Shown here: positions 1-64,000 of the stretch, piece after piece
Position numbering within the stretch: the first letter of the stretch is position 1
Layout of the letters: each line of letters begins with the position of its first letter
Translations under genes and position numbers: made by a program
Origin: an uncultured Acidobacteriota bacterium
GTDB lineage: Bacteria; Acidobacteriota; Terriglobia; Bryobacterales; Bryobacteraceae
NCBI GenBank assembly: GCA_900696665.1
Contig: CAADGY010000217.1
Coordinates: 62,001-126,000 of the forward strand
Length of the DNA: 64,000 nt
Reading direction: 5' to 3'
The notes under the pieces: generated by a model
Seen by the model: only the letters and a program-made list of their open reading frames with translations
Database searches by the model: none
What the model was told of the DNA's origin: nothing

Positions 1-561
1 CTCGCCTGTTTTCTGGCGGTTCAGCTCGCCGTAGCTCAACCTGCGGCTCCCGGACTGACAATTACAGTGCTGGATGGCCTCGGCGCCATCAACAACATCA
101 ACCAGCGCGAGCCGCGCACGATCGTAGTACAGGTTTCCGATGAGCAGAACCGGCCGGCGTCCAAAGCCGCCGTTACGTTCACGGCTCCCGCGCAGGGCGC
201 CAGCGTTTCGTTCAACGGTAGCGGGACCACCCAAACGGTCACGGCGGACGAGCAAGGCAGGGCGAGCGTGCGCACGCGGCCAAACCGTATCGCGGGCGAA
301 ATGGAGATCCGCGTCAATGCTTCGCACGAAGGCCGCACGGGGAGAGCCACCATCACGCAGTTCAACATGGCTGTTCCGAAGCAGGAGGCCGTAAGCGGCA
401 GCGGATCCAGCGTTGGCAAGATCCTTCTCATTCTGGCGATCGGCGGTGGAGCTGCCGCAGGGGCTATTATCGCGGGCACCCGCAACAGCGACTCCACTTC
501 GGCCGCTCCGGCCCCCATCACGATCACGCCTGGAGCCGGGACCATCGGGCCCCCGAGATAA
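1..561 (+). CDS. Secreted/anchored Ig-like protein, 5' end outside window
   Basis: The reading frame is open from base 1 to the TAA at 559-561, so the gene starts upstream of the window. The visible N-terminus (LACFLAVQLAVAQP) reads as the end of a signal peptide. A beta-rich stretch follows (TIVVQVSDEQNRPASKAAVTF...) that resembles Big/carboxypeptidase-regulatory-like Ig folds. Near the C-terminus is a glycine/alanine-rich hydrophobic segment (ILLILAIGGGAAAGAIIAG) that could span a membrane, then a Pro/Thr/Ala tail. The next gene begins 20 bp downstream, so the two probably share a transcript. No enzymatic motif is visible. The function is unknown; an envelope structural role is only inferred. 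Confidence 0.7.
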   Translation, partial: LACFLAVQLAVAQPAAPGLTITVLDGLGAINNINQREPRTIVVQVSDEQNRPASKAAVTFTAPAQGASVSFNGSGTTQTVTADEQGRASVRTRPNRIAGEMEIRVNASHEGRTGRATITQFNMAVPKQEAVSGSGSSVGKILLILAIGGGAAAGAIIAGTRNSDSTSAAPAPITITPGAGTIGPPR

Positions 562-580
562 ATCAAGGAGCATCGTTCGA

Positions 581-1570
581 GTGTTTCTCAAAGTGGCACT
601 ATTCGTTGGAATTCTGTACATTTTCCAGGGACCGGCCGCCGGCGCCTCCGGCTTCAGGATCGGAGCCCCACGGCTGGGCTACGTCTGGGATGCCGGTACC
701 GGAAAAGTGGTGCCCATTCAAGGTATTCCGGGCGCATCTATCGCCGGTCCGGCATTCGATCCCGGCCTCGGAGATTCAGCGCGGGTGTGGGCCGCCAGCG
801 GTTATTTTGTGGCCGTGTCCGGCGGCAAAACCTTCGTGGCCACGGAACCGGATGCCGCGCCCAGGGAGATTGCGGCGCCGTTTCCCCCCGATCAGGTGTT
901 TTTCAGCCCCCGTGAAACCGCGGCCGTACTGTGGAGTGAAGAGGGCCGCTTCGCACAGGTCGTGGCGGGATTACCCGGAAACCCGGCCGCGGCGCGCCGC
1001 ATCGTGGTTCCGGACTGGGCGGGACGGGCGGATCTCTGGGCGATCAGCGATGACGGGGAAGTCCTATTGGCTTGGGGCACGGACGCTGCGGTTCCCTTGC
1101 TCTCCATCGATTCGGGCGGCCGCGTGCAGACGCTGCCGGTGGCGGGTCCCGTAACGGCGGCGGCGTTTCGCCCCGGATCGCGGGATGCGTTGGCCGCCGC
1201 GGGCCCGGAAAGCGGGATTTATCTGCTTCGCAATGCGGGCGCCGGGGAAGCGCCGCAACTGGTGGCAGTTCTGGGCGATCTTGCTGGCGCGCCCAGCGCA
1301 CTGGCGTTCGACGAAGCCGGCGGCGGGTGGGTGGCCGCGGATGCGGAGGGAGCGATCGTCACCATCGCCATGTCTGGTGAGATTTCAGCGCCCCTGGTAT
1401 GCGGGTGCACGCTGTCCGGCCTACGGCGGTTGAATGCCGAATCTGCTTTCCTGTTGAACCGGCCGGCGGGAGGGGAGCTGCTGCGCATCCTGGATTTTAG
1501 CCGCGGCGCGGCGCGTTTGTTGTTTGTACCGGCGTCTGTTACGGACGAAAACGGGAGAGGCGATCAATGA
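581..1570 (+). CDS. Secreted beta-propeller-like hypothetical protein
   Basis: I chose the GTG at 581 because AAGGAG lies at 565-570 and the resulting N-terminus (FLKVALFVGILYIFQGPAAGAS) is a convincing signal peptide. Upstream in-frame starts would overlap the preceding gene and give an arginine/proline-rich leader. The roughly 329-residue product has recurring blade-like blocks (AVLWSEEGRFAQVV, DLWAISDDGEVLLAWG, SALAFDEAGGGWVAADAEG), which suggest a WD40/PQQ-type propeller. I see no catalytic residues. It lies between two other secreted proteins and overlaps the next gene at ATGA, so the three are probably co-expressed. The role is unknown. Confidence 0.7.
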   Translation: MFLKVALFVGILYIFQGPAAGASGFRIGAPRLGYVWDAGTGKVVPIQGIPGASIAGPAFDPGLGDSARVWAASGYFVAVSGGKTFVATEPDAAPREIAAPFPPDQVFFSPRETAAVLWSEEGRFAQVVAGLPGNPAAARRIVVPDWAGRADLWAISDDGEVLLAWGTDAAVPLLSIDSGGRVQTLPVAGPVTAAAFRPGSRDALAAAGPESGIYLLRNAGAGEAPQLVAVLGDLAGAPSALAFDEAGGGWVAADAEGAIVTIAMSGEISAPLVCGCTLSGLRRLNAESAFLLNRPAGGELLRILDFSRGAARLLFVPASVTDENGRGDQ

Positions 1571-3654
1571 GAGGGCTGGCTCTCGGGTGGAAAGCAAAGC
1601 CATTCGTGTTGGCGGTGGGAATCCTGTTGTATTGTGCCGCTGTCGAGGGGCAGACCACACCCCTGGTGATCACCACCACGTCGCTGCCGGATGCGACAGC
1701 CGGTGTCCCCTATTCGTTCGCATTTTCGGCCATCGGAGGTGCGGTCCCGTACAACTGGTCCAGTGTGGGCACGCTCCCGGCAGGATTGAGTTTGAGTAGA
1801 GCCGGCGTGCTCAGCGGGACGCCGCGTGCGCCCGGAGCCTTCCGCTTGACGGTTGTGGCGTCGGATGCCAGCGGTTCCGGCTTAGCCTCCAAAGTTTTCC
1901 CGTTAACGGTCCTGGCCCAGCCGGTGGCGATTACGAACAGTTCTCCGCTGCCGGCCTCGACGTTGGGAACGGCCTATTCTTATACGTTCACTGCTTCCGG
2001 CGGAGTTGCGCCTTATCGCTGGTCTGCCGCGACCGGTTTGCCCGAGGGGCTGCGGCTTGATTCCGGAACCGGTGTGCTGAGCGGCACCCCTCAAACCTGG
2101 GGCAATTTCAGTTTGCCGGTTCAGGTTACCGATTCGCTCGGCACCACGGGAGTCAAGACATTTGTTCTGACGATTCAGCGGCCTGTGATGAGTATTCTGA
2201 CCGCGTCGCCTTTGCCCGAGGTAACCGTGGGCGCTCCGTATTCGCAAACCCTGCTGCCGTCGGGGGGCGCGGCTCCTTATACGTGGAGCTTGATCTCCGG
2301 CCAACTGCCCGGCGGGCTGACGCTGGATGCCAACGCCGGGCGCATTGCCGGAATACCGGCAGGTGCGGGTACGTTTTCTTTTACCATTGGAGTCCGGGAA
2401 AACGGCGGCGCTACGGCATCGAAGCTGTTTACCTTGAACGTCCGCACACCGGTGCTGACCATCACGACTGCCGCTCCGCTCCCCGGGGGCGGCACCGGTG
2501 TCAATTATTCACAAAGCTTCGCCGTAACCGGCGGCGTGGCGCCTTATTCCTGGTCCTTGACCGGAGATGGCGTTCCCGGCTTGTTGTTGAGTCCGGCCGG
2601 CGTGTTGTCCGGGACGCCTTCGAGTGCTGGAACTTTCCATCTGACGGTAAACGTAAGGGACAGCGGCGGCGCTGCGGCGGCCAAAGTGTTTCCGCTGACG
2701 ATCACGGCACGGCCGCTGGCGTTTGCCACCGGCGGGCAGTTGCCGGACGCCACGGTGGGGGCCGCCTACTCGGCGCCGGCCGCGGCGACGGGTGGAACAC
2801 CACCTTACACATGGTCCGTCAACGGCTTGCCGGAAGGGCTCAATATGAACCCGGCTACGGGCGTTATTACCGGTACGCCGGTTGTACCCGGCCCTGCGCT
2901 GTTTACGGTTCGAGTCACCGACACCCTGAATGCAAGCGTAGTGGACGTGTTCCGGATCAGCATCGGACTGCCGCCGGCGCCCGGGATCCGGATCGAGGGT
3001 CTGCCGGATACGGCGAATCCGGCGGACCAGCTCACGCTGACGCTGAATGCCGCGTCTCCCTACCCGTTACCTATCACCGGCCAACTGTCGCTGAACTTCG
3101 CGCCCGCCGCCGGCGCCGGAGATGATACGATCCAGTTCTCCACGGGGGGCCGCACGGTGGATTTCAGCATAAACGCGGGCAGCACGGCGGCTGTTTTCTC
3201 CTCGCCGCAGGTGGCTCTTCAGACGGGCACTGTGGCGGGAACCATCACCGCAGCCGTCCGCCTGGCTTCCGCCGGCGTGGAAATCACGCCTTCCCCGCCG
3301 CCTACACACGCCATACGCATCGAGCGGTCTCAGCCAACGCTCACCAGTGCCCGCCTTACGCGGACTGCAACGGGTTTCAGCATCGAAATTACCGGCTATT
3401 CGACGGCGCGTGAAGTGACGCAAGCGGTATTTCGTTTTGGAGCCGCTCCCGGCCAGAGACTGGAGCAGCCGGAAATTACGATGGATGTGAGAAACCTGTT
3501 TACCGCGTGGTTTGAAGACGCCGCATCCGCGCCGTTCGGCAGCCAGTTCACGTTCACACAAGCTTTCACCGTGAGTGGAGACGCCGCGGTAGTCACCCCA
3601 CAAACTGTCATCCTGCGTAACAGCCTGGGCGAAAGTAGTATTACTGTGCAGTAG
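1567..3654 (+). CDS. Putative-Ig (He_PIG) repeat secreted protein
   Basis: This 695-residue protein starts with an ATG overlapping the previous stop codon (ATGA). After a signal peptide (about residues 1-27) come five repeats of roughly 85-90 residues up to about residue 470. Each carries the He_PIG signature: L-P-x-A-T-x-G-x-x-Y followed by GG-x-x-P-Y-x-W-S and G-x-L-S-GTP (for example SGTPRAPGAF, SGTPQTWGNF, TGTPVVPGPA). The C-terminal 220 residues form a different beta-rich domain that ends without an anchor. Such repeats build extended extracellular stalks or adhesins. A surface or matrix role is inferred from the family; the partner is unknown. Confidence 0.85.
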   Translation: MRGLALGWKAKPFVLAVGILLYCAAVEGQTTPLVITTTSLPDATAGVPYSFAFSAIGGAVPYNWSSVGTLPAGLSLSRAGVLSGTPRAPGAFRLTVVASDASGSGLASKVFPLTVLAQPVAITNSSPLPASTLGTAYSYTFTASGGVAPYRWSAATGLPEGLRLDSGTGVLSGTPQTWGNFSLPVQVTDSLGTTGVKTFVLTIQRPVMSILTASPLPEVTVGAPYSQTLLPSGGAAPYTWSLISGQLPGGLTLDANAGRIAGIPAGAGTFSFTIGVRENGGATASKLFTLNVRTPVLTITTAAPLPGGGTGVNYSQSFAVTGGVAPYSWSLTGDGVPGLLLSPAGVLSGTPSSAGTFHLTVNVRDSGGAAAAKVFPLTITARPLAFATGGQLPDATVGAAYSAPAAATGGTPPYTWSVNGLPEGLNMNPATGVITGTPVVPGPALFTVRVTDTLNASVVDVFRISIGLPPAPGIRIEGLPDTANPADQLTLTLNAASPYPLPITGQLSLNFAPAAGAGDDTIQFSTGGRTVDFSINAGSTAAVFSSPQVALQTGTVAGTITAAVRLASAGVEITPSPPPTHAIRIERSQPTLTSARLTRTATGFSIEITGYSTAREVTQAVFRFGAAPGQRLEQPEITMDVRNLFTAWFEDAASAPFGSQFTFTQAFTVSGDAAVVTPQTVILRNSLGESSITVQ

Positions 3655-3791
3655 CTGCGGAAAGTTGTGCCGGGTGTGCGTACCGGGGATTGCGCGAAGG
3701 AGGTAATCATTTCGAACATCCGCGCGGACTGGGCTGGCTGTCACCGCATTTTGACCGGTGTTGCATGAGCTTGGCCGCGTGGCCCGAACCA

Positions 3792-4166
3792 TCAGCGGCT
3801 GGACCGTTCCTGAAGGTTCTTTTCGACAGCGGCCATATGGGCGTTGAACTGCTGGCGCGGACTGAACTCAATCAACTCGGTTCCGGCGTCTACGAGGATG
3901 GTATGGCCTGGGACGAGGTAATAGGCCTCACCGGGAGTAACCTCTTCCTGGCGATCGGGGTAAAGCGCCCGGATGCGACCTTTGATGACGTAGCCCCAAT
4001 GCGGACACTGGCAGTGATTGCCGGGCAGTCCTTCCAGGTAGGGGCGATCATCAAACTCTTGATGATAGACCTCGAAGGACACGTGCATGTCACCCCAATC
4101 CTCGGCGCGCCAGGTGGCTTGCGGCAACTCAAAGAACTTCGAGACGTGGCCGCAGTTTTTGTGCAT
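3792..4166 (-). CDS. Cupin-domain protein
   Basis: This is a 124-residue single-domain protein. The ATG at 4166 is preceded by a strong GGGAGGAG ribosome site. The central part (CQCPHWGYVIKGRIRALYPDRQEEVTPGEAYYLVPGH) fits the two cupin motifs: H and W-G-Y-V-I-x-G in the first, and G-E-A-Y-Y-L-V-P-G-H in the second. The usual second metal histidine of motif 1 is not obvious, because C-x-C-x-x-H replaces the canonical HxH, so metal content is uncertain. No substrate can be assigned. It lies alone between unrelated genes and is convergent with the Ig-repeat gene. Confidence 0.8.
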   Translation of the reverse strand: MHKNCGHVSKFFELPQATWRAEDWGDMHVSFEVYHQEFDDRPYLEGLPGNHCQCPHWGYVIKGRIRALYPDRQEEVTPGEAYYLVPGHTILVDAGTELIEFSPRQQFNAHMAAVEKNLQERSSR

Positions 4167-4381
4167 TGTCTCCTCCCTTATCTTGAATCGTAAGTCGCGG
4201 GTTGATCCGGGGCAAGGCTACAGGGCAGGAATCGGCACAGGCAGATCTCCGGTTCGGCATGATGTGCCGCGGCCTCAGACAAGCGGGCAAACAGAACCGG
4301 GAATACCATAAACGTGAAACGGGACTTTCAACCCGGTAACAACTAGAGGGGCGGCTGGTGAGCAGGAAGGTTTGCCGGTTC

Positions 4382-4762
4382 TCAGACCTGCGAGGAGGTT
4401 ATCGGAGTTTCTTCCCGCTGGATCACCCGATAGTGTTCGATGCGGCAGCCGAGGCCAAAACGGGCGGAGCGGCCGATGGTTTCAACGCGAACGACGAGCG
4501 CCTGGCATCGCAGACACAAAAAAGTATCTTTTTTTTCCTTATTGTGTGAAGGAAAAAGGATGTCGCAGTCGATATGTTCTCCAGGTGTCAATGGCTCCTG
4601 GACGATGCAATAGAAACCCTCGCTACTCAGATTCACGGTCCGGCTTTCCATTGGATGCGTCTCAGACCTCCGGCAAAGATAGACCGGCAACTGCAGCGGC
4701 AGGCGCGTGCGCCGGCGCCTTTCGGTCAGAGGTCCCCGCTTCTCTTCGTCAGCTGAAGCCAT
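4382..4762 (-). CDS. PilZ-domain protein (c-di-GMP binding)
   Basis: The ATG at 4762 gives a 126-residue protein that is almost entirely a PilZ domain. An arginine-rich RxxxR-type box (ERRRRTRLPL) is followed about 30 residues later by the second motif (NLSSEGFYC, matching D/N-x-S-x-x-G). Both are the known c-di-GMP contacts of the family. The frame is open further upstream to 4966 with an ATG at 4807, but that extension looks unlike protein, and no start has a clear ribosome site. PilZ proteins often regulate polysaccharide synthesis or motility, which fits the polysaccharide genes elsewhere in the window. That link is inference. Confidence 0.8.
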   Translation of the reverse strand: MASADEEKRGPLTERRRRTRLPLQLPVYLCRRSETHPMESRTVNLSSEGFYCIVQEPLTPGEHIDCDILFPSHNKEKKDTFLCLRCQALVVRVETIGRSARFGLGCRIEHYRVIQREETPITSSQV

Positions 4763-5000
4763 CAGCACGGCACCGTACGCAGAACAACATTCCAAGGAGA
4801 AAGACATGTAAGCCGAACGGACACCGCGTGAATGTGCACTTTTACTACCACGCGCAACCGGTTGAAACTGGGCAACTCCGTTGCAGAATGTACGAAAGTA
4901 TAGGCCCAAAGTTCGGGGTACGAATGGCCGATGCGCATGAATTTGTGGGAGTGAATCGTCGAACAACGGCGTCGGAAGTTGTCAAGTCCTAAAGGTTGGG

Positions 5001-5028
5001 ACTAGAACTTACAAGATGGTGTTCTAGT
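5001..5028. promoter_or_regulatory. Inverted repeat upstream of histidine kinase
   Basis: ACTAGAAC (5001-5008) and GTTCTAGT (5021-5028) are perfect 8-bp complements separated by 12 bp. They lie about 25 bp upstream of a sigma-70-like promoter in the roughly 450-bp stretch between the divergent PilZ and kinase genes. An operator for one of the two genes is plausible. Apart from the promoter, I see nothing else in the stretch. Confidence 0.35.
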
Positions 5029-5050
5029 ACCGGCAATCATTTGTAAATCA

Positions 5051-5078
5051 TTGACAATAAGTGGGACTACGCTATGCT
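5051..5078 (+). promoter_or_regulatory. Candidate sigma-70 promoter for kinase/regulator operon
   Basis: TTGACA (5051-5056) and TATGCT (5073-5078) are separated by 16 bp. Transcription would start near 5085, leaving a leader of about 135 nt before the kinase ATG at 5221. Confidence 0.45.
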
Positions 5079-5220
5079 TGATGGCAACTAAATAAAACTC
5101 CGGATTCAGCGCACTTAGATCGACCAGTCTTCATGAAAGTGCCGGTCCTGGCTAAAGAGAGGAGAAACGGGACGGCCAAAGGGCGGACTTTGTGCCTATT
5201 TGTTTCACGGTCTTGAAAAT

Positions 5221-6480
5221 ATGTCTATGAATGTTTTGCTGGTCTCAAGCGATGCTGAACTGCAGAAGTTGATCCGAGGCGTATTGACCGAGTGCCTGGG
5301 TGCGGCTTGGCGGCTGGTGATTGCTACGCAGCAGGACTTAACCCGGAAGGCGGATGTGTATATCTGGGACTACCACTCCGGGCTGCGCATGAGCGATTTC
5401 ATCAATCCTTCCGAGCATCAAAAACACTTTGTGCTGGTGCAGCGCAAACAACTCTCACAGTTCCGCGAGGAATCTCTGCCGGAGGTCAATGTTGTTTTAA
5501 AACCGGTCTCCGCCGCTGCGCTCAAGGCGTTTCTCAGCGAAGCCTGCACCCGCTGGCAGCGCCAGCAGGCAGAACACGAGGACGAGGCCGGCAGCGTGCA
5601 GGCCGACCGCGATGAAGTACTGCAAAGTTTGATCGAGGCCAATCTTAAATTACAGGAGTACGACCAGGACCGGACCAACTTTCTGGCCCGGGCGATTCAC
5701 GATTTTCGTGCTCCGCTGACAGCCCTGACAGGGTATTGCGGACTCTTGCTGGGGGAGCAGTTAGGCGTATTGACCGCCGACCAGCGGGAGGTGATTCAGC
5801 GCATGCAGTTCAGCGCCAAGCGGTTGTCGCGTCTGGCCAGCGAAATGTTTCAACTGAGTATCTGCCACCGTGTCGTTACGCGACCCAACCTCCGGAGGCA
5901 CGACATCCACGAATGCGTAGACCAGGCGCTGCACGAAATCGCTCCGTTTGCCGAGGCAAAGCGCATCTCCGTGTCCGTCGATCTGCAACAGCCGGCCGAG
6001 CCTTTGGCTTTCGAGCCGAGTGAACTCGAACAGGTACTGGTGAACCTGCTGGACAACGCGTGCAAGTTTACTCCGAGATCCGGATCCATTGACATCAAGG
6101 GATATCCGTTCTTCTGGGAGCGCAGGAAGGACGGAATCACGGAAATGCCGTTGCGCGCCGACCGGCGGACCAGCAACGGCCATGCGCCGAACTCGTTCCG
6201 GATCGACATTTCCGATTCGGGCCCTGGTATCCCGCCGAACCACATCGAAACGATTTTCGAGGAGTATACCTCGTATGCGGGAGGGCAGGACCGGTCAGGC
6301 GGCGGGCTGGGGCTGGCCATTTGCAAGATGATTATGAACCGGCACCACGGGCGCGTTTGGGCGGAAAGCAGTCCGAGGGGCGCCGTTTTCTCGCTGGTGC
6401 TGCCTTCTCCTGCGGCCGAACATCTGCTCGCCAGCGATGCGGCGCCTGCCGAGAACAAGTACTACACCCAAGTGAGTTGA
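5221..6480 (+). CDS. Cytoplasmic sensor histidine kinase with receiver-like N-domain
   Basis: I prefer the ATG at 5221 over a TTG at 5200. Residues 1-105 look like a degenerate receiver fold (MNVLLVSSDAELQKLIRGVL ... VVLKPVSAAALKAFL). A charged coiled region leads into a HisKA domain with the phospho-acceptor H160 in AIHDFRAPLTAL. The ATPase domain has an N box (LVNLLDNACKFTP), a G1 box (DISDSGPGIPP) and a G2 box (GGGLGLAICKMIM). No membrane segment is visible, so the signal must be intracellular. It ends 3 bp before the sigma-54 regulator, its likely partner. The layout recalls the PrsK/PrsR pair of exosortase systems, but PrsK is membrane-bound, so the equivalence is inference. Confidence 0.88.
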   Translation: MSMNVLLVSSDAELQKLIRGVLTECLGAAWRLVIATQQDLTRKADVYIWDYHSGLRMSDFINPSEHQKHFVLVQRKQLSQFREESLPEVNVVLKPVSAAALKAFLSEACTRWQRQQAEHEDEAGSVQADRDEVLQSLIEANLKLQEYDQDRTNFLARAIHDFRAPLTALTGYCGLLLGEQLGVLTADQREVIQRMQFSAKRLSRLASEMFQLSICHRVVTRPNLRRHDIHECVDQALHEIAPFAEAKRISVSVDLQQPAEPLAFEPSELEQVLVNLLDNACKFTPRSGSIDIKGYPFFWERRKDGITEMPLRADRRTSNGHAPNSFRIDISDSGPGIPPNHIETIFEEYTSYAGGQDRSGGGLGLAICKMIMNRHHGRVWAESSPRGAVFSLVLPSPAAEHLLASDAAPAENKYYTQVS

Positions 6481-6483
6481 GAT

Positions 6484-7983
6484 ATGCAAGCGATAAAAAA
6501 CGGCCGTACGATTCTGGTGGGTGAAGACGAACCTGAAGTTCGCAGCTATCTGGAGATGGCCTTGCGGTGCCAGGGCTACACGGTCGAACTGGCCGAAAAT
6601 GGCGACGAGGTGCTGGCCTGTCTTCAGGATTCGGGCGAGCACATCTCCGCGGTCCTGCTGGACATTGTCATGCCGCGTAAAGACGGTCTTGAAACGCTGA
6701 AAGAGATCCGCCGTATCCGGGGTGACCTCCCGATCATCATGGTGTCCGGCGCGTCCTCACCATTAAATGTCGTGGAGGCGATGAAGAACGGGGCCACGGA
6801 TTTCATCGGTAAGCCGGTCAACCACGAAGACCTGCGGAAAGTGCTGCGGGGCGTGCTGGAAAGACAGGCTCCGCCACCTCCGCCCGAAGCGCCCGAGCAG
6901 CGGAGCCCGATATTGCCGTCGGGAGATGTGTTTTTTGGCGGCAATCCGTACATGAGAGAGATTCACGACCTGGTCGCACAGATCGGCTGGTCTGAAGCGC
7001 CGGTATTGATCCAGGGTGAAACGGGCTCTGGAAAAGAGGTTCTGGCGCGGGCGCTCCATGCGCAGTCTCCTCGTTCCAAAAAGCCATTTCTGAAGCTCAA
7101 CTGTGCCGCCCTGCCTTCCGAACTGGTGGAAAGCGAGCTGTTCGGTTATGAACGAGGCGCTTTCACCGGTGCGTTCCAGAAGAAGCCCGGTATGTTTGAA
7201 ATGGCCGATGGCGGTACGATTCTGCTCGATGAAATCGGAGACATGGATTTCAAGCTGCAGGCTAAACTCCTTCAGGTCTTGCAAGACCAGGAGTTTCAAC
7301 GTCTTGGCGGCAAGGAAACCGTGCGGGTGGATGTTCGAGTCATCGCCGCCACCCATCGCGACCTGGAGAAATCCATCGCAGAAGAGACGTTTCGCGAAGA
7401 TTTGTATTACCGGTTGAACGTCATCAGCCTCCGTGTGCCACCTTTACGCGAACGGAAGGAAGACATTGTCGCGCTGGCGGAATTTCTGCTGGCGAAGCAC
7501 ACCACGGAGGGAAGCGCCCCCGTGATCACGCCAAGCCTCAGACAGGCATTCCTCGCTTATGACTGGCCCGGCAATGTGCGTGAACTCGAGAATGTCGTCC
7601 GCCGGTTCATTATTTTGCGAAGTCCGGAAAAACTGGCTGCCGATCTTCGGCGCAAGGTTGCTCAACGGGCATCGGTGCAATCGGTGCACGCCATCCATAC
7701 CTTGCCCGACGAACAGCGCGCCGCTGATGCAACCATTCTTGAACAGGTGAGTAAGGCCAAGCAGAAGGCGGAGCGGACGGCCATTCTGGCAGCGCTCGAT
7801 TCCACTCACTGGAACCGCAAAAAAGCCGCTCTGGTGTTAAAGATTGACTATAAAGCGCTTTTATATAAGATGAAGAAGCTGGGAATCGAGGACAAAATGG
7901 TGGCCCTGGCCGGGACTCTGGGTGCGAAGGAAGAGTCCGGCGCCGAACCTGTGGCCGGCAGCACCGGCGTGAGTGCGCTCTAA
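6484..7983 (+). CDS. NtrC-family sigma-54-dependent response regulator
   Basis: This 499-residue protein has the full NtrC layout. The receiver carries D60 in LLDIVMPRKDG as phospho-acceptor. The AAA+ domain (about 155-385) has Walker A GETGSGKE, the sigma-54 contact motif GAFTGA, and an arginine-finger region (FREDLYYRLNVI). A Fis-type HTH lies at about 440-475 (LAALDSTHWNRKKAALVL). It is co-transcribed with the histidine kinase upstream. The next genes belong to an exosortase locus, and GG-N10-GC sequences are found upstream of two of them, so it may act like PrsR, the PEP-CTERM-box regulator. The regulator class is certain; the regulon is inferred. Confidence 0.92.
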   Translation: MQAIKNGRTILVGEDEPEVRSYLEMALRCQGYTVELAENGDEVLACLQDSGEHISAVLLDIVMPRKDGLETLKEIRRIRGDLPIIMVSGASSPLNVVEAMKNGATDFIGKPVNHEDLRKVLRGVLERQAPPPPPEAPEQRSPILPSGDVFFGGNPYMREIHDLVAQIGWSEAPVLIQGETGSGKEVLARALHAQSPRSKKPFLKLNCAALPSELVESELFGYERGAFTGAFQKKPGMFEMADGGTILLDEIGDMDFKLQAKLLQVLQDQEFQRLGGKETVRVDVRVIAATHRDLEKSIAEETFREDLYYRLNVISLRVPPLRERKEDIVALAEFLLAKHTTEGSAPVITPSLRQAFLAYDWPGNVRELENVVRRFIILRSPEKLAADLRRKVAQRASVQSVHAIHTLPDEQRAADATILEQVSKAKQKAERTAILAALDSTHWNRKKAALVLKIDYKALLYKMKKLGIEDKMVALAGTLGAKEESGAEPVAGSTGVSAL

Positions 7984-7992
7984 CAAACCCAC

Positions 7993-8038
7993 CAAAAAAA
8001 CACGCAGGGGCCTCCCGCTAGTGGAACATCGCCCCTGC
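7993..8038 (-). terminator. Rho-independent terminator for the PEP-CTERM gene
   Basis: The arms GCAGGGGC (8004-8011) and GCCCCTGC (8031-8038) form an 8-bp GC stem. On the minus strand the stem is followed by a 7-T run (7993-8000), so it terminates the leftward PEP-CTERM gene. Confidence 0.7.
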
Positions 8039-8063
8039 CAACTGCCGCCTGTCGAAAATCAAC

Positions 8064-8756
8064 TCAGGATCGTTTCAGACGCCTTCTTCCAATAGCCGCG
8101 CATCCGATCAAAGCGGTGCCAAGCAGCACGATCGAGACCGGTTCCGGCGCAGCGGCGGTCAGGTTTCCGCTCGCGATGGCATTGCTGGTGAACGCACCCG
8201 CCGGAGTGCCGTTGGTAAAGAACGAGATGTTGAAATTGCTCGCGTACCGCGCCGGATCAGGCAGCGTTCCGTAGAAATTGGTGAGCGCCGGGTCGAGAAT
8301 AGAGCTGAACGCAGCGCCGGCAATGCTAAATGCGCCTAGACCGGGAATCGGGGGTATTGGCAACTGCGCCACGATGGAATCCGTCATGAAATAACCACTC
8401 ATCAACGTTGTGGGCGTGCCGCCGGTAAGAGAGGGGATCGTACCCGTTAGCGTAAAAGTTCCACCCGGAGCAAAGGACCAGCTCAGTCCTGATGTGCCGC
8501 TGAGAACTCCCGTTTGAAAATTGATCACGCACCCGACGCAGGGCAGGGCGACGCCGTTGTTCAACGGCACCCCATTGACTCCTGTGATGGTGCTGACGGC
8601 GAGATTTGTACCGATCAGGGGGTTGACACCCCCGGCATAAGATATCGAACCACCCCCTCCCCCAGCGGGAATCGTGAAATCGATAAACTCAGCGAAACTG
8701 ACGCCGGCCACCAACACAAAAAGGCAGAGCACCCGGCTTATGTTTTTCAACTGCAT
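8064..8756 (-). CDS. PEP-CTERM sorting-domain protein
   Basis: The start at 8756 is favoured over 8789 because GGAGG lies 4 bp upstream and the product begins with a clean signal peptide (LCLFVLVAGVSFA). The roughly 230-residue protein is glycine/threonine/serine rich. It ends with a canonical exosortase sorting signal: PEP in AAPEPVSIVLLGTALIGC, a hydrophobic span, and a basic tail (RRRLKRS). It should be processed by the exosortase at 12.8 kb or the second one at 44.6 kb, and released to or anchored at the surface, perhaps within exopolysaccharide. A paralogous sorting signal occurs in the gene at 24.5 kb. Confidence 0.9.
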   Translation of the reverse strand: MQLKNISRVLCLFVLVAGVSFAEFIDFTIPAGGGGGSISYAGGVNPLIGTNLAVSTITGVNGVPLNNGVALPCVGCVINFQTGVLSGTSGLSWSFAPGGTFTLTGTIPSLTGGTPTTLMSGYFMTDSIVAQLPIPPIPGLGAFSIAGAAFSSILDPALTNFYGTLPDPARYASNFNISFFTNGTPAGAFTSNAIASGNLTAAAPEPVSIVLLGTALIGCAAIGRRRLKRS

Positions 8757-8810
8757 GTCGCCTCCGAAAGACATCGTTGTAGAGAACACACCTTAATTCG
8801 CAGTAAAGAA

Positions 8811-8827
8811 TGCACGTAGCACTCCAA
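8811..8827 (-). promoter_or_regulatory. Weak sigma-54-like -24/-12 element
   Basis: On the minus strand, TTGGAGTGCTACGTGCA has GG and GC exactly 10 bp apart, with matches to TTGG and TGCA of the sigma-54 consensus but mismatches between. It lies about 55 bp upstream of the PEP-CTERM start codon. GG-N10-GC is common in GC-rich DNA, so this is only suggestive. Confidence 0.3.
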
Positions 8828-8921
8828 AGTTGCACTTATTGCCCTGCTTAGAGTTACGTGCTCCATAATTCCTGGATAGTGCGAAAACCCTGCATGTTTG
8901 GAGATTTTGTCGTATAAACTC

Positions 8922-11189
8922 TTAGTTCAGGACCGCCATCAGTTCTTTTGCCTGGCGGGCTTCGGGTGCGCCTGGCGGCGACAGTTTCAAGGCCATATCC
9001 AACGCCGCACGGGCATTATTCCGGTCGCCATGCTTTAGATAAGCCATCCCCAGATGCAGGTTCCGGCGGGCCGTTCCTTCGAGCTTCACCGCTTCGGAAA
9101 GCCGCTTTATGGCTAATTCATACAGACCTTTCTGGTATAGTACCCAGCCCAGCGTATTCACTACGGCGGGATTAGACGGAGCTAATTCCACCGCCTTCTC
9201 CGCGTATTTGAGTGCCTCATCCGGTTTGCCGGCGCTGTCTGCCAGGAGAAATGCGAGATTGTTCAGGGCCATGATGTTGTCCTGGTCTCCCGCAATGACT
9301 CTTTGATACTGTTCGATCGCCGCCGAGGCGTTGCCCGCTTTTTCCTCGAGGTCCCCCAGCCAGAGCCGGGCCATCAGATTGTCGCCGTGCTCGGAAACAA
9401 TTTGCACCAGGCTTGTTTTTGCTTCATTCCATTTGCCTTCGGCGACGTCGATCTGCACCAGACCCAGCCGCGCCGGGAGGAAGGCCGGGTCCACCGCACG
9501 GGACCGGGAAAAAGCGGCCCGGGCTTGCACGCGGTCTCCGGACGCCAGCAGAAGGCTGCCGAGATACTGCTGGAGCGGCGCGGACTTCGGCCGCTGCCCG
9601 GCGTACACCGCCACCTGGCGCACCGCTTCCGGGAGATTTCTTTCTTCGGTATAGCTGCGGGCCAGAATACCGAGCGCCCGCAGGTCTTCCGGGTTTTCCG
9701 CCAGCGCCTGTTGAGCCAGCCGGCGTGCCTCCGCCGTGCGGTTCTGCGCCAGCCGCAGCGCGGCCGAAAGGACATGCACCTCCGGCGTATCGATGCGGCC
9801 CAGGTCCCCCTTCAACGCCTGTTCAAGCTCGTCCGTCTTCCTCATCGCAAACAGCGCCCAACCGCGCTGGATCACAACCGGCGCCAGCTTCTTTTGTTCC
9901 GCCGGGGTTCCGTCGAGAACATCGAGGGCGATTTTGGCGCTATTGGTCCGGATCAGAAGCTCCGCGAGTTCCAGCCGCGCCGGCAACAGTTCCGGCTTCA
10001 GGCGCAAGGCTTCGTCCAACTCCTGGCGTTGTGTCAGGATCTGGCCGCGCGCCTCGCGAATTTTCGAAAACAGGTAGTGTGTTTCCGCCGAGTCCGGCCG
10101 GGCGGGAAGGGCTTTGCTCAAGTCGTTTTCCGCTTCATCGTAGCGGCGCAGGGTGAGATACAAGCCGGCGCGCTGCAGCAGCGCGTCCACATCGCCCGGG
10201 TTTTTCTTGACGGTTTCCGATAACAGCCGCTCCGCGTCCGGTGTCCGGTCCGACCAGATCAACGCGGCCAGGAGATGATCGCGCACCGTGCGGTCTTCGG
10301 GTGTCTTCTGGTGCAGGCCGCGGAGTTCGGCGATGGCGAGATCCCTTTTCCCCGACTGGAACAGATACACCGCGTGTATGGGCCGGTATTGCTTATCCGG
10401 CAACTCGGAGATCCGCTTGTAGATCTGCTCTGCTTTAGCGGCATCGCCCGCGCGTACCGCCATTGCCGCCAGATCAAGCAATGCCGGAGCGTGTTTCGGG
10501 TCGGCGCGCAGCGCCCGTTCAAACTGCTCTGCGGCCTCCGACGGCCGGTTGCGTTGAAAATAAAACTCCCCGAGCGCCACCAGGATGCCCGCCGACGGCG
10601 GTTCTCCCACCGCCTGTTTCAGAATTTTTTCGGCTTCGTCGAATTGCTTCTGTGCCGCTTTCAACCTGGCCAGCGCCACGGAAGAATCCAGGTTCTGGGG
10701 TGCTTTCTCAAAGGCCCGCCGCAGGTATTTTTCCGCCTCTTCCGGCTTCGCCAGTTTCCACTCCGTGACAGCCAGGGCAGTCATCGCCTCCACATCGTCC
10801 GGAGAGGTTTGAAACACTCCTTCGAGCCGCTTGCGGGCTTCTTCGAGAAGCGCCTGATCGTCTGAGGCCGCCATGAGCTGCGAAATCTTGATCTGCGCCC
10901 CGGTGTGCCCGGGATTGAGATCGGTGGCCCGCTTCAGGTTCACCGCCGCCTGCTGCCAATCGCCCGTAGCCAGATAGGCAAGGCCGATTTCGTAGTACGC
11001 ATCCGGGGCATCCGGCTTTGCCTCGATCGCGTTTTTGAACTCGAGAATCGCCCGGGTATAGTCCTTTTGAGCTACGAAATTCCGGCCTGACACCAGGTAT
11101 CGGGCTTGCTTTTCCTCCGGGGACCGCGAACACGCAATCAGGCTGAAAAGAAAAATAACCGCTGCTAAACCTGTGAAATAAACTCTCAT
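8922..11189 (-). CDS. prsT: TPR lipoprotein, probable PrsT of the exosortase system
   Basis: The ATG at 11189 has GGAGA just upstream and gives a lipoprotein signal (VIFLFSLIACSRSPEEKQ, lipobox cysteine in the IAC context). Upstream in-frame codons run into the preceding gene. The roughly 755-residue mature protein is a continuous array of about 18-20 tetratricopeptide repeats (for example AILEFKNAIEAKPDAPDAYYEIGLAY and ALKYAEKAVELAPSNPAVVNTLGWVL). Large TPR lipoproteins next to exosortase and an EpsL-type sugar transferase are named PrsT in PEP-CTERM/exopolysaccharide loci. It probably scaffolds polymer export in the periplasm or outer membrane. The family assignment is moderately sure; the symbol rests on context. 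Confidence 0.75.
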   Translation of the reverse strand: MRVYFTGLAAVIFLFSLIACSRSPEEKQARYLVSGRNFVAQKDYTRAILEFKNAIEAKPDAPDAYYEIGLAYLATGDWQQAAVNLKRATDLNPGHTGAQIKISQLMAASDDQALLEEARKRLEGVFQTSPDDVEAMTALAVTEWKLAKPEEAEKYLRRAFEKAPQNLDSSVALARLKAAQKQFDEAEKILKQAVGEPPSAGILVALGEFYFQRNRPSEAAEQFERALRADPKHAPALLDLAAMAVRAGDAAKAEQIYKRISELPDKQYRPIHAVYLFQSGKRDLAIAELRGLHQKTPEDRTVRDHLLAALIWSDRTPDAERLLSETVKKNPGDVDALLQRAGLYLTLRRYDEAENDLSKALPARPDSAETHYLFSKIREARGQILTQRQELDEALRLKPELLPARLELAELLIRTNSAKIALDVLDGTPAEQKKLAPVVIQRGWALFAMRKTDELEQALKGDLGRIDTPEVHVLSAALRLAQNRTAEARRLAQQALAENPEDLRALGILARSYTEERNLPEAVRQVAVYAGQRPKSAPLQQYLGSLLLASGDRVQARAAFSRSRAVDPAFLPARLGLVQIDVAEGKWNEAKTSLVQIVSEHGDNLMARLWLGDLEEKAGNASAAIEQYQRVIAGDQDNIMALNNLAFLLADSAGKPDEALKYAEKAVELAPSNPAVVNTLGWVLYQKGLYELAIKRLSEAVKLEGTARRNLHLGMAYLKHGDRNNARAALDMALKLSPPGAPEARQAKELMAVLN

Positions 11190-11206
11190 GATTCGTCTCC
11201 GCCGCA

Positions 11207-12616
11207 TCATCTGCCGTACCGGCCGCGCAGCACCACACGGATCGTTTTCAGAACGATCACCAGATCGAAAAAGGCCGACATATTTTTGAGGTAGAACAGC
11301 TCGTATTCGAGTTTTCGAATCGCATCTTCCACGCTGGCGCCGTAGGAATATTCCACCTGGGCCCACCCCGTCAACCCGGGCCGTACCGAATGCCGCTGAT
11401 CATAGTAAGGGACCTGGGAGCGAAGCTGGTCCACAAAAACCGGCCGCTCCGGCCGCGGCCCGACAAAACTCATATCCCCACGAAGGATATTGACAAATTG
11501 CGGCATTTCATCCAATCGGAATTTTCGTAAAATCCAGCCCACCCGGGTGACGCGCGGGTCGTCTTTCGACGCCCACCGGGCGCCGGTATGCGCTTCCGCA
11601 TCCGCATACATCGACCGGAATTTCAACACTTCAAAATGGCGTCCGTTTAAACCCACTCGCGTCTGCCGGAAGATCGCCGGGCCCCGGGAGTCCAACCGGA
11701 TGGCCATGGCAATCAGCAGCATCAAGGGCCACCCCACCGCGAGTCCCACGCTGGCGAAGCACACATCGGCTACCCGTTTCAGGAGGAGAAGCGAGGGAGA
11801 CCGGCTGAACCCGTTGGAAAAAATGAACCAGCTCGGCTGTACCAGCTCCAGCCATACGCGTCCTGTCAGGGACGAGACGGCCGCATGGGTGTCCTCGATG
11901 CGGATCCCTCGTGTGCGCAGCCTCACCAGGCTGTTTACCGGCAACATGCCGCGCCGGTTTTCCACCGCGATCACCAGCCGTGAAACGCCATGCCGTTCGA
12001 CGATCGGCTCCAACTCATCCACCACACCCAGAACCGGTTTGTCCAGGCTATTGCCGTTCCGGGACGGCTCCGTTCCAGCCGCTATGAATCCCACCAGACG
12101 GAGACCCAGGTCGCTGCGGGCGGCTATGACCGAGGCCGCCGTTTGCGCCAGTGCGCCGGTTCCGAGAATGGCGATCTTCTGACCGGAGACCGCGGCAGGC
12201 CAGGCTTTGTCCACCACCATCCGTGTGAGCAATACAAACGTGCCGGCGAAAAATAGCGAGATAAAAAACACACCCCGGCCGATGAGCAGATTTGGAAATA
12301 CGAAATAACTTACCCCCAGTATCAGGCAGCCAATCCCGAGGGAATTTCCCAGTGAAACGAGCTGACGGGATGGCGGACGCAGCAACGCGCTGACGTTATA
12401 CAGATCGCCGTAATAAAAGCAGATCTGAAAGGTAAGGACAACCGCCAGAACCTGGAAAATAAAAGCCGGATTCTGCATGTAAGCGTGAACCGCCGCCGGG
12501 TCTCTCCAAAAGCGGATTTGCACCCCACATAGCAGAGCCGCTGTAAATAGGACGCTTTCAAGACCCACCAGCAGGATGCTTTTGCCGGAGACATGGTGGT
12601 GGCAGATCGACATCAT
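11207..12616 (-). CDS. Polyprenyl-phosphate sugar-1-phosphate transferase (exosortase-associated)
   Basis: The C-terminal 200 residues are a bacterial sugar transferase domain. Visible hallmarks are a membrane helix (CFASVGLAVGWPLMLLIAMAI), KFRSMYADAE, the catalytic Asp-Glu region (RKFRLDEMPQFVNILRGDMS) and FVGPRPERP, then GLTGWAQV. The N-terminal half has several membrane helices and a Rossmann-like CoA-binding-type segment (KIAILGTGALAQTAASVIA). This matches the EpsL-like enzymes found in exosortase loci, which load the first sugar onto undecaprenyl phosphate. Two adjacent ATGs (12616, 12613) are possible starts with no clear ribosome site. The frame is open to 12739, but that extension would overlap the promoter candidate. 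Confidence 0.88.
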   Translation of the reverse strand: MMSICHHHVSGKSILLVGLESVLFTAALLCGVQIRFWRDPAAVHAYMQNPAFIFQVLAVVLTFQICFYYGDLYNVSALLRPPSRQLVSLGNSLGIGCLILGVSYFVFPNLLIGRGVFFISLFFAGTFVLLTRMVVDKAWPAAVSGQKIAILGTGALAQTAASVIAARSDLGLRLVGFIAAGTEPSRNGNSLDKPVLGVVDELEPIVERHGVSRLVIAVENRRGMLPVNSLVRLRTRGIRIEDTHAAVSSLTGRVWLELVQPSWFIFSNGFSRSPSLLLLKRVADVCFASVGLAVGWPLMLLIAMAIRLDSRGPAIFRQTRVGLNGRHFEVLKFRSMYADAEAHTGARWASKDDPRVTRVGWILRKFRLDEMPQFVNILRGDMSFVGPRPERPVFVDQLRSQVPYYDQRHSVRPGLTGWAQVEYSYGASVEDAIRKLEYELFYLKNMSAFFDLVIVLKTIRVVLRGRYGR

Positions 12617-12733
12617 GCAAGACGCATAAGACAGTAAACACTTGCATCGCAATCCCCTTTCCAAAACTTCTACAGCCGTCAACGCTGCAAAAACAGGGTG
12701 AATACGAGCGGCTGTGCATTTTTTTGTCAAAGA

Positions 12734-12750
12734 ATGCAAGCCTTTTGCCC
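12734..12750 (-). promoter_or_regulatory. Candidate sigma-54 promoter of the sugar transferase-prsT operon
   Basis: On the minus strand, GGGCA followed by AAAGGC and TTGCAT gives GG-N10-GC with good agreement to TGGCAC-N5-TTGCA. It lies in the roughly 220-bp divergent region between the sugar transferase and the exosortase. The nearby NtrC-type regulator makes sigma-54 control plausible. A weaker GG-N10-GC (12801-12814) faces the exosortase gene. Confidence 0.4.
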
Positions 12751-12837
12751 AACAGACCCGGGAATGCTTTGAACGCAGCGGAGAACGAGTGGTTTAAGCT
12801 GGTCGGCCCTGTGCGTGCATCGTAGATGATCTGACGG

Positions 12838-13716
12838 ATGACGACGACGGTGGAGTGTGCGCAAACGGAACAACAGCAGCGTCAAGACCGGCCTGCAACC
12901 TGGCCTGGATATCTGCTGATTGGCGTTCTGATAGCAGTGCTCTATGGATATGTTCTGTATGATCTGGGGCGCGACTGGTGGTTTGAACCGTCCCTGTCGC
13001 AGGGACTACTGATTCCTCCCCTGGCGCTGTTCGTCGCCTGGAGCCGGCGCGAATTGACGCTGGCGCTGCCTGCGGTCCCGGACTGGCGCGGCGTACTGCT
13101 GGCATCCGTGGCCTGCCTTTTTTATCTGGCCGGAAAACTTGGAGCGGAATTCTTCCTCCCGCGGATTTCGTTTGTCATTCTGCTGGCTGCTCTGGTGTGG
13201 ACGTTTTGGGGCGTACAACGCTTGCGCACGCTCACATTTCCCCTGTTGCTGCTGGCGACGATGGTGCCGCTGCCGTCGATTCTCTACAACACGATCTCGG
13301 CGCCGCTTCAACTGCTGGCTTCCGACGCGGCTTCAAGAGTCATCGAACTCACAGGAGTAACCGTATACCGCGACGGAAACATGATCCATCTGGCGGATAT
13401 TACTTTGGGGGTCGAAGAGGCTTGCAACGGCCTCAGTTCGCTGTCAACGCTGTTGGTGGCCAGCCTGCTTCTCGGTTTTATCCTCTGCTCGCGCCCTGCT
13501 GCGCGCTGGTTTGTTTTTCTTGCCGCCGTGCCGGTCGCAATCGCCACGAATATTCTGCGGATCGCGGGCACCGCCTGGATCGCCGATTACCGAGTCGAGC
13601 TGGCGCTCGGTTTTTATCACCTGTTCTCCGGCTGGCTGGTATTCCTGGCCGGATTTACGGGATTGTACGCAACCGCCAAAATTTCCAACGCCATCTTACC
13701 CGGAGCATCGAAATGA
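12838..13716 (+). CDS. xrtA: Exosortase (transpeptidase for PEP-CTERM proteins)
   Basis: This is a 292-residue polytopic membrane protein with about eight hydrophobic spans. The exosortase triad is visible: C196 in EEACNGLSSL, R241 in TNILRIAGTAW and H261 in FYHLFSGW. It cleaves the PEP-CTERM tripeptide signal at the cytoplasmic membrane. The usual motif around the cysteine is EACSGIR; here it is EACNGLS, so the residue after the loop is serine rather than arginine. The gene overlaps epsI at ATGA, the usual pairing. The exact exosortase subclass cannot be fixed by reading, so the symbol is tentative. Confidence 0.88.
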   Translation: MTTTVECAQTEQQQRQDRPATWPGYLLIGVLIAVLYGYVLYDLGRDWWFEPSLSQGLLIPPLALFVAWSRRELTLALPAVPDWRGVLLASVACLFYLAGKLGAEFFLPRISFVILLAALVWTFWGVQRLRTLTFPLLLLATMVPLPSILYNTISAPLQLLASDAASRVIELTGVTVYRDGNMIHLADITLGVEEACNGLSSLSTLLVASLLLGFILCSRPAARWFVFLAAVPVAIATNILRIAGTAWIADYRVELALGFYHLFSGWLVFLAGFTGLYATAKISNAILPGASK

Positions 13717-14363
13717 AACCCACCCCCACGCGGACTACGGCCGCTCTCTGTCTGCTGTTGGCCGCGACGCTTGCCGCTTCCAGACTCAGTGAACGCCGCG
13801 TGCCGGAGTACCTCGCGCAGCCGCTCGATTCGATCGCGACGGAACTGGCCGGATGGCGGGCGGCGCAGGAATTGAGTGTCGATGACAAGGTCCTCGGACA
13901 ACTCCGGCCGACAAGCCTGTTGTCGAGGCTCTACCGGAAAGATCAGGATGAATTGGGCCTGTTCATCGCCTACTATGCCGAACAGCGCGCCGGCGAGAGC
14001 ATGCATTCTCCCAAGCATTGTCTTCCGGGATCGGGATGGGAGATCTGGAAACGCAATTCCGTCGAGGTGCCGTTTGAGGATAAGACGGTCACAATCAATC
14101 GCTATGCAATCCGGAAAGGGATGCAGCGGATGCTTGTGCTGTATTGGTATCAGTCCAGGTCCAGAGTAATCGCCAATGAATATACAGGCAAGATTCTTCT
14201 GGTGCGCGATGCCCTGCTGGACGGACGCACGGCCGGGTCGATCGTCCGGATCAACATTGCCGACAACCCGCATTCCGAAGAAGCGGGCCTAATCTTCGCC
14301 AAGGCGGTAATGGCCGAACTCCAACGATGCCTGAAGCCCCGGCGGGCGCCTGAACAAACTTAG
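13713..14363 (+). CDS. epsI: EpsI family exosortase partner protein
   Basis: This is a 216-residue protein with an N-terminal signal or membrane segment (TTAALCLLLAATLAASRL). It carries the EpsI/DUF3485 signature: GLFIAYYAEQRAGESMHSPK followed by HCLPGSGWEI, then VLYWYQSRSRVIANEY. Its ATG overlaps the exosortase stop (ATGA), so the two are translationally coupled. EpsI proteins accompany exosortases and are sometimes fused to them. The role is thought to be in exopolysaccharide or protein maturation but is not settled. Its 3' end overlaps the convergent hydrolase gene by 4 bp. Confidence 0.87.
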   Translation: MKPTPTRTTAALCLLLAATLAASRLSERRVPEYLAQPLDSIATELAGWRAAQELSVDDKVLGQLRPTSLLSRLYRKDQDELGLFIAYYAEQRAGESMHSPKHCLPGSGWEIWKRNSVEVPFEDKTVTINRYAIRKGMQRMLVLYWYQSRSRVIANEYTGKILLVRDALLDGRTAGSIVRINIADNPHSEEAGLIFAKAVMAELQRCLKPRRAPEQT

Positions 14364-15418
14364 TTGGTTCTGTTGCGGTGCGACTGTTCCACAACATCCT
14401 GAATGGCGCGGACAACCAACTCCGGTTCATCCAGTTGAATGAAGTGTCCGCTGGCATGAGCCTGGATCTGCTTCCCATTGGTCGAGGAAGCTGCCAGCCG
14501 CGCCTGCACCTCTATATGGACCCGCGAAACATCCGGTACCGGTTCTTTATGTGTCCGGGGGCTTTCCAGCTTCATGGAAGTCAGCACGCGCAGAGGCATG
14601 TCGTGCGGCAGGCTGGCGCGAGATGCCTGGGCTTCACTCTCAGGCAGGGAGGCCATTTCGCTCATTTCCGCGTCCCGTTGACGGAGCGGGGTGCCAATCA
14701 CGAAGCGATTCTGAACATCCAGAGGGACATCACTCAACTCAGGCGGCAGAATAGTCCGGCCCTTCCAAAGGCGTATCATGTGATCCGTTCCGAGTGGCGG
14801 AACCAGTTGCAATAGGTCTCTGAGGCCAAAAGGGCGTTCAACCGGCCCGGGCTCCTGCGGAGGCGGAGACAGGCGTGCTTCATCTTCATGGCTGGGATCG
14901 ACCAGCACTAACCCCGCCACCTGCGCGGGGTTTCGCGCCGCATAAATACGCGCGCTGTAAGCTCCAAACGAATGGGCAGCCAGTATATACGGACCCGCTA
15001 TTCCAGAATTCTTCAGGAGCAGCTCGAGTTCGGCGGCGATCTGGCCGCTGGTACGCGGGAACGGCCCCGGATCGCTCCACCCATAGCCGGCACGGTCGTA
15101 CACGCAGACGCAAGTAAATTGCGATACTTCCTGCCGCACGGCTTGCCAGGATATCCAGTCCGTTCCAAGACCCGGTTCGATCAGGACTGCCGGGCTGCCT
15201 TTTCCGGTGCAGTTCAAATGCAGGCGGTGGCCTCCGGCATTGATCATTTCTCCAGGCGGAGGGTATTGCTCCGTTAGCACAAAAGCATAAGTTTTGCTGG
15301 CGCCGCGAATGATGGGGATGCTTAAAAGCAACCCGGCTGCGAGGATAAATCCCATTAAAGAAAGGCGCGGCAATGATAGAGCGGGACGAAGCGACCGGCG
15401 CATAGGCAGATAGGGCAA
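14360..15418 (-). CDS. Alpha/beta hydrolase, membrane-anchored or secreted
   Basis: This is a 352-residue protein with an N-terminal hydrophobic segment (LMGFILAAGLLLSIPII) that acts as signal or anchor. The fold is a classic alpha/beta hydrolase: an oxyanion region (VLIEPGLGTDWISW), YDRAGYGWSDPG, the nucleophile serine in AAHSFGAYSAR, a candidate acid in LVLVDPSHED, and the catalytic histidine in HASGHFIQLDEPE. The substrate is unknown; esterases, lipases and haloperoxidase-like enzymes share this outline. It is convergent with epsI and probably not part of the exosortase operon. Confidence 0.85.
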   Translation of the reverse strand: MPYLPMRRSLRPALSLPRLSLMGFILAAGLLLSIPIIRGASKTYAFVLTEQYPPPGEMINAGGHRLHLNCTGKGSPAVLIEPGLGTDWISWQAVRQEVSQFTCVCVYDRAGYGWSDPGPFPRTSGQIAAELELLLKNSGIAGPYILAAHSFGAYSARIYAARNPAQVAGLVLVDPSHEDEARLSPPPQEPGPVERPFGLRDLLQLVPPLGTDHMIRLWKGRTILPPELSDVPLDVQNRFVIGTPLRQRDAEMSEMASLPESEAQASRASLPHDMPLRVLTSMKLESPRTHKEPVPDVSRVHIEVQARLAASSTNGKQIQAHASGHFIQLDEPELVVRAIQDVVEQSHRNRTN

Positions 15419-15487
15419 CGCAAAAGTGACCCTGGGGCTACAGGAACAAGCCCGTGAGCGCGGATCGGAGAAAACTTCACCGAGGGG

Positions 15488-15526
15488 CCGGAAAGGCCTT
15501 TCCGGTGAGGCTAAACGCCTCTTTCT
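15488..15526. repeat. Two adjacent hairpins between hydrolase and phosphatase genes
   Basis: CCGGAAAGGCCTTTCCGG (15488-15505) is a perfect 18-bp palindrome. It is followed by GAGGC-TAAAC-GCCTC (15507-15521) and TTTCTCC. Both genes here run leftward, so the structure may end the alkaline phosphatase transcript, although the T run lies on the plus-strand side. Nothing else is seen in the 180-bp gap. Confidence 0.4.
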
Positions 15527-15600
15527 CCGGCGCGCACATCAGTATTGTGCAGTGAGAAATTTGGAGTAAACAGACCCGAAGGTACTAGAACAAGTGACGC

Positions 15601-17106
15601 TTATACCCAGTGCCGCGATTCGTGCCCGGCCGCCGACGCACGCAGAAACTGCTTGGCCTGTTCGAAAGTCATCATTGGGTTCCGGAACTTGGAGCCCATC
15701 AGGTCTACGATGTTATCGAAACACTTCGTATTGCGGATCTGCCCGTTGAAGAGTTCGCTGCCCGGCCCGAGTGCCGTGAGCAGGACAAAATCGGATGTAT
15801 GATCGGTACTCACCCAGCCGATTCCCGTGTGATTGCCAACCGCCTGCCCCAGAATGCCGGCAAGTTTGTCGAGGCGTGAATTGAGGCTGAGTTTCCGCAC
15901 GCCGGCGGCCGCGGACCGCACTGCTTCCACCTCGTCTTCGGCAAATTCACAGCCGCAGGATTCCTTCATCAACTCGTGAACGGCTGAGGAGGCGAGCTTT
16001 TGCTTGCCATTCAGTTTCGGCATCAGTTCGGCAAAAGAGTTTTTCGCCTTCGCGAGCCTGGCGAAGCCGTTCGACTCACCGTTCAGTTCCGCCCATTTTC
16101 CACCGAGCCCCGGATTCGCATTTCCATGATCGGACGTGATAACGATCAGGGTTCCGGGACTGTGTTCGGCAAACCGCAGAGCCACTTCGATGGCTTCATC
16201 AAAGGCGAGTTGCTCCCATAACAGCGCCGCCATGTCGTTGTTGTGTGCCGCGTGGTCCACCCGTCCGCCTTCCACTTGCAGCAGAAATCCCTTCGGTGAA
16301 GATTTCAGCGCTTCCAATGCGGCGGAAGTCATCTCGGCCAGCGTAGGCACGGATTCCTGTAGCTCAACACTGTTGTTGCGATCCAGCGTGTACGGAATCA
16401 TACCGGGAGAGAACAGTCCCAGCACGCGGGTGGATGTTTTTGCAGGGAGCGCCATCAACTCACCGCGGGAACGGACATAGGAAAAGGACGCCTGTCTGTA
16501 GCGTTCGATCAGGTCGGTTTTGTCTTTGCGGGTGGCCGCCTCGAAAAACTGCCGGCCGCCGCCCAGAATGACGTCTGCTTTCGCCAAATATTGAACGGCA
16601 ATGCCATCTTCGTTGCCACGGCTCCTCTGTGTTGCGGCGAATCCGGCCGGCGTGGCGTGCGTCACCGTTGTTGTGGTGACGAGTCCGACGCGTTTCCCCC
16701 GATCCCGGGCGATGTCGGCGAGAGGTGTTAACTCGGTGCCGTCGGGCAATGAGTTGACATATCCATTGAGAATCCGCACGCCGGAGCCCCAACTGGACGA
16801 GGCAGCCGAGGAATCCGTCGTCACCGAGTTCAACGACGCCATGTCCATCAAAGCCCTCGCGGCTTCCGGACGATCGACCAATGCGCGCCACAACAACCCC
16901 TTGTCCCGGACGTGTTGGGAGAAATGCTCCGCCAGCGGCAGAACGCTGGGGCTCATCCCGTCGGCAACCATAAAAATGATGTTCTTCGGCTGTGCGCCAG
17001 GTTTGCTGGCGGCATGGAGAACCTTGAGCGATCCCGCTACGGAAGCGAGCACTCCGGCGCGCCCGAGAAATCCGCGCCTGCTGACGCCATGGTTGGTTCC
17101 GTTCAT
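15601..17106 (-). CDS. Alkaline phosphatase, Tat-exported
   Basis: The ATG at 17106 is chosen because it opens a twin-arginine signal (SRRGFLGRAGVLASVAGSL). The longer frame to 17244 would cover the divergent promoter region. The roughly 501-residue enzyme has the PhoA-type metal and nucleophile motifs: MVADGMSPS with the first metal aspartate, the phosphoserine region TTDSSAASSSWGSG, and a later metal site in VEGGRVDHAAHNNDMA plus ITSDHGNAN and TDHTSDFV. It hydrolyses phosphomonoesters outside the cytoplasm. Tat export suggests that it folds with metals before secretion. It is divergent from the methyltransferase gene. Confidence 0.92.
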   Translation of the reverse strand: MNGTNHGVSRRGFLGRAGVLASVAGSLKVLHAASKPGAQPKNIIFMVADGMSPSVLPLAEHFSQHVRDKGLLWRALVDRPEAARALMDMASLNSVTTDSSAASSSWGSGVRILNGYVNSLPDGTELTPLADIARDRGKRVGLVTTTTVTHATPAGFAATQRSRGNEDGIAVQYLAKADVILGGGRQFFEAATRKDKTDLIERYRQASFSYVRSRGELMALPAKTSTRVLGLFSPGMIPYTLDRNNSVELQESVPTLAEMTSAALEALKSSPKGFLLQVEGGRVDHAAHNNDMAALLWEQLAFDEAIEVALRFAEHSPGTLIVITSDHGNANPGLGGKWAELNGESNGFARLAKAKNSFAELMPKLNGKQKLASSAVHELMKESCGCEFAEDEVEAVRSAAAGVRKLSLNSRLDKLAGILGQAVGNHTGIGWVSTDHTSDFVLLTALGPGSELFNGQIRNTKCFDNIVDLMGSKFRNPMMTFEQAKQFLRASAAGHESRHWV

Positions 17107-17214
17107 ATCAATACTTTCGCAGGTGTATATCTTGTTCACAACATAACACAGGCGGCCGGACACTCCTGGTTTGATTCCTTCACAAAATCCGCAGTACGCT
17201 ACGATTTGTGCTCC

Positions 17215-18054
17215 ATGCCCAAGGAAACTACGACAGAGTTCCAAAAGGAAGTCCGGCAGGGGCAGCGCTTCGAGTTTGGTAAGAACTGGCAGCAGTTTTT
17301 GCGGGAACTTACCGAAGAACGCATTCAGGCGGCAGCCGCTTCACTCAAGAGCAATCTGGAAGTGGAGACTCTTCGCGGTCTGACGTTCCTCGATGTCGGC
17401 TGCGGCAGCGGGTTGTTCAGCCTGGCGGCGCACCGGCTGGGCGCGCTCGTGCATTCGCTCGACTACGATCCGCATTCCGTCGCCTGCGCGCTAGAGTTGC
17501 GGCGGCGCTACGGCTCGGAAGATCTACCCTGGACCATCGAACAGGGGTCGGCTCTCGATCCGGAATATTTGGGCTCGCTGGGAACGTTCGACGTGGTGTA
17601 TTCCTGGGGTGTTCTGCATCATACGGGTTCGATGTGGGCCGCGCTGGAAAACATGATTCCGCCGGTGGCGCCCCGGGGCAAGCTGTTTATCGCCATTTAT
17701 AACGACCAGGGCAGCACGAGCCGCCGGTGGCTTGCGGCGAAAAAGCTGTACAACGGGAAGCGCTGGCTGCGGCCTGTGCTTTCGGGGCTATGCCTGGTTT
17801 ACGTCTGGTGGCGGCCACTGGTGAAAGACGTGTTGCAAGGCCGGCCGGGGCGCTCCTGGAGAGACTACCGGCGCCGGCGAGGCATGTCCCCGTGGCGGGA
17901 TGTTGTCGATTGGATTGGCGGTTACCCCTTCGAGGTGGCCAAGCCCGAGGAGATTTTTCAGTTCTACCGTACCCGCGGATTTGTGCTCGAGAAGCTGAAG
18001 ACGTGCGGCGGCTCGTTGGGGTGTAACGAATACGTGTTCAGGGCGGGTGGATAG
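17215..18054 (+). CDS. SAM-dependent methyltransferase
   Basis: The ATG at 17215 gives about 279 residues; upstream in-frame codons would overlap the phosphatase gene on the other strand. A class I SAM-binding motif is clear (FLDVGCGSGLFSLAAHRLGA), with an acidic motif II (HSLDYDPHSV) and YSWGVLHHTGSMWAALENM after it. The C-terminal third is basic and tryptophan-rich. This is the type that methylates lipids or glycans in surface-polysaccharide contexts, but no substrate can be read. It stands alone on this strand. Confidence 0.85.
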   Translation: MPKETTTEFQKEVRQGQRFEFGKNWQQFLRELTEERIQAAAASLKSNLEVETLRGLTFLDVGCGSGLFSLAAHRLGALVHSLDYDPHSVACALELRRRYGSEDLPWTIEQGSALDPEYLGSLGTFDVVYSWGVLHHTGSMWAALENMIPPVAPRGKLFIAIYNDQGSTSRRWLAAKKLYNGKRWLRPVLSGLCLVYVWWRPLVKDVLQGRPGRSWRDYRRRRGMSPWRDVVDWIGGYPFEVAKPEEIFQFYRTRGFVLEKLKTCGGSLGCNEYVFRAGG

Positions 18055-18160
18055 AGAGCTACAGCCATCGCTGCGCTCGATGGGAAACGGCGGTTCGCGA
18101 CTCGGCTACCCAGTCTATGGTTCGACCCACAGTATTGTGCCAAAATGAGCAAACGCCTAC

Positions 18161-18260
18161 TTAGAAGTGATCGATAGGGCCGGTCGCGTTGTGATCCTTA
18201 AGCCAGTAAGGGAAGAACTGCATTTGGAACGTGACTTGGCGAACCTCGGCAAAGGCGAAT
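18161..18260 (+). pseudogene. Remnant of an AbrB/MazE-type antitoxin
   Basis: The frame reads LEVIDRAGRVVILKPVREEL, the swapped-hairpin AbrB signature, then jumps directly to HLERDLANLGKGE and a stop overlapping the toxin ATG (ATGA). No start codon is in frame: a stop lies at 18146-18148 and the ATG at 18145 is in another frame. Typical relatives are about 75-85 residues, so the start and the middle appear lost, with the C-terminal end kept. The 18055-18160 stretch upstream holds nothing recognisable. Confidence 0.55.
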
Positions 18261-18662
18261 GAAGGGATTTTTCGATACGTCGGTGCTGGTGCCGGTGTTC
18301 TATGGCAATCACGTCCACCACAGGGCGAGTCTCGATCTCTTCATTCAATTCGACAAGTCAACGGGCTGCTGCGAGCGCACAGCCTGGCGGAAGTCTATTC
18401 CACGCTCACGCGAATGCCGGGCAAGCATCGCATCGGCGCAGAGCAGACCATGCTCTTCATTGGCAGCATACGCGAGCGACTCTCGATCATCGCGCTCACC
18501 GGTGACGAATATGCCGATGCGTTGCAGGCCGCCTCTGTCCGCAGCATCGTGGGCGGCGGAATTTATGACGCCTTGCTCGCGCACCGCGCCATCAAAGCCC
18601 AGGCGGAAATGATCTACACCTGGAACACGCGCCATTATTCTGTGTGTGTGCTCCAGAAGTGA
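18259..18662 (+). pseudogene. Frameshifted PIN-domain (VapC-like) toxin
   Basis: From the ATG at 18259 the frame gives MKGFFDTSVLVPVFYGNHVH with the first PIN aspartate. It loses homology after FIQFDKS near 18358. The continuation NGLLRAHSLAEVYSTLTRMP ... ALTGDEYADAL ... GGGIYDALLAHRAI is in another frame and runs to 18662. Together they form one PIN domain with the expected acidic residues, so a single indel near 18358-18366 splits the gene. A sequencing error is the alternative explanation. The upstream antitoxin is also broken, which favours true decay. Confidence 0.65.
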
Positions 18663-18681
18663 CGCGGCGACTGAGGACACC

Positions 18682-20685
18682 TTACCGGATCAGCGCCAGT
18701 TCTTTGCGAGCTTCCAGCACAAGATCGCGATATTCCGGCCGGTTGTCTGCCGACGCCAGGAATGCTTCGTAGGCATGGCGAGCCTTATCCCCTTCGCCTG
18801 CCATCCGGTATAGCCGGCCCAGATTGAGTTGATACGCCGCATCCAGCCGGGCGGCCTTTTCGAAGTGCTCGCGCGCTTTGGCGATCTCCCCCTTCTGAAA
18901 CGCCACCATACCCAGTTCGTTGTAAGCGGGAGCGAATTCCTCGCCCGAAGCGATAATTGCGTTCAATACTCTTTCCGCATCGGCAACGCGGCCAACTCCC
19001 CGGTACGCCGCGGCCAGATTTTGCAGGCTTTCGTAATCATGCGGGTTCAACTGTGCCGCCTGCTCAAAGTTCGCAATCGCTTTCTCCTTGCCCTGCTGCT
19101 GCAAATAGAGCGCGCCGAGCCGGGAGTACAGGGAAGCGTTGCGGATTCCTTTGGCGATGCCGTCCTCGTACAGGTGGATCTCCTCGCTCCGGCGCCCGGC
19201 CCGGCGGTAGACATCACCCAGGTGCGTATAGAGCGCCGGGTTGGCGGGATCCAACCGAACGGCCTGCCGTAACAGCGCCACGCTCTTCGATGGCGGGATC
19301 TTCGAGTCCGCATATACCGCGAAGTGCAGCAGCCTCAAAACTTCGATCCGGTCCTTCGGATCGACTCCTTTGCCGGTCAGAGTGAACTCCCGCTGCGAGG
19401 AGCCGCCCAGGTATCCGAGCGACCTCAACTGCTCGAGGGTGTGCCGGTCCGAAGCTCCACTTTCGACCTTCTCCACCTCCGGGCTCAACGTTTTGAGCTG
19501 TGCTTCCAGCTCCCTCGCCTTCTCCGCGTGAGCCGCAATCACATTCGTGTTCTCGCCGGGGTCGTGCACGAGATCGTACAGCTCGGGCCGCGGCGCGCGG
19601 ATGTATTTCCATTGGTTCGTTCTGATTCCGCGCAACTCTGTCCAGCCCATGTTGATCTTCGGAAAAAGGGTCTCCACGTATGTATACGCCGCCGGCTCTT
19701 TTTCGCTGTTGAAAGCAGGCACAAGGCTGGCGCCCTGCATTTCCGCGGGCGCCTTGCCGCCCATCAGCTCGATCACTGTCGGCAGCAGGTCGATGGTCCG
19801 CGCCTGTTGTTTGATTCGCACACCCGGCGGAACTCCCGGTCCCGCCAGCAGGAATGGAATCCGCAGTGTGGTGTCGTACAGAAAAACGCCATGCGCATAC
19901 TCGCCGTGCTCGGAAAAACTCTCGCCGTGATCGGAAAGCACCGCGATCAGAGTGTCGCCCGAAGACTTGCTTTCGATGCGGTCGAACAACCGCCCCAGTT
20001 CCCTGTCGGCGTAGGCCACCTCGCCGTCATAAGGCCTTGTGCGGTATTTTTCCCGGAAGGGAGACGGCGGATCATAAGGCAGATGCGGATCGAACACGTG
20101 CACCCAGAGAAGATACGGTTTTCCCGACTGCGCATCGAGCCATTCAATCGCACGCCGGACGACCTCTTCCGCGCGGCGCTCCGGCGCTTCCGATGCTGTG
20201 CCGCTTGCGTCCATCTCGTCGTCGTAGACCGCGAAGCCCTGGTTGAATCCGAATCGCTGTTTCAGCACGGATGCGCCCACGAATGCGGCCGTGTCCCAGC
20301 CGTGCGCTTGTAACACCTCCGCCAGCGTCGTGTGCTGCGACGGCAGGATGAAGCCGCCGGTATCCCGCACTTTGTGCACCGCCGGATACAAACCGGTGAA
20401 CATGCTCGCGTGCGACGGCGCCGTCAGCGGAGCCTGGGCAATGGCGTTTTCGAATAGGACTCCCCGCTGCGCCAGTTTATCCAGATGCGGCGTTTCGACA
20501 TTCGCGCCGTAGCAGCCGAGCCGGTCCGCGCGGAGCGTGTCAATGGTCACCAGAACCAGGTTCATCCGGCGAAGCGGCGCCGCCTCTTCCGTCCGCTTCT
20601 GGTTTGCAGACCGGCAGGAAGCCAGCACCAGCAGAGCCGTGGCGCATACGCCCCCATAGACCAGCAACCGAATCGCGAGCACCAT
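18682..20685 (-). CDS. Sulfatase-like hydrolase with C-terminal TPRs, lipoprotein
   Basis: The ATG at 20685 gives a lipoprotein signal (LLVYGGVCATALLVLASCRS). Residues 40-420 are an alkaline-phosphatase-superfamily sulfatase fold: LVLVTIDTLRADRLGCYGA with metal aspartates, PLTAPSHASMFTG at the active-site position, and VLSDHGESFSEHGEYAHG. The sulfatase cysteine or serine that becomes formylglycine is replaced by threonine (T-A-P-S-H), so it is probably a phosphodiesterase or phosphotransferase rather than a sulfatase. The C-terminal 230 residues are TPR repeats (ALYTHLGDVYRRAGRRSEEI and others). A GTG start at 20712 is also possible. The substrate is unknown. Confidence 0.85.
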   Translation of the reverse strand: MVLAIRLLVYGGVCATALLVLASCRSANQKRTEEAAPLRRMNLVLVTIDTLRADRLGCYGANVETPHLDKLAQRGVLFENAIAQAPLTAPSHASMFTGLYPAVHKVRDTGGFILPSQHTTLAEVLQAHGWDTAAFVGASVLKQRFGFNQGFAVYDDEMDASGTASEAPERRAEEVVRRAIEWLDAQSGKPYLLWVHVFDPHLPYDPPSPFREKYRTRPYDGEVAYADRELGRLFDRIESKSSGDTLIAVLSDHGESFSEHGEYAHGVFLYDTTLRIPFLLAGPGVPPGVRIKQQARTIDLLPTVIELMGGKAPAEMQGASLVPAFNSEKEPAAYTYVETLFPKINMGWTELRGIRTNQWKYIRAPRPELYDLVHDPGENTNVIAAHAEKARELEAQLKTLSPEVEKVESGASDRHTLEQLRSLGYLGGSSQREFTLTGKGVDPKDRIEVLRLLHFAVYADSKIPPSKSVALLRQAVRLDPANPALYTHLGDVYRRAGRRSEEIHLYEDGIAKGIRNASLYSRLGALYLQQQGKEKAIANFEQAAQLNPHDYESLQNLAAAYRGVGRVADAERVLNAIIASGEEFAPAYNELGMVAFQKGEIAKAREHFEKAARLDAAYQLNLGRLYRMAGEGDKARHAYEAFLASADNRPEYRDLVLEARKELALIR

Positions 20686-20755
20686 TCTCCTGCTCACGAG
20701 ACCACGGTACACTACCGTCCAACCAGGCCGCAGCCGCCGAAGTCCGCGAGCGGAA

Positions 20756-21400
20756 TCAAGGCAATCGAAATCCTACGCTTCCCGCGACGACAGGGTTGTA
20801 ATTCCACCGGTTCCAGTAAGTAAACGAGGAAACAAATCCGGTGGCCGGGGTCCGGTAGAGGTAGTTACGCAGTTCTTCACGCAGGAACCAGCGGCGGGCA
20901 ACTCTTATGTCGGCGCCTGCCCCCGGTGTGAGCACTACGGTGAGATTTGAGTCGCTTTGCGAGGCTGTTTGCTGGCCACTCTGAAAGTCGGTGCCCGTGC
21001 GGCGAATTGTCCCGAGGCCGGCCCCGAACGATAGCCAGGGGGAAAGACGCCGCCCGGGGCCAAATCGGACCCGAAAGCCGGGCGTGAGGGCGGCGGTCAG
21101 CCGCTCAGTGTAGATGCTGGCATAGAATCCGCTGGCAAAGACATCCGAACTGCGGGATCCATGGAGCGCGACCGGAACGTCAATCCCAATCGAAACACTC
21201 TTGTGGTGCAGAAACTCGAGTCCGGCGTTCAACAGGAGAGTTCCGCCGGTTTCCGGTTTCGCATCCCGTCCGGCCGGGTCCGTGCGGGCATTGCCCGAGG
21301 CGGGACCCGCACCTCCGCCGATTGCGACGGACAGATGCTGGCAAATGGCGCTTGGCGCCAGGCAAAGAAAGATGATTATGCGACAGGCATTCAGGCTCAT
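20756..21400 (-). CDS. Predicted outer-membrane beta-barrel protein
   Basis: This 214-residue protein opens with a signal peptide (CRIIIFLCLAPSAICQ). The rest alternates short glycine-rich amphipathic strands ending in aromatics (SVSIGIDVPVALHG, LTAALTPGFRVRFGPG, RRWFLREELRNYLY). It ends in FRLP shortly after a strand-like YNPVVAGSVGF, in the style of an OmpA/OmpW-like eight-stranded barrel. No family can be named with confidence. It lies upstream of the sulfatase-like gene on the same strand, separated by 43 bp or more. Confidence 0.6.
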   Translation of the reverse strand: MSLNACRIIIFLCLAPSAICQHLSVAIGGGAGPASGNARTDPAGRDAKPETGGTLLLNAGLEFLHHKSVSIGIDVPVALHGSRSSDVFASGFYASIYTERLTAALTPGFRVRFGPGRRLSPWLSFGAGLGTIRRTGTDFQSGQQTASQSDSNLTVVLTPGAGADIRVARRWFLREELRNYLYRTPATGFVSSFTYWNRWNYNPVVAGSVGFRLP

Positions 21401-21611
21401 ATTGGCTTAGAAAGCAAAGACCGGTGAGCCACCGCTTTCAACTACACGAGCCTGGATCGGAAACCAGCTCCGCACGTTGCAGCGCCAATGCCAGGTGAAC
21501 GCCCCTGCTAGCGATTCTCTCCCGGCAAGTCCAACGATTCCGGATCAGGCTCCTGTCGAGGTTCCATCGCGGAAGCACCAGAAATCCCTCGTTTGCGTTA
21601 GCCACGGCCTG

Positions 21612-21668
21612 TCTCTCCTTTACTTATCTCTATCAGGCTGTTGCGCCGATGGATCTCTTCTTCGCGCG
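21612..21668. repeat. Imperfect direct copy of the asnB 3' end
   Basis: The plus-strand sequence here (containing CTCTATCAGGCTGTTGCGC and CTTCTTCGCGC) matches 22381-22440, the last codons of asnB and the bases after its stop, with one indel and a few substitutions. It lies on the far side of vapBC, so the module is bracketed by the two copies. The rest of the 325-bp gap 21401-21724 holds nothing recognisable. Confidence 0.7.
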
Positions 21669-21724
21669 TGAGCAATGACTGTGCGATTGATAAAAGACCA
21701 GCAAACACCGATCCGGCTAGATGT

Positions 21725-22114
21725 TCATAATGCTGAGACGATATCCGTCTTTTTGAAATCGTTCCCTTTGAACAGTAGTGGTTCACCAGTATGTTTGGCG
21801 AGAGCATATGCGAAGCAATCCCCAAAATTCAACGCGGCCGGGTGGCGCCCCTTGCCGAAATCGTGGAATGCCTGGCGCGCAATATGCGCCTGCTCAACAG
21901 TCACAGGTTCTATCCCGATGCCGGCACGGCGAAAAAGCGCATCGCACTGCTGCCGGACTTCGGGAGGAAATTGACTCTCAAGCACGATTGAGACCTCGAT
22001 GAAGTTGCCTGCCGAAATACGGCAGTGCGAAGCGGAACTGATGGCTTGAATATAAAGTTCAGCATCCGGCTCGCTAGCAAGGATGGCAATAAGCGGGGAG
22101 GAATCCAGGATCAT
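21725..22114 (-). CDS. vapC: VapC-type PIN-domain toxin
   Basis: The protein has 129 residues. The start overlaps the antitoxin stop (ATGA-type), so the two are coupled. PIN acidic residues are visible: D4 in MILDSSPLIAIL, E40 in SAGNFIEVSIVLES, and the C-terminal cluster LNFGDCFAYALAKHTGEPLLFKGNDF with D98 and D117. This is a ribonuclease toxin neutralised by the VapB encoded just upstream. All acidic positions are present and there is no frameshift, so it should be active, unlike the broken copy at 18.3 kb. Confidence 0.9.
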   Translation of the reverse strand: MILDSSPLIAILASEPDAELYIQAISSASHCRISAGNFIEVSIVLESQFPPEVRQQCDALFRRAGIGIEPVTVEQAHIARQAFHDFGKGRHPAALNFGDCFAYALAKHTGEPLLFKGNDFKKTDIVSAL

Positions 22115-22359
22115 TTTGGGAGACCGTGTTCGTCGTAGAGAAGTTCGGCATGGTCCAAATAGGGCCGCTTGATATGGATCGAAGCACGCTGTGCGATGGC
22201 GCGGATGTCGGCCGCGAGTGCTTCAGGGTCACCTTTACGGATACGCTCATAGCGTTCCCGGAGAGCTTCCGTGACGACACGCGTAAGTGTTTCCCCGGTC
22301 ACCTGTCGAATCGCCTGGGCCAGCTTGTGGGCTTCAGGGTCTTTAATATTAAGGGTCAT
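22111..22359 (-). CDS. vapB: VapB-type antitoxin
   Basis: This 82-residue protein (MTLNIKDPEAHKLAQAIRQV ... TGETLTRVVTEALRERYERI) matches the Rv0623-like VapB family, with an N-terminal DNA-binding arm and a C-terminal toxin-binding tail (YLDHAELLYDEHGLPK). It is translationally coupled to vapC. It should bind VapC and repress its own promoter. The gene sits 47 bp downstream of the asnB stop and reads in the same direction. Confidence 0.9.
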   Translation of the reverse strand: MTLNIKDPEAHKLAQAIRQVTGETLTRVVTEALRERYERIRKGDPEALAADIRAIAQRASIHIKRPYLDHAELLYDEHGLPK

Positions 22360-22380
22360 TTTTCTACCCTTCCTTGCTTT

Positions 22381-22440
22381 TGTCTACCTTTCTTTACTAT
22401 ACTCTATCAGGCTGTTGCGCGGATAGATTCTTCTTCGCGC
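22381..22440. repeat. Original copy of the repeat at the asnB 3' end
   Basis: It spans the last ten or so codons of asnB and its stop (22407-22409), then about 25 bp beyond. It pairs with the copy at 21612-21668. The two lie about 770 bp apart with vapBC between them. Confidence 0.7.
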
Positions 22441-24281
22441 ATCCAGACTTCGAGCATGAGCAAGATATACAGTGTCGTAGCGTTGTCTCGGCGGCCGGAC
22501 ACGTGCTCCGTGACGAGATAATCGAGAAACTTTTCCGATACGAAGCCGCGCTGGCGGAAACGTGGCGTCAGCAGGTGGTCGCAGAGAAATTCGCGCAGCG
22601 GGCCGCGGAACCAGGCCGGCAGAGGAATGCTGAAGCCTTTCTTGGGGAGCGACAGCAATTCGGCGGGCAGGCGGCCGCCGAGAGCGTCAACAAGGATGCG
22701 CTTGCCGCGCCCGTTCTGCATCTTCCAATGAGGCGGCAGCGAGAAGGCGAATTCCACCAGTCGATGGTCGAGCAGAGGGCAACGCACCTCGAGCGAGTTG
22801 GCCATGGACATGCGGTCCACCTTCACCAGCATGTCGCCCGTAAGGTTGGCCGTTGCCTCGAAATAGAAAGCCTGCGACAGGGCGTCGGTCCCGTCGGGCA
22901 GCAGGTTGTCCGTCCACTGGCGAAACAGGAATGCGCCATCGGCGGGCAGCAGCCATTTCTTCTGTAGAAGCTGTTCGAGCAGGAACCGGGGCATCGTGTT
23001 CCAGTCGAAATAGCGCTCCAGCGCCGTGGGCCGGCTGATCATGCGCAGGAAATTCTTCCCGTAAGCCTGGTAAGGCAGCCGGTCCGCCAGGACGGAAATC
23101 AGCTTGCGCGCGGGTTGGGGAATGCGGTCATAGCGGCGGAACTCTTCGAGTTTCTGGAAACTGATGTAACCGGCGAACGCTTCGTCGCCCCCGTCGCCGC
23201 TAAGCGCCACCTTTACCTGCTGTACGGCGAATTCGGAGACCAGAAACGAGGGAATGGCGGAGGAGTCGCCGAACGGTTCATCGAAGTGCCGCGCCAAGCG
23301 GGGAATCAGGCTGACGGCATCGGGCCGGAGAAGGATGGAATGATGCTCGGTATGGTAATGGCGCGCCACGGCCTCGGCATAGGGCAACTCGTTGTGGCTG
23401 GCCTCTTCGAAGCCGATGGAAAAGGTGCGCACGGGCCGGTCCGACTGTTTCGCCATGGATGCGACGACCGAAGACGAATCCAGCCCCCCGCTGAGGAAGG
23501 CGCCCAGGGGCACGTCCGACATCAGGCGAGCTTTTACGGAGTCGTCGAAAAGCTCCCGGACGCGTTCACAGGCATCTTCATAACTGAGGCCGGGAGGCTC
23601 CGCGACCGCGGGCGCCGGCAGCTTCCAATATCGTCCGGTGCGTACGGTGCCCGCCTGATCGTAGACCAGCCAGCCGCCCGGCGTCAGTTTCTTCACCGCC
23701 CGCCAGGGGGTTAACGGCTCGGGAATATAGCGCAGGTAAAAGTAGAACTTGAGCGCCTGCTCGTCCAGTTCCGCCGGCACGCCAGCCACGCGCAGGCACT
23801 TCAACTCGCTGGCGAAATAGAGGCCGTGCGGCAAAACGGCATAGTAAAGCGGCTTTTTGCCAAAACGGTCCCGTGCCAGCACAAGGCGCCGCTCCGCCGC
23901 GTCCCAGAGGGCGAAAGCGAACATTCCGCGCAGCCGGTTGAGTCCCTCGAGGCCTTCCGCTTCATATAGATGAACAAGCACCTCGGTATCGGATTGCGTC
24001 GAGAATCGATGGCCCCGGAGAACTAGCTCTTCACGCAACTCCCGGTAGTTATACAGTTCGCCGTTGAGGACCACCCGGACTGAGCCGGTTTCATTCGAGA
24101 TGGGCTGATGGCCGGTGGCGAGATCGATGATGCTGAGCCGGCGCATGCCGATGGCGCACCCGCCATCGATGTGAAAACCCTCGTCATCGGGTCCGCGATG
24201 GCGAATCTCGTTGCACATCGCTTTTACGAGCGCCAGCCCGGCTGGTTGCTCCAATGAAAAATAGCCCGCTATCCCACACAT
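22407..24281 (-). CDS. asnB: Asparagine synthetase-type amidotransferase (glutamine-hydrolysing)
   Basis: This is a 624-residue class II amidotransferase. The glutaminase domain starts with the nucleophile cysteine at position 2 (MCGIAGYFSL) and has RRLSIIDLATGHQP and VVLNGELYNYRELR. The synthetase domain has the PP-loop SGGLDSSSVVA and SGDGGDEAFAGY. The length and pattern match both AsnB and the exosortase-A-associated amidotransferases that modify exopolysaccharide sugars. With PEP-CTERM genes on both sides, the second reading is attractive but not proven. The last codons are duplicated beyond the downstream vapBC. Confidence 0.9.
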   Translation of the reverse strand: MCGIAGYFSLEQPAGLALVKAMCNEIRHRGPDDEGFHIDGGCAIGMRRLSIIDLATGHQPISNETGSVRVVLNGELYNYRELREELVLRGHRFSTQSDTEVLVHLYEAEGLEGLNRLRGMFAFALWDAAERRLVLARDRFGKKPLYYAVLPHGLYFASELKCLRVAGVPAELDEQALKFYFYLRYIPEPLTPWRAVKKLTPGGWLVYDQAGTVRTGRYWKLPAPAVAEPPGLSYEDACERVRELFDDSVKARLMSDVPLGAFLSGGLDSSSVVASMAKQSDRPVRTFSIGFEEASHNELPYAEAVARHYHTEHHSILLRPDAVSLIPRLARHFDEPFGDSSAIPSFLVSEFAVQQVKVALSGDGGDEAFAGYISFQKLEEFRRYDRIPQPARKLISVLADRLPYQAYGKNFLRMISRPTALERYFDWNTMPRFLLEQLLQKKWLLPADGAFLFRQWTDNLLPDGTDALSQAFYFEATANLTGDMLVKVDRMSMANSLEVRCPLLDHRLVEFAFSLPPHWKMQNGRGKRILVDALGGRLPAELLSLPKKGFSIPLPAWFRGPLREFLCDHLLTPRFRQRGFVSEKFLDYLVTEHVSGRRDNATTLYILLMLEVWMREEESIRATA

Positions 24282-24470
24282 TCAGAATCAGATACCTGTT
24301 GCCCACTGTAACATGGGGGTACGGACACCCGAGGGCCGGTCCGACCGCCCGGCGATCGTTGAAGATTCGATAAACTCCCTTGTTTTACTTGCAACTACCC
24401 AGGTTTATGTTTTACATTCATCTAAGAGATCTTGGGAGGTAAAAATGAGGTCTCGCTTCGGAGGAATCTT

Positions 24471-25193
24471 GTGAAGCAACTTAGATGGGCAGTAGTTGCT
24501 CTAGTTGTGTTCGCTTTGTGTTCGGGTCAGCTTGCAGCGGCAACCATCACGGTTTCGTCGGTTACGGGATCGTGGATGAATCCCAACCCTGCCGGCGTCA
24601 CAATTTCTAACGGCGCCGATGTGAGCACGGTGTCCTGGGGAATTCCGATCCGGGCAGGCGGTTCACAGAGCAGCTATGTTTTTGACAGCGATGTGCCGCC
24701 ACCGCTTTCCGTGGAAGTACCCCCCACAGTGACACCGTGGCTCGATTTGGGAAATTTCACACATAACAACTTTCCGATCCGTCCGCCATCGCTGAATTCC
24801 ATTGAACTGAGTCTCGTATTGAGCATGATGGTGGACGGCACACCGATAAGCCAGTCGTTCCTTTATACGTTGACCCACAACGAGACAAATAACGTGCGGC
24901 CGTGCGCATATCCTGGAACGACGATTTGCCCCGATCAGGTGAGTATCAGCGCGCCATCGGGCGGGACGTTCGTTGCCGGCGGCGTGCGGTATACGCTGGA
25001 ACTGCGGTTCTCGCGTGACGGCGGCGCCACGGTTCTCGATCAGTTCATCACGGAAGAAAACCGTGCCAACACGGCGGACCTGTTTGGCAGGTTCACATCC
25101 GAACTGGTGCCGATTCCGGAGCCCACCTCGATGGGACTCATCGGACTAGGACTGGCCGGTCTGCTGTTGGTAAAGCGCAAGTTGACAGCGTAA
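24471..25193 (+). CDS. PEP-CTERM sorting-domain protein
   Basis: The GTG at 24471 is preferred because GGAGGA lies at 24460-24465 and the N-terminus becomes a signal peptide (LRWAVVALVVFALCSGQLAAA). A TTG at 24432 would add 13 unlikely residues. The roughly 240-residue protein ends with a PEP-CTERM signal (IPEPTSMGLIGLGLAGLLLV, then KRKLTA). It contains two cysteines in RPCAYPGTTICPD that could pair. It is likely processed by one of the two exosortases encoded here. No enzymatic feature is visible. Confidence 0.85.
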   Translation: MKQLRWAVVALVVFALCSGQLAAATITVSSVTGSWMNPNPAGVTISNGADVSTVSWGIPIRAGGSQSSYVFDSDVPPPLSVEVPPTVTPWLDLGNFTHNNFPIRPPSLNSIELSLVLSMMVDGTPISQSFLYTLTHNETNNVRPCAYPGTTICPDQVSISAPSGGTFVAGGVRYTLELRFSRDGGATVLDQFITEENRANTADLFGRFTSELVPIPEPTSMGLIGLGLAGLLLVKRKLTA

Positions 25194-25205
25194 GTTTTAA
25201 GATGG

Positions 25206-25221
25206 GGGCGGCCTGCCGCCC
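25206..25221. terminator. Possible hairpin terminator between convergent genes
   Basis: GGGCGGC-CT-GCCGCCC forms a compact GC stem between the PEP-CTERM gene (plus) and the glycosidase (minus). No strong T run follows, so its terminator role is uncertain. Confidence 0.35.
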
Positions 25222-25241
25222 TCGTCCCTCTACCCCGCCTC

Positions 25242-27902
25242 TCACTGCCCTGCCTTTAATGGGATTATACGTACCGGACCTAGAAGTCCGGCGGGCCGAA
25301 GCAGCCATCCCGATGCGTCGAACGGCTGGTATTTCGTATTCACCACATTGATGTCATAAAAGATTCGCCAGGGAAGCTTGCGGCGATCCATATCGCGTAT
25401 ACGATTTGCCCCCACGCTGGTGACATCCACCTCCAGCAGATTTCCGTCCGGTTTGAGAGGACCGGTTTGAATACGGTACGGAGGGGTGATGAGCGTTCCC
25501 ACGTCCCTGCCGTTCAGCCGTACCCGCGCACTGTCGCACACTTCTCCCAGGTCAAGCAGCCAGGACCGGGCGGGTGACGAATTTTCGAAACGGAGCGAAT
25601 AGCGAGCGGTTCCGGCGAACGCTTCGGCATCTCCGCCGCGCGCAGTCCAACTCTCCAGGCGCCGCGTGTTGTATCCGGCGGGCAGTCTGGGCCCTCCCTC
25701 GACAAAACGGACCCACCACTCGCCCGCCAGCGTTATGGCACTTCCCGCAGGCTCACGATAATGCCAGGGGCCGCCGGGTGCTGTACCGGTATTGTAAGTA
25801 CGCAGGATCATTGTTTCGCCGGGCTCGAGTTGCAGGCGCACCTCTGTTGCCCCGTGGCGGTTCGCGCGCTGCTCGGCCGTTCCGGATGCGCCGCTCATGG
25901 GATCCATCAAAACCGCAGACACTATTTTCACCGCCGGAGAAATCCACCCGTCGAAAGGCGTGTCACCGCTGTTCCGCAAAAAGTAGGAATGCCCGGTTTC
26001 CAGCGAGCGCCGGATGAACTGGATCTGGTGCTCGCTAAACGATTCGCGCTGAATCCGCACCGCGTCGAGTGCGCGCGGGATGTTAGCGGCGATCAGAATC
26101 TTTCCTTTCCCCGCCGCAGCTTCCATTTGCCCCGTAGAGTTGAGATGGAAGCGCAGACTGGCCTTCAGTTTTTCGATTTCGGTGCGGCGTTCCGTAAGCC
26201 TCGCGAGGCCGGGCACGTCATCCGGCAGTTGATTCTGGAAGATCACGGCCGCTCCCGTGCGGGCCGCCTCGAGAAGAGCCCGAAAGGTCGCAGCGGGCAT
26301 CCGCCGGCAAGCAGGAATAACAACGGCCTTGTAAGGCGCGCGCACGCCGGGCCGGTCAAGTTGCTGGTCCGATATATAGTCGAACCCGAACCCGTTGCGC
26401 CACAACTCCGCTGCGATTCCTCCGATAGCCTCCTGGTAAAACCAGGAAGGCGAATGCACGGACAACTGTTGGAACATCGGGCCGGGATTGTCTATGACGT
26501 CGTAGTAGGGCCAGTAGAGTAAAAGGTCGTTGCCGGCGCGCCCGCTTTGCAGCACACTTTGGCAGCGTGCGATGTAGGCAGTAAGCGCAGGAATGTCTTT
26601 CCAGATGGGGTTGCGCGGGTTCGCCTGAACGGAAGCGTAGAAGACCCAACCGGGCCAGGATGCATCCGAGGGCGAGTACGCCGTGCCGTGAAAGAAAATG
26701 TGATTAACACCGGTTAGGAATAGCTGATCGGTGGCCGCTTTCAGTTCCGCCAAAGTGGTTTGAAAATGTTCGTTGAGCCAGGTGTAGCTTTCGGCCGAAA
26801 CCAGGCGCTTTCCCATTACGTGCGCCGCCGACGAAGCGAACTTGTTAATGAGCGGATTGCTATCCGGACCGCCCAGGCGTCCGAAGATTTCGGTCTCGGG
26901 AATATCGCAGGCGGCATACAGATCCAGCAGGTTTCCCGGCGATCCATGCGCCTGGTTGCGGTTCAGCCCGCCCTGCGCGTGAGCCCATGCTGTCAGGCGC
27001 TCAACAAAACTGTCGCGCAGCAGATCGGAGATTGTCTCGCGGTAATCGGACAGAACGCGGGCCGAGCGTTCCGGCGACTCATCGCCCACGAGCGCTCGAA
27101 TCTCCCGCTTCAGATCGTAGCCCCGCCGCTTCTGAAACTCGTCGAGGAAGACGGGCGACCAGTTGCCGCGGTATTCGAAGGAATCGTGAAACCATGAGCG
27201 GACCTTCCGCCGTTCGGCCGGGGCGAGCCGCTGTTCGAATGCTTCAAAAAACGCCGCGAAGGCAGCCGGAGAATACACGTCGATGGCATCGCCTTCCCCG
27301 CCCGGCGCTGGGCGTTTGACGTTATCGCCCGACGGTACCCGCTCGACTACATACACCGTCCATTGCCCGGCAGGCGCGGTCCAGCATAGCTTTCCATCGG
27401 CCAGGCGCCTGGTTAAGTCCAGCGGTTCACCGTGTTCGGGATACGCGATAACGGCGTCGATCAGGCGCTTAGTTGCGTCCACCGTGACCGGTTTGTCCGG
27501 CGCCGCCTGCCACCGCGATATTTTCACCGAGGTGTTCGCGTGTTCCTTGCGAACCCAGGGGCCGCCGGTTCGCCACCCGCTCCCGGGCGGCGTGTCCACG
27601 CCCAGGCCAAGCCGGGCAGCTTCCTCCGCTGCGAAGCGGAACATCTCTGTCCAAGCGGGCGAAAGATAAGGAAGCACTCGCGCTTCGGCGCCCTTTACAC
27701 CGTAAATAGTGGTGATCTCCACACCGCCGAATCCTGCGGCGGCCAACCGCTCTAATTCAGCGGTGAGGTTCTCGCGATCGACGGCGCTTCCATGCCACCA
27801 CCATCGTGTCCAAGGTTTGTAATCCCGCTCCAGGGGAGGCCAAGGCGCCTGCGCGGTCAGAAGAACTGGCAACAGCAGGAGCAGGAGTTGGGTCTTCATC
27901 AT
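25242..27902 (-). CDS. GH106-like glycoside hydrolase (alpha-L-rhamnosidase family)
   Basis: This is an 886-residue secreted enzyme. Paired ATGs (27902, 27899) follow TAGGA and open a signal peptide (LLLLLLPVLLTAQA). The mature start KPWTRWWWHGSAVDRENLTA, followed by AGFGGVEITTIYG, is typical of the GH106 catalytic module. The C-terminus (about 760-885) is a jelly-roll of GH2 sugar-binding type (RVRLNGRDVGTLITPPYR, LLEVDVTSVGANRIRD). It should remove terminal rhamnose from plant or pectic glycans in the periplasm. The FG-GAP gene is divergent from it with a 41-bp gap, so the two may share a regulatory region. Confidence 0.82.
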   Translation of the reverse strand: MMKTQLLLLLLPVLLTAQAPWPPLERDYKPWTRWWWHGSAVDRENLTAELERLAAAGFGGVEITTIYGVKGAEARVLPYLSPAWTEMFRFAAEEAARLGLGVDTPPGSGWRTGGPWVRKEHANTSVKISRWQAAPDKPVTVDATKRLIDAVIAYPEHGEPLDLTRRLADGKLCWTAPAGQWTVYVVERVPSGDNVKRPAPGGEGDAIDVYSPAAFAAFFEAFEQRLAPAERRKVRSWFHDSFEYRGNWSPVFLDEFQKRRGYDLKREIRALVGDESPERSARVLSDYRETISDLLRDSFVERLTAWAHAQGGLNRNQAHGSPGNLLDLYAACDIPETEIFGRLGGPDSNPLINKFASSAAHVMGKRLVSAESYTWLNEHFQTTLAELKAATDQLFLTGVNHIFFHGTAYSPSDASWPGWVFYASVQANPRNPIWKDIPALTAYIARCQSVLQSGRAGNDLLLYWPYYDVIDNPGPMFQQLSVHSPSWFYQEAIGGIAAELWRNGFGFDYISDQQLDRPGVRAPYKAVVIPACRRMPAATFRALLEAARTGAAVIFQNQLPDDVPGLARLTERRTEIEKLKASLRFHLNSTGQMEAAAGKGKILIAANIPRALDAVRIQRESFSEHQIQFIRRSLETGHSYFLRNSGDTPFDGWISPAVKIVSAVLMDPMSGASGTAEQRANRHGATEVRLQLEPGETMILRTYNTGTAPGGPWHYREPAGSAITLAGEWWVRFVEGGPRLPAGYNTRRLESWTARGGDAEAFAGTARYSLRFENSSPARSWLLDLGEVCDSARVRLNGRDVGTLITPPYRIQTGPLKPDGNLLEVDVTSVGANRIRDMDRRKLPWRIFYDINVVNTKYQPFDASGWLLRPAGLLGPVRIIPLKAGQ

Positions 27903-27943
27903 GTTTACGGTCCTACCAAAGTCTGCCATGTTGGTTGCAGTAA

Positions 27944-30163
27944 ATGCTTTCGCTTCGACTTACTTTACTCTTATGCATCGCAACCTTTGGCTGGGCCGCT
28001 GAGATTGAGACGCGGGATGGTGCGGCCTGGCCGACGGCGAACCACTTCCGCGTTCGCCATACGTCATCGGCTGCCGCCGGTGTGCCGCTGGCATTGAACC
28101 TCCAACTGCATGCGGAATTCAACCCGGATTCTGTTCGAGTGATTGCCGCCGGCAAGTCCGATATCGTTCCTTCCAAAACGGAGTGGCGGAATCCACAGGC
28201 CCGCATCAGCTTCCGCAGCACCGGCGCGGATACGTATTTCATTTACTTCGATGAATCGGACCGGGGAGAAACGAAACGCCTGCCTGCTCCGGCCATGGTT
28301 GGAACAGGCGATCGCGTTACATATGGGCGCGTGGGGGTGCGCGGCCGCGTCGCGGTGGGTCTTCAGCCAAAGCCCGCGGCGCTCGATGCCGACGGGGACG
28401 GGGACGTCGACCTGGTGATAGCCTGCCCGGACCGGCCATACAACGGAACCTATCTGTTCACGAACATCGGTTCCAACGCGAAGCCTCTTTACGATCGCGC
28501 CGTGTGGCTTGGGCCAGGATTGCGGGAGTTGACCGCGGCCGATTTCAACGGTGACGAGGCCATGGATCTGGTCACCACGGGCGGCTACTATTCCGATTTC
28601 CGCCGCAACCAAATGTCCCGCTTCCTTCCTGTCAAGCTGGATCGCGATTACTTCATCAGCCGGGACGATATGTGGCAGCCGTTTGATTGGGATGGCGATG
28701 GGCGCATCGATCTTCTCACCGGCGTCAGCGACTGGCGCGATTACGGCTGGGACGATGCTTTCGACGAAAACGGAAAATGGACCCGAGGACCTCTGCACGG
28801 CTACATCTACCTGCATCGCAATACGGGCACAAACACAGAGCCGAAGTACGAACCGCCAGTCAAAATCGAAGCGGATGGAAAGCCGATCGACCTCTATGGC
28901 AGTCCCGCGCCGGCGCCCGTAGACTGGCTCGGACGTGGTGCTTTCGACCTGATCGGTGGCAGTTTTGTCGACACCGTGACGCTGTTTCGAAATGCGGGAA
29001 CGCGTACCGCGCCGAAACTCGCAGAAGGGGAATTGATACACGCCGGCGGACGACCCTTGCGGATGGACCTGTGCATGATTCAGCCGCGAGTGGTGTCGTG
29101 GCACAGGGACAGGCGGCCTTCTCTGTTGATCGCGGAGGAAGACGGAACCATAGCTTTACTCGAAAATACCAGCCCGCGCGGGACGGAACCGAAGTTTGCG
29201 GCTCCACGTTATCTGGAGCAAGTGGATCCGTACCTGAAGAGCGGCGTGCTGTCGCGGCCGGTGGCAATCGACTGGAACGGGGACGGCAACCTCGACATCA
29301 TCGCCGGAAACTCCGCTGGATATATCCAGTTTTTTGAGAACACGGGAACCAATAACAGTCCCGTCTTCGCCGACCGCGGTTACTTGCGGGCAGGAGGCGA
29401 GACCATCCACGTGATCGCCGGACCGAACGGCTCCATCCAGGGTCCGGCGGAGGAGAAGTGGGGATACAGCAATCCTTCCGTCGCCGATTGGGACCTCGAC
29501 GGCCGGCTCGACATTCTTGTGAATGATATCTGGGGCGCGGTCGTCTGGTACCGCAATATCGGGAGCAGAACCAGCCCCGAACTTGCCGCCGCCGCACCGG
29601 TGGAAGTGGAATGGCCTGGCAAGCCCCCGAAGCCCGAATGGAACTGGTGGGAGCCGAAGGGCAAACAGCTTGTTACGCAGTGGCGCACCACTCCGAAGGT
29701 AGTGGATTGGGATGGGGACGGGCTGCCGGATCTCGTCATGCTGAACCACCAGGGATACCTGTCGCTTTTCCGCCGCGTCCGTGCGCGCGGTGTGCTGCGG
29801 CTGCTCCCGCCCGAACGCATTTTCGTGACTCCGCGCGGGCGGTTCCTCAATTTGGCGGCGGGCCGTGCCGGAGCCAGTGGACGTCGCAAGATCGAGTTCG
29901 CCGACATGGATGGCGACGGCGATCTCGACCTGATCACCGACTCAGACGAAGGCCCGATCTGGTATGAGAATACCGGCACCCAAACAAAGCCGGTGATGCA
30001 ACCCCGAGGCACCGTTGTCAGCGCGAAACTCGCGGGCCACAACCCCACGCCGAACGTTGCCGATTGGAATGGGGACGGCAAACTTGACCTCATCATTGGC
30101 GCCGAAGACGGATTCTTCTATTACTTCGACGGACGGTATTTGGAAGCACCGGACAAACAGTGA
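27944..30163 (+). CDS. Secreted FG-GAP/VCBS repeat protein
   Basis: This 739-residue protein has an N-terminal signal peptide (LRLTLLLCIATFGWAAE). About ten FG-GAP-type blades follow, each with a calcium-binding-like DxDGDGxxDL loop (DADGDGDVDLVIAC, DWDGDGRIDLLTG, DWNGDGNLDIIAGN, DMDGDGDLDLITD, DWNGDGKLDLIIG). It should form one or two seven-bladed propellers outside the cell. Many planctomycete and acidobacterial relatives sit beside glycosidases. A role in binding glycan or oligosaccharide is inferred; no catalytic site is seen. It ends near a CAGGTATACCTG repeat. Confidence 0.85.
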   Translation: MLSLRLTLLLCIATFGWAAEIETRDGAAWPTANHFRVRHTSSAAAGVPLALNLQLHAEFNPDSVRVIAAGKSDIVPSKTEWRNPQARISFRSTGADTYFIYFDESDRGETKRLPAPAMVGTGDRVTYGRVGVRGRVAVGLQPKPAALDADGDGDVDLVIACPDRPYNGTYLFTNIGSNAKPLYDRAVWLGPGLRELTAADFNGDEAMDLVTTGGYYSDFRRNQMSRFLPVKLDRDYFISRDDMWQPFDWDGDGRIDLLTGVSDWRDYGWDDAFDENGKWTRGPLHGYIYLHRNTGTNTEPKYEPPVKIEADGKPIDLYGSPAPAPVDWLGRGAFDLIGGSFVDTVTLFRNAGTRTAPKLAEGELIHAGGRPLRMDLCMIQPRVVSWHRDRRPSLLIAEEDGTIALLENTSPRGTEPKFAAPRYLEQVDPYLKSGVLSRPVAIDWNGDGNLDIIAGNSAGYIQFFENTGTNNSPVFADRGYLRAGGETIHVIAGPNGSIQGPAEEKWGYSNPSVADWDLDGRLDILVNDIWGAVVWYRNIGSRTSPELAAAAPVEVEWPGKPPKPEWNWWEPKGKQLVTQWRTTPKVVDWDGDGLPDLVMLNHQGYLSLFRRVRARGVLRLLPPERIFVTPRGRFLNLAAGRAGASGRRKIEFADMDGDGDLDLITDSDEGPIWYENTGTQTKPVMQPRGTVVSAKLAGHNPTPNVADWNGDGKLDLIIGAEDGFFYYFDGRYLEAPDKQ

Positions 30164-30170
30164 GTTTTGG

Positions 30171-30890
30171 CTAATCAGGTATACCTGAATCAGGATGGTT
30201 AACCGGTTTGCGCAACCAGATATAGCAGTGGTTTCCAATGCGCCCGGCGTCCGGCGACCGGAACAATAGAAGATCCAGATACCGGAGTGGAAAGAGCATC
30301 CACCCGCAGAGGACATGCGACAGGGCCCGCCATGCCCGGAACGGAAGCAGCAACTTCACATACTCGATGAAGATAACGAGTAGCGTTGCAGTCGGCCCGG
30401 TACGCCATCCTTTGGCAATCAGGTCCAGTGGGCCAGCCAGCTCTTTCAGACCGTCGATCGTGAACCGGCGGAAGTCCTTGGGGCACTCATGAAAGGGATG
30501 ACAAAAGGGCGTTACAAGGTGAACGTATCCACCTGGCGCCAAAACGCGGCGGATTTCGCTCAGAACCCGTTCGGGATTACAGACGTGTTCCAGAACCGCA
30601 TCACATTCCACCCGCTGAAAAGCATCCGCCGGGAATGGCAATTGCTCCGCATCCGCAACCACGTCGACACCGGGAATCGCAAGCAGGTCGATGTTGATGT
30701 AGCCCTGAACCGTACAGCCCGCACCACCGATATACAGGTTCCACCGGCCAAGGGGGAAGTCCGTGGGCTCGGCTGGATTCATCACGAAGGGGTTCGGAGG
30801 ATGTAAAGCTTGCAGCAGCCGATCGCTCCAGCGGCGTGAGGTTCGCTTCCGATACCGTGATGCTAAGTCAGTCTCAGACATTCCGGGCAT
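30171..30890 (-). CDS. SAM-dependent methyltransferase (Methyltransf_11 type)
   Basis: The protein has 239 residues. A type-11 methyltransferase core is visible: [60 protein letters not shown] and [13 protein letters not shown]. The glycine-rich motif I is degenerate (IGGAGCT). The C-terminus is hydrophobic ([20 protein letters not shown]). Its last residues (HPDSGIPD) are encoded by a CAGGTATACCTG repeat unit, which may be an insertion that extended the protein. It overlaps the end of the PhyH gene by 17 bp and is probably co-transcribed with it. Confidence 0.8.
30176..30194. repeat. Dispersed copy of the 15-bp CAGGTATACCTG repeat
   Basis: CAGGTATACCTG (30176-30187) is followed by AAT and then CAGG, the same 15-bp spacing as in the array at 37.7-37.9 kb. 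It encodes the last residues of the methyltransferase and lies at the junction of two convergent genes. Confidence 0.7.
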
Positions 30891-31782
30891 CGATCAGGAG
30901 CGGAAAGAATTTGCCTTCCATCTTCTTCCCGATGGGAATGGGCGGCACTCCCGGTAACGGTTCCGCGTCGCTGGCGGAATAAACCCCATCGCGAAAGACG
31001 TTAATGACCGCCGCGCGGCGCGGACTTCCGGTTCGGTTCTCATAGGAGCCGTGCACCATCAACGGATGGTGGAACGAAGCCTTTCCCCGTTTCAATTGCA
31101 CGGGCACGGGATGGAACTGCGCCTCCTGCTCCGGGGAGAGGACCGTTCGAATCTCGTCCATATCGCCGGCCAGTCCCGTGATCGGCAGCAGCGGCCATCG
31201 ATGGCTGCCAGGTACGTAATGTACGCATCCGTTGTCAATCGTGCTGTCATCAAAGCCAATCCAGCATGTCAAATGAGCCATGGGTTGCGTTCGCGTCCAG
31301 TAGGAGTAGTCCTGGTGCCAGGCGACCACTCCCCCGTGATGGGCGGGCTTGCAGAAAAGCTGGTCGTGCCAGAACCTCACCGAGTCACCAAGCAGTTGCA
31401 TCGCGGGAACCAGAAACGCCGGATTCCAGAGCAGGTCGTGCAGCCCCGGACGAAATCGCCACCCGCCCAGCGCATGAAAGAGAATCCGGCTGGGGTCTTC
31501 GGATTCGTTCGAGTAGTACTGGTTGAACAGCTCGATTCCAGGACTTGACGGATTCATCGCCTCGTCGATCTCGGGCAGGATTCGGTCCGTTTGCTCTTCG
31601 GTCAGCACCCGAATGTCCGCCAGATATCCATGCTCGTGGAAGAACGCCACCTGCTCCCTTGTCAGGCGGTACTGGTCCCACTCCACGGCGGTTTGCGGTG
31701 AACGAAAGATGTCCGTGATGAGTTCGTGCCGGTCAGCTAAATCTGAGACCGGCTTGCCCTTCTCTGAATGCATGACGGTCAT
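30874..31782 (-). CDS. Phytanoyl-CoA dioxygenase family protein
   Basis: The ATG at 31782 follows GGAGAG and gives about 302 residues. The Fe(II)/2-oxoglutarate site is visible: the HxD motif in [10 protein letters not shown] and the distal histidine in [20 protein letters not shown], whose arginine is placed to bind 2-oxoglutarate. These enzymes hydroxylate small lipids, sugars or secondary metabolites. It overlaps the downstream methyltransferase and is divergent from the UroD-like gene (73-bp gap), so these three may serve one pathway. The substrate is unknown. Confidence 0.87.
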
Positions 31783-31855
31783 TTGCGTATTCTCTCCTAT
31801 CGGAAGCGGTAAACCCAGCAAGGTGTCATCATAGAGACTTCCTTCCGAATTGAGA

Positions 31856-33055
31856 ATGAATATGACCGGCCGCGAACGCATTGCCCGGACGATGAGGCAT
31901 CAGGAGCCCGAGAGAGTTCCAGTGATGTGCCAGCTTTCCATCGGCCACATGAATCTGAACGGCGGTTACAAGCCGCACCAGATCTGGTACGACACGGAAG
32001 CCTTTGCAGACGCTTCCGTGAAGCTGGCGCGCCGCTACAGCTTCGATGGCATTCTGGTTGTTCTTACGGGCCGCCCGCCAAACTACCTCGACAATGTTCA
32101 ATCCATCCGCGAAGACAGTGAAGGCGAGTGGATCACATGGCGCAACGGAGATCGTACGTTTCTGCCGTGGGATGATATGCCGCAGCACTATCCGAGCGAT
32201 ACCTCGGCCCCGGTGCGGGCCGTTTTTGAAACGTTCGATCCCGAACGCGACATCCTGCGGCTGGACCATTATCTGGGCTACGTCTGGAACGTGCTGTATC
32301 ACATCCAGGAGGTGCCGGGCAAACCCGATGCCGGACCTCTGCAATCGGGAGCTGTTCCGGAGTACCTGTTGCGCGCCTTCGATCTGGTCCGGAGCCAGGT
32401 GGGAGCCGAACTGTCTGTGCACGGCTCCATCTACTCACCCCTGACACATTATTTCGAACTGTTCGGATATGAAACCGCGCTCCTCACTTTTTTGGACGAC
32501 CCGGGAAGAGCGCACGCGATCTTGGAACGGCTGAGCGATGGAGTGATTGCCTGGTCGCTGGCGCTGCTTGCACGGGGCGCCGACGCACTCGACCACTCCT
32601 CTGCTTTCGTCGCCGCTCCTTTTCTGTCGCGAAAGCTATATGAGGAGTTTGTCGTTCCCTATGAAGCGCGGGTCAACGAGGCGATCCGCGCGGCAGGCGG
32701 CATCGTCTACACCCACACGTGCGGACGCATCGCCGACCGGCTCGATCTGATCGAGGCCACCAGGACCATGGGAATCGACACGCTCGACCCGCCGCCTTTG
32801 GGAAATTGCGATTTGACGCAGGCCAAGCGCGCCGTCGGCGAACGGCTGTTTCTGAAAGGCAACATGAATTCCGTGGCGTTGCTCGACTACAAAACACCCG
32901 CGCAAGTGAGACACGAGGCCGTTCGCACCCTCGAAGCGGGCAAGCCGGGAGCAGGCTACATTCTGAGCACCGCGTGTTCGGTAGCGCCCCGGGTCGAACC
33001 CTGGAAACTGGAGATGCTCGCGCCGATTGCAAATGAGCTGGGACAGTATGAGTGA
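31856..33055 (+). CDS. UroD-fold methyltransferase (zinc type)
   Basis: The protein has 399 residues and begins [19 protein letters not shown], the usual opening of the uroporphyrinogen decarboxylase superfamily. The C-terminal half holds HTC (H287, C289) and a third cysteine, C374, in [10 protein letters not shown], that is, HxC-X84-C. This spacing is typical of the zinc-binding MtaA/CmuA-type corrinoid methyltransferases and absent from true UroD. Methyl transfer is therefore more likely than haem synthesis. No corrinoid-binding protein is encoded nearby. ATGs at 31856 and 31862 are both possible starts. Confidence 0.75.
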
Positions 33056-33076
33056 AACGGCAGGCATACGACTTCC

Positions 33077-33223
33077 ATGCGCTTCTGGTACCTGTTCTGG
33101 GTAGTCACTTTTGTCATCTCGGCGGTGGCGTTCGCGGCGATTGCGGCTGTGGTGGCGGTTCGTGGTGTAAGTGATCTGCGCCAGATGCTGGCGGCGCTTA
33201 AGGACGGAGCGGACGAGGCTTGA
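33077..33223 (+). CDS. Small single-span membrane protein
   Basis: This 48-residue reading frame starts at the ATG at 33077 and encodes one hydrophobic helix (VVTFVISAVAFAAIAAVVAV) with a short charged tail. Its stop overlaps the symporter TTG start (TTGA), which argues for translational coupling and for the ORF being real. Small membrane partners of SSS transporters are known in other families; this one matches none that I recognise. Confidence 0.6.
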   Translation: MRFWYLFWVVTFVISAVAFAAIAAVVAVRGVSDLRQMLAALKDGADEA

Positions 33224-34680
33224 ACTTCACCCCCCTCGACTGGATCATCGTTCTGGTTTACCTTGCCGTGACCATGGCCGCAGGTCTCGCCGGCAAGAAG
33301 TACGTCTTGGGTGTGTCCGACTTTCTGGTGGCGGGGCGGAAGATCGGGCCGCTCGTCGGAATCGCGACGCTCGCGGCAACCGAAATCGGAACGATCACTT
33401 TCATGTACTACGCCGAGCTCGGTTACAAAACCGGTTTTGCGTCCTTCGTCAACGGCTTGATCGCCGGTGGCGTCATGATCTTCCTCGGCCGCACCGGCTT
33501 CATGGTTCACAAGCTGCGCGAGCTTCGCATCATGACGGTTCCCGAGTTCTTCGAGTTGAAGTACAGCCGCCGGCTGAGGGTGCTCACGGGCGTGCTTGTC
33601 TCAATCGGCGGAGTGCTCAATATGGGCGTCTTCCTGCGGGTCGAGGGAACCTTTCTTACCATCATTGCGGGCCTTCCGCTCGATTATCTACAGATCACGA
33701 TGACGGTGATACTCCTGCTCGAGATCGTATATACGGTGCTGGGGGGCATGGTGTCCATCGTCATCACGGACTTCATTCAATTCGTCATGCTGAGTATCGG
33801 CACAGTGCTGGTGACAGTGTATGCGATGACGGTTGCCGGTTGGGGCAATATGTTCGATGCGGTGGCCAAAACGATGGGTGAGCCCGGCTTCAACCCTCTG
33901 ACGAATCCGGAGTACGGCTGGGCGTATATTCTCTTCCAGATCCTGTTGTGGATGTCCGTTGACACGTGTTGGCAGACGACGGCGATGCGTACGTTCTCTA
34001 CCCGCGATCCGGAAACAAGCAAGAAAGTTTTTTTCTGGACGGGCTTCATCTATCTCGGCCGCGGCATGATGCCGATGCTGTGGGGCATTGCGGCGCTGAC
34101 GCTTCTTGGCCCGCAACAGGATTCGCTGCATGCAATGCCGCAGATGATCGCGCGCATTCTGCCGGCGGGGATTCTAGGGCTGGTAGTGGCGGGGATGCTG
34201 GCGGCCACGATGTCCGTGAATAGTTCCTATCTGCTTGGTTGGAGTTCCGTCATTGCGCAGGATGTGATTGCGCCGTTGCGAAAGACACCGATGAGCCCCC
34301 AGCGCCAGATCATCGTCAACCGGATAACGAATCTCCTGGTCAGCCTGTTTGTACTTTTCTGGGGAGTCTGGTACACACTGCCCGGCCCCGTCTGGTTTTA
34401 CCTGAACATTACCGGCACGATTTTCCTGGCCGGAGCCTTTTCAGCATTCATCGGCGGTCTTCTCTGGAAAAAAGCGAATGTGGTGGGTGGATACGCCGCG
34501 ATGCTCGCCGGCGCTTCCGGATCGATCGCGTTTTTCTTTTTCAAAGTGCCGGTAAGCTACGCCGGACTCGGTTCGTTTGCGCTGGCAGCCGTAGGGATGG
34601 TGGGCGGCTCCCTCATTGGCGACAGGATGCGAAAGCGCTCTGCGGACGTGGTTTTTACGGAAAGTCGCGATTGCAAATGA
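33220..34680 (+). CDS. Sodium/solute symporter (SSS family)
   Basis: This is a 486-residue permease with about 13 hydrophobic spans. It starts at a TTG overlapping the previous stop. SSS features include LVYLAVTMAAGLAGKKYVLG, DFLVAGRKIGPLVG, and FFELKYSRRLRVLTG in the GK..P-FF-x-x-RY position. It should couple sodium to uptake of a sugar, carboxylate or methylated compound. The preceding UroD-fold methyltransferase suggests a methylated substrate, but that is a guess. A gap of about 145 bp with nothing recognisable follows before the operator at 34825. Confidence 0.9.
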   Translation: MNFTPLDWIIVLVYLAVTMAAGLAGKKYVLGVSDFLVAGRKIGPLVGIATLAATEIGTITFMYYAELGYKTGFASFVNGLIAGGVMIFLGRTGFMVHKLRELRIMTVPEFFELKYSRRLRVLTGVLVSIGGVLNMGVFLRVEGTFLTIIAGLPLDYLQITMTVILLLEIVYTVLGGMVSIVITDFIQFVMLSIGTVLVTVYAMTVAGWGNMFDAVAKTMGEPGFNPLTNPEYGWAYILFQILLWMSVDTCWQTTAMRTFSTRDPETSKKVFFWTGFIYLGRGMMPMLWGIAALTLLGPQQDSLHAMPQMIARILPAGILGLVVAGMLAATMSVNSSYLLGWSSVIAQDVIAPLRKTPMSPQRQIIVNRITNLLVSLFVLFWGVWYTLPGPVWFYLNITGTIFLAGAFSAFIGGLLWKKANVVGGYAAMLAGASGSIAFFFFKVPVSYAGLGSFALAAVGMVGGSLIGDRMRKRSADVVFTESRDCK

Positions 34681-34824
34681 GGCCTTCTGCCGCGAATATC
34701 TTGAACGGAGCGGATCCCGTGGAGGCTGCCGGCTGTCTCAAAGCATCTAGCCGCCAAGACCTGTAATTCCACAAGAAGCCGGAATCCACGGCTGTACGTT
34801 CCGAACCGACCACTCATTCGATAG

Positions 34825-34856
34825 TAAGTGTATCACAATATATTGTGATACACTTA
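34825..34856. promoter_or_regulatory. Perfect 32-bp palindrome, probable VapBC operator
   Basis: The half-site TAAGTGTATCACAATA (34825-34840) is followed by its exact reverse complement (34841-34856), with no spacer or mismatch. It ends 5 bp before the antitoxin start and includes TATATT, which could serve as a -10. An autorepressor operator for the antitoxin is the simplest reading. Confidence 0.75.
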
Positions 34857-34861
34857 TTTAT

Positions 34862-35104
34862 GTGAAAATGCGCAATATTACATTTAATCTTCCCGCTGAT
34901 CTTGTGCGGCAGGCCAAAGTATATGCTGCCGAGCAGGATACGACAATCAACTCTCTCGTACGAGAGTTGTTGCAGGAGAAGTTGACGCGCGAGGGACGAA
35001 CCCGGATGGCGGCTGATCGGCTCCTTGATCTCGCGGAGTGCGGACCTTATTTCACCATCGATCCCGGTTCCATCCGGCGGGCGGAACTGCATGAGCGGCG
35101 CTAA
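34862..35104 (+). CDS. Ribbon-helix-helix antitoxin
   Basis: This 80-residue protein (MKMRNITFNLPADLVRQAKV ... AAEQDTTINSLVRELLQEKL) has the beta-strand/helix/helix signature of CopG/Arc-type regulators, and its tail should contact the toxin. The start is the GTG at 34862 or the ATG at 34868, just after the 32-bp palindrome. There is no ribosome site, so the message may be leaderless. It overlaps the PIN-toxin gene by 14 bp, the usual TA arrangement. Confidence 0.85.
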   Translation: MKMRNITFNLPADLVRQAKVYAAEQDTTINSLVRELLQEKLTREGRTRMAADRLLDLAECGPYFTIDPGSIRRAELHERR

Positions 35105-35546
35105 GGCATTCTTCGACACTAACGTATTGCTCTATATGTACGGCGGGGATCCGGACAAACGGGTACGAGCCAAACGGCTTTTTAAGCAGCATGCTGCCAG
35201 TGGACATATATTGCTGAGTACACAAGTGGTTCAGGAATTCTACGTAGCTGGTTCTCGAAAGCTTGGCATACCCCGGCGTGAATTGTACGAAGCTACGAAC
35301 GCTCTTCTGGACCTGCCGCTGGTCATTTCCGGTCCATCTCAAATCATCCTGGCCATTCAATACGAAGAGCAATACAAGATCTCATTCTGGGATGCCCTGA
35401 TTCTGGCTGCGGCACAATCCGGGGGCGCCGAGGTTCTATACACGGAAGATTTGAATGACGGGCAGGAGTACGGGCCGGTCATGGCCTGTAATCCGTTTAG
35501 TTCCAGGGCCCCGGGATCATCCATTTCCGACGGGAACGATACTTAG
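35091..35546 (+). CDS. PIN-domain toxin
   Basis: The ATG at 35091 gives about 151 residues beginning AKAFFDTNVLLYMYGGDPDK with the first PIN aspartate. STQVVQEFYVAG supplies the conserved glutamate. SFWDALILAAAQSGGAEVLY and TEDLNDGQ supply the C-terminal aspartates. All catalytic acids are present. Its 3' end overlaps the convergent recombinase gene by 4 bp, and the C-terminus (SSRAPGSSISDGNDT) looks like read-in from flanking DNA. It forms a TA module with the RHH antitoxin and marks the left part of the island. Confidence 0.87.
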   Translation: MSGAKAFFDTNVLLYMYGGDPDKRVRAKRLFKQHAASGHILLSTQVVQEFYVAGSRKLGIPRRELYEATNALLDLPLVISGPSQIILAIQYEEQYKISFWDALILAAAQSGGAEVLYTEDLNDGQEYGPVMACNPFSSRAPGSSISDGNDT

Positions 35547-36424
35547 TCCGGCAAGTAGAAGCTGGAGCTTTCTGTTGGCCGGGCGTGTAGGTAGCGGCCG
35601 GTGGTCGACACAGAGGCATGGCCAAGGGTAGTCTGCACAAGGTGGATCGGGGCGCTGCGGTCCAGCGCGTGGCTGGCGTGGGCATGGCGCATCCAGTGCG
35701 GCGAAACCTTTTCGAGACCGGCTTTCTTCGCGGCGGCGTAAACGATGCGGCGCACTTGGGAGGCGTCGAGATGACCACCGCCCTTCCGGCTGCGGAAGAC
35801 GGCATCGGCCGGGCCGGCATCCCCTTGAATGGCCAGCAATTGCACCCAGAACTTCGGCTTGAGCAGAATCGTCCGGGTTTTCCCGCGTTTGCCGAAAACG
35901 GTGATCTGGCCGCCTTCGGCCCGGGACACGGCATCGCACCACTTCAGGCCGCAGACTTCACTGACCCGGACCCCGGACACATAAAGCAGTTTCAGCAGCA
36001 CCCGGTCGCGGCCTTCGGGTGCCGCTTCAATGAGTTTGGCAACCTCGCTTTCCGCGAGAATGCGTTGGGCGAGCGAGTCGCGGTTCGGCCGGAGTTTCAC
36101 GGCCACTCCGACATTGAAAGGAAGGTAGCCGGTCTCCTGCGCAAAGGACAGCAGCGATTTAACGGCGGTGAGGGCCCGGTTCTGGCTGGCAGGTTTGAGA
36201 CTTCCCTGCCCCAGAGCCGCCGTATACGCCTGCACGTCGGCCAGAGTGATCCAACCAAGAGGTTTCTGCACGAAGGCACGAAAACGCCGGATATCAGCGG
36301 CATAAGCGCGGCGGGTGTGAGAGCTGACCTTCAGCGACAGCCAAAGTTCTACCAGGCCGGCATCGTTCGAGCCGTCCGGCGACGGCTGGACGGCAAACGC
36401 CGGCGCCGATATGAGTTCGCTCAC
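35543..36424 (-). CDS. XerC/D-like tyrosine recombinase
   Basis: The protein has 293 residues. The N-terminal SAM-like core-binding domain (SSHTRRAYAADIRRFRAFVQ) precedes a catalytic domain with R153 (SGVRVSEVCGLKW), a lysine hairpin (FGKRGKTR), H243 and R246 (HWMRHAHASHAL), H269 (TLGHASV) and the nucleophile Y278 (TTGRYLHARP). All the essential residues are present. It is short and Xer-like, not a long phage integrase. The neighbouring ParA and TA genes suggest plasmid resolution or integration of the island. The GTG start at 36424 overlaps AAGGAG, so the true start is uncertain. Confidence 0.9.
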   Translation of the reverse strand: MSELISAPAFAVQPSPDGSNDAGLVELWLSLKVSSHTRRAYAADIRRFRAFVQKPLGWITLADVQAYTAALGQGSLKPASQNRALTAVKSLLSFAQETGYLPFNVGVAVKLRPNRDSLAQRILAESEVAKLIEAAPEGRDRVLLKLLYVSGVRVSEVCGLKWCDAVSRAEGGQITVFGKRGKTRTILLKPKFWVQLLAIQGDAGPADAVFRSRKGGGHLDASQVRRIVYAAAKKAGLEKVSPHWMRHAHASHALDRSAPIHLVQTTLGHASVSTTGRYLHARPTESSSFYLPD

Positions 36425-36798
36425 TCCTTAGTAGTATACACGGTATATTTGATTATCGTGCGTTATAGTTATACGGGTATCCGGGCGCGGTGAAGTATGG
36501 TGGGTTCGTCCGGGTCCCACGTTGGGTTCAGAGATTGCTAAGACCCGACCATGCGTGATCCTTTCTGGTAATATTTTCCCGCACCCCCTTGCTAGTGCCT
36601 GTGCGGTGCGACAGCCGGGAGGTAGTAGCGGTAACGGATCAGATACGGGGCGTCTCCAAACAACGACTTGGTCAACGGCGGGGGGGTTGTCGCCCGAAGA
36701 CCCCGAGGCGGTTGAAGCGGGCGGCGGGAAGTTCAGGGTATTGCGCGATCGTGCAATATCATAGAGAAGCGCTATACTTTCTTTACAGGTTTCCCTCT
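36425..36798. other. Intergenic region between recombinase and HTH gene
   Basis: This 374-bp gap holds AT-rich sequence rich in TATAC/GTATA next to the recombinase start (36430-36480). It also holds a near-perfect 18-bp palindrome ATTGCGCGATCGTGCAAT (36740-36757, one symmetric mismatch) and a -10-like TATACT (36773-36778) ahead of the HTH gene. The palindrome is placed to be an operator for the 36799 gene. The AT-rich stretch could hold a recombinase site, but no clear dif-like match was found. Confidence 0.45.
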
Positions 36799-37281
36799 AT
36801 GCCGGACCACCCATCGTATATTCATAAACTTGCGGGCATTCTGGCGGAGGCGCGCTCGCCTAAACCAATTCCCTTCTTCCGCCGCCGGGACATCGAGGCT
36901 CTCTTCGGGCTCAAGAAACGACAGGCCGTCAACCTCATGCACCGCATCGGGGCGATCCGCGTCAGCCGCGAACTTGCTGTCGAGCAGCGCGATTTGATCC
37001 GCTGGCTGGAACAGATGCTCTCGGACCCTTCCGTTGCAATCGAGCAGCGCCGGCACGAGCGGGTTATTAGCCGGATTGTCGAACTTAAAGCCGAAACCGC
37101 AGCCCGGGCGGTCCGAATCGTCCTACCCGACCCGGCACCTTCCGTTGATTTTCCTGAAGGCGTTTCGCTCCAGCCCGGCTTGCTGACCATCTCTTTTGAG
37201 AACGAACAGCAACTGCTTCAGCGCCTCTTTCTATTGGCGCGCGTGCTGGCCACACGGCCTCAGATACTGACCAACTTATAA
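36799..37281 (+). CDS. Unknown HTH protein of the ParA/recombinase island
   Basis: The ATG at 36799 gives 160 residues. Residues 25-75 (IPFFRRRDIEALFGLKKRQA, VNLMHRIGAIRVSRELAVEQ, RDLIRWLEQML) look like an HTH with a MerR/excisionase-like turn. The rest is charged and then hydrophobic, ending QPGLLTISFENEQQLLQRLF. No family is recognised. It is convergent with the 37297 gene. The 15-bp gap between them, together with the first bases of the latter, carries a CAGGTATACCTG repeat, which suggests that the two genes and the repeat belong to one system. Confidence 0.65.
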   Translation: MPDHPSYIHKLAGILAEARSPKPIPFFRRRDIEALFGLKKRQAVNLMHRIGAIRVSRELAVEQRDLIRWLEQMLSDPSVAIEQRRHERVISRIVELKAETAARAVRIVLPDPAPSVDFPEGVSLQPGLLTISFENEQQLLQRLFLLARVLATRPQILTNL

Positions 37282-37282
37282 A

Positions 37283-37302
37283 CAGGTATACCTGATTCAG
37301 GT
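37283..37302. repeat. CAGGTATACCTG repeat at convergent gene ends
   Basis: CAGGTATACCTG (37283-37294), ATT, then CAGGT (37298-37302) follow the 15-bp period of the array 420 bp to the right. Degenerate units continue to about 37320 and encode the C-terminal TGTPIGST of the leftward gene. Confidence 0.75.
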
Positions 37303-38004
37303 ACTCCCAATTGGAGTGCCGGTCAATGGATCCACAAAAACAACTCCCCGGTTCTTGATGTAATGTGTCAGTCCCGCGGTCTGGCGGCGTTTCAGAATCG
37401 CGTCGGGGCTGTAAACCAGGTAGGTTGTTCCGGCACTGGGTGTATGGCGCTCGGTTTCTTCAATGGCCAATTTATCCCGCAACCCTTGCAGATTCGCCTT
37501 GCAGTTGTTTGCCGTCAGGCCGCAAACGGCGCTGAGAGTGCGATAGCCGATAGTGACGATGCGGCTGTCCGGGTCACGGGCGATACCGTGATCCCAGAGT
37601 GCCTGATAAACCGCCTGTTCACCGAGAGAATGGCCATCCTGCGCGCGGAAGGCTTGGCGAATACGGCGCAGGAGAGCGATTTGGGTGACAGCAACACTGT
37701 GTGGAGTAATACTTGAAACAGGTATACCTGCTTCAGGTGTTGTAATAATAGGACCTGATTTGCCAGGTATACCTATATCAGGTACTGATTGCGGTATGGA
37801 AGATGATCCTCCCCCCGATACAGGAGCACCTTGTTCAGCAATACCTGAAACAGGTGTACCTGATTCTACAGAGTGTGGGGCTTCCACGACCACCTGCGGA
37901 CCCCGCAGAAGAAAGCTGACCGCGCTCCGCATATCGGCATCTGTCGGCCGCAGAAACTCGGTTACGTCGAAATCTTCAGACGTTTGCCGTTTGCGTTTGG
38001 CCAT
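37297..38004 (-). CDS. Winged-helix-like protein of unknown role, ParA partner
   Basis: This 235-residue protein overlaps the parA 3' end by 29 bp. Residues 45-100 are low-complexity with SGIPV-like pentapeptides (ESGTPVSGIAEQGAPVSG, VPDIGIPGKSGP, EAGIPVSS) encoded by the 15-bp DNA repeat. Residues 105-215 look folded: ALLRRIRQAFRAQDGHSLGE, then QAVYQALWDHGIARD and IGYRTLSAVCGLTANNCKAN, the last resembling a winged-helix recognition unit of replication or partition proteins. It occupies the place where ParB or Rep would be expected, but I recognise no family. Its own gene carries the repeat array it might bind. Confidence 0.65.
   Translation of the reverse strand: MAKRKRQTSEDFDVTEFLRPTDADMRSAVSFLLRGPQVVVEAPHSVESGTPVSGIAEQGAPVSGGGSSSIPQSVPDIGIPGKSGPIITTPEAGIPVSSITPHSVAVTQIALLRRIRQAFRAQDGHSLGEQAVYQALWDHGIARDPDSRIVTIGYRTLSAVCGLTANNCKANLQGLRDKLAIEETERHTPSAGTTYLVYSPDAILKRRQTAGLTHYIKNRGVVFVDPLTGTPIGST
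37719..37862. repeat. Array of 15-bp palindromic repeats inside the ParA-partner gene
   Basis: Units with consensus CAGGTATACCTGATT start at 37719, 37734, 37749, 37764, 37779 and, after a 42-bp break, at 37821, 37836 and 37851. Near-perfect palindromes are at 37719 and 37851 (one base changed), with a third at 37764 (CAGGTATACCTA). The others keep one half-site (CAGGT or ACCTG). The array is more AT-rich than its surroundings and stays in frame on the minus strand as SGIPV-type pentapeptides. Confidence 0.8.
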
Positions 38005-38764
38005 CGGATGCCTCTATCATCGCGGTGATTTGTGCAAAGGCGGCAAGATAATCCTGGGCCGCTTTGGAGTTTGGATCGAAGTCGAGAAGGGCCTTGCGCG
38101 CCCGGAAAGCCTTGTTGACGGTCTGATCGGTGCGGATAGCGGGAAGGATTGGAACGTCGAACATCTCGGACATCTTCTGCAGGCTTTGCTGCACCAGAGC
38201 GGTGACCGACAGCCGCTGATCAACCTGGCAGGGCATCAGCCCGATCGCGCGGATATTCGCCTTAATTAGATCGTTCAAAAGCCGCATCATGTCGTAAGCG
38301 GCATTGGCGCCGTTGAGGCTCAGCAGGTCCATGTCGACCGGAATAACGACATTACGGGCATAGACCATGGCGCAGGACTGCAGCAGGTTAATCGATGGGG
38401 CAACGTCAATAACTACGGCGTCGTAGCGGGACTCATAGGGCTCCATCATGATCTTCAATGCCAGTTCGCGGACCACGGCGCCCGCCATCGCCGATTCGGC
38501 CTGAATGGTGTCCTTGTTCCCGCACAGAACGTCGAGCTTATCGGTGACTTTCACGGTGCACTCGTCCAGGTGGAACTTGTGGATCAGAAACTGATTGAAG
38601 AAGTTACGGGGTTTCAGGTTCAGCATCACGCTGATTGACCCCTGGCTGTCAGTATCGATCAGCAGCGTCCGGTTCCCTTTACCGGCCAGATACCAGGCAT
38701 AGTTCACAGCACAGGTGGTCTTGCCAACGCCACCTCGTTGATTAGCAATCACTACCCGGATCAT
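37976..38764 (-). CDS. parA: ParA family partition ATPase
   Basis: The protein has 262 residues. A deviant Walker A is present as NQRGGVGKTT; the signature lysine of KGGVGKT is arginine here, which is unusual. Walker A' and B follow (LLIDTDSQGSISVML, DAVVIDVAPSINLLQS), with RTDQTVNKAFRARKALLDFD near the C-terminus. There is no N-terminal HTH, so this is a small type Ib-like or orphan ParA. It overlaps the 38761 HTH gene upstream and the 37297 gene downstream, so the three form one operon. Plasmid or chromosome partition is the expected role. Confidence 0.9.
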   Translation of the reverse strand: MIRVVIANQRGGVGKTTCAVNYAWYLAGKGNRTLLIDTDSQGSISVMLNLKPRNFFNQFLIHKFHLDECTVKVTDKLDVLCGNKDTIQAESAMAGAVVRELALKIMMEPYESRYDAVVIDVAPSINLLQSCAMVYARNVVIPVDMDLLSLNGANAAYDMMRLLNDLIKANIRAIGLMPCQVDQRLSVTALVQQSLQKMSEMFDVPILPAIRTDQTVNKAFRARKALLDFDPNSKAAQDYLAAFAQITAMIEASDGQTQTANV

Positions 38765-38949
38765 CGGGCCTCCGGTACGGCTTGCCTGCGAATCCGCTCC
38801 ACATCCTCAACAGTCCACAAACGGTAGTTGTTGCTGGGATCACGATACGGTTCGGGGATTTTCGATTCTTTCAGCCAGCGGTATAGGGTGGCCAGGGATA
38901 TGCCTAGAGACTCCGCAACCTGTGCTGTCTTCAGGTAATGCCGGTTCAT
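38761..38949 (-). CDS. MerR/excisionase-like HTH protein
   Basis: The ATG at 38949 gives 62 residues: YLKTAQVAESLGISLATLYR, then WLKESKIPEPYRDPSNNYRL. This is the HTH_17/MerR N-terminal winged helix used by excisionases and small regulators. The stop overlaps the parA start (ATGA). A promoter with -35 TTGCAC and -10 TACAAT ends 6 bp upstream, so the transcript should be nearly leaderless. It probably regulates the parA operon or acts with the recombinase. Confidence 0.82.
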   Translation of the reverse strand: MNRHYLKTAQVAESLGISLATLYRWLKESKIPEPYRDPSNNYRLWTVEDVERIRRQAVPEAR

Positions 38950-38955
38950 GCACAA

Positions 38956-38985
38956 ATTGTATGTGTGACTAGGGTTATAGTGCAA
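38956..38985 (-). promoter_or_regulatory. Promoter of the HTH-parA operon
   Basis: On the minus strand, TTGCAC (38985-38980) and TACAAT (38961-38956) are separated by 18 bp, and the ATG follows 6 bp after the -10. Transcription would begin at or next to the start codon (leaderless). Confidence 0.55.
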
Positions 38986-39019
38986 CTCACGAAAGTCTTG
39001 TCAACAAGGATGCCGTCCG

Positions 39020-40171
39020 TCAGGCAACGGAACTGGACTGGCGTACTTCGGTCTGTTTCCAGAGTTTCCGGCTGGGGACAAACAAAACAGAGATGCCGCA
39101 CAAGGCTGCCGCGATCAGCACGACGAACGTCCAGCAGGGAGAAGTAATGCGCTTAACCGGCGAGCCCTCCGGAATCAGGGGGTTTAGTAGAGCGACAAGA
39201 TAAAACCCCGCCTGAGCGGAGAGCGCCGCCCACTTCCATACCGGTGGCAGGCCAAAGCTGGAAGCCAAAAGGAGCAGCAACGCGAACGGCAGCAGCAGGC
39301 GGCCCACCTTATGAGATATGAAATGAAACCACATTCGATTGGAAGGGCCAAGCAGGGCGGGGAAGGAGCGAATCGTTTGATACACCCCTGCCTGTGTGCG
39401 AACTTTCCGATGAAACTCGGCCTTCAGCGACGTGGGGTAATCGAACGCCTTGGCGGATTCATCCAGGATGATCCGGTAACCGCGGAAAAACGCGCCCAAC
39501 GGAAGCTGTACGTCGTCGAGCAACGTATCCGGAGAGAGCGGAGTGGCCAGTTCACGGCGCATGGCGTAGATGCACCCGCTGGCGCCGATCACTGAATCCA
39601 CACGGCTCAAGTGCTTCCGAATCCATTTTTCGTATCTCCAGTAAAGCCCTACGTTCAGCTCACCCAGAGTTTCCCCTTTGCGGATAATGAGCTCTCCGCT
39701 TGCGACTCCCACCTGCGGGTCGGAAAAACAGCTCACCAGATGAGCCAGACTGGAAGGCTCGAGTTGCTGGCGGACGTCGGTGAAAAACAGGATATCGCCC
39801 GTAGCATGCTGCACGGCCGTGTTCAACGCACTAGCTTTTCCGCTTCTTGGGATGCGGTAAAAGCGGATGCGGGCAGATTCGAACCGCTTGACAATTTCGT
39901 CGGTCCTATCGGTAGAACCATCTGAAACCACAATGATTTCCATCAACTCGCGGGGGTATTTGAGCGCCTGGATGGATTCTAGCTTTTGCTGGACCCATAG
40001 CTCTCCGTTGTGTACGGGCAGGAGTACGGATACCGAAATATGATGTGAGGGTTTCTTCCGGATCGAGGCGCCTCTGCGGCTAAGAAGGGCCAGGAGCACG
40101 GGATAACCCGCCAACACATAGATAATAAAGACTGCACTCAATATAAATGTGCCGGTTGCGAGGTCATTCAT
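39020..40171 (-). CDS. Membrane glycosyltransferase family 2
   Basis: The ATG at 40171 gives about 383 residues. It starts with a membrane helix (FILSAVFIIYVLAGYPVLLALL) and a GT2 catalytic domain: SVLLPVHNGELWVQQKLESI, IIVVSDGSTDRTDEIV, DILFFTDVRQQLEPS. Here the usual DxD is DVR, and GASGCIYAMRRELATPLSPD corresponds to the acceptor loop. Three or four helices close the C-terminus, as in processive or polymer-secreting GT2 enzymes. It probably adds sugars to a lipid-linked exopolysaccharide. The next 255 bp (40172-40426) hold nothing I can name. Confidence 0.87.
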   Translation of the reverse strand: MNDLATGTFILSAVFIIYVLAGYPVLLALLSRRGASIRKKPSHHISVSVLLPVHNGELWVQQKLESIQALKYPRELMEIIVVSDGSTDRTDEIVKRFESARIRFYRIPRSGKASALNTAVQHATGDILFFTDVRQQLEPSSLAHLVSCFSDPQVGVASGELIIRKGETLGELNVGLYWRYEKWIRKHLSRVDSVIGASGCIYAMRRELATPLSPDTLLDDVQLPLGAFFRGYRIILDESAKAFDYPTSLKAEFHRKVRTQAGVYQTIRSFPALLGPSNRMWFHFISHKVGRLLLPFALLLLLASSFGLPPVWKWAALSAQAGFYLVALLNPLIPEGSPVKRITSPCWTFVVLIAAALCGISVLFVPSRKLWKQTEVRQSSSVA

Positions 40172-40426
40172 GGGTGGCAATAGAAGGGTAAACCGGCCTG
40201 GTAATGCCAGTTTGGATGAGTTGAACTGTCGGCGTCCTAAGCGTTTGCATGGCCTCCGAGCCGGTGGGCGCCAATCGGCGTTCCTCTTATTATGTGCCCC
40301 AGCCATTTAGATGCCGGGCAGGGAACTACCCTACAAGATTAACACTTTTTGGCCAGGCATCCCATGGGAATGCGGGGAATTCCGGAAATTCAACCCGAGG
40401 CATTCGCAGTAGAGTCTGCTATGGGC

Positions 40427-41545
40427 TCAGTGGCAGCTTTTCCGAATCGCTTCAGCGATTTGACCGGTAACTTCCATGGTGCCCATAAGTGCCCGGTGAG
40501 GGAGCCAGAACGTGTCTTCGATTCGGGCTTCCGCATTGGGGCAGGGCTCAACACGGCATCCGCCGGCACGGTACAGCGGGTTCCGGTAGAGCGGGTGCGG
40601 ATAAAAAGGAGTACACGGCACACCGGCATCGGCGAGTGAGCGGCAGAAAGTATTCCTGGAAACGCCGAGTGTTTTCTGATCGACACAGCCAAGGAACAGG
40701 TACCAGGAGTTGCTGCTGACCTCCGGAGCGATCTCCTGAAACCGAAGTCCCTTTACATCGGCGAGATCGGATCGGAGAAATTGCGCATTCCGCGTACGCA
40801 ACGAGATCTGCTCCGGCAGCCGTTCAAGTTGTGCAAGCAGAACGGCCGCCTGAAAGGCCGTGATGCGGTAGTTGGTTCCCAGGGTGTAATGATGGAACCA
40901 GCCCTGGTCCTGACGTCTTCCCTGGTTGGCGAAGGACCGCACCTGTTCATCGAAGCCGGCATCGTTAGAAAGCAGGATGCCACCCTCGCCCGCCGTCATC
41001 ACCTTGGAATTTTGAAAGCTAAAAGATCCCGCCAGGCCGAAACTACCCGCACGGCGGCCTCTCCATTCCGAGCCGTGGGCATGGGCGGCATCCTCAATCA
41101 GCGCCAGCCCATGCCTGGCGGCTAATTGCGGCAACTGATCCATGTCGGCCAAAGGTCCGCCGAAGTGGACAGGGATGATGGCGCGTGTTTTCGATGTGAT
41201 GGCGCGGGCGGCGCAATCAGGGTCCATTTGAAAGCTCGAGGGACCGATGTCGACGAAAACCGGAATGCCGCCCACCCGCGACACAGCAGTAGCCGTTGAA
41301 ATGAAAGAGATGGCGGGCACAATGACTTCGTCGCCTTCTTGAACGCCGGCGGCCTGAAGGGCCATCTCGAGTGTGACCGTTCCATTCACGGCGGTTACGC
41401 CATACTTGCAGTGCTGGAATTCGGCGAACTCACGCTCGAAGCGCTCCACCACCTCATGAAAACCGCCCCATTGGCGGCTGTACAGTACTTCCTTCAGAGA
41501 CTCCAGTTCGCGGTCGGTAGCAATAGGCCATTCAGGAATAAGCAT
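40427..41545 (-). CDS. DegT/DnrJ/EryC1-type sugar aminotransferase
   Basis: The ATG at 41545 gives 372 residues (MLIPEWPIATDRELESLKEV). PLP-enzyme features are clear: NGTVTLEMALQAAGVQEGDE, ALIEDAAHAHGSEW with the ring-stacking residues, and the Schiff-base lysine in SFQNSKVMTAGEGGI. Such enzymes transaminate nucleotide keto-sugars (here perhaps dTDP-4-keto products of RfbB) to make amino sugars of surface polymers. The frame is open to 42091 but that extension overlaps the opposite gene. It lies upstream of the GT2 gene on the same strand. Confidence 0.9.
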   Translation of the reverse strand: MLIPEWPIATDRELESLKEVLYSRQWGGFHEVVERFEREFAEFQHCKYGVTAVNGTVTLEMALQAAGVQEGDEVIVPAISFISTATAVSRVGGIPVFVDIGPSSFQMDPDCAARAITSKTRAIIPVHFGGPLADMDQLPQLAARHGLALIEDAAHAHGSEWRGRRAGSFGLAGSFSFQNSKVMTAGEGGILLSNDAGFDEQVRSFANQGRRQDQGWFHHYTLGTNYRITAFQAAVLLAQLERLPEQISLRTRNAQFLRSDLADVKGLRFQEIAPEVSSNSWYLFLGCVDQKTLGVSRNTFCRSLADAGVPCTPFYPHPLYRNPLYRAGGCRVEPCPNAEARIEDTFWLPHRALMGTMEVTGQIAEAIRKSCH

Positions 41546-41653
41546 AGGGCACCGGGCAGGGTTGGCAAATTGGCGGCAATGAAGTAACCATGTTAGCCCA
41601 GTTGCTCCGTTATATTCGCTTACCCCATTCTCGTGAGAGACTTTAAGTTTGAC

Positions 41654-41676
41654 TCTTGCGAGTGCCGCTCGCAAGA
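41654..41676. promoter_or_regulatory. Hairpin in the leader of the barrel gene
   Basis: TCTTGCGAG-TGCCG-CTCGCAAGA is a perfect 9-bp stem with a 5-nt loop, about 60 bp before the TTG start at 41735. It could be an operator or an mRNA stem. The 190-bp divergent gap holds nothing else clear. Confidence 0.45.
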
Positions 41677-41734
41677 ATTCAAAGGAGAGCCTGAAAGGCC
41701 TGCTGCACACTGAAGCTTTTAAACCGGAGGGACA

Positions 41735-43072
41735 TTGAGGTATAGACTCGCCGCTCTGATTTTCATTCTTTGGGCCAGCTCCGTTGTAGCACAGGTCATG
41801 CCTTCCGGCGGCCCATCTATTTTGAGCCGCCAGCCCAGCCTGCGTACCGGACCGGCAGATGCATTGTTCACCATCAGACCTTCCGCCAGCATTGTAGGCA
41901 GATACGATCACGGTCTTTTCCTGCCCGCGACGGATGCTGAAGGCAGGTTGTTGGGGCAGGACAGCTACGGTATCGCCGCCATCCTTGGATTGGACGGATT
42001 TCATCAAACGAGAGACAGCGTTGTCAGCCTCGATTACCGGGGGCAGTTCCGGCACTACACAGAGAACGATTATCTGGACGGGAGCGATCACGCGCTATCG
42101 CTCGGCTATGAACACCGGCTGACCAACCGGACGCTCGTTGCCGGAACGGCATTCGGTGGTCTTTACTCCCGTTCGTTTGGGGTACCCGGATTGGGGAGAA
42201 TGAGCCCTCCAATCGTCGATATCGGCCCCGAGATTATTCCGACCAACGAGATTTTCGATAGCCGCGTTTACTATGCGGGCGCCGGTGCGAATATCGTCCA
42301 TCAAAAATCCATGAGGCTATCGTTCGGCGCTGGCGCAAACGGATTTACGGTACACCGGCGTTCCCGGTCTCTGGCGGGTGTCATCGGTGCTTCCGCCCAG
42401 GGCAACGTCGCCTACCGGTTGTCCAGAAGACAAACCATCGGCGCCGACTATACGTTTACGAAATTCGACTTCACAAAGGGCTTTGGCCTATCCGACATGC
42501 ACATCGTGTCTCTGAACTACGCAGCCCAGCTAACGCGACACTGGACCTTCTCCACCCGTGCGGGCATCTTCCGATTCGAGAATCTCAGGGTTGTTACCGT
42601 ACAGTTAGATCCAGTGATCGCGGAGATTCTGGGGCGCAAGACAGGACTGGAAACCCATCATCAGGTAAACTACGGCCCGATTGTGCGGGCTGTGCTGACA
42701 CGCGAGTTCCAGCGTGGGAGCTTCAGTGCCAGCTATAGCAGAATCGTCAGCCCGGGCAACGGGATTTACCTGAGCTCCATCGCAGAGTCCGGGCGCGTGG
42801 GTTACAACTACCGGGGCTCACGCCGGTGGAATTCCGGCGTGGCCGCCGGCGTAACTCAATACGGCGCCCTGACCCAGACTATCGGGAAATATCACAGCTA
42901 TTACGGCAGCGCCCAGACATCGTACCGTCTGAAGCGGTTTCTGCACCTGACAAGTTCTTTCATTGTCAGGAGCCATAGGATTGGCGAGGGTTCGGATTTC
43001 AAACGGACATCCTATTCGGCATCCATCGGCCTGGCGTTTGCCCCAGGCGAGATCCCTCTATCGCTAAATTGA
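41735..43072 (+). CDS. Outer-membrane beta-barrel, exopolysaccharide-locus type
   Basis: No ATG fits; the TTG at 41735 is supported by GGAGG at 41726-41730 and a signal peptide (LAALIFILWASSVVAQ). The remaining 425 residues alternate polar and hydrophobic positions in strands separated by tight turns (VVSLDYRGQFRHYTENDYLD, GSFSASYSRIVSPGNGIYLS, VGYNYRGSRRWNSGVAAGVT). The protein ends in GLAFAPGEIPLSLN. Comparable 16-18-stranded barrels appear in exosortase/EPS loci and may conduct the polymer. The family is not identified further. Confidence 0.65.
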   Translation: MRYRLAALIFILWASSVVAQVMPSGGPSILSRQPSLRTGPADALFTIRPSASIVGRYDHGLFLPATDAEGRLLGQDSYGIAAILGLDGFHQTRDSVVSLDYRGQFRHYTENDYLDGSDHALSLGYEHRLTNRTLVAGTAFGGLYSRSFGVPGLGRMSPPIVDIGPEIIPTNEIFDSRVYYAGAGANIVHQKSMRLSFGAGANGFTVHRRSRSLAGVIGASAQGNVAYRLSRRQTIGADYTFTKFDFTKGFGLSDMHIVSLNYAAQLTRHWTFSTRAGIFRFENLRVVTVQLDPVIAEILGRKTGLETHHQVNYGPIVRAVLTREFQRGSFSASYSRIVSPGNGIYLSSIAESGRVGYNYRGSRRWNSGVAAGVTQYGALTQTIGKYHSYYGSAQTSYRLKRFLHLTSSFIVRSHRIGEGSDFKRTSYSASIGLAFAPGEIPLSLN

Positions 43073-43083
43073 TTGGCCCCCGG

Positions 43084-43797
43084 CTACTGGCCCGTTCGTG
43101 CCGCCGTTACCCGATCGACAAGCGTTTTGAAGAGCTCCGGCGATATCCCTTGACCATCGATGAAAAATTTGTAGCTTCCGCCTGCGAAAGGCTTCACTTC
43201 AAGCTCGTAGGGATTCTTCTGTGTAATCTCCTTGATCGAACGGTACTCCCAGCGGCGGGAATGACTCACGTTGTTCACCGACTCATAACTCAACTGCGAA
43301 GAGGAGACGATCAGCCGGCCCCTACAGCTACCGCGAAAATGATCATGACGGGCTACAAACGTTTCCACAGCCGCGGGGACTGGGGTGTTTACACTGGCGG
43401 CGCCGCTAGTTGAAACCACGGACGGTCCCATGCCAAACCAGGACTTAATCGGCGATGTATCGGTGGGGACGATCGCGCGGAATATGGCCCGGCTGCTCGT
43501 CCCCGAACTGTCCTGGAGAGGATGACGGAATTGCAGAGTGATGTTGGAGCCCTCTGTAATAACATCCGTCATGTCGCTCCGCACAACGGCAAACGACAGG
43601 TCGACCTTCTGATCGTCGACGTACACCAAATGATCCCCTAGAAGCATCAATTTTCCGGTAGTAGTACCGAAGGGAACCGCACGCTCGACGGGGATCGCGC
43701 GGGCAACCGTCTGCGCCTCAGCGGAAATCGTCATCAATGCGCACGATACAAGCACAAAAGCGCCCACCAGTCTTTTCAGACACAGTACGTTTTTCAT
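43084..43797 (-). CDS. Secreted hypothetical protein with PH-like C-domain
   Basis: The protein has 237 residues with a signal peptide (LVGAFVLVSCALMTISAEAQ). The C-terminal 90 residues (HFRGSCRGRLIVSSSQLSYE, WEYRSIKEITQKNPYELEVK, SYKFFIDGQGISPELFKTLV) resemble a bacterial PH/GRAM-like beta sandwich with a terminal helix. No catalytic motif is seen. A strong promoter lies 95 bp upstream. It is convergent with the barrel gene (11-bp gap) and lies downstream of the second epsI, so it may belong to the second exosortase locus. Confidence 0.65.
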   Translation of the reverse strand: MKNVLCLKRLVGAFVLVSCALMTISAEAQTVARAIPVERAVPFGTTTGKLMLLGDHLVYVDDQKVDLSFAVVRSDMTDVITEGSNITLQFRHPLQDSSGTSSRAIFRAIVPTDTSPIKSWFGMGPSVVSTSGAASVNTPVPAAVETFVARHDHFRGSCRGRLIVSSSQLSYESVNNVSHSRRWEYRSIKEITQKNPYELEVKPFAGGSYKFFIDGQGISPELFKTLVDRVTAARTGQ

Positions 43798-43893
43798 GGT
43801 TTTTCTTTCGGTTGGGTTTCGATGCAGGTTGTACTGCCGCCTCTAATATCACCCAGGCGATGAAGAGGAGTCAGGCAGCAACCACGTAATACT

Positions 43894-43923
43894 ATTATAC
43901 CAGCGCAGAATTATACACGTCAA
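43894..43923 (-). promoter_or_regulatory. Sigma-70 promoter of the PH-like protein gene
   Basis: On the minus strand, TTGACG (43923-43918) and TATAAT (43899-43894) are 18 bp apart, close to consensus. The leader to the start at 43797 is about 90 nt. Confidence 0.65.
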
Positions 43924-43961
43924 TTTTCACCCAATTACAGAAACCCACCGGCTATGCCGGC

Positions 43962-44609
43962 TTACGCCGGTAGAAACTGCTGTAAAGGTGCAAACAGGTG
44001 CTGGACGAAATCCACCGCGGTAGCAGTAGCTGCGCTGGTGCTTTCCTGTACAGGCACGACGACGCGCACCAACGCCGTGTCCGTGCGGTTATAACGGATG
44101 GCATCCAACACCATGAAGATCTTCGCGGAGTACTCGCTGGCAATGACACGCCCGGGCGTCTGATACCAGTACAGTACAATGCTCTTCGAATCCCCTTTGG
44201 AGACGATATACCGGTTGACCTCGATCGGAGTAGACCGGCCGGGCACGTTGATCGGCAGGACTTCAGCGGAACTCGGCACCCATCCGGAGCCGGGCAAGCA
44301 ATTTCTGGGAGAATGTGGACTCACTCCGGTGCGCTGTGATTTGAAATAGGCGATAAACACGCTGGCCGACTGATTCTTTTTGTCGACGTACCAGCGCGTG
44401 AGAGTGTCGTCGGCTTTCAACACATCCAGAACGTCATCACCGATTTTGTCATCCCGGAACAGGCTCCAATCGCCCAGCACGGTGGGAAACGTGGTGAGCG
44501 GATCGTGCGGCGGAATGTTTTCGGTTCGGGATGTGGTGTGAAACAGCAGGCCCTGGGCAATCAGCACCACGGTAAGAACAAGAGCTCGCTTGTTTCGGAA
44601 GAAGGACAT
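43962..44609 (-). CDS. epsI: EpsI family protein (second exosortase locus)
   Basis: The ATG at 44609 gives about 215 residues with an N-terminal helix (RALVLTVVLIAQGLLFHTTS). The EpsI signature is intact: VFIAYFKSQRTGVSPHSPRN followed by CLPGSGWVPS, and IVLYWYQTPGRVIASEYSAK. It begins 1 bp after the exosortase stop, so it is the exosortase partner. It is the second EpsI in the window; the two share the HSPxxCLPGSGW core but differ elsewhere. Confidence 0.87.
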   Translation of the reverse strand: MSFFRNKRALVLTVVLIAQGLLFHTTSRTENIPPHDPLTTFPTVLGDWSLFRDDKIGDDVLDVLKADDTLTRWYVDKKNQSASVFIAYFKSQRTGVSPHSPRNCLPGSGWVPSSAEVLPINVPGRSTPIEVNRYIVSKGDSKSIVLYWYQTPGRVIASEYSAKIFMVLDAIRYNRTDTALVRVVVPVQESTSAATATAVDFVQHLFAPLQQFLPA

Positions 44610-44610
44610 A

Positions 44611-45501
44611 TCAGGACTCACCTTCCCGCACACGATGGTACACGGCGTTTATAATCCGATGCGTAATCACCAGGGCCGCCAGCGCCACCATGAACATGAT
44701 CCACCCCTCGGCGGTATGAAAAAAGCCGTCCGCCCATTCCCGCTTGTATTCGCTCAGGATACCCGTGATGGTGACCCGGCTGGCATTGGTGATAATTGCG
44801 ATAGGGATGGCCGCCACCAGAAGCACCGCGCGCATCCACTTTTTCTCATCGAAAAAATAGGCATAGACGAGCGACAGGAACGACAGCGAGAGCAGTGACC
44901 GGATACCGCTACAAGCCTCGACAACGGAAAGCCGCTGGCTTGGAAGCTCCAGAATATTGCCTTCGCGCAGAACGGGTATGCCGATCAGGTTCAGGGCGGT
45001 TTCGGCCACCGAACTGGCAAACAACTGCAGCGGCAGCGTGATCTGGTTGTAGATGATGGCAGGGATCGGAACCATGAACAGCAGCAGGAACAGCGAAAAG
45101 GCGAGCACGCGAATCGTGGCCATGCCTCCCAGCAACAGCAGCGCTCCCGCCAGCGAAATGATGAAGGCGGTGCGGGCCAGGAAGAGTTCCGCGCCCAGTG
45201 TGGCCACCAGTAGCTGCAGCGCGCCGTATAGCACCACAACCAGGCCCAGCCAGCTTCCACCCTTCGCCGCGGCCGCAAGAACCTTGTCCCGCCGCTGCCA
45301 GGCGATGTAGGAGGCAATAACCGGCACAAACAGCCCGTGCCCCATATCCTCGTCGTTCATCCATTGGTTGAACAGGCGCGTCAGCACAGGCCAGTAAGCG
45401 GCAAACAATAGCGCTCCGAACCACAGAATCGAAATCAAAGTAAAGCGGAACTGGGAATCGGGAGCACTTGCTAACTGGGGAGAGGTCTCAGTGGAGGCCA
45501 T
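44611..45501 (-). CDS. Second exosortase
   Basis: This is a 296-residue polytopic protein with about eight helices. The triad is canonical: C197 in VVEACSGIRSL, R242 in TNASRVTITG and H262 in FFHTAEGW. Unlike the exosortase at 12.8 kb, the EACSGIR motif is unchanged. It is paired with EpsI, with the barrel and PH-like proteins downstream. Which PEP-CTERM proteins it processes cannot be told from the window; no sorting-signal gene lies next to it. It is divergent from the MarR-protoglobin operon. Confidence 0.9.
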   Translation of the reverse strand: MASTETSPQLASAPDSQFRFTLISILWFGALLFAAYWPVLTRLFNQWMNDEDMGHGLFVPVIASYIAWQRRDKVLAAAAKGGSWLGLVVVLYGALQLLVATLGAELFLARTAFIISLAGALLLLGGMATIRVLAFSLFLLLFMVPIPAIIYNQITLPLQLFASSVAETALNLIGIPVLREGNILELPSQRLSVVEACSGIRSLLSLSFLSLVYAYFFDEKKWMRAVLLVAAIPIAIITNASRVTITGILSEYKREWADGFFHTAEGWIMFMVALAALVITHRIINAVYHRVREGES

Positions 45502-45591
45502 CGCTTACTTTCTTCAAGTACACCACACGGAACCAATACCCACAACAGGGCTAAAGGAGTGGAACCGGTAAACGCTTTTCCGGCACGCCCC

Positions 45592-45636
45592 TTGACAGGG
45601 TGGCAGAGCAATCTTATTATTACTTAGGATTCCTAA
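45592..45636 (+). promoter_or_regulatory. Promoter and MarR operator of the marR-protoglobin operon
   Basis: TTGACA (45592-45597) and TATTAT (45615-45620) are 17 bp apart. The start region is covered by TTAGGA-T-TCCTAA (45624-45636), a perfect palindrome around one base, typical in size of MarR operators. It places transcription near 45627, which excludes a GTG start at 45600. Confidence 0.75.
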
Positions 45637-45641
45637 TTAAT

Positions 45642-46277
45642 ATGACCGGACTTTCCCTTTCCATGCGTATCGCTCAAGGCCTGATGAAGATCGGGCTCGC
45701 TATGAAGGCCAACGAGTGGAGGGAATCCGCGAAGCTTCAACTCTCGCCCACGCAGGCTCAGATTCTGGCCGCGCTGGCAACCCAGGGTCCGCTACGGCTG
45801 TCGGAGCTGGCAGCGCTCCTTGCTATTACTCTGGCGACGGCGAGCGACGCCGTGTCGAGTTTGGCTAAAAAGGGGCTTGTGGAAAAGCGGACGTCCGAGC
45901 AGGACGCTCGTGCGCTTTCTATTGTGCCAACCCGCGCCGGGCAGAAAGCCGCGAAAGCAGTAGCGGCATGGCCCGATTTCCTGGCTACCGCCGTCGATAC
46001 CCTTTCGCCCGACGAGCAAGTCACGTTTCACCGGGGCCTGGTGAAGATGATTGGAACGCTACAGAGACGCGGTCAAATTCCGGTAGCCCGCATGTGTACA
46101 CACTGCACGTACTTCCGGCCCAACGTCCACGCCGGCAGCCACACGCCGCACCATTGCGATTTTATCGACTCCGCCTTCGGCGACGGATTCATCCGGATTG
46201 ATTGTGATGATTTCATTGCGGCAACAACCTCCGAGGGTTGGGACGCCTGGGTAGCTAGAGGTTCCGCAACACAATAA
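45642..46277 (+). CDS. MarR-family regulator with a Cys/His-rich C-terminus
   Basis: The ATG at 45642 follows the operator and gives 211 residues. A MarR winged helix is clear: LSPTQAQILAALATQGPLRL, SELAALLAITLATASDAVSS, then LAKKGLVEKRTSEQDARALS. After the dimerisation helix comes an unusual tail: C152, C155 (MCTHCTYF), a run of histidines (H163, H167, H170, H171), C172 and C188. This could bind a metal or Fe-S cluster, or respond to redox or NO. It is co-transcribed with the protoglobin 23 bp downstream, so gas or redox sensing is inferred. Confidence 0.85.
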   Translation: MTGLSLSMRIAQGLMKIGLAMKANEWRESAKLQLSPTQAQILAALATQGPLRLSELAALLAITLATASDAVSSLAKKGLVEKRTSEQDARALSIVPTRAGQKAAKAVAAWPDFLATAVDTLSPDEQVTFHRGLVKMIGTLQRRGQIPVARMCTHCTYFRPNVHAGSHTPHHCDFIDSAFGDGFIRIDCDDFIAATTSEGWDAWVARGSATQ

Positions 46278-46300
46278 GCCATCTACGAAAGGAAAAAGTT

Positions 46301-46891
46301 ATGTCTGCGCAAATTCCGGGATACACTTATGGCCAGCCGCAGTTGACGCATTCCCCAGTGAGCCTGCAAGATTTCGGCCTGCTCAAACAGACGGTTCTCT
46401 TTACCGACGAAGACACGCGCTATCTGCGAATGTCGTTTGACATCCTCAAGGATCAGACGGGCGATATCCTTGACGTCTGGTATGGGTTCGTCGCGTCGCA
46501 TCCCCACCTGGTCTACTACTTCGGAAAGAAGCAGGATGGCCAGCCCGACAGTGAATACCTGGCGGCTGTCCGGAAACGCTTTGAGCAATGGATCCTGGAC
46601 ACCGCGGCTGCCAACTACGATCAGAAGTGGCTCGATTACCAGTATGAAATCGGACGGCGGCACCATCGCACAGCAAAGAACACAACCGATGGCGCGCAGT
46701 CGGTAGACAACATCAGCTATCGCTATCTGCCGGCGCTGATCTATCCGGTTACGGCCACTCTGAAGCCGTTCCTGGCGAAGAAAGGCAACACTGCTTCCGA
46801 AGTCGAGGGGATGCACCAGGCTTGGGTGAAGTCCGTTCTTCTGCAAGTCATACTGTGGAGCCAGCCCTATGTCAAAGACGGCGATTTCTGA
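46301..46891 (+). CDS. Protoglobin
   Basis: This 196-residue single-domain haem protein follows an AAAGGAAA ribosome site. The sequence IPGYTYGQPQ, WYGFVASHPHLVYYF, AVRKRFEQWILDT, LDYQYEIGRRHHRTAKN and YPVTATLKPFLA is very close to the Methanosarcina acetivorans protoglobin as I recall it. The proximal haem ligand should be the first histidine of the HH pair (H121). It lacks a signalling domain. Protoglobins bind O2, CO and NO; physiological roles proposed include NO or O2 scavenging. The upstream MarR gene is its likely regulator. Confidence 0.93.
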   Translation: MSAQIPGYTYGQPQLTHSPVSLQDFGLLKQTVLFTDEDTRYLRMSFDILKDQTGDILDVWYGFVASHPHLVYYFGKKQDGQPDSEYLAAVRKRFEQWILDTAAANYDQKWLDYQYEIGRRHHRTAKNTTDGAQSVDNISYRYLPALIYPVTATLKPFLAKKGNTASEVEGMHQAWVKSVLLQVILWSQPYVKDGDF

Positions 46892-46915
46892 GCGGCCGCC
46901 CGGTACCGGAGCCGT

Positions 46916-47935
46916 TCAAACCGTCCCGCGTGCGCCGTAGTTGAGGGCGTAGTAGTTTTGATATTCGCCCGACTTCACCCGCTTCACCCAGCCGGAGTTC
47001 TGACGGTACCAGTCAATGGTGCGCGCCAGTCCTTCATCAAAACCGGTAAGCGGCTTCCATCCTGTTTCGGCCATCAGTTTGGCGCTCGAGAGGGCATACC
47101 GCCTGTCGTGTCCGGGGCGGTCTTTCACGGTCTCCAGCAGGCTTTCCGGTTTGTGTGCCGCCTCCAGGATGCGGCGGATCACTTCCAAGTTCGGCAGCGA
47201 ACAATTCCCACCAATATTGTAGATTTCGCCCTCGCGGCCTTTTTTCAAAACTTCCCGAATCGCGCGGCAGTGGTCATCCACGTAAAGCCAGTCGCGCACC
47301 TGCATGCCGTCTCCGTATACGGGCAAGCGCCGGTCTTCCAAAGCATTCGAGATCATCAGCGGGATGAGCTTTTCGGGAAACTGGTACGGGCCGTAGTTAT
47401 TGGATGCGCGGGTGACGATTACCGGCAACCTGTAAGTGGTGAAGTAAGACAGCGCCAGCAGATCGGACCCGGCTTTCGATGCCGAATAAGGGCTGCTGGC
47501 CCTTAACGGATAATTCTCACTTGCTTCGTGTGGAGGATCGATGCTGCCGTAGACTTCGTCGGTGGAGATATGCACGAAACGTGCGACGTTATGCATTCGC
47601 GCCGCTTCCAACAGCCGGAACGCGCCGCGGAGGTTGGTCTCGAACACTGGATCCGGAGACAGAATGCTACGGTCCACGTGGGACTCGGCGGCGAAGTGCA
47701 CCACGGCGTCGAACCGCGAGGATGCGAATAGTCCGTCCAGCAGCGCGGCGTCGCAGATGTCTCCCTGTACGAAGCGATAGCGCGGATGGTTCTCGATCTC
47801 CGCCAGGTTTTCGAGATTGCCCGCGTAAGTCAGTTTGTCGAGATTGACGATTTCGGCCGATTCATCGGCGGCGATGGTGGTGCGAATGAACGCCGATCCG
47901 ATAAAACCAGCTCCTCCGGTGACCAGTACTCTCAT
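46916..47935 (-). CDS. rfbB: dTDP-glucose 4,6-dehydratase
   Basis: This is a 339-residue extended short-chain dehydrogenase. The NAD-binding GxxGxxG is VTGGAGFIGSAFIR. The catalytic region shows ISTDEVYGS and the YxxxK pair in YSASKAGSDL, followed by NNYGPYQFPEKLIPLM. It converts dTDP-glucose to dTDP-4-keto-6-deoxyglucose, the precursor of rhamnose and many amino sugars. It is last in the rfbA-rfbC-rfbB operon; its start overlaps the rfbC stop. rfbD is missing from the window. Confidence 0.95.
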   Translation of the reverse strand: MRVLVTGGAGFIGSAFIRTTIAADESAEIVNLDKLTYAGNLENLAEIENHPRYRFVQGDICDAALLDGLFASSRFDAVVHFAAESHVDRSILSPDPVFETNLRGAFRLLEAARMHNVARFVHISTDEVYGSIDPPHEASENYPLRASSPYSASKAGSDLLALSYFTTYRLPVIVTRASNNYGPYQFPEKLIPLMISNALEDRRLPVYGDGMQVRDWLYVDDHCRAIREVLKKGREGEIYNIGGNCSLPNLEVIRRILEAAHKPESLLETVKDRPGHDRRYALSSAKLMAETGWKPLTGFDEGLARTIDWYRQNSGWVKRVKSGEYQNYYALNYGARGTV

Positions 47936-48492
47936 TTGCGCTGCGTTTCCCAGTCGTAATTGATGCGCGGATCGTTGTACGGAATGCGCCCTTCGTCGGA
48001 GGGATTATAAAAATGATCCGTCACATAGACCAGAACCGCGGGGCTGTCGCCGATCACCTTGTAGCCGTGTCCGACACCTGGAGGAATCAGCACTTGCCAT
48101 GGCCGCAGTGCGCCCAGGTACAGCGTATTGCGCGCACCGAACGTGTGCGAATCGCTGCGAAGATCGATCAGCGCCACCTGTAGCATTCCCGCCGCCGGCA
48201 CCCAGAAGTCGGTCTGATGCTGATGGTAGTGAAAAGCTTTGATAGTTCCGGGATAGCTGATGGCGGTGGAGACCTGCGTGGTTTCGGGCGAATACTGCGA
48301 GACCAGGCCTTTGCCCATGCGGATCACTTCCAGAAAGTAGCCGCGGTCGTCGGGCCACAAGGTATAGGGTTGCACCCGCACACCCGCGATCAGGTCCGGG
48401 GAATCCGGCGATTGAATGACCTTCCCGATTCCTTTTTCACATTGCGGGAGTTCCACTTCTTCAACCCGCTTCACAACGAATGTCTGCCCCAT
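47932..48492 (-). CDS. rfbC: dTDP-4-dehydrorhamnose 3,5-epimerase
   Basis: The protein has 186 residues. The cupin-fold epimerase motifs are visible: DDRGYFLEVIRMG, the catalytic-region KAFHYHQHQTDFWVPAAG, QVALIDLRSDS and the tyrosine-containing LIPPGVGHGYKVIGD. The start codon overlaps the rfbA stop (TGATG). It epimerises the keto sugar from RfbB at C3 and C5. The sequence is slightly divergent from classical RmlC (KAFHYH rather than RGLHxQ), so a related epimerase forming another 6-deoxysugar is possible. Confidence 0.87.
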   Translation of the reverse strand: MGQTFVVKRVEEVELPQCEKGIGKVIQSPDSPDLIAGVRVQPYTLWPDDRGYFLEVIRMGKGLVSQYSPETTQVSTAISYPGTIKAFHYHQHQTDFWVPAAGMLQVALIDLRSDSHTFGARNTLYLGALRPWQVLIPPGVGHGYKVIGDSPAVLVYVTDHFYNPSDEGRIPYNDPRINYDWETQRK

Positions 48493-49256
48493 CAATTTTC
48501 CGCGCCGCCCACGGCGGAAGCCGCAACGCCCTCCATGGCTTCGCGGCTCTCCTTCACCAGGTTAGCCGCCCGCAGCAGCGAGTCGAAAGTTCCGGCATCG
48601 GTCCACCAGCCTTCGAGGTAGTCGAACGACATGCTTTGTTCCCGGATGTAGGCGTTGTTCACATCCGTGATTTCGAGTTCGCCACGGTTTGAGGGAACGA
48701 GCTGCTTGACTTTGTCGAACACGGTTTCGTCGTACAGGTAAATGCCGGTGACCGCATAATTCGACTTCGGCTTTAGAGGTTTTTCTTCGATGCCTACGAT
48801 CCGGTTGCCGTCAATCTCAGCAACGCCGAAGCGCTCGGCGTCCGGAACTTTCTTCAGCAGAATCCTGGCGCCGCGCTCCTGCCGCCGGAAATTTTCGACA
48901 GCCGGGCGGATGCCGCCCTCGATGATGTTATCGCCCAGGATGACGCAGATGCGCTGGCCATCGGCGAAATGTTCGGCCAGAGAGAGCGCGTCGGCGATGC
49001 CGCCTTCACCTTCCTGGTACGTATAGTTCAGATGCTTCAGTCCGAACTCTTTGCCGTTCCCCAGCAGACGAAGGAAATCGCCCGCGTTCTTGCCGCCGGT
49101 AACCACCAGAATGTCCTGAATCCCCGCATCGACGAGCGATTGCAAAGGATAGAAGATCATCGGCTTGTCATAGATGGGGAGCAGATGCTTATTGGTGATT
49201 TTCGTCAGCGGGAAAAGGCGGCTGCCGGTGCCTCCGGCCAGGATGATGCCTTTCAT
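48492..49256 (-). CDS. rfbA: Glucose-1-phosphate thymidylyltransferase
   Basis: This is a 254-residue nucleotidyltransferase. The N-terminal GGTGSRLFPLTKITNKHLLP holds the nucleotide-binding loop. VILGDNIIEGG supplies the metal aspartate, and the later YLEGWWTDAGTFDSLL is the sugar-binding end. It is shorter than E. coli RmlA (about 290), as in the RffH-like short forms of many soil bacteria. It makes dTDP-glucose for RfbB and is the first gene of the operon. The 137-bp gap upstream contains a GTTGG-AAA-CCAAC hairpin. Confidence 0.93.
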   Translation of the reverse strand: MKGIILAGGTGSRLFPLTKITNKHLLPIYDKPMIFYPLQSLVDAGIQDILVVTGGKNAGDFLRLLGNGKEFGLKHLNYTYQEGEGGIADALSLAEHFADGQRICVILGDNIIEGGIRPAVENFRRQERGARILLKKVPDAERFGVAEIDGNRIVGIEEKPLKPKSNYAVTGIYLYDETVFDKVKQLVPSNRGELEITDVNNAYIREQSMSFDYLEGWWTDAGTFDSLLRAANLVKESREAMEGVAASAVGGAEN

Positions 49257-49393
49257 TGCGATGCCTCCGAGTACAACAACCCATCATGATACATGGGATC
49301 TAGTACTGGAGTCGGGTTGGAAACCAACTACAATACCAAAGGTAAGCACCAAATGTAAGTTGAAATAGAACTGCTCTAATCGGAGGAATCAAT

Positions 49394-50743
49394 ATGATTC
49401 GAGGCTCTATTCTGGCGGCGGCGCTCGTGTTGGGAACCGCGGTAACAGGGTTCGCGCAGCAGATTACGTCAGTAGTGAATTTTGCTTCTCTTGATAACCG
49501 GCTTTCGCCGGGGGCCCTGGCGTTTGTGCGGGGGACGGGGTTGAACATCGGCGCCCCGCCGGCCGTAACGGTGACACAGGGAATAGAAGTCCGGGCGGCC
49601 TGGGTTTCTCCAAGTGACGTTTCCGCGACCCAGCTTCTGATTCAGATACCGCTCGATGCGACGGTTGGCGCGGGCACGCTCACTGTTGGCGCGGCATCCT
49701 ATCCCATCAATGTGACCTCATACGCTCCGGGTGTATTTTCGAGGGACTCGACCGGAACAGGCGTCGGTTCGTTCCTGCACGTGAACAGTGGACAGATTGT
49801 GAGCCTGACGACACCCGCCGCTCCGAATGAATCACTTCATGTTTTCGCGGTAGGTCTGGGCCAAACGAATCCTGCCGGTATGACCGGCGTGCCCTTTCCG
49901 GGAGTAGATGTGCCCACCGCGGCTATGCCTATAGTCCGGGTCGGCGGTATACCAGCCACCGTAACATCCTCCGTACTGCTGGCGGGATCGGTGGGGTTTT
50001 ACCGGATTACGTTCAGCGTACCCGCTGCATTGCCGAAAGGCCGGTACGACGTGGTTGTGTCAATAGGAATGCAAGAGAGCAATACGGTGACAATGCCGGT
50101 AACCGGGCCATTTGCAATTCCCGATTTCGACGAGAACGATGTGCCGGATCTGGTTTGGCAGAACGATACAACGCGGGAGGTTCATGCCTGGCGCATGTTG
50201 GGAGCGCAGGGAAATGTTTACGGCGGGTCGGTTATTCTAACGGGCGCCGTGCCCGGTTGGCGCATTGCCGGCAGCCATGATTTCAATGCGGATGGGAGGC
50301 CGGATCTCATCTGGCAGAACGACACGACCCGCGAAGCTTGGGTTTGGTACATGGGCGGCACAGAAGGTAATACTCTTCTCGGCTGGAATCGTTTAAGCGG
50401 CCCCGTGGCGGGCTGGCGGATCGCCGGTACCGCTGATTTCAATGCGGACGGGAGACCGGATCTCATCTGGCAGAACGACACGACCCGCGAAACCCATGTG
50501 TGGTACTTGGGGGGAGCGCAGGGGAATACCTTCCTGGGTTGGAACGTTTTAAGCGGCCCCGTGGCAGGCTGGCGGATCGCCGGTGCCGCTGATTTCAATG
50601 CGGACGGGAGACCGGATCTCATCTGGCAGAACGACACGACCCGCGAAACCCATGTGTGGTACTTGGGGGGAACGCAGGGGAATACCTTCCTGGGTTGGAA
50701 CATTTTGAGCGCTGCCGTGCCTGGCTGGGCTGTTGTCAATTGA
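49394..50743 (+). CDS. Secreted protein: Solibacter-type N-domain plus FG-GAP-like tandem repeats
   Basis: The protein has 449 residues and a signal peptide (LAAALVLGTAVTGFAQQ) after a CGGAGGA ribosome site. Residues 20-235 (ITSVVNFASLDNRLSPGALA, FVRGTGLNIG, LHVFAVGLGQTNPAGM, GSVGFYRITFSVPAALPKG) resemble the domain first described in Solibacter (TIGR03437). Residues 240-449 are four FG-GAP-like units (DFNADGRPDLIWQNDTTRET, HVWYLGGAQG). Units 2-4 are nearly identical, with a 52-residue period. It is probably a surface or extracellular binding protein. Confidence 0.82.
   Translation: MIRGSILAAALVLGTAVTGFAQQITSVVNFASLDNRLSPGALAFVRGTGLNIGAPPAVTVTQGIEVRAAWVSPSDVSATQLLIQIPLDATVGAGTLTVGAASYPINVTSYAPGVFSRDSTGTGVGSFLHVNSGQIVSLTTPAAPNESLHVFAVGLGQTNPAGMTGVPFPGVDVPTAAMPIVRVGGIPATVTSSVLLAGSVGFYRITFSVPAALPKGRYDVVVSIGMQESNTVTMPVTGPFAIPDFDENDVPDLVWQNDTTREVHAWRMLGAQGNVYGGSVILTGAVPGWRIAGSHDFNADGRPDLIWQNDTTREAWVWYMGGTEGNTLLGWNRLSGPVAGWRIAGTADFNADGRPDLIWQNDTTRETHVWYLGGAQGNTFLGWNVLSGPVAGWRIAGAADFNADGRPDLIWQNDTTRETHVWYLGGTQGNTFLGWNILSAAVPGWAVVN
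50279..50742 (+). repeat. 156-bp in-frame tandem repeats
   Basis: GATTTCAATGCGGA starts at 50279, 50435 and 50591, a spacing of exactly 156 bp (52 codons). The last two full units differ by only a few bases. Such arrays can change copy number without breaking the frame. Confidence 0.9.
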
Positions 50744-50879
50744 CCAACACGTCAATTGCTTTATTCAACGGTCCGTCCCGCTAACGCTAGTGGATCGGCG
50801 AGAATACGCAAAACTAACGCCTTGAATTTGCGGCAAAAGTACCACTTCAAAGCGGATGCTATAATTCTCGTTTATTTGT

Positions 50880-51911
50880 ATGCCTAATGATTCCAAGCCG
50901 TCGGTTCTTCTGACAGGAGCCGCAGGATTTCTCGGCGCTCATGTGGCGCGGGAGTTGTTGAAACTTCAAACTTTTTCAGTCTTGGCTCTGGACGACCTGT
51001 CGGGCGGCTTTGAAGAGAACCTCCCTGATGGTGTGCAATTCGTTCAAGGCAGCATAACCGATGCCAGCCTGCTCGCCTCTCTATTTGCTGAATACAAATT
51101 TCGGCATGTTTATCATCTGGCGGCCTACGCCGCGGAAGGCCTTTCACATTTTATCCGCCGGTTCAACTACACCAATAATCTGATAGGCAGCGTTAATCTT
51201 ATTAATGAAGCAGTGAAAACGGGAACGGAATGTTTCGTTTTCACAAGTTCAATTGCTGTTTATGGTGCTATCGAGCCGCCCATGGCGGAGCATAAGAATC
51301 CGCGTCCGGAAGACCCCTATGGCATCGCAAAACTCTCTGTGGAGATGGATCTGCGCGCCGCACATGAAATGTTTGGATTGGACTATGTAATTTTTCGTCC
51401 CCATAATGTTTTCGGTGAATTTCAGAATTTATCGGACCCGTATCGTAATGTCATTGGCATCTTTATAAAGCAAATTCGGGAGGGCGCTCCAATGACGATT
51501 TTTGGAGACGGAACTCAACAGCGCGCATTTAGCTATGTGGGTGACGTAGCTCCCGCAATTGCAAGGGCTCCATTCGTCACTGGCGCGCGCAATGAGGTGT
51601 TCAATATTGGGGCGGATCAGCCTTATTCAGTGAACGAGCTTGCCGAACATGTGGCAAAAGCTATGGGACAGCCCGGACATCCAAGAACTTATCTTCCGGC
51701 GCGCAACGAAGTGCTGCACGCCTACAGCGATCATTCGAAGGCACGCACTACATTCCAGTTAGGAACACAAGTGACCTTGGATGAGGGTTTAGCAAGAATG
51801 GCGGCATGGGCTCGCAATGTACCCCTCCAGCCTTTGAAAGGGTTCACAGACATCGAAGTTCATAGAAACATGCCACCCAGCTGGACGAAATATCAGACTG
51901 ACCGGAAGTGA
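50880..51911 (+). CDS. NAD-dependent nucleotide-sugar epimerase/dehydratase
   Basis: This is a 343-residue extended SDR protein. GxxGxxG occurs in LTGAAGFLGAHVARELL, and VYHLAAYAAEGLSHF and FTSSIAVYGAIEPP contain the serine of the triad. The tyrosine-lysine pair is in DPYGIAKLSVEMD, and FRPHNVFGEFQNLSDPYRNV marks the sugar-binding loop. It is most like UDP-glucose 4-epimerases, but the exact sugar is uncertain. TATAAT at 50860-50865 sits 14 bp before the ATG. The gene has lower GC and different codon use from the 1-50 kb genes and opens the lower-GC block. Confidence 0.85.
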   Translation: MPNDSKPSVLLTGAAGFLGAHVARELLKLQTFSVLALDDLSGGFEENLPDGVQFVQGSITDASLLASLFAEYKFRHVYHLAAYAAEGLSHFIRRFNYTNNLIGSVNLINEAVKTGTECFVFTSSIAVYGAIEPPMAEHKNPRPEDPYGIAKLSVEMDLRAAHEMFGLDYVIFRPHNVFGEFQNLSDPYRNVIGIFIKQIREGAPMTIFGDGTQQRAFSYVGDVAPAIARAPFVTGARNEVFNIGADQPYSVNELAEHVAKAMGQPGHPRTYLPARNEVLHAYSDHSKARTTFQLGTQVTLDEGLARMAAWARNVPLQPLKGFTDIEVHRNMPPSWTKYQTDRK

Positions 51912-52008
51912 CTATACTACCCGCTGCCTTCTTCGCGGAGAGGGAACTAAGTAGCGTGTTTTACATTCAAAAGCTAACTGCCCTATAAACCAGCCCATGA
52001 GTATATAA

Positions 52009-54462
52009 ATGATAACTGCAGCCAAGAAGATTCATGTATTTACTTCCGATTTTCTGCCGCCCCCGGGGGCCCCACGTACCGCCGGGGCGAATCGCAGTGC
52101 ACAAGTTCTTGCCGCCTTACGTAGTGCCGGACATCAGGTTACCTATAGCATGCCTCTTTCCACGCACATGGGCAAGCAATATGGAGATACCGTGTTGCCC
52201 GGACTGCGCGATGAAGATCGGTGGAGTTGTGAGCATCATTTTGAACCGGATGTAGTCCTCAATCGAATAGCACCGGATATCGCCATCTACTGCAATATCG
52301 ACTTGTTTCGTACGGTCCATCGCTTTGCGAAAGAAATTGTTCACATCGCCGATTTATATGGCCCTATTAATCTGGAAACCTTTTTACATCTCTATGAAGA
52401 CTCTGATGCCGCGATGCATGACGGTCAGGTTTTAGAACTGCGCTGCCGGGAAACAGTTGAGAAGTTCCGCCAGATTGACTACGTGGTCACTGTCTCCGAA
52501 CGTCAGAAGTACTTTTGGTCTGCATACTGTTCGTTGGCAGGGTTCAGCTTCCAGGATCTTAATGTTATCGTGTGTCCAGTCGCATTTGATATACCTGCCC
52601 AGAGCCGCAAGCCCAGCCCCCAGTTGACCGTTGTATATGCCGGCGGATTTTATCCGTGGCAGAATCCCGCCTGGGCTCTGCGCAAGGCGGCGGAAATTCT
52701 GGAAATGTATGAGGGCGCCACTTTACATATCTACGGGGGGCCTCACGCCGGACTTCCAAACGAACCTGGCGTAAACGCAATGCTAACGGACCTTCAGGCC
52801 CACCGCTGTGTGAGGTATCACGGCTATCGTTCCGCAGAGGAGGTAAGAGAAGCCTTATCGACGGCTTGGTGCGCATTGGAACTGATGGAGCAAAATCTAG
52901 AACGCGAACTGGCGATCACTGGTCGCACAGTCGAGTTTCTTTCCACCGGTACTCCCGTTATCTACAACAACTACTCGACGCTATCTAACACAATTGAGAA
53001 GTATAGGGCGGGCTGGACTATTTGTCCCAATGATTTGACGGCGCTGAAGAGTGTATTTGACGAACTGGCTCAAGGCGGGATTGAGTTAGTCGAACAGCTG
53101 TCTCTAAACGCCAGACGGCTTGCGGATGAGGAGTTTAATTCAAACAATTCAATGGCCGCATTGCGCGAACTCTGTGGGGGACAGATCCGTAAGCGTATAA
53201 AGGCAGTTTCTAACCGTCATTCACCACCCACACGCTTATCTCAAATGGGGCGAACTCTTGCAATCAGTCAAGATGCCGGACCCATTAGTGAACTGCGCAT
53301 AAAACATCCGTTCAGGAGCCTACAGCGGCAGAACATCATTACGGCGCACACTTTCTCTGATATTGGATTTGAAAAGCTAAAAAATGATGAGCAGTACTAT
53401 GATGCGATTGTAATTCAAAGAACAGTCCCGGAGTTTATCTATCGCGCCCTATACAATTCAGATATACCGTTCTTGCTAGACGTGGATGATAATCTACTGG
53501 CCCGGGCGTCTTACAGGGAAGGAGGCGCAGAGACTGGATTATCCATCGGCTTGCAGTGTGCAACGGTTGTAACTGCACCCAACCCGCGTACTGTACGAAT
53601 GCTTGAAAAGTATTCCGGACATGCGATTGACCAAAAGGTATTTATCACTCCCAACTCGCTACCGTTTTCCCCGGCGGTGCTGGACCGTGCAGCATCGCAG
53701 CCTTCGCAGATCATCTGGATACAGAGTGATATTGCGGCCCTTACTACTAGCCGGGAGGCGGTCACCCGTGCGGTCGAGGAGTTCTCCCGCAGGTATGAAT
53801 TACCGATCGCTCTCGTTGGACGGAATGTGTTGGATAGGCCGCAATTCACGCATCAGATAATAATCGGGGGGATTGACTTCGCCAAGAATCTTCAGTTGCT
53901 CGAATCAAGCCCAACGAGCATCGGTGTTGCTCCGCTGGAGACGGTTGCGGATCAGGAGACGTTAGATTTTGTGGCGGGTAAATCCGACTTGAAGATTCTG
54001 CTATTTGCTGGATATGGACATGCAGGCGTGTACAGTACTTCGCCGCCGTATACGGACTCACCGCTTCAGTTGCACCGCAGTCTGGTTGAGAACTCGTATG
54101 CTGAGTGGAAGGAGGCTCTCGAGTATCAGTATCGTGAAGGCTGGTTGCACGTTTCAGAACAAGCGAGGTTGGTTCAGGAAGAGCGGAACACAGACCGCGT
54201 TGCCAGGGAATCATGGGCCCCTGCGATTGAAGCCGTTCGGCTCGTTAAGCCGCTCCGGGGCTCTGAACTTTACACAGCATTTATGAACAGTTTAGCGGTT
54301 AAACGGGCTCCAACTACAACACCAAGCAATATAGCAGAACTCCACCACGCCATTTCGAGGCTGCAACACGAGATCAGTGAACTCCGAACCTCGTATTCCT
54401 GGAAAGTCACGTCTCCTCTCCGCAAAGTCGCTGCGCCTCTGATGAAGCGCCGCGGCAGCTAG
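52009..54462 (+). CDS. Large two-domain glycosyltransferase (GT4-like)
   Basis: The protein has 817 residues. The first half is a GT-B fold: KKIHVFTSDFLPPPGAPRTA at the N-terminal Rossmann, LTVVYAGGFYPWQNPAWALR in the donor domain, and ELAITGRTVEFLSTGTPVIY near the expected EX7E region. The second half (from about 420) has a related fold with YYDAIVIQRTVPEFIYRALY and PFLLDVDDNLLARASYREGG. The last 40 residues form a coiled coil (ISRLQHEISELRTSYSWKVT). The domain count and substrate are uncertain. It adds sugars or decorates an LPS/EPS chain. GC content is low. Confidence 0.8.
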   Translation: MITAAKKIHVFTSDFLPPPGAPRTAGANRSAQVLAALRSAGHQVTYSMPLSTHMGKQYGDTVLPGLRDEDRWSCEHHFEPDVVLNRIAPDIAIYCNIDLFRTVHRFAKEIVHIADLYGPINLETFLHLYEDSDAAMHDGQVLELRCRETVEKFRQIDYVVTVSERQKYFWSAYCSLAGFSFQDLNVIVCPVAFDIPAQSRKPSPQLTVVYAGGFYPWQNPAWALRKAAEILEMYEGATLHIYGGPHAGLPNEPGVNAMLTDLQAHRCVRYHGYRSAEEVREALSTAWCALELMEQNLERELAITGRTVEFLSTGTPVIYNNYSTLSNTIEKYRAGWTICPNDLTALKSVFDELAQGGIELVEQLSLNARRLADEEFNSNNSMAALRELCGGQIRKRIKAVSNRHSPPTRLSQMGRTLAISQDAGPISELRIKHPFRSLQRQNIITAHTFSDIGFEKLKNDEQYYDAIVIQRTVPEFIYRALYNSDIPFLLDVDDNLLARASYREGGAETGLSIGLQCATVVTAPNPRTVRMLEKYSGHAIDQKVFITPNSLPFSPAVLDRAASQPSQIIWIQSDIAALTTSREAVTRAVEEFSRRYELPIALVGRNVLDRPQFTHQIIIGGIDFAKNLQLLESSPTSIGVAPLETVADQETLDFVAGKSDLKILLFAGYGHAGVYSTSPPYTDSPLQLHRSLVENSYAEWKEALEYQYREGWLHVSEQARLVQEERNTDRVARESWAPAIEAVRLVKPLRGSELYTAFMNSLAVKRAPTTTPSNIAELHHAISRLQHEISELRTSYSWKVTSPLRKVAAPLMKRRGS

Positions 54463-54517
54463 GAGAATTCCGGCATGAGGGCTCCCGCGCGTCACTGGAC
54501 TTTTTTGAGTGTTTGAA

Positions 54518-56416
54518 ATGACACAGAAAAGTAGCAGAGAAGCCGAGAGCCGCTCTGAATCTGCACAGATCGAACGTTTGAAGCAAAGCGTCGACCGTCT
54601 CAGGGTGGAGTGCGAGCGGCTCGAAGAACGCTTGGCGTGTGTTGAAAACAGTATCATATTCCGCACACTGAAACGGTTGGGATCCGCTTTCGAGACGAGA
54701 AAGAGAATGATGGGGCAGCTTCTGCTTCGATCTCCTCTACACCCTCTGTATCTCCGGTTTTGGAAGGCCGGCGTTGTGGACGGATACGGAAGATGGGTAC
54801 GCGAGCAGGAAAGGCGGTTTCCATCGCGGGAGTGGCACGAAAAGGAGGCGGCTTCGTGGTCCTCACAACCCAAGATCAGTATTCTGATGCCGGTTTACAA
54901 CCCTATCCAGCAGTGGTTGGCCGAGGCGATAGCATCTGTTCGCAACCAGTCTTACAACCGGTGGCAGCTATGTATCTGCGACGATGCTTCCTCTGAATCA
55001 TGGGTTCGTGAATGGGTGGGCAGGGAAGCTGCGGCTGACGAACGCATCAAATTTGCAGCGTCCGGCCGCCGTTTAGGGATATCCGGCGCTTTGAACGAAG
55101 CCGGAAAACTCGCCACCGGAGACTACGTCGCTTTTCTTGATCATGATGACGTGCTGCACCGCTTTGCGCTTCATTATGTCGTCGAGGCATTGCAGGATGG
55201 AGACGTTCATGTAGTCTACACGGATGAAGACCATCTCGATGGCAAGGATGAGCGGGTGCGTCCGCAATTCAAACCAGGATGGTCACCCGATCTTTTAACC
55301 TCTTGCATGTACTGGGGCCATCTGCTGACGATTCGAAGGGATGTACTGGAGCGGGTAGGGTGGTTCAGGACGGAATGCGATGGATCTCAGGATCACGATC
55401 TCGCGTTGCGGATTGCCGACGGCCCCATTTGTGTCCGCCATGTTCCGCTTGTGCTGTATCACTGGAGAGAACACCTGAATTCTACATCAGTGAATAGTTC
55501 GGCGAAACCTTACACGACGGCGGCTGCATTTCGGGCGTTAACCGACACACTCCGGCGCCGGGGAGTCACGGGTGAACCTCAGTTGGGGCCCGTTGCTAAT
55601 ACATACTACATAAACCGGAAAGTCGCCAGCCGGCCGCTGATCAGCATCGTGATCTGTTCCAGGGACTCATCCTTATTATCCCGTTGTTTGAATGCTGTTC
55701 AGCACTCAACCCGTTACGATCCTTGGGAGATAGTGACTGTTTGGCATCGGATCGCGCCTAGCGATTTTCCGGAAGTTCTGGTTCAACGTGGCTGCAGGGT
55801 TGTCACCTATGATGGACCATTCCATTTCGCCCAAATGAACAATCACGGCGCCCGGAAAGCTAACGGCTCGCTTCTTCTCTTTCTCAACGACGATACGGAA
55901 CCTCTCAACAGCGACTGGCTAGACCATGTTGTGGCTCACCTGGAAAGACCTGAGGTTGGAGTTGTCGGAGGAAAACTGCTCTATCCTAGCGGGACCATTC
56001 AGCATGCTGGCATTGCCGTCGGTATGATGGACGGGGTGGGGCATCCAGGACGGGGCCTGTTTCGCAGCGAACTGTTCCCCTGGTTGGAACTCACGCGCGA
56101 GGTCACGGCGGTAACGGGAGCCTGTCTGGGTATACGAACTGCACTGTTTCAGGAACTGGGTGGGTTTGATGAGTCCTTTCCAGTGAACTACAACGATGTC
56201 GATTTGTGTTTACGGGTGAGGGAGCGCGGGCTGCACGTGATTTGCGAACCACGCGTCCTGGTGCGTCATTATGAATGTGCAAGCCGGACAGGTGGCACTT
56301 CCTTTCGGGAACGGTGGGCGTTTCAGGAACGCTGGCGGCGGCTAATCGAGTGCCCTGATCCCTATTTTCCCGGCGTGTTCGATTATGGGGATGAGAAGAT
56401 CCGGCTGAAAATGTAA
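54518..56416 (+). CDS. Tandem GT2 glycosyltransferase
   Basis: The ATG at 54518 (an in-frame GTG lies at 54509) gives about 632 residues. A coiled-coil leader (IERLKQSVDRLRVECERLEE) precedes two GT2 domains. The first has ISILMPVYNPIQQWLAEAIA, CICDDASSESWV, and DxD-like FLDHDDVLHRFA. The second has ISIVICSRDSSLLSRCLNAV, FLNDDTEPLNSDWL, and NYNDVDLCLRVRERGLHV. Both carry the usual acidic motifs, so it may add two sugars in turn, like the tandem enzymes of O-antigen clusters. Convergent with the methyltransferase gene. Confidence 0.88.
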   Translation: MTQKSSREAESRSESAQIERLKQSVDRLRVECERLEERLACVENSIIFRTLKRLGSAFETRKRMMGQLLLRSPLHPLYLRFWKAGVVDGYGRWVREQERRFPSREWHEKEAASWSSQPKISILMPVYNPIQQWLAEAIASVRNQSYNRWQLCICDDASSESWVREWVGREAAADERIKFAASGRRLGISGALNEAGKLATGDYVAFLDHDDVLHRFALHYVVEALQDGDVHVVYTDEDHLDGKDERVRPQFKPGWSPDLLTSCMYWGHLLTIRRDVLERVGWFRTECDGSQDHDLALRIADGPICVRHVPLVLYHWREHLNSTSVNSSAKPYTTAAAFRALTDTLRRRGVTGEPQLGPVANTYYINRKVASRPLISIVICSRDSSLLSRCLNAVQHSTRYDPWEIVTVWHRIAPSDFPEVLVQRGCRVVTYDGPFHFAQMNNHGARKANGSLLLFLNDDTEPLNSDWLDHVVAHLERPEVGVVGGKLLYPSGTIQHAGIAVGMMDGVGHPGRGLFRSELFPWLELTREVTAVTGACLGIRTALFQELGGFDESFPVNYNDVDLCLRVRERGLHVICEPRVLVRHYECASRTGGTSFRERWAFQERWRRLIECPDPYFPGVFDYGDEKIRLKM

Positions 56417-56433
56417 TCGTTGGCTGGCGCCGT

Positions 56434-57705
56434 TCACAAATCACCCGATTCGTCGTTCAGAAGCCACGCAGCCTGCTCCCCGACTTCTTTTACCGTTGCC
56501 CGCATCAATCGAAGCCGTTCCTGCTGAACGACTGAAGGCTCAAGCTGGATGGGAACGCCTTTCCGTAGCGTTACATAGAATTCACAATTACTTGTTGGGA
56601 ACGTACATGCAACGTTAAATGGAAGTATTCCCAATTGACCCAACTCCAGGACGATTAAAGAAAAGCTGGACGGTGTATAAACCGTCCCGTGGAAGTCGAC
56701 ATATTCCGACGAATCGTCTTCGGATGTGTTGTCGAAAGCGTGCTTTGCATCAGCAAGGACATTCGTGCCGAAAAACCCAAACGAGCCAACCACCCTCGGA
56801 AACCACGCCACGTCGCCACTTTCACTTACGTTATAAGCGATGTTGTCGAACGCCGTTTTCTTTGAATGGCGCGTACGGCTGAGATAGCGTGCCATTAAAT
56901 AGTCACTGGTAAGTGTGACCGGTTTGAAGAAGTCGAACATCGTACGCTTATCGGGGATCACTAACGATAGTATTCCATTCCCGCCCACCAGAACTGACGC
57001 GGACAGAAAAAAACCGATGGGATCGGGCATATGCTCAATGATATGGCTGGCTATTATCGCGTCAAACGATCCATGTTCCTCCACCGGAACGGCGGTTTCA
57101 AGCGGGCCGCGGTTCCACACGTAATCAACATGTTCAACTCGATCTACAGCTTGTTGCCCTCGGTATTTCGCTTTTAGTTCCTCCTGGGTGCAGTGATCAA
57201 GAGAAAAACTATTCCAGCCCCGGGAACGCGGCGCAATGGGATTGTACGATGGCCCAATCTCCAGAATTTTCATATCCCGGGAAATTAGATGTAAGATTTT
57301 CTCCTCTCTTGTAACAGTGAGATCTACGATTCGCCTGGGCGATCCTACGAGATGTTCTCCGTGCTCATCCGTGATACTTACAACATCGCCCTGATTTACT
57401 GTGTAACCCAACTCAATCTCAAAACCGAGGTTCCGTTGTCCAAACTCAACAAGGTCTTCTCTATGAATGGTGGGCTGGAATCTAGCAACGGGTACACCAT
57501 TTATCGACGCGATAAGGTTTGGCGGCTGTCCACGCGCATCGATCGCCCATCCCTTGATTGTGCTCAGACTGACTTCGTCCAGATAACCTTTCACGCTCCT
57601 TCTCCCCGCCTGATCCAAGACTGTAGTACTTCTACCCGTATCAAGCTGGAACCAAAGCGCGTCCGGCAGATCACGTGTCTCCCGCACCGATATGCGAGAT
57701 TGCAT
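56434..57705 (-). CDS. Methyltransferase-domain protein of the polysaccharide cluster
   Basis: The protein has 423 residues. The N-terminal 130 residues are beta-rich (VKGYLDEVSLSTIKGWAIDA, ISINGVP-like, FEIELGYTVNQGDVVSITDE), in the style of a small accessory module. Residues 140-300 are a SAM fold (MKILEIGPSYNPIAPRSRGW, FDAIIASHIIEHMPDPIGFF, GGNGILSLVIPDKRTMFDFF). The motif-I glycines are sparse. Similar proteins sit next to wzm/wzt genes and may cap or methylate glycan termini. The stop of the GT9-like gene lies 12 bp upstream of its start, so it closes that operon. Confidence 0.75.
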   Translation of the reverse strand: MQSRISVRETRDLPDALWFQLDTGRSTTVLDQAGRRSVKGYLDEVSLSTIKGWAIDARGQPPNLIASINGVPVARFQPTIHREDLVEFGQRNLGFEIELGYTVNQGDVVSITDEHGEHLVGSPRRIVDLTVTREEKILHLISRDMKILEIGPSYNPIAPRSRGWNSFSLDHCTQEELKAKYRGQQAVDRVEHVDYVWNRGPLETAVPVEEHGSFDAIIASHIIEHMPDPIGFFLSASVLVGGNGILSLVIPDKRTMFDFFKPVTLTSDYLMARYLSRTRHSKKTAFDNIAYNVSESGDVAWFPRVVGSFGFFGTNVLADAKHAFDNTSEDDSSEYVDFHGTVYTPSSFSLIVLELGQLGILPFNVACTFPTSNCEFYVTLRKGVPIQLEPSVVQQERLRLMRATVKEVGEQAAWLLNDESGDL

Positions 57706-57717
57706 TTCTGCGGCATG

Positions 57718-59094
57718 CTAATCCTGTCTGGCCACAAGCATCGGGTTTTTGAACCAGGCCCATGCATAATCGGCGGAACCCGCTCCTTCGGCCATTGTAG
57801 TGGCGAGTTCTACTACTGTCACTCCAAACACCTTCTGAAACGGTACTTTCCAATGGCTGACGGTAGCTGCAGGGACCGTCATCGAACTTTCAATTAGCAA
57901 TGTGCCTGTCTGATCCCAAAGCCGGAACCAAAAGCGAACTGGCTCGCATCGAACATGGTCAACTGCCAGATCGGCAGAAAAGCAGTTATGCCCGAGGAGT
58001 TCGACGCTTGCAAAGCGGACTGTCGTTTCATGCATCCCGGGAGGCCCGGGATGGAGAAAGATACCTCGATTCTCTCTATCGATGCGCGACTCAATACCGC
58101 CAGTGAATAGGGCGCTTCCACCACTGGATACAAGTGAAATGTCATCCGGTTCAAGACCAGTGGAGGATGGAATCACAGACGGGACGAGACTTGCCGCGTT
58201 CGATATGCTATCGCGTAGTTGCTGGTTCTCCCCTTTGAGGCGCTCCACCAATTCCCTTAGGTCCACATACGAAGCTTGCAAGGACTTTTCAGGACAAAGA
58301 TGCCGTACGATATCAATAAACTCATCCCGCCGCGCAGGCATAACATATCCGCGCGGACCAATGGGGAACGCATTGGCGAGCGAGAGAGGAAGATCGATAA
58401 TTCTCGGCACCTTCAATCCCTCGGCGATGGCACTCGCCAGGCTCGGGTTTCCGATGAACAGCCGGGCGCTCTGGATTAAACGCGCCATTTCCAGGAAGTC
58501 CTTGCACTTGCGGACTTCCCCTGCAAGACCCGATATCGTCTGCCATTCTTCCGGGATAGCTACAAGTGTTATGTGCTCAAAGTATCGTGCGACGTCGCGT
58601 ATGAACTCTTCGGACAAGCCACGATACCGGGGGGTCAGACAGATTACAACGCCTGGTTCTTCCGCACACGGCGAAACCGACAGGAACGGAATGTTAGGAT
58701 CAATATCAACGCCCATGGCCCGTGCGTGCGCATACATCAAATGGTTACGATCGATATCGTGGTGCCGGAACCGGTCCAGCACGTAATCGACATTGATGCA
58801 GGTTGAATCAATCCCCTCTAACGGCACACCCGCTTGGACTACGGTTACGCGATCAATATAGTCCTGAGCCATGAGCAAAGGAACTAAAGCATCTGCCGCT
58901 TCCCTGGTAAGCTTTCGCAGCGGATCGAAAGATCGAAATACATTTAAAATGACATGACGTACGCCCAGCGCACGGATTGACGGTAAAGAATAGAGGATGT
59001 CCCCGGCATTGCCACTATGAATCGCCGATAGTAAGGGACGGTTTATATCTTCCTTGGCGTCATCACTTAGTGTCTGAAAGTTGATAGAGACCAT
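57718..59094 (-). CDS. GT9-like glycosyltransferase with C-terminal beta domain
   Basis: The protein has 458 residues. The N-terminal 260 residues resemble the GT9 (heptosyltransferase/ADP-heptose) fold: LLSAIHSGNAGDILYSLPSI near the N-terminus, and FIGNPSLASAIAEGLKVPRI in the donor-binding half. The C-terminal 190 residues are a beta-rich domain (FLHPGPPGMHETTVRFASVE, FWFRLWDQTGTLLIESSMTV) of carbohydrate-binding type. Its start overlaps the previous gene by 32 bp. Substrate not assignable. Confidence 0.72.
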   Translation of the reverse strand: MVSINFQTLSDDAKEDINRPLLSAIHSGNAGDILYSLPSIRALGVRHVILNVFRSFDPLRKLTREAADALVPLLMAQDYIDRVTVVQAGVPLEGIDSTCINVDYVLDRFRHHDIDRNHLMYAHARAMGVDIDPNIPFLSVSPCAEEPGVVICLTPRYRGLSEEFIRDVARYFEHITLVAIPEEWQTISGLAGEVRKCKDFLEMARLIQSARLFIGNPSLASAIAEGLKVPRIIDLPLSLANAFPIGPRGYVMPARRDEFIDIVRHLCPEKSLQASYVDLRELVERLKGENQQLRDSISNAASLVPSVIPSSTGLEPDDISLVSSGGSALFTGGIESRIDRENRGIFLHPGPPGMHETTVRFASVELLGHNCFSADLAVDHVRCEPVRFWFRLWDQTGTLLIESSMTVPAATVSHWKVPFQKVFGVTVVELATTMAEGAGSADYAWAWFKNPMLVARQD

Positions 59095-60124
59095 GGCGTT
59101 GCAACCGTTCCATAATAAGCGCTATGTAATGTTGTTCTATATTACGCTTCCAGTTAAAAAGATTACGACCAATGGTGCCGGCGTCCATAACATTTAGCTG
59201 TTTCAGAACGTCTTTGGGATCGGCTGCGAAAATGTACGGGCATGGATCTATAGCGGATAATACTCTGGGATCACGGTTCACGACGATGGCGGGCTTCACC
59301 AGGGAGTTGGCAAGGAGCGCACTGTGTAGACGCGTAGTGACGATGAGATCACACTGCGCGACTAGCTTAAAATAGTCGGCGGAATCGTACGAGTAATGGA
59401 TCGCGACATCTGTCGGCAGCCGCAGTAATTCCATAAACTCATCGATATAGTTGCAAATGATCCGTGTTTGAAATCGAGCCGCGAGATCCTGCACAAGCGT
59501 TAGTGTTTGCCGCTTGAGCTCTGTAGAAACACATTGGTTCAAAATACAATCATTCTGGATGACAACGCCTACGGAGTTGATTGCCCGCACGGGATGCTCC
59601 CAGGGGCTGGCAAATAGGGAGGGACACGGCAAGATAGGGACAACGAGACCGATTGTCTTTAGTGCATCAAATGCGAGACGCCCGCGGGCAGTGATAAAGG
59701 CTCGGGATAGAATCTGAACCTCCTGAGCAGTGGGGCTAAATTCCGGATGTATATGGTCAATGCCCAGAAAGAACCACGGTTTGCTAGCCGCGTCCGGAAG
59801 CATCATGAGGCTTTCAAAATGCGGTCCAATCCACTCAGGCGTGCCACCCGCCACGATGAGATCGATCCCGTGCAACGCCCGCTCCGGCTGAAAAGAGTTT
59901 GCTAGTAAGCCGGAACGCCGCTCAGGAGATTCCCATGGAGAGGTAAAGCAGTCCGGGCTGCGATCGTAAAGAATCCAATTGAAGGGAACATGCGGGAAAG
60001 CTAGGCGAAAGAGCCGGCGGATCCCTAGCAATATCCATTCATCACCCGCATTCCATTGTCGAGTAGAACAACAGAGGATATTGAGCGGACGTGCACAAGA
60101 AGAAAACGCGGCAGCCCCGCTCAC
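59063..60124 (-). CDS. Polysaccharide pyruvyl transferase-like protein
   Basis: The protein has 353 residues. STRQWNAGDEWILLGIRRLF at the N-terminus and DLIVAGGTPEWIGPHFESLM, followed later by CDLIVTTRLHSALLANSLVK, match the CsaB/WcaK pyruvyl-transferase fold (the T-R-L-H-S motif is typical). It may ketalise a terminal sugar with pyruvate, adding charge to the surface polymer. It overlaps both neighbours by a few bases. Its start is 4 bp inside the Wzt stop. Confidence 0.82.
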   Translation of the reverse strand: MSGAAAFSSCARPLNILCCSTRQWNAGDEWILLGIRRLFRLAFPHVPFNWILYDRSPDCFTSPWESPERRSGLLANSFQPERALHGIDLIVAGGTPEWIGPHFESLMMLPDAASKPWFFLGIDHIHPEFSPTAQEVQILSRAFITARGRLAFDALKTIGLVVPILPCPSLFASPWEHPVRAINSVGVVIQNDCILNQCVSTELKRQTLTLVQDLAARFQTRIICNYIDEFMELLRLPTDVAIHYSYDSADYFKLVAQCDLIVTTRLHSALLANSLVKPAIVVNRDPRVLSAIDPCPYIFAADPKDVLKQLNVMDAGTIGRNLFNWKRNIEQHYIALIMERLQRHGLYQLSDTK

Positions 60125-60858
60125 TTTGCCACTCGCCCTCCATACGCATCCATCACATCCCGAATCCTGCCGTCCATCACCAGTTCCCCGTGATCCAGCC
60201 AGATGGCGCGCTCGCAGAGATTTTGGACTATACCCGCCGCGTGCGACACACAGAGTACGGTCTTGCCGCTGTGACGAAACTCCAGGATTCGCTCAAAGCA
60301 TTTTGCCTGGAAGTTCTGGTCGCCCACGGCGAGAACTTCGTCAATGAGCAGAATATCCGGGTCCATGTTGACCGCCACCGAAAACGCCAGCCTCATCACC
60401 ATGCCGCTCGAGTAAGTCCGCAGAGGCTCATGGATGAACTCTGCAATGCCGGAGAAATCGACGATCGAATCGAATAGTTCTTCGGTTCGCCCTTTTGTCA
60501 GTCCCAGCAGCGAAGCATTCAAGCGGACGTTCTCCGCGCCCGTCAGGTCGGGATGAAAGCCGGAGCCCAATTCCAGCAGCGCCGCCAATCGCCCGTCAAC
60601 AATCACTACGCCGCTTGTCGGAACCGCCAACCCGGCCACCAGGCTCAGCAACGTGCTTTTGCCCGCGCCGTTGCCCCCGACGACGGCAACACTCTCGCCT
60701 TTGTTCACCTGAAACGTAATGTCCTTCAGGGCGGCGAAGCGCTCCGGTTTCGAGCGGCCGAACCAGCCCGATACGTGTTGCCGCAGCAGCACGCGTCCCG
60801 CGCTTCGATGGAAACTCTTCGACACGTTGATGAACTGAATGGCCGGGCTGCCGCTCAT
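60121..60858 (-). CDS. wzt: ABC exporter ATPase, Wzt type
   Basis: The ATG at 60858 gives 245 residues; a longer open frame to 61212 is antisense-like overlap with the permease. Walker A is [11 protein letters not shown], the signature is [11 protein letters not shown], and Walker B is [14 protein letters not shown]. The N-terminus ([20 protein letters not shown]) is the usual polysaccharide-exporter opening. The C-terminal carbohydrate-binding domain of long Wzt proteins is absent, so substrate recognition must lie elsewhere or is relaxed. It pairs with the permease gene that overlaps it by 4 bp. Confidence 0.92.
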
Positions 60859-61667
60859 AAGTGATCGTAGAAGCGGGGTTTTAGGCGCTGAAAAACCAGG
60901 AATCCCGCAATGAAAATAGCAGTGGAGCTGAACACCAGCTTCCATAGCAGCGTTGCCGGCGGCGCATGGCTTTCGAGCAGGATGTTCCGCATGGCCAAAA
61001 TCAGAGCCGCCAGCGGGTTGAACTGGTAGATTTCGTGATACGCCTGCGGGATGATCGCGAACGAGTAGAAGATGGGAACCAGCCAGAACAAAACCATATT
61101 GGCGGACTCCACCACGTACCGCATGTCGCGGATATAAACATTCAGTCCGGCGCAGATTAACCCGAGGCCGCACACGAATAAGATCTTGCATCCCCACAGG
61201 AACGGAAGCCACAGCCAGTGAATGTTTATGCCCTTGCCGGCGCCCAATACAAATGCGATCAGAAGGCCGATCTGAATCGACAAGTGAACGCAGGTGGACA
61301 GCACCGCCGCAATGGGGACCACTTCACGCGGAACGGAAACTTTCTTGATGAGCCCGGCGTTATCCACAATCGATGTTGTGGCGGTAACCCACGCCACCGT
61401 GAAAAAGTTATAGGGCACCAGGCCGCAGAGGACAAAAACGGCGAAGTTCGGCGTCGAGTTGTTCGGATAGATCCGGGTGAATACGAACCACAGCACACCC
61501 ATCATCACCAGCGGATTCAATAACGACCAGAACACTCCCAGCGACATGTTCCTGTACCGGACCTTGAAGTCTCTCATGATCAGGTTGTGAAACAGAAATA
61601 CGTAGTCGCCCTCCCAACGGCGGCGGGGGGAACTGCCGATGATTACAGGCAGTGCAGCAGATGACAA
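60855..61667 (-). CDS. wzm: ABC exporter permease, Wzm type
   Basis: This is a 270-residue ABC-2 permease with six hydrophobic spans. [20 protein letters not shown] is the typical N-terminal amphipathic region, and [20 protein letters not shown] begins the first helix; [20 protein letters not shown] and [16 protein letters not shown] are the conserved C-terminal loop. It exports an undecaprenyl-linked polysaccharide together with Wzt. Same operon as the downstream glycosyltransferase-type genes. Confidence 0.92.
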
Positions 61668-61753
61668 CGGAAACTCCTCGCCTCGCTTCTCAAAATGCGA
61701 ATTCCAGAAGAAAGTGCAATTTTAACGTGTGGAATTGAAGCGGCACAATCCGT

Positions 61754-63616
61754 CTACGCTGCCGTTGAAATTTCCGGCTGGGCATTGAGCGGAAACAGCC
61801 CGAGCGAATCGCGCAAGGAAGACGGCCGCGTGCTCAACTCACCAGCCATAATCCATTTCCACATCTGCCAGTAAAAGAGAAGAGCCTTCACCTGATAATG
61901 CAGCCCTTCGGGATAGTCTCCCCGTCGCGCCGCCTGAATCGTGCCGGGATTCAGATACGGGTCGTCCGGCGGCATCAGGTCCAGGATCCGCCCGATCAAG
62001 GGTGATTCGTCCCACCAGACCCAGCGGTCTTCGCGGCCCAGGCGGCTCTGAATCGCCCACGAGTAGCGGCGGTAAGGTTTTGACAGCCGCACTTTCGTGA
62101 CGTGATACTGCACGTCGAACCGGGACAGGCCCGGATGCAGCGTGTTGGCCGACAGAAACGGGATGCGGCCCATCTTGGGAAAGTGGCGGCGGTACAGTTC
62201 GCTGTAGATTTTGTGCTTTACGCGGAGGTCATAGGGAATGCCGCCAGTCGCCTCGAAAAACGCACGGCTCAATCCGGGGTTGAAAGTCAACACATGCGCC
62301 GAATAAACTTTTACCGGGTTCTGCCCGGTTCGGTTGCGCATACGATTGCGAACTATGAACTCCGAGGTTCCGAACCCATCGTCGGAATATCTACTCGACT
62401 CCCGCCGGAATATATCCAGAAACGACTGATACAACTCGCGGGCAAAGGACTCCCGGAACAACAACCGTGCCGCCCGCCACAATTTGTGATCTTCCAGCCG
62501 GCATTTCACGCGCATCAGTTCGGCGAAGTCGCCTCCATGGGCGCCGCCAGGCGGGGTGATGAGGGCGCCCGGCACCAGACCTTCCCAAATTGACGTCATA
62601 TCGGGCTTCAAATAGGCCGAAAGCTGCGCAATATACAGATACAGGCTGGGAGTGGAAACTTCATTCAGCACGACATAATTGACGTACTCTTCTGTGCCAT
62701 AGTAGCTGCGCACCGGCATGTGACATTCCGGGATAATTCCGAAGCGGCGAGCTACACGGCGCGCCAGGCGGCCATCCATGTTCAAGCTCTCGTCGGGATG
62801 CTCCATCGTCACAATGCGCGTGGTAAACCCCATTTCCTTCACTACCGTGAGAATCAGGCGCGAATCGAAACCGCCGCTCAGTGGAACGGTTCCTTCGCGC
62901 GAGTGCTCGCCGTAGGCGGCAATGGTGGCGCGCAGCGTGCCGGCAATCGCGTCTACATCCACTTGCTCGATGCGGTCCAGTTGTTTGGGTTCGGGATACC
63001 GCCAGTAGGAGGAATGCTCCAGGCGCCGCTGCGCCATGTCATAGACGTAAACGCTGCCGGGTGCGGCTCGGCGTATCCCGTTCACACTGGTGTGATCGCC
63101 CAGCCAGTGGCCGGTCGCGATGAAAGCGCCCCATCCGGCGGTATCAGGCTCGAGCGCCACCAGTCCCGTGGCCATGATGGCTTTGATATCGCTGGAGAAC
63201 AAAAGATAGCCATTGGACTCCGCCATGTACAGCGGCTGCAGCCCGATGAAATCTGTCACAATCGCCAGGCGTTTACCGGTCTCGTCCCACAGCACGGCGA
63301 CGAAGGCGCCGTCCAGTGAAGAGATTTCCTTCACCGCGGTGGAAAAATCCTGCGTGGCAATCCTGTCCAGACGCTGATCGAGGAGGCCCTCAACCGAAAT
63401 GGGCACACCCGCGAAAACAAGCAGGTTGCCGCCGTTCCGCCGCAAGAAACGGACCTGGGACGCCCGATGGGTTCCGGGCGTATATGCCACGCCGCCACAG
63501 GCTAGCTCGAAATATCTGGCTTCGTCAGATTCCCGGAACTTCTGGGCTCCGCCCATCCGGCGGATCAACTCGCGTGTCAAATCCGCATCCGGATGTAAGG
63601 CAATTGACAACTTCAT
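61754..63616 (-). CDS. Asparagine synthetase-like enzyme without N-terminal Cys
   Basis: The ATG at 63616 follows AAGAGGT and gives 620 residues (MKLSIALHPDADLTRELIRR). The glutaminase-like half keeps SLDGAFVAVLWDETGKRLAI and TDFIGLQPLYMAES but lacks the cysteine at position 2, so it cannot hydrolyse glutamine in the standard way. The synthetase half has the PP-loop VPLSGGFDSRLIL. It probably adenylates and amidates a carboxylate using free ammonia or performs another ligation, as in asparagine-synthetase-like proteins of polysaccharide clusters. A further relative lies to its right. Confidence 0.85.
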   Translation of the reverse strand: MKLSIALHPDADLTRELIRRMGGAQKFRESDEARYFELACGGVAYTPGTHRASQVRFLRRNGGNLLVFAGVPISVEGLLDQRLDRIATQDFSTAVKEISSLDGAFVAVLWDETGKRLAIVTDFIGLQPLYMAESNGYLLFSSDIKAIMATGLVALEPDTAGWGAFIATGHWLGDHTSVNGIRRAAPGSVYVYDMAQRRLEHSSYWRYPEPKQLDRIEQVDVDAIAGTLRATIAAYGEHSREGTVPLSGGFDSRLILTVVKEMGFTTRIVTMEHPDESLNMDGRLARRVARRFGIIPECHMPVRSYYGTEEYVNYVVLNEVSTPSLYLYIAQLSAYLKPDMTSIWEGLVPGALITPPGGAHGGDFAELMRVKCRLEDHKLWRAARLLFRESFARELYQSFLDIFRRESSRYSDDGFGTSEFIVRNRMRNRTGQNPVKVYSAHVLTFNPGLSRAFFEATGGIPYDLRVKHKIYSELYRRHFPKMGRIPFLSANTLHPGLSRFDVQYHVTKVRLSKPYRRYSWAIQSRLGREDRWVWWDESPLIGRILDLMPPDDPYLNPGTIQAARRGDYPEGLHYQVKALLFYWQMWKWIMAGELSTRPSSLRDSLGLFPLNAQPEISTAA

Positions 63617-63627
63617 GTAAGACCTCT

Positions 63628-64000
63628 TTAGCCGCCTCCCCCCTGAAGAAATGCACCCAAATTCACGAAGTAAAGAATACTCCTTATTCTGCCAAACATT
63701 TGAGCCGCATAGGAGGGCCTTGCCACTGCATAACCCAATCGAGGCAGCAGATATTTCAAATCCAGAAACCCGCTGCTCCGGCTGATGCATTCCAATGCGG
63801 CTTCTGCCATGATGCGGCTGAGACGCCAGGGGGCGCGGTAATTCGGTGTAATACTGCCGGCATAGGGCACATCGGCATATTGAGGATAGGCACGCGCAAT
63901 GACATCGGTGTGCAGGTTGTGGTCCAGTGTTTCTTCCGCCGGAAGACTGGACAAGAAATCGTACAGATCGGGATCCAGATACGGCGCATACACACACGGA
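63628..64000 (-). CDS. Asparagine synthetase-like protein, C-terminal part (gene continues beyond window)
   Basis: The frame is open from the window edge to the TAA at 63628. VYAPYLDPDLYDFLSSLPAE corresponds to the conserved synthetase segment V-x-x-P-[FY]-L-D-x-x-L-x-[DE]-F. After it the sequence follows AEETLDHNLHTDVIARAYPQ and a C-terminal tail ending QGGGG. It starts outside the window, so the N-terminal and PP-loop parts are not seen. It is in line with the 61754 gene (11-bp gap), so two such enzymes are made together. Confidence 0.7.
   Translation of the reverse strand, partial: PCVYAPYLDPDLYDFLSSLPAEETLDHNLHTDVIARAYPQYADVPYAGSITPNYRAPWRLSRIMAEAALECISRSSGFLDLKYLLPRLGYAVARPSYAAQMFGRIRSILYFVNLGAFLQGGGG

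Follow-up and report, generated by a model that had tools for sequence, protein, structure and literature searches.

Why should an array of palindromic repeats lie within a coding sequence, directly next to a parA gene, and does the protein encoded there bind its own gene? The question arises from a stretch of 64,000 nucleotides of acidobacterial DNA, referred to here as the window, that is part of a contig of 192 kb in a draft genome of 6.0 Mb. An earlier note on this sequence had likened the array to a plasmid centromere and had suggested that the gene may encode the protein that recognises it. The gene is the last of a minus-strand operon whose ends overlap: a small HTH_17/MerR/excisionase-like protein (38761-38985), conserved upstream of ParA, is followed with a 4-nt overlap by a ParA ATPase of 262 residues without an N-terminal HTH (37976-38764; Pfam AAA_31, 1.5e-34; PHROG ParA-like partition protein, 2.8e-40), which in turn overlaps by 29 nt the gene of a 235-residue partner protein (37297-38004). 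The HTH protein also matches the PADLOC model mad1 (3.7e-14), the HTH protein of a methylation-associated defence system, a match that probably reflects just a shared excisionase-like HTH.

The array of CAGGTATACCTG palindromes is real: its coordinates, sequence and reading frame check out, and the repeats lie in frame inside the minus-strand ORF 37297-38004, directly downstream of ParA, as had been described. Among the eight units originally listed, four are good palindromes, namely CAGGTATACCTG at 37719-37730 (perfect, 0 mismatches), CAGGTATACCTA at 37764-37775 (1 mismatch), CAGGTGTACCTG at 37851-37862 (1 mismatch) and CAGCAATACCTG at 37836-37847 (2 mismatches), and a fifth, CAGGAGCACCTT at 37821-37832, is weak (4 mismatches). 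The units at 37779 and 37734 differ from CAGGTATACCTG at 5 and 6 positions and are CAGGT half-sites, and 37749, with 8 mismatches, was rejected as a repeat copy. The 15-bp steps of the earlier note likewise hold in stretches only, the distance from 37779 to 37821 being 42 bp, with the frame kept. Its list also lacked two perfect copies. One, CAGGTATACCTG at 37283-37294, is non-coding and lies directly past the stop codon of the partner gene; the other, at 30176-30187 in the context TCAGGTATACCTGAATCAGG, lies at the 3' end of gene 30171-30890, 7 kb from the array, and is the sole 14-bp perfect TCAGGTATACCTGA in the genome. A perfect copy would fall within 20 kb by chance with a probability of ~0.001, and the distant site is either a second site of the system or such a coincidence; a half-site is found 15 bp further on, and the gene that ends there encodes a methyltransferase.

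Five sites with at most 2 mismatches to CAGGTATACCTG fall within 37283-37862 (580 bp), a stretch for which the remainder of the window predicts 0.027 (Poisson P ~1e-10), and when up to 3 mismatches are allowed the whole window holds 38 sites, against a shuffle mean of 13 and a count that none of 100 shuffles reached. A tandem-repeat search with TRF did not report the array, because its copies are too diverged. Codon choice in the repeat stretch is also distinct from that of ParA and the winged helix, with CCT used for 7/9 prolines (vs 0/13), ATA for 4/8 isoleucines (vs 1/26) and GGT for 6/10 glycines (vs 4/22). Elsewhere in the window, three 156-bp tandem repeats (87% matches) at 50243-50711 have an FG-GAP-like coding character.

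The partner protein consists of an N-terminal peptide, a low-complexity linker whose coding DNA holds the palindrome array, and a C-terminal winged helix. It has no family match in Pfam, NCBIfam, PHROGs or PADLOC, and the family is not named in the libraries searched. In particular, the window protein matches neither ParB_N (CTPase) nor HTH_ParB in Pfam or NCBIfam, nor Phage_rep_O (PF04492); RepA_N (PF06970) gave no Pfam match in the window protein or in the homologues scanned, and a Pfam scan of the homologues L045, L046, L047, L050, L053 and L027 returned no match. A distant relative, L039, does match Phage_rep_O in Pfam (6e-8), and L022 matches DnaD_N weakly. The winged-helix domain (residues 108-235; 37300-37683, minus strand) is the conserved core of the family, and an AlphaFold2 model of these C-terminal 128 residues, built from an alignment of 14 native homologues, has a pLDDT of 93.3. 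In fold comparisons the model resembles CRP-family DNA-binding domains (Z ~9.8 over 66 residues), TrmBL2 (Z 8.9) and the N-terminal domains of RepA_N proteins (4pql, Z 8.5; 4pt7, Z 8.1; rmsd 6.3-6.5 over 97 residues), with a further RepA_N-like structure match to 5kbj (TM 0.52); a profile search of PDB sequences gave chance matches only. Generic winged-helix likeness dominates these matches to the predicted structure, and the fold does not name a function.

The window protein stops right after its winged helix, and no additional domain for replisome recruitment is evident. Long homologues continue into a helical C-terminal domain (AlphaFold pLDDT 92) that has no convincing match in the PDB (best Z 6.4, on a long helix) and that therefore cannot decide between an initiator and a partition protein. 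At the other end, the N-terminal 35 residues (37900-38004, minus strand) comprise a basic patch and then a weakly conserved hydrophobic motif, for which a 22-sequence alignment gives the consensus W-E-x(4)-P-x-L-x-G-x-x-S-F-L. The ParA-binding motif of ParB has been described as aliphatic and positively charged (PMC12462528), and we infer that these residues are a candidate ParA-contact peptide.

Searches of 150, 396 and 299 genomes, together with named genomes, yielded ~28 usable homologues once L016, L017, L031-L034, L038 and L040-L044 had been set aside as spurious or as generic HTH matches only. The records of the homologous loci are from Acidobacteriota and include Granulicella rosea DSM 18704 (L053), Edaphobacter lichenicola X5P2 (L052) and MAGs of Bryobacter and Solibacter; no homologue was found among the plasmids of PLSDB, among phages or in viral contigs. 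Every locus that extends far enough upstream has ParA immediately before the partner, and the two genes usually overlap. The winged helix is conserved, whereas no alignment is possible for the linkers that precede it and, in long forms, follow it. A DNA repeat is present in nearly all of these linkers, and most homologues have there, on the flanks of the winged helix, an array of short sites that are usually palindromic. The arrangement is more general than the window alone could reveal.

The sequence of the site varies by lineage. CAGGTATACCTG sites are found in the window, L045 and L006, the last of these being a homologue (G124, 1310-2113) that is split over two frames by a frameshift or a sequencing error and that retains its sites, with copies downstream. 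Other loci have CAGGTGCACCTG (L046), CCTAASTTAGG (L007, L008), TACSGTA-type sites (L009, L055, L047), CCCACSGTGGG (L012-L015), GCTACWGTAGC (L018), ACCCATGGGT (L022), GCAACCSGGTTGC (L039), GTGGGCANNCTGCCCAC (L054), GACCACWGTGGTC (L050, L028, L079), ATCCCCWGGGGAT (L052, L053, L026) or TTGAACGTTCAA (L029, L030). L011, L025, L027 and L036 hold repeats that are direct or asymmetric, with no clear palindrome in L011, L025 and L036, and some homologues have a weak array or none (hardly any sites in L010, two apiece in L007 and L013). Only one genome, G127, was seen with two copies, and their motifs differ, L022 having ACCCATGGGT and L010 a few TACSGTA-like sites at most; this single case would fit incompatibility.

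Is it then the DNA or the encoded peptide that is kept? The comparison of homologues advocated in the earlier note comes out on the side of the palindromes, since the peptides change and the repeat arrays stay. Judged from the sequences, the conserved unit is DNA: a gene may hold its sites in two or even three frames, sites face either way and also lie past stop codons, and their synonymous codons are unusually conserved. A single gene can read the same DNA site in more than one frame: the palindrome TTGAACGTTCAA of L029/L030 is read in two (IERSx and LNVQ), and a 10-bp unit of L036 in all three. Inverted copies in L011 and L027 encode different peptides, and the window, L014, L018, L027 and L047 have further copies in the non-coding DNA that follows the stop codon.

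The codon test considered the codons of unchanged residues in pairs of related genes and compared how many were identical inside and outside the sites. Identical codons were more frequent inside for L029/L030 (25/26 vs 89/194, p=3e-7), L028/L079 (28/31 vs 145/275, p=3e-5), L053/L052 (9/11 vs 89/242, p=0.004), L053/L026 (13/18 vs 96/259, p=0.005) and L014/L015 (20/29 vs 56/127, p=0.02); the pairs L009/L055 and L052/L026 offered too few codons within sites for the test. When codons were resampled from ParA usage, repeated palindromes exceeded expectation in the window (p=0.005) and in about a dozen homologues, and several single genes, the close relative L045 among them, were not significant. 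Such resampling is a better measure than counting all palindromes under synonymous permutation, which has little power because permuted codons in repetitive peptides keep much of the repeat. Most partner genes hold 2-6 sites per kb, against 0-0.2 per kb outside them.

Homologues with a common site tend to have a common recognition helix. Across 25 homologues, similarity of the recognition helix correlates with similarity of the site (r=0.61), and a correlation persists when similarity elsewhere in the domain is taken into account (partial r=0.39, Mantel p=0.0002), a comparison in which shared ancestry is only partly controlled and the site consensuses were hand-curated from a motif search. L014 and L022, which share 67% of the helix and little else (19%), have a common half-site, CCCA, at different spacing. 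This co-variation indirectly supports the suggestion that the gene encodes a protein that binds its own array, and the protein probably does bind palindromes within its own gene. The ~28 winged helices, each with its own candidate sites in the same gene, amount to a natural experiment in protein-DNA co-evolution, in which a specificity code could be read from sequence.

The operon belongs to a recurring module that comprises the HTH_17 protein, ParA, the partner, a 160-aa protein and a tyrosine recombinase. In the window, the 160-aa protein (36799-37281, plus strand; homologues in L046, L047, L049, L051 and L055) has no family match and tracks the recombinase; it may serve as a directionality factor or bind DNA in some other role. 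The recombinase (35543-36424, minus strand) is XerC/XerD-like, and a VapBC-like toxin-antitoxin pair (ribbon-helix-helix and PIN-domain proteins, 34862-35546) directly adjoins it. No conjugation genes were recognised near the window module, and a search for attachment repeats bounding it found none with confidence. At 39020-48500 of the window, and also in L014, L046, L048, L052 and L053 (G350:C19), the module adjoins exopolysaccharide-type genes, judged from ORF sequences to encode glycosyltransferases, sugar transferases, a UDP-glucose dehydrogenase and an exosortase; an integration hotspot, island cargo and coincidence are all possible for this adjacency of several chromosomal copies.

Elsewhere the module is carried by a circular conjugative plasmid of 55 kb and by ICE-like islands, and it stands next to tyrosine recombinases. 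The plasmid, G304:C9 (55,313 bp, with a 95-bp terminal overlap), encodes a TrwC relaxase, VirB genes, SSB, ArdC and RepB_primase, and no other replication initiator was recognised among the ORFs scanned; it also has a separate, distant ParB_N/HTH_ParB protein, which might be the real partner of ParA. Its sites (at most 2 mismatches) are confined to the module and its immediate surroundings at 11261-16033, where they lie close to the recombinase, upstream of the operon, within the gene and just past it. The site upstream of the operon adjoins a stretch that is among the plasmid's most AT-rich (about 13,300-13,600). From reading of the ORF sequences, L050 and G252 adjoin mnmE and have an integrase of the P4 type, and genes of conjugation type accompany L047 and L056; these settings look like ICEs. 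Together, these loci outline what would be a maintenance module of conjugative plasmids and ICE-like elements across the Acidobacteriota, apparently without a name and with no PLSDB match.

What might the array do there? The reading to which we lean, with modest confidence, is that the protein is a ParA partner with a centromere built into its own gene. Gene 37297-38004 would encode ParA's DNA-binding partner, whose C-terminal winged helix, probably dimeric, would recognise palindromes of the type TCAGGTA-TACCTGA; the array in the linker-coding DNA and the copy past the stop codon would together form a centromere-like cis site. Protein loaded on the array would contact ParA via the N-terminal basic and hydrophobic peptide, ParA would then segregate the DNA, and binding so near the operon would also regulate it. 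Direct self-binding, dimerisation, contact with ParA and a function in partition are the putative steps of this scheme. ParA linkage, the overlap with ParA and the short forms that end after the winged helix favour it, as do the DNA-level conservation of the sites, their high density in the partner genes and confinement to the module region on G304:C9, the co-variation of helix and site, the N-terminal motif and the precedent of SCP2. Against it stand the plasmid G304:C9, which has no other recognised initiator and has a separate ParB_N/HTH_ParB protein, the RepA_N fold matches, the Phage_rep_O match of L039, and the homologues in which arrays are weak or absent, palindromes unclear or resampling non-significant. 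A plasmid centromere, as first proposed, is the leading reading, but the evidence does not separate it from the iterons of a replication origin.

It is possible, though we think it doubtful, that the partner is instead a replication initiator and the array its origin iterons, placed inside the initiator's own gene, with ParA linked as in many replication/partition operons. In-gene origins are known for pSK41 RepA, lambda O and repABC RepC, and G304:C9, with its relaxase, VirB, SSB, ArdC and RepB_primase genes, would otherwise lack a recognised initiator among the ORFs scanned. The 97-residue resemblance to RepA_N N-terminal domains, the L039 match to Phage_rep_O and the weak DnaD_N match of L022 point the same way, as does the AT content of the array stretch, 0.62 where the DNA around it has about 0.43. 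However, short forms, that of the window included, do without the helical C-terminal domain of the long forms, and nothing evident in them would recruit a replisome; the ParA overlap, with no ParB-family gene alongside, points to a ParA partner; and CRP-type regulators score at least as high as RepA_N in the fold comparison, with no Pfam match to RepA_N itself.

Centromere and replication-origin roles of the array may also coincide. A single winged helix that serves as both ParA partner and replication initiator, with the lineage-specific iterons in the linker-coding DNA of its own gene as both centromere and origin, seems to us rather unlikely. If it were true, one gene that recognises itself would carry with it all the information by which a conjugative element is maintained, and joint changes of recognition helix and iterons would create new incompatibility groups.

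Improbable, in our view, is an array that acts as operator only, with the winged-helix protein autoregulating the operon and ParA in some other role. Sites do lie upstream of the operon as well (G304:C9 13250, G499:C6 4888, L047 5457, L048 6668, L052 6272, L053 6253 and 6324), but as many as 14 sites, placed to either side of the domain and far downstream of the promoter, exceed what an autorepressor needs, and the sites persist while their sequence turns over. Largely refuted by the sequences, and very improbable indeed, are a pentapeptide linker with palindromes as its by-product and selfish insertions like Rickettsia palindromic elements (the latter rejected on the lineage-specific motif and lack of dispersal): the sites are in frame in the window and most homologues, yet identical DNA is translated in two or three frames, non-coding and inverted copies occur, codon conservation is in excess inside sites, and the sites keep to the module instead of being dispersed across the genome.

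A self-binding ParA partner with an in-gene centromere would be a variant of a known design, in which the cis site lies inside the gene of its candidate binding protein. In replication systems, the Rep boxes of pSK41 occupy the middle of rep and encode a deletable linker peptide (PMC5703833). The RepA proteins of pSK41 and pTZ2162 resemble the acidobacterial family in having a winged-helix DNA-binding domain and semi-palindromic repeats inside the initiator gene (PMC5703833, PMC7145576), and repeats inside the gene of a candidate initiator are the RepA_N trait found here; in contrast, the acidobacterial family has no Pfam RepA_N match, is linked to ParA, has sites on both sides of the domain, is carried on conjugative elements of Acidobacteriota and includes members that end after the winged helix. 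The lambda origin maps within O and has inverted-repeat iterons, so that palindromic iterons for a dimeric initiator again lie inside its own gene (PMC5043065), although that setting is a phage with the partner P and no ParA, and only the distant L039 matches Phage_rep_O. In repABC operons, a ParA-family gene and a DNA-binding replication protein share one operon and oriV lies within repC (PMC3155836), but there is a separate ParB (RepB), the RepC origin is without iterons, and no similarity to the acidobacterial family was detected.

Compared with type I ParABS systems, the window has the adjacency to parA, and canonical ParB domains are absent from the partner. The closest shown precedent for the centromere reading is SCP2 of Streptomyces, where the 18-bp inverted repeat parS is part of the coding sequence for ParT, the protein that binds it (PMC12260392). 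The CTP-independent, ParABS-like ParA-ParT-parS system of SCP2 shares with the window a ParA-type ATPase and a cis site inside the partner's coding sequence, and inverted repeats within the partner gene, here candidate sites, are the anatomical trait in common. ParT is ParB-like with one described internal site, whereas the window partner is a predicted winged helix, with CRP- and RepA_N-like matches and no ParB domain, and in place of the single site of SCP2 the acidobacterial family has an array whose sequence changes between lineages.
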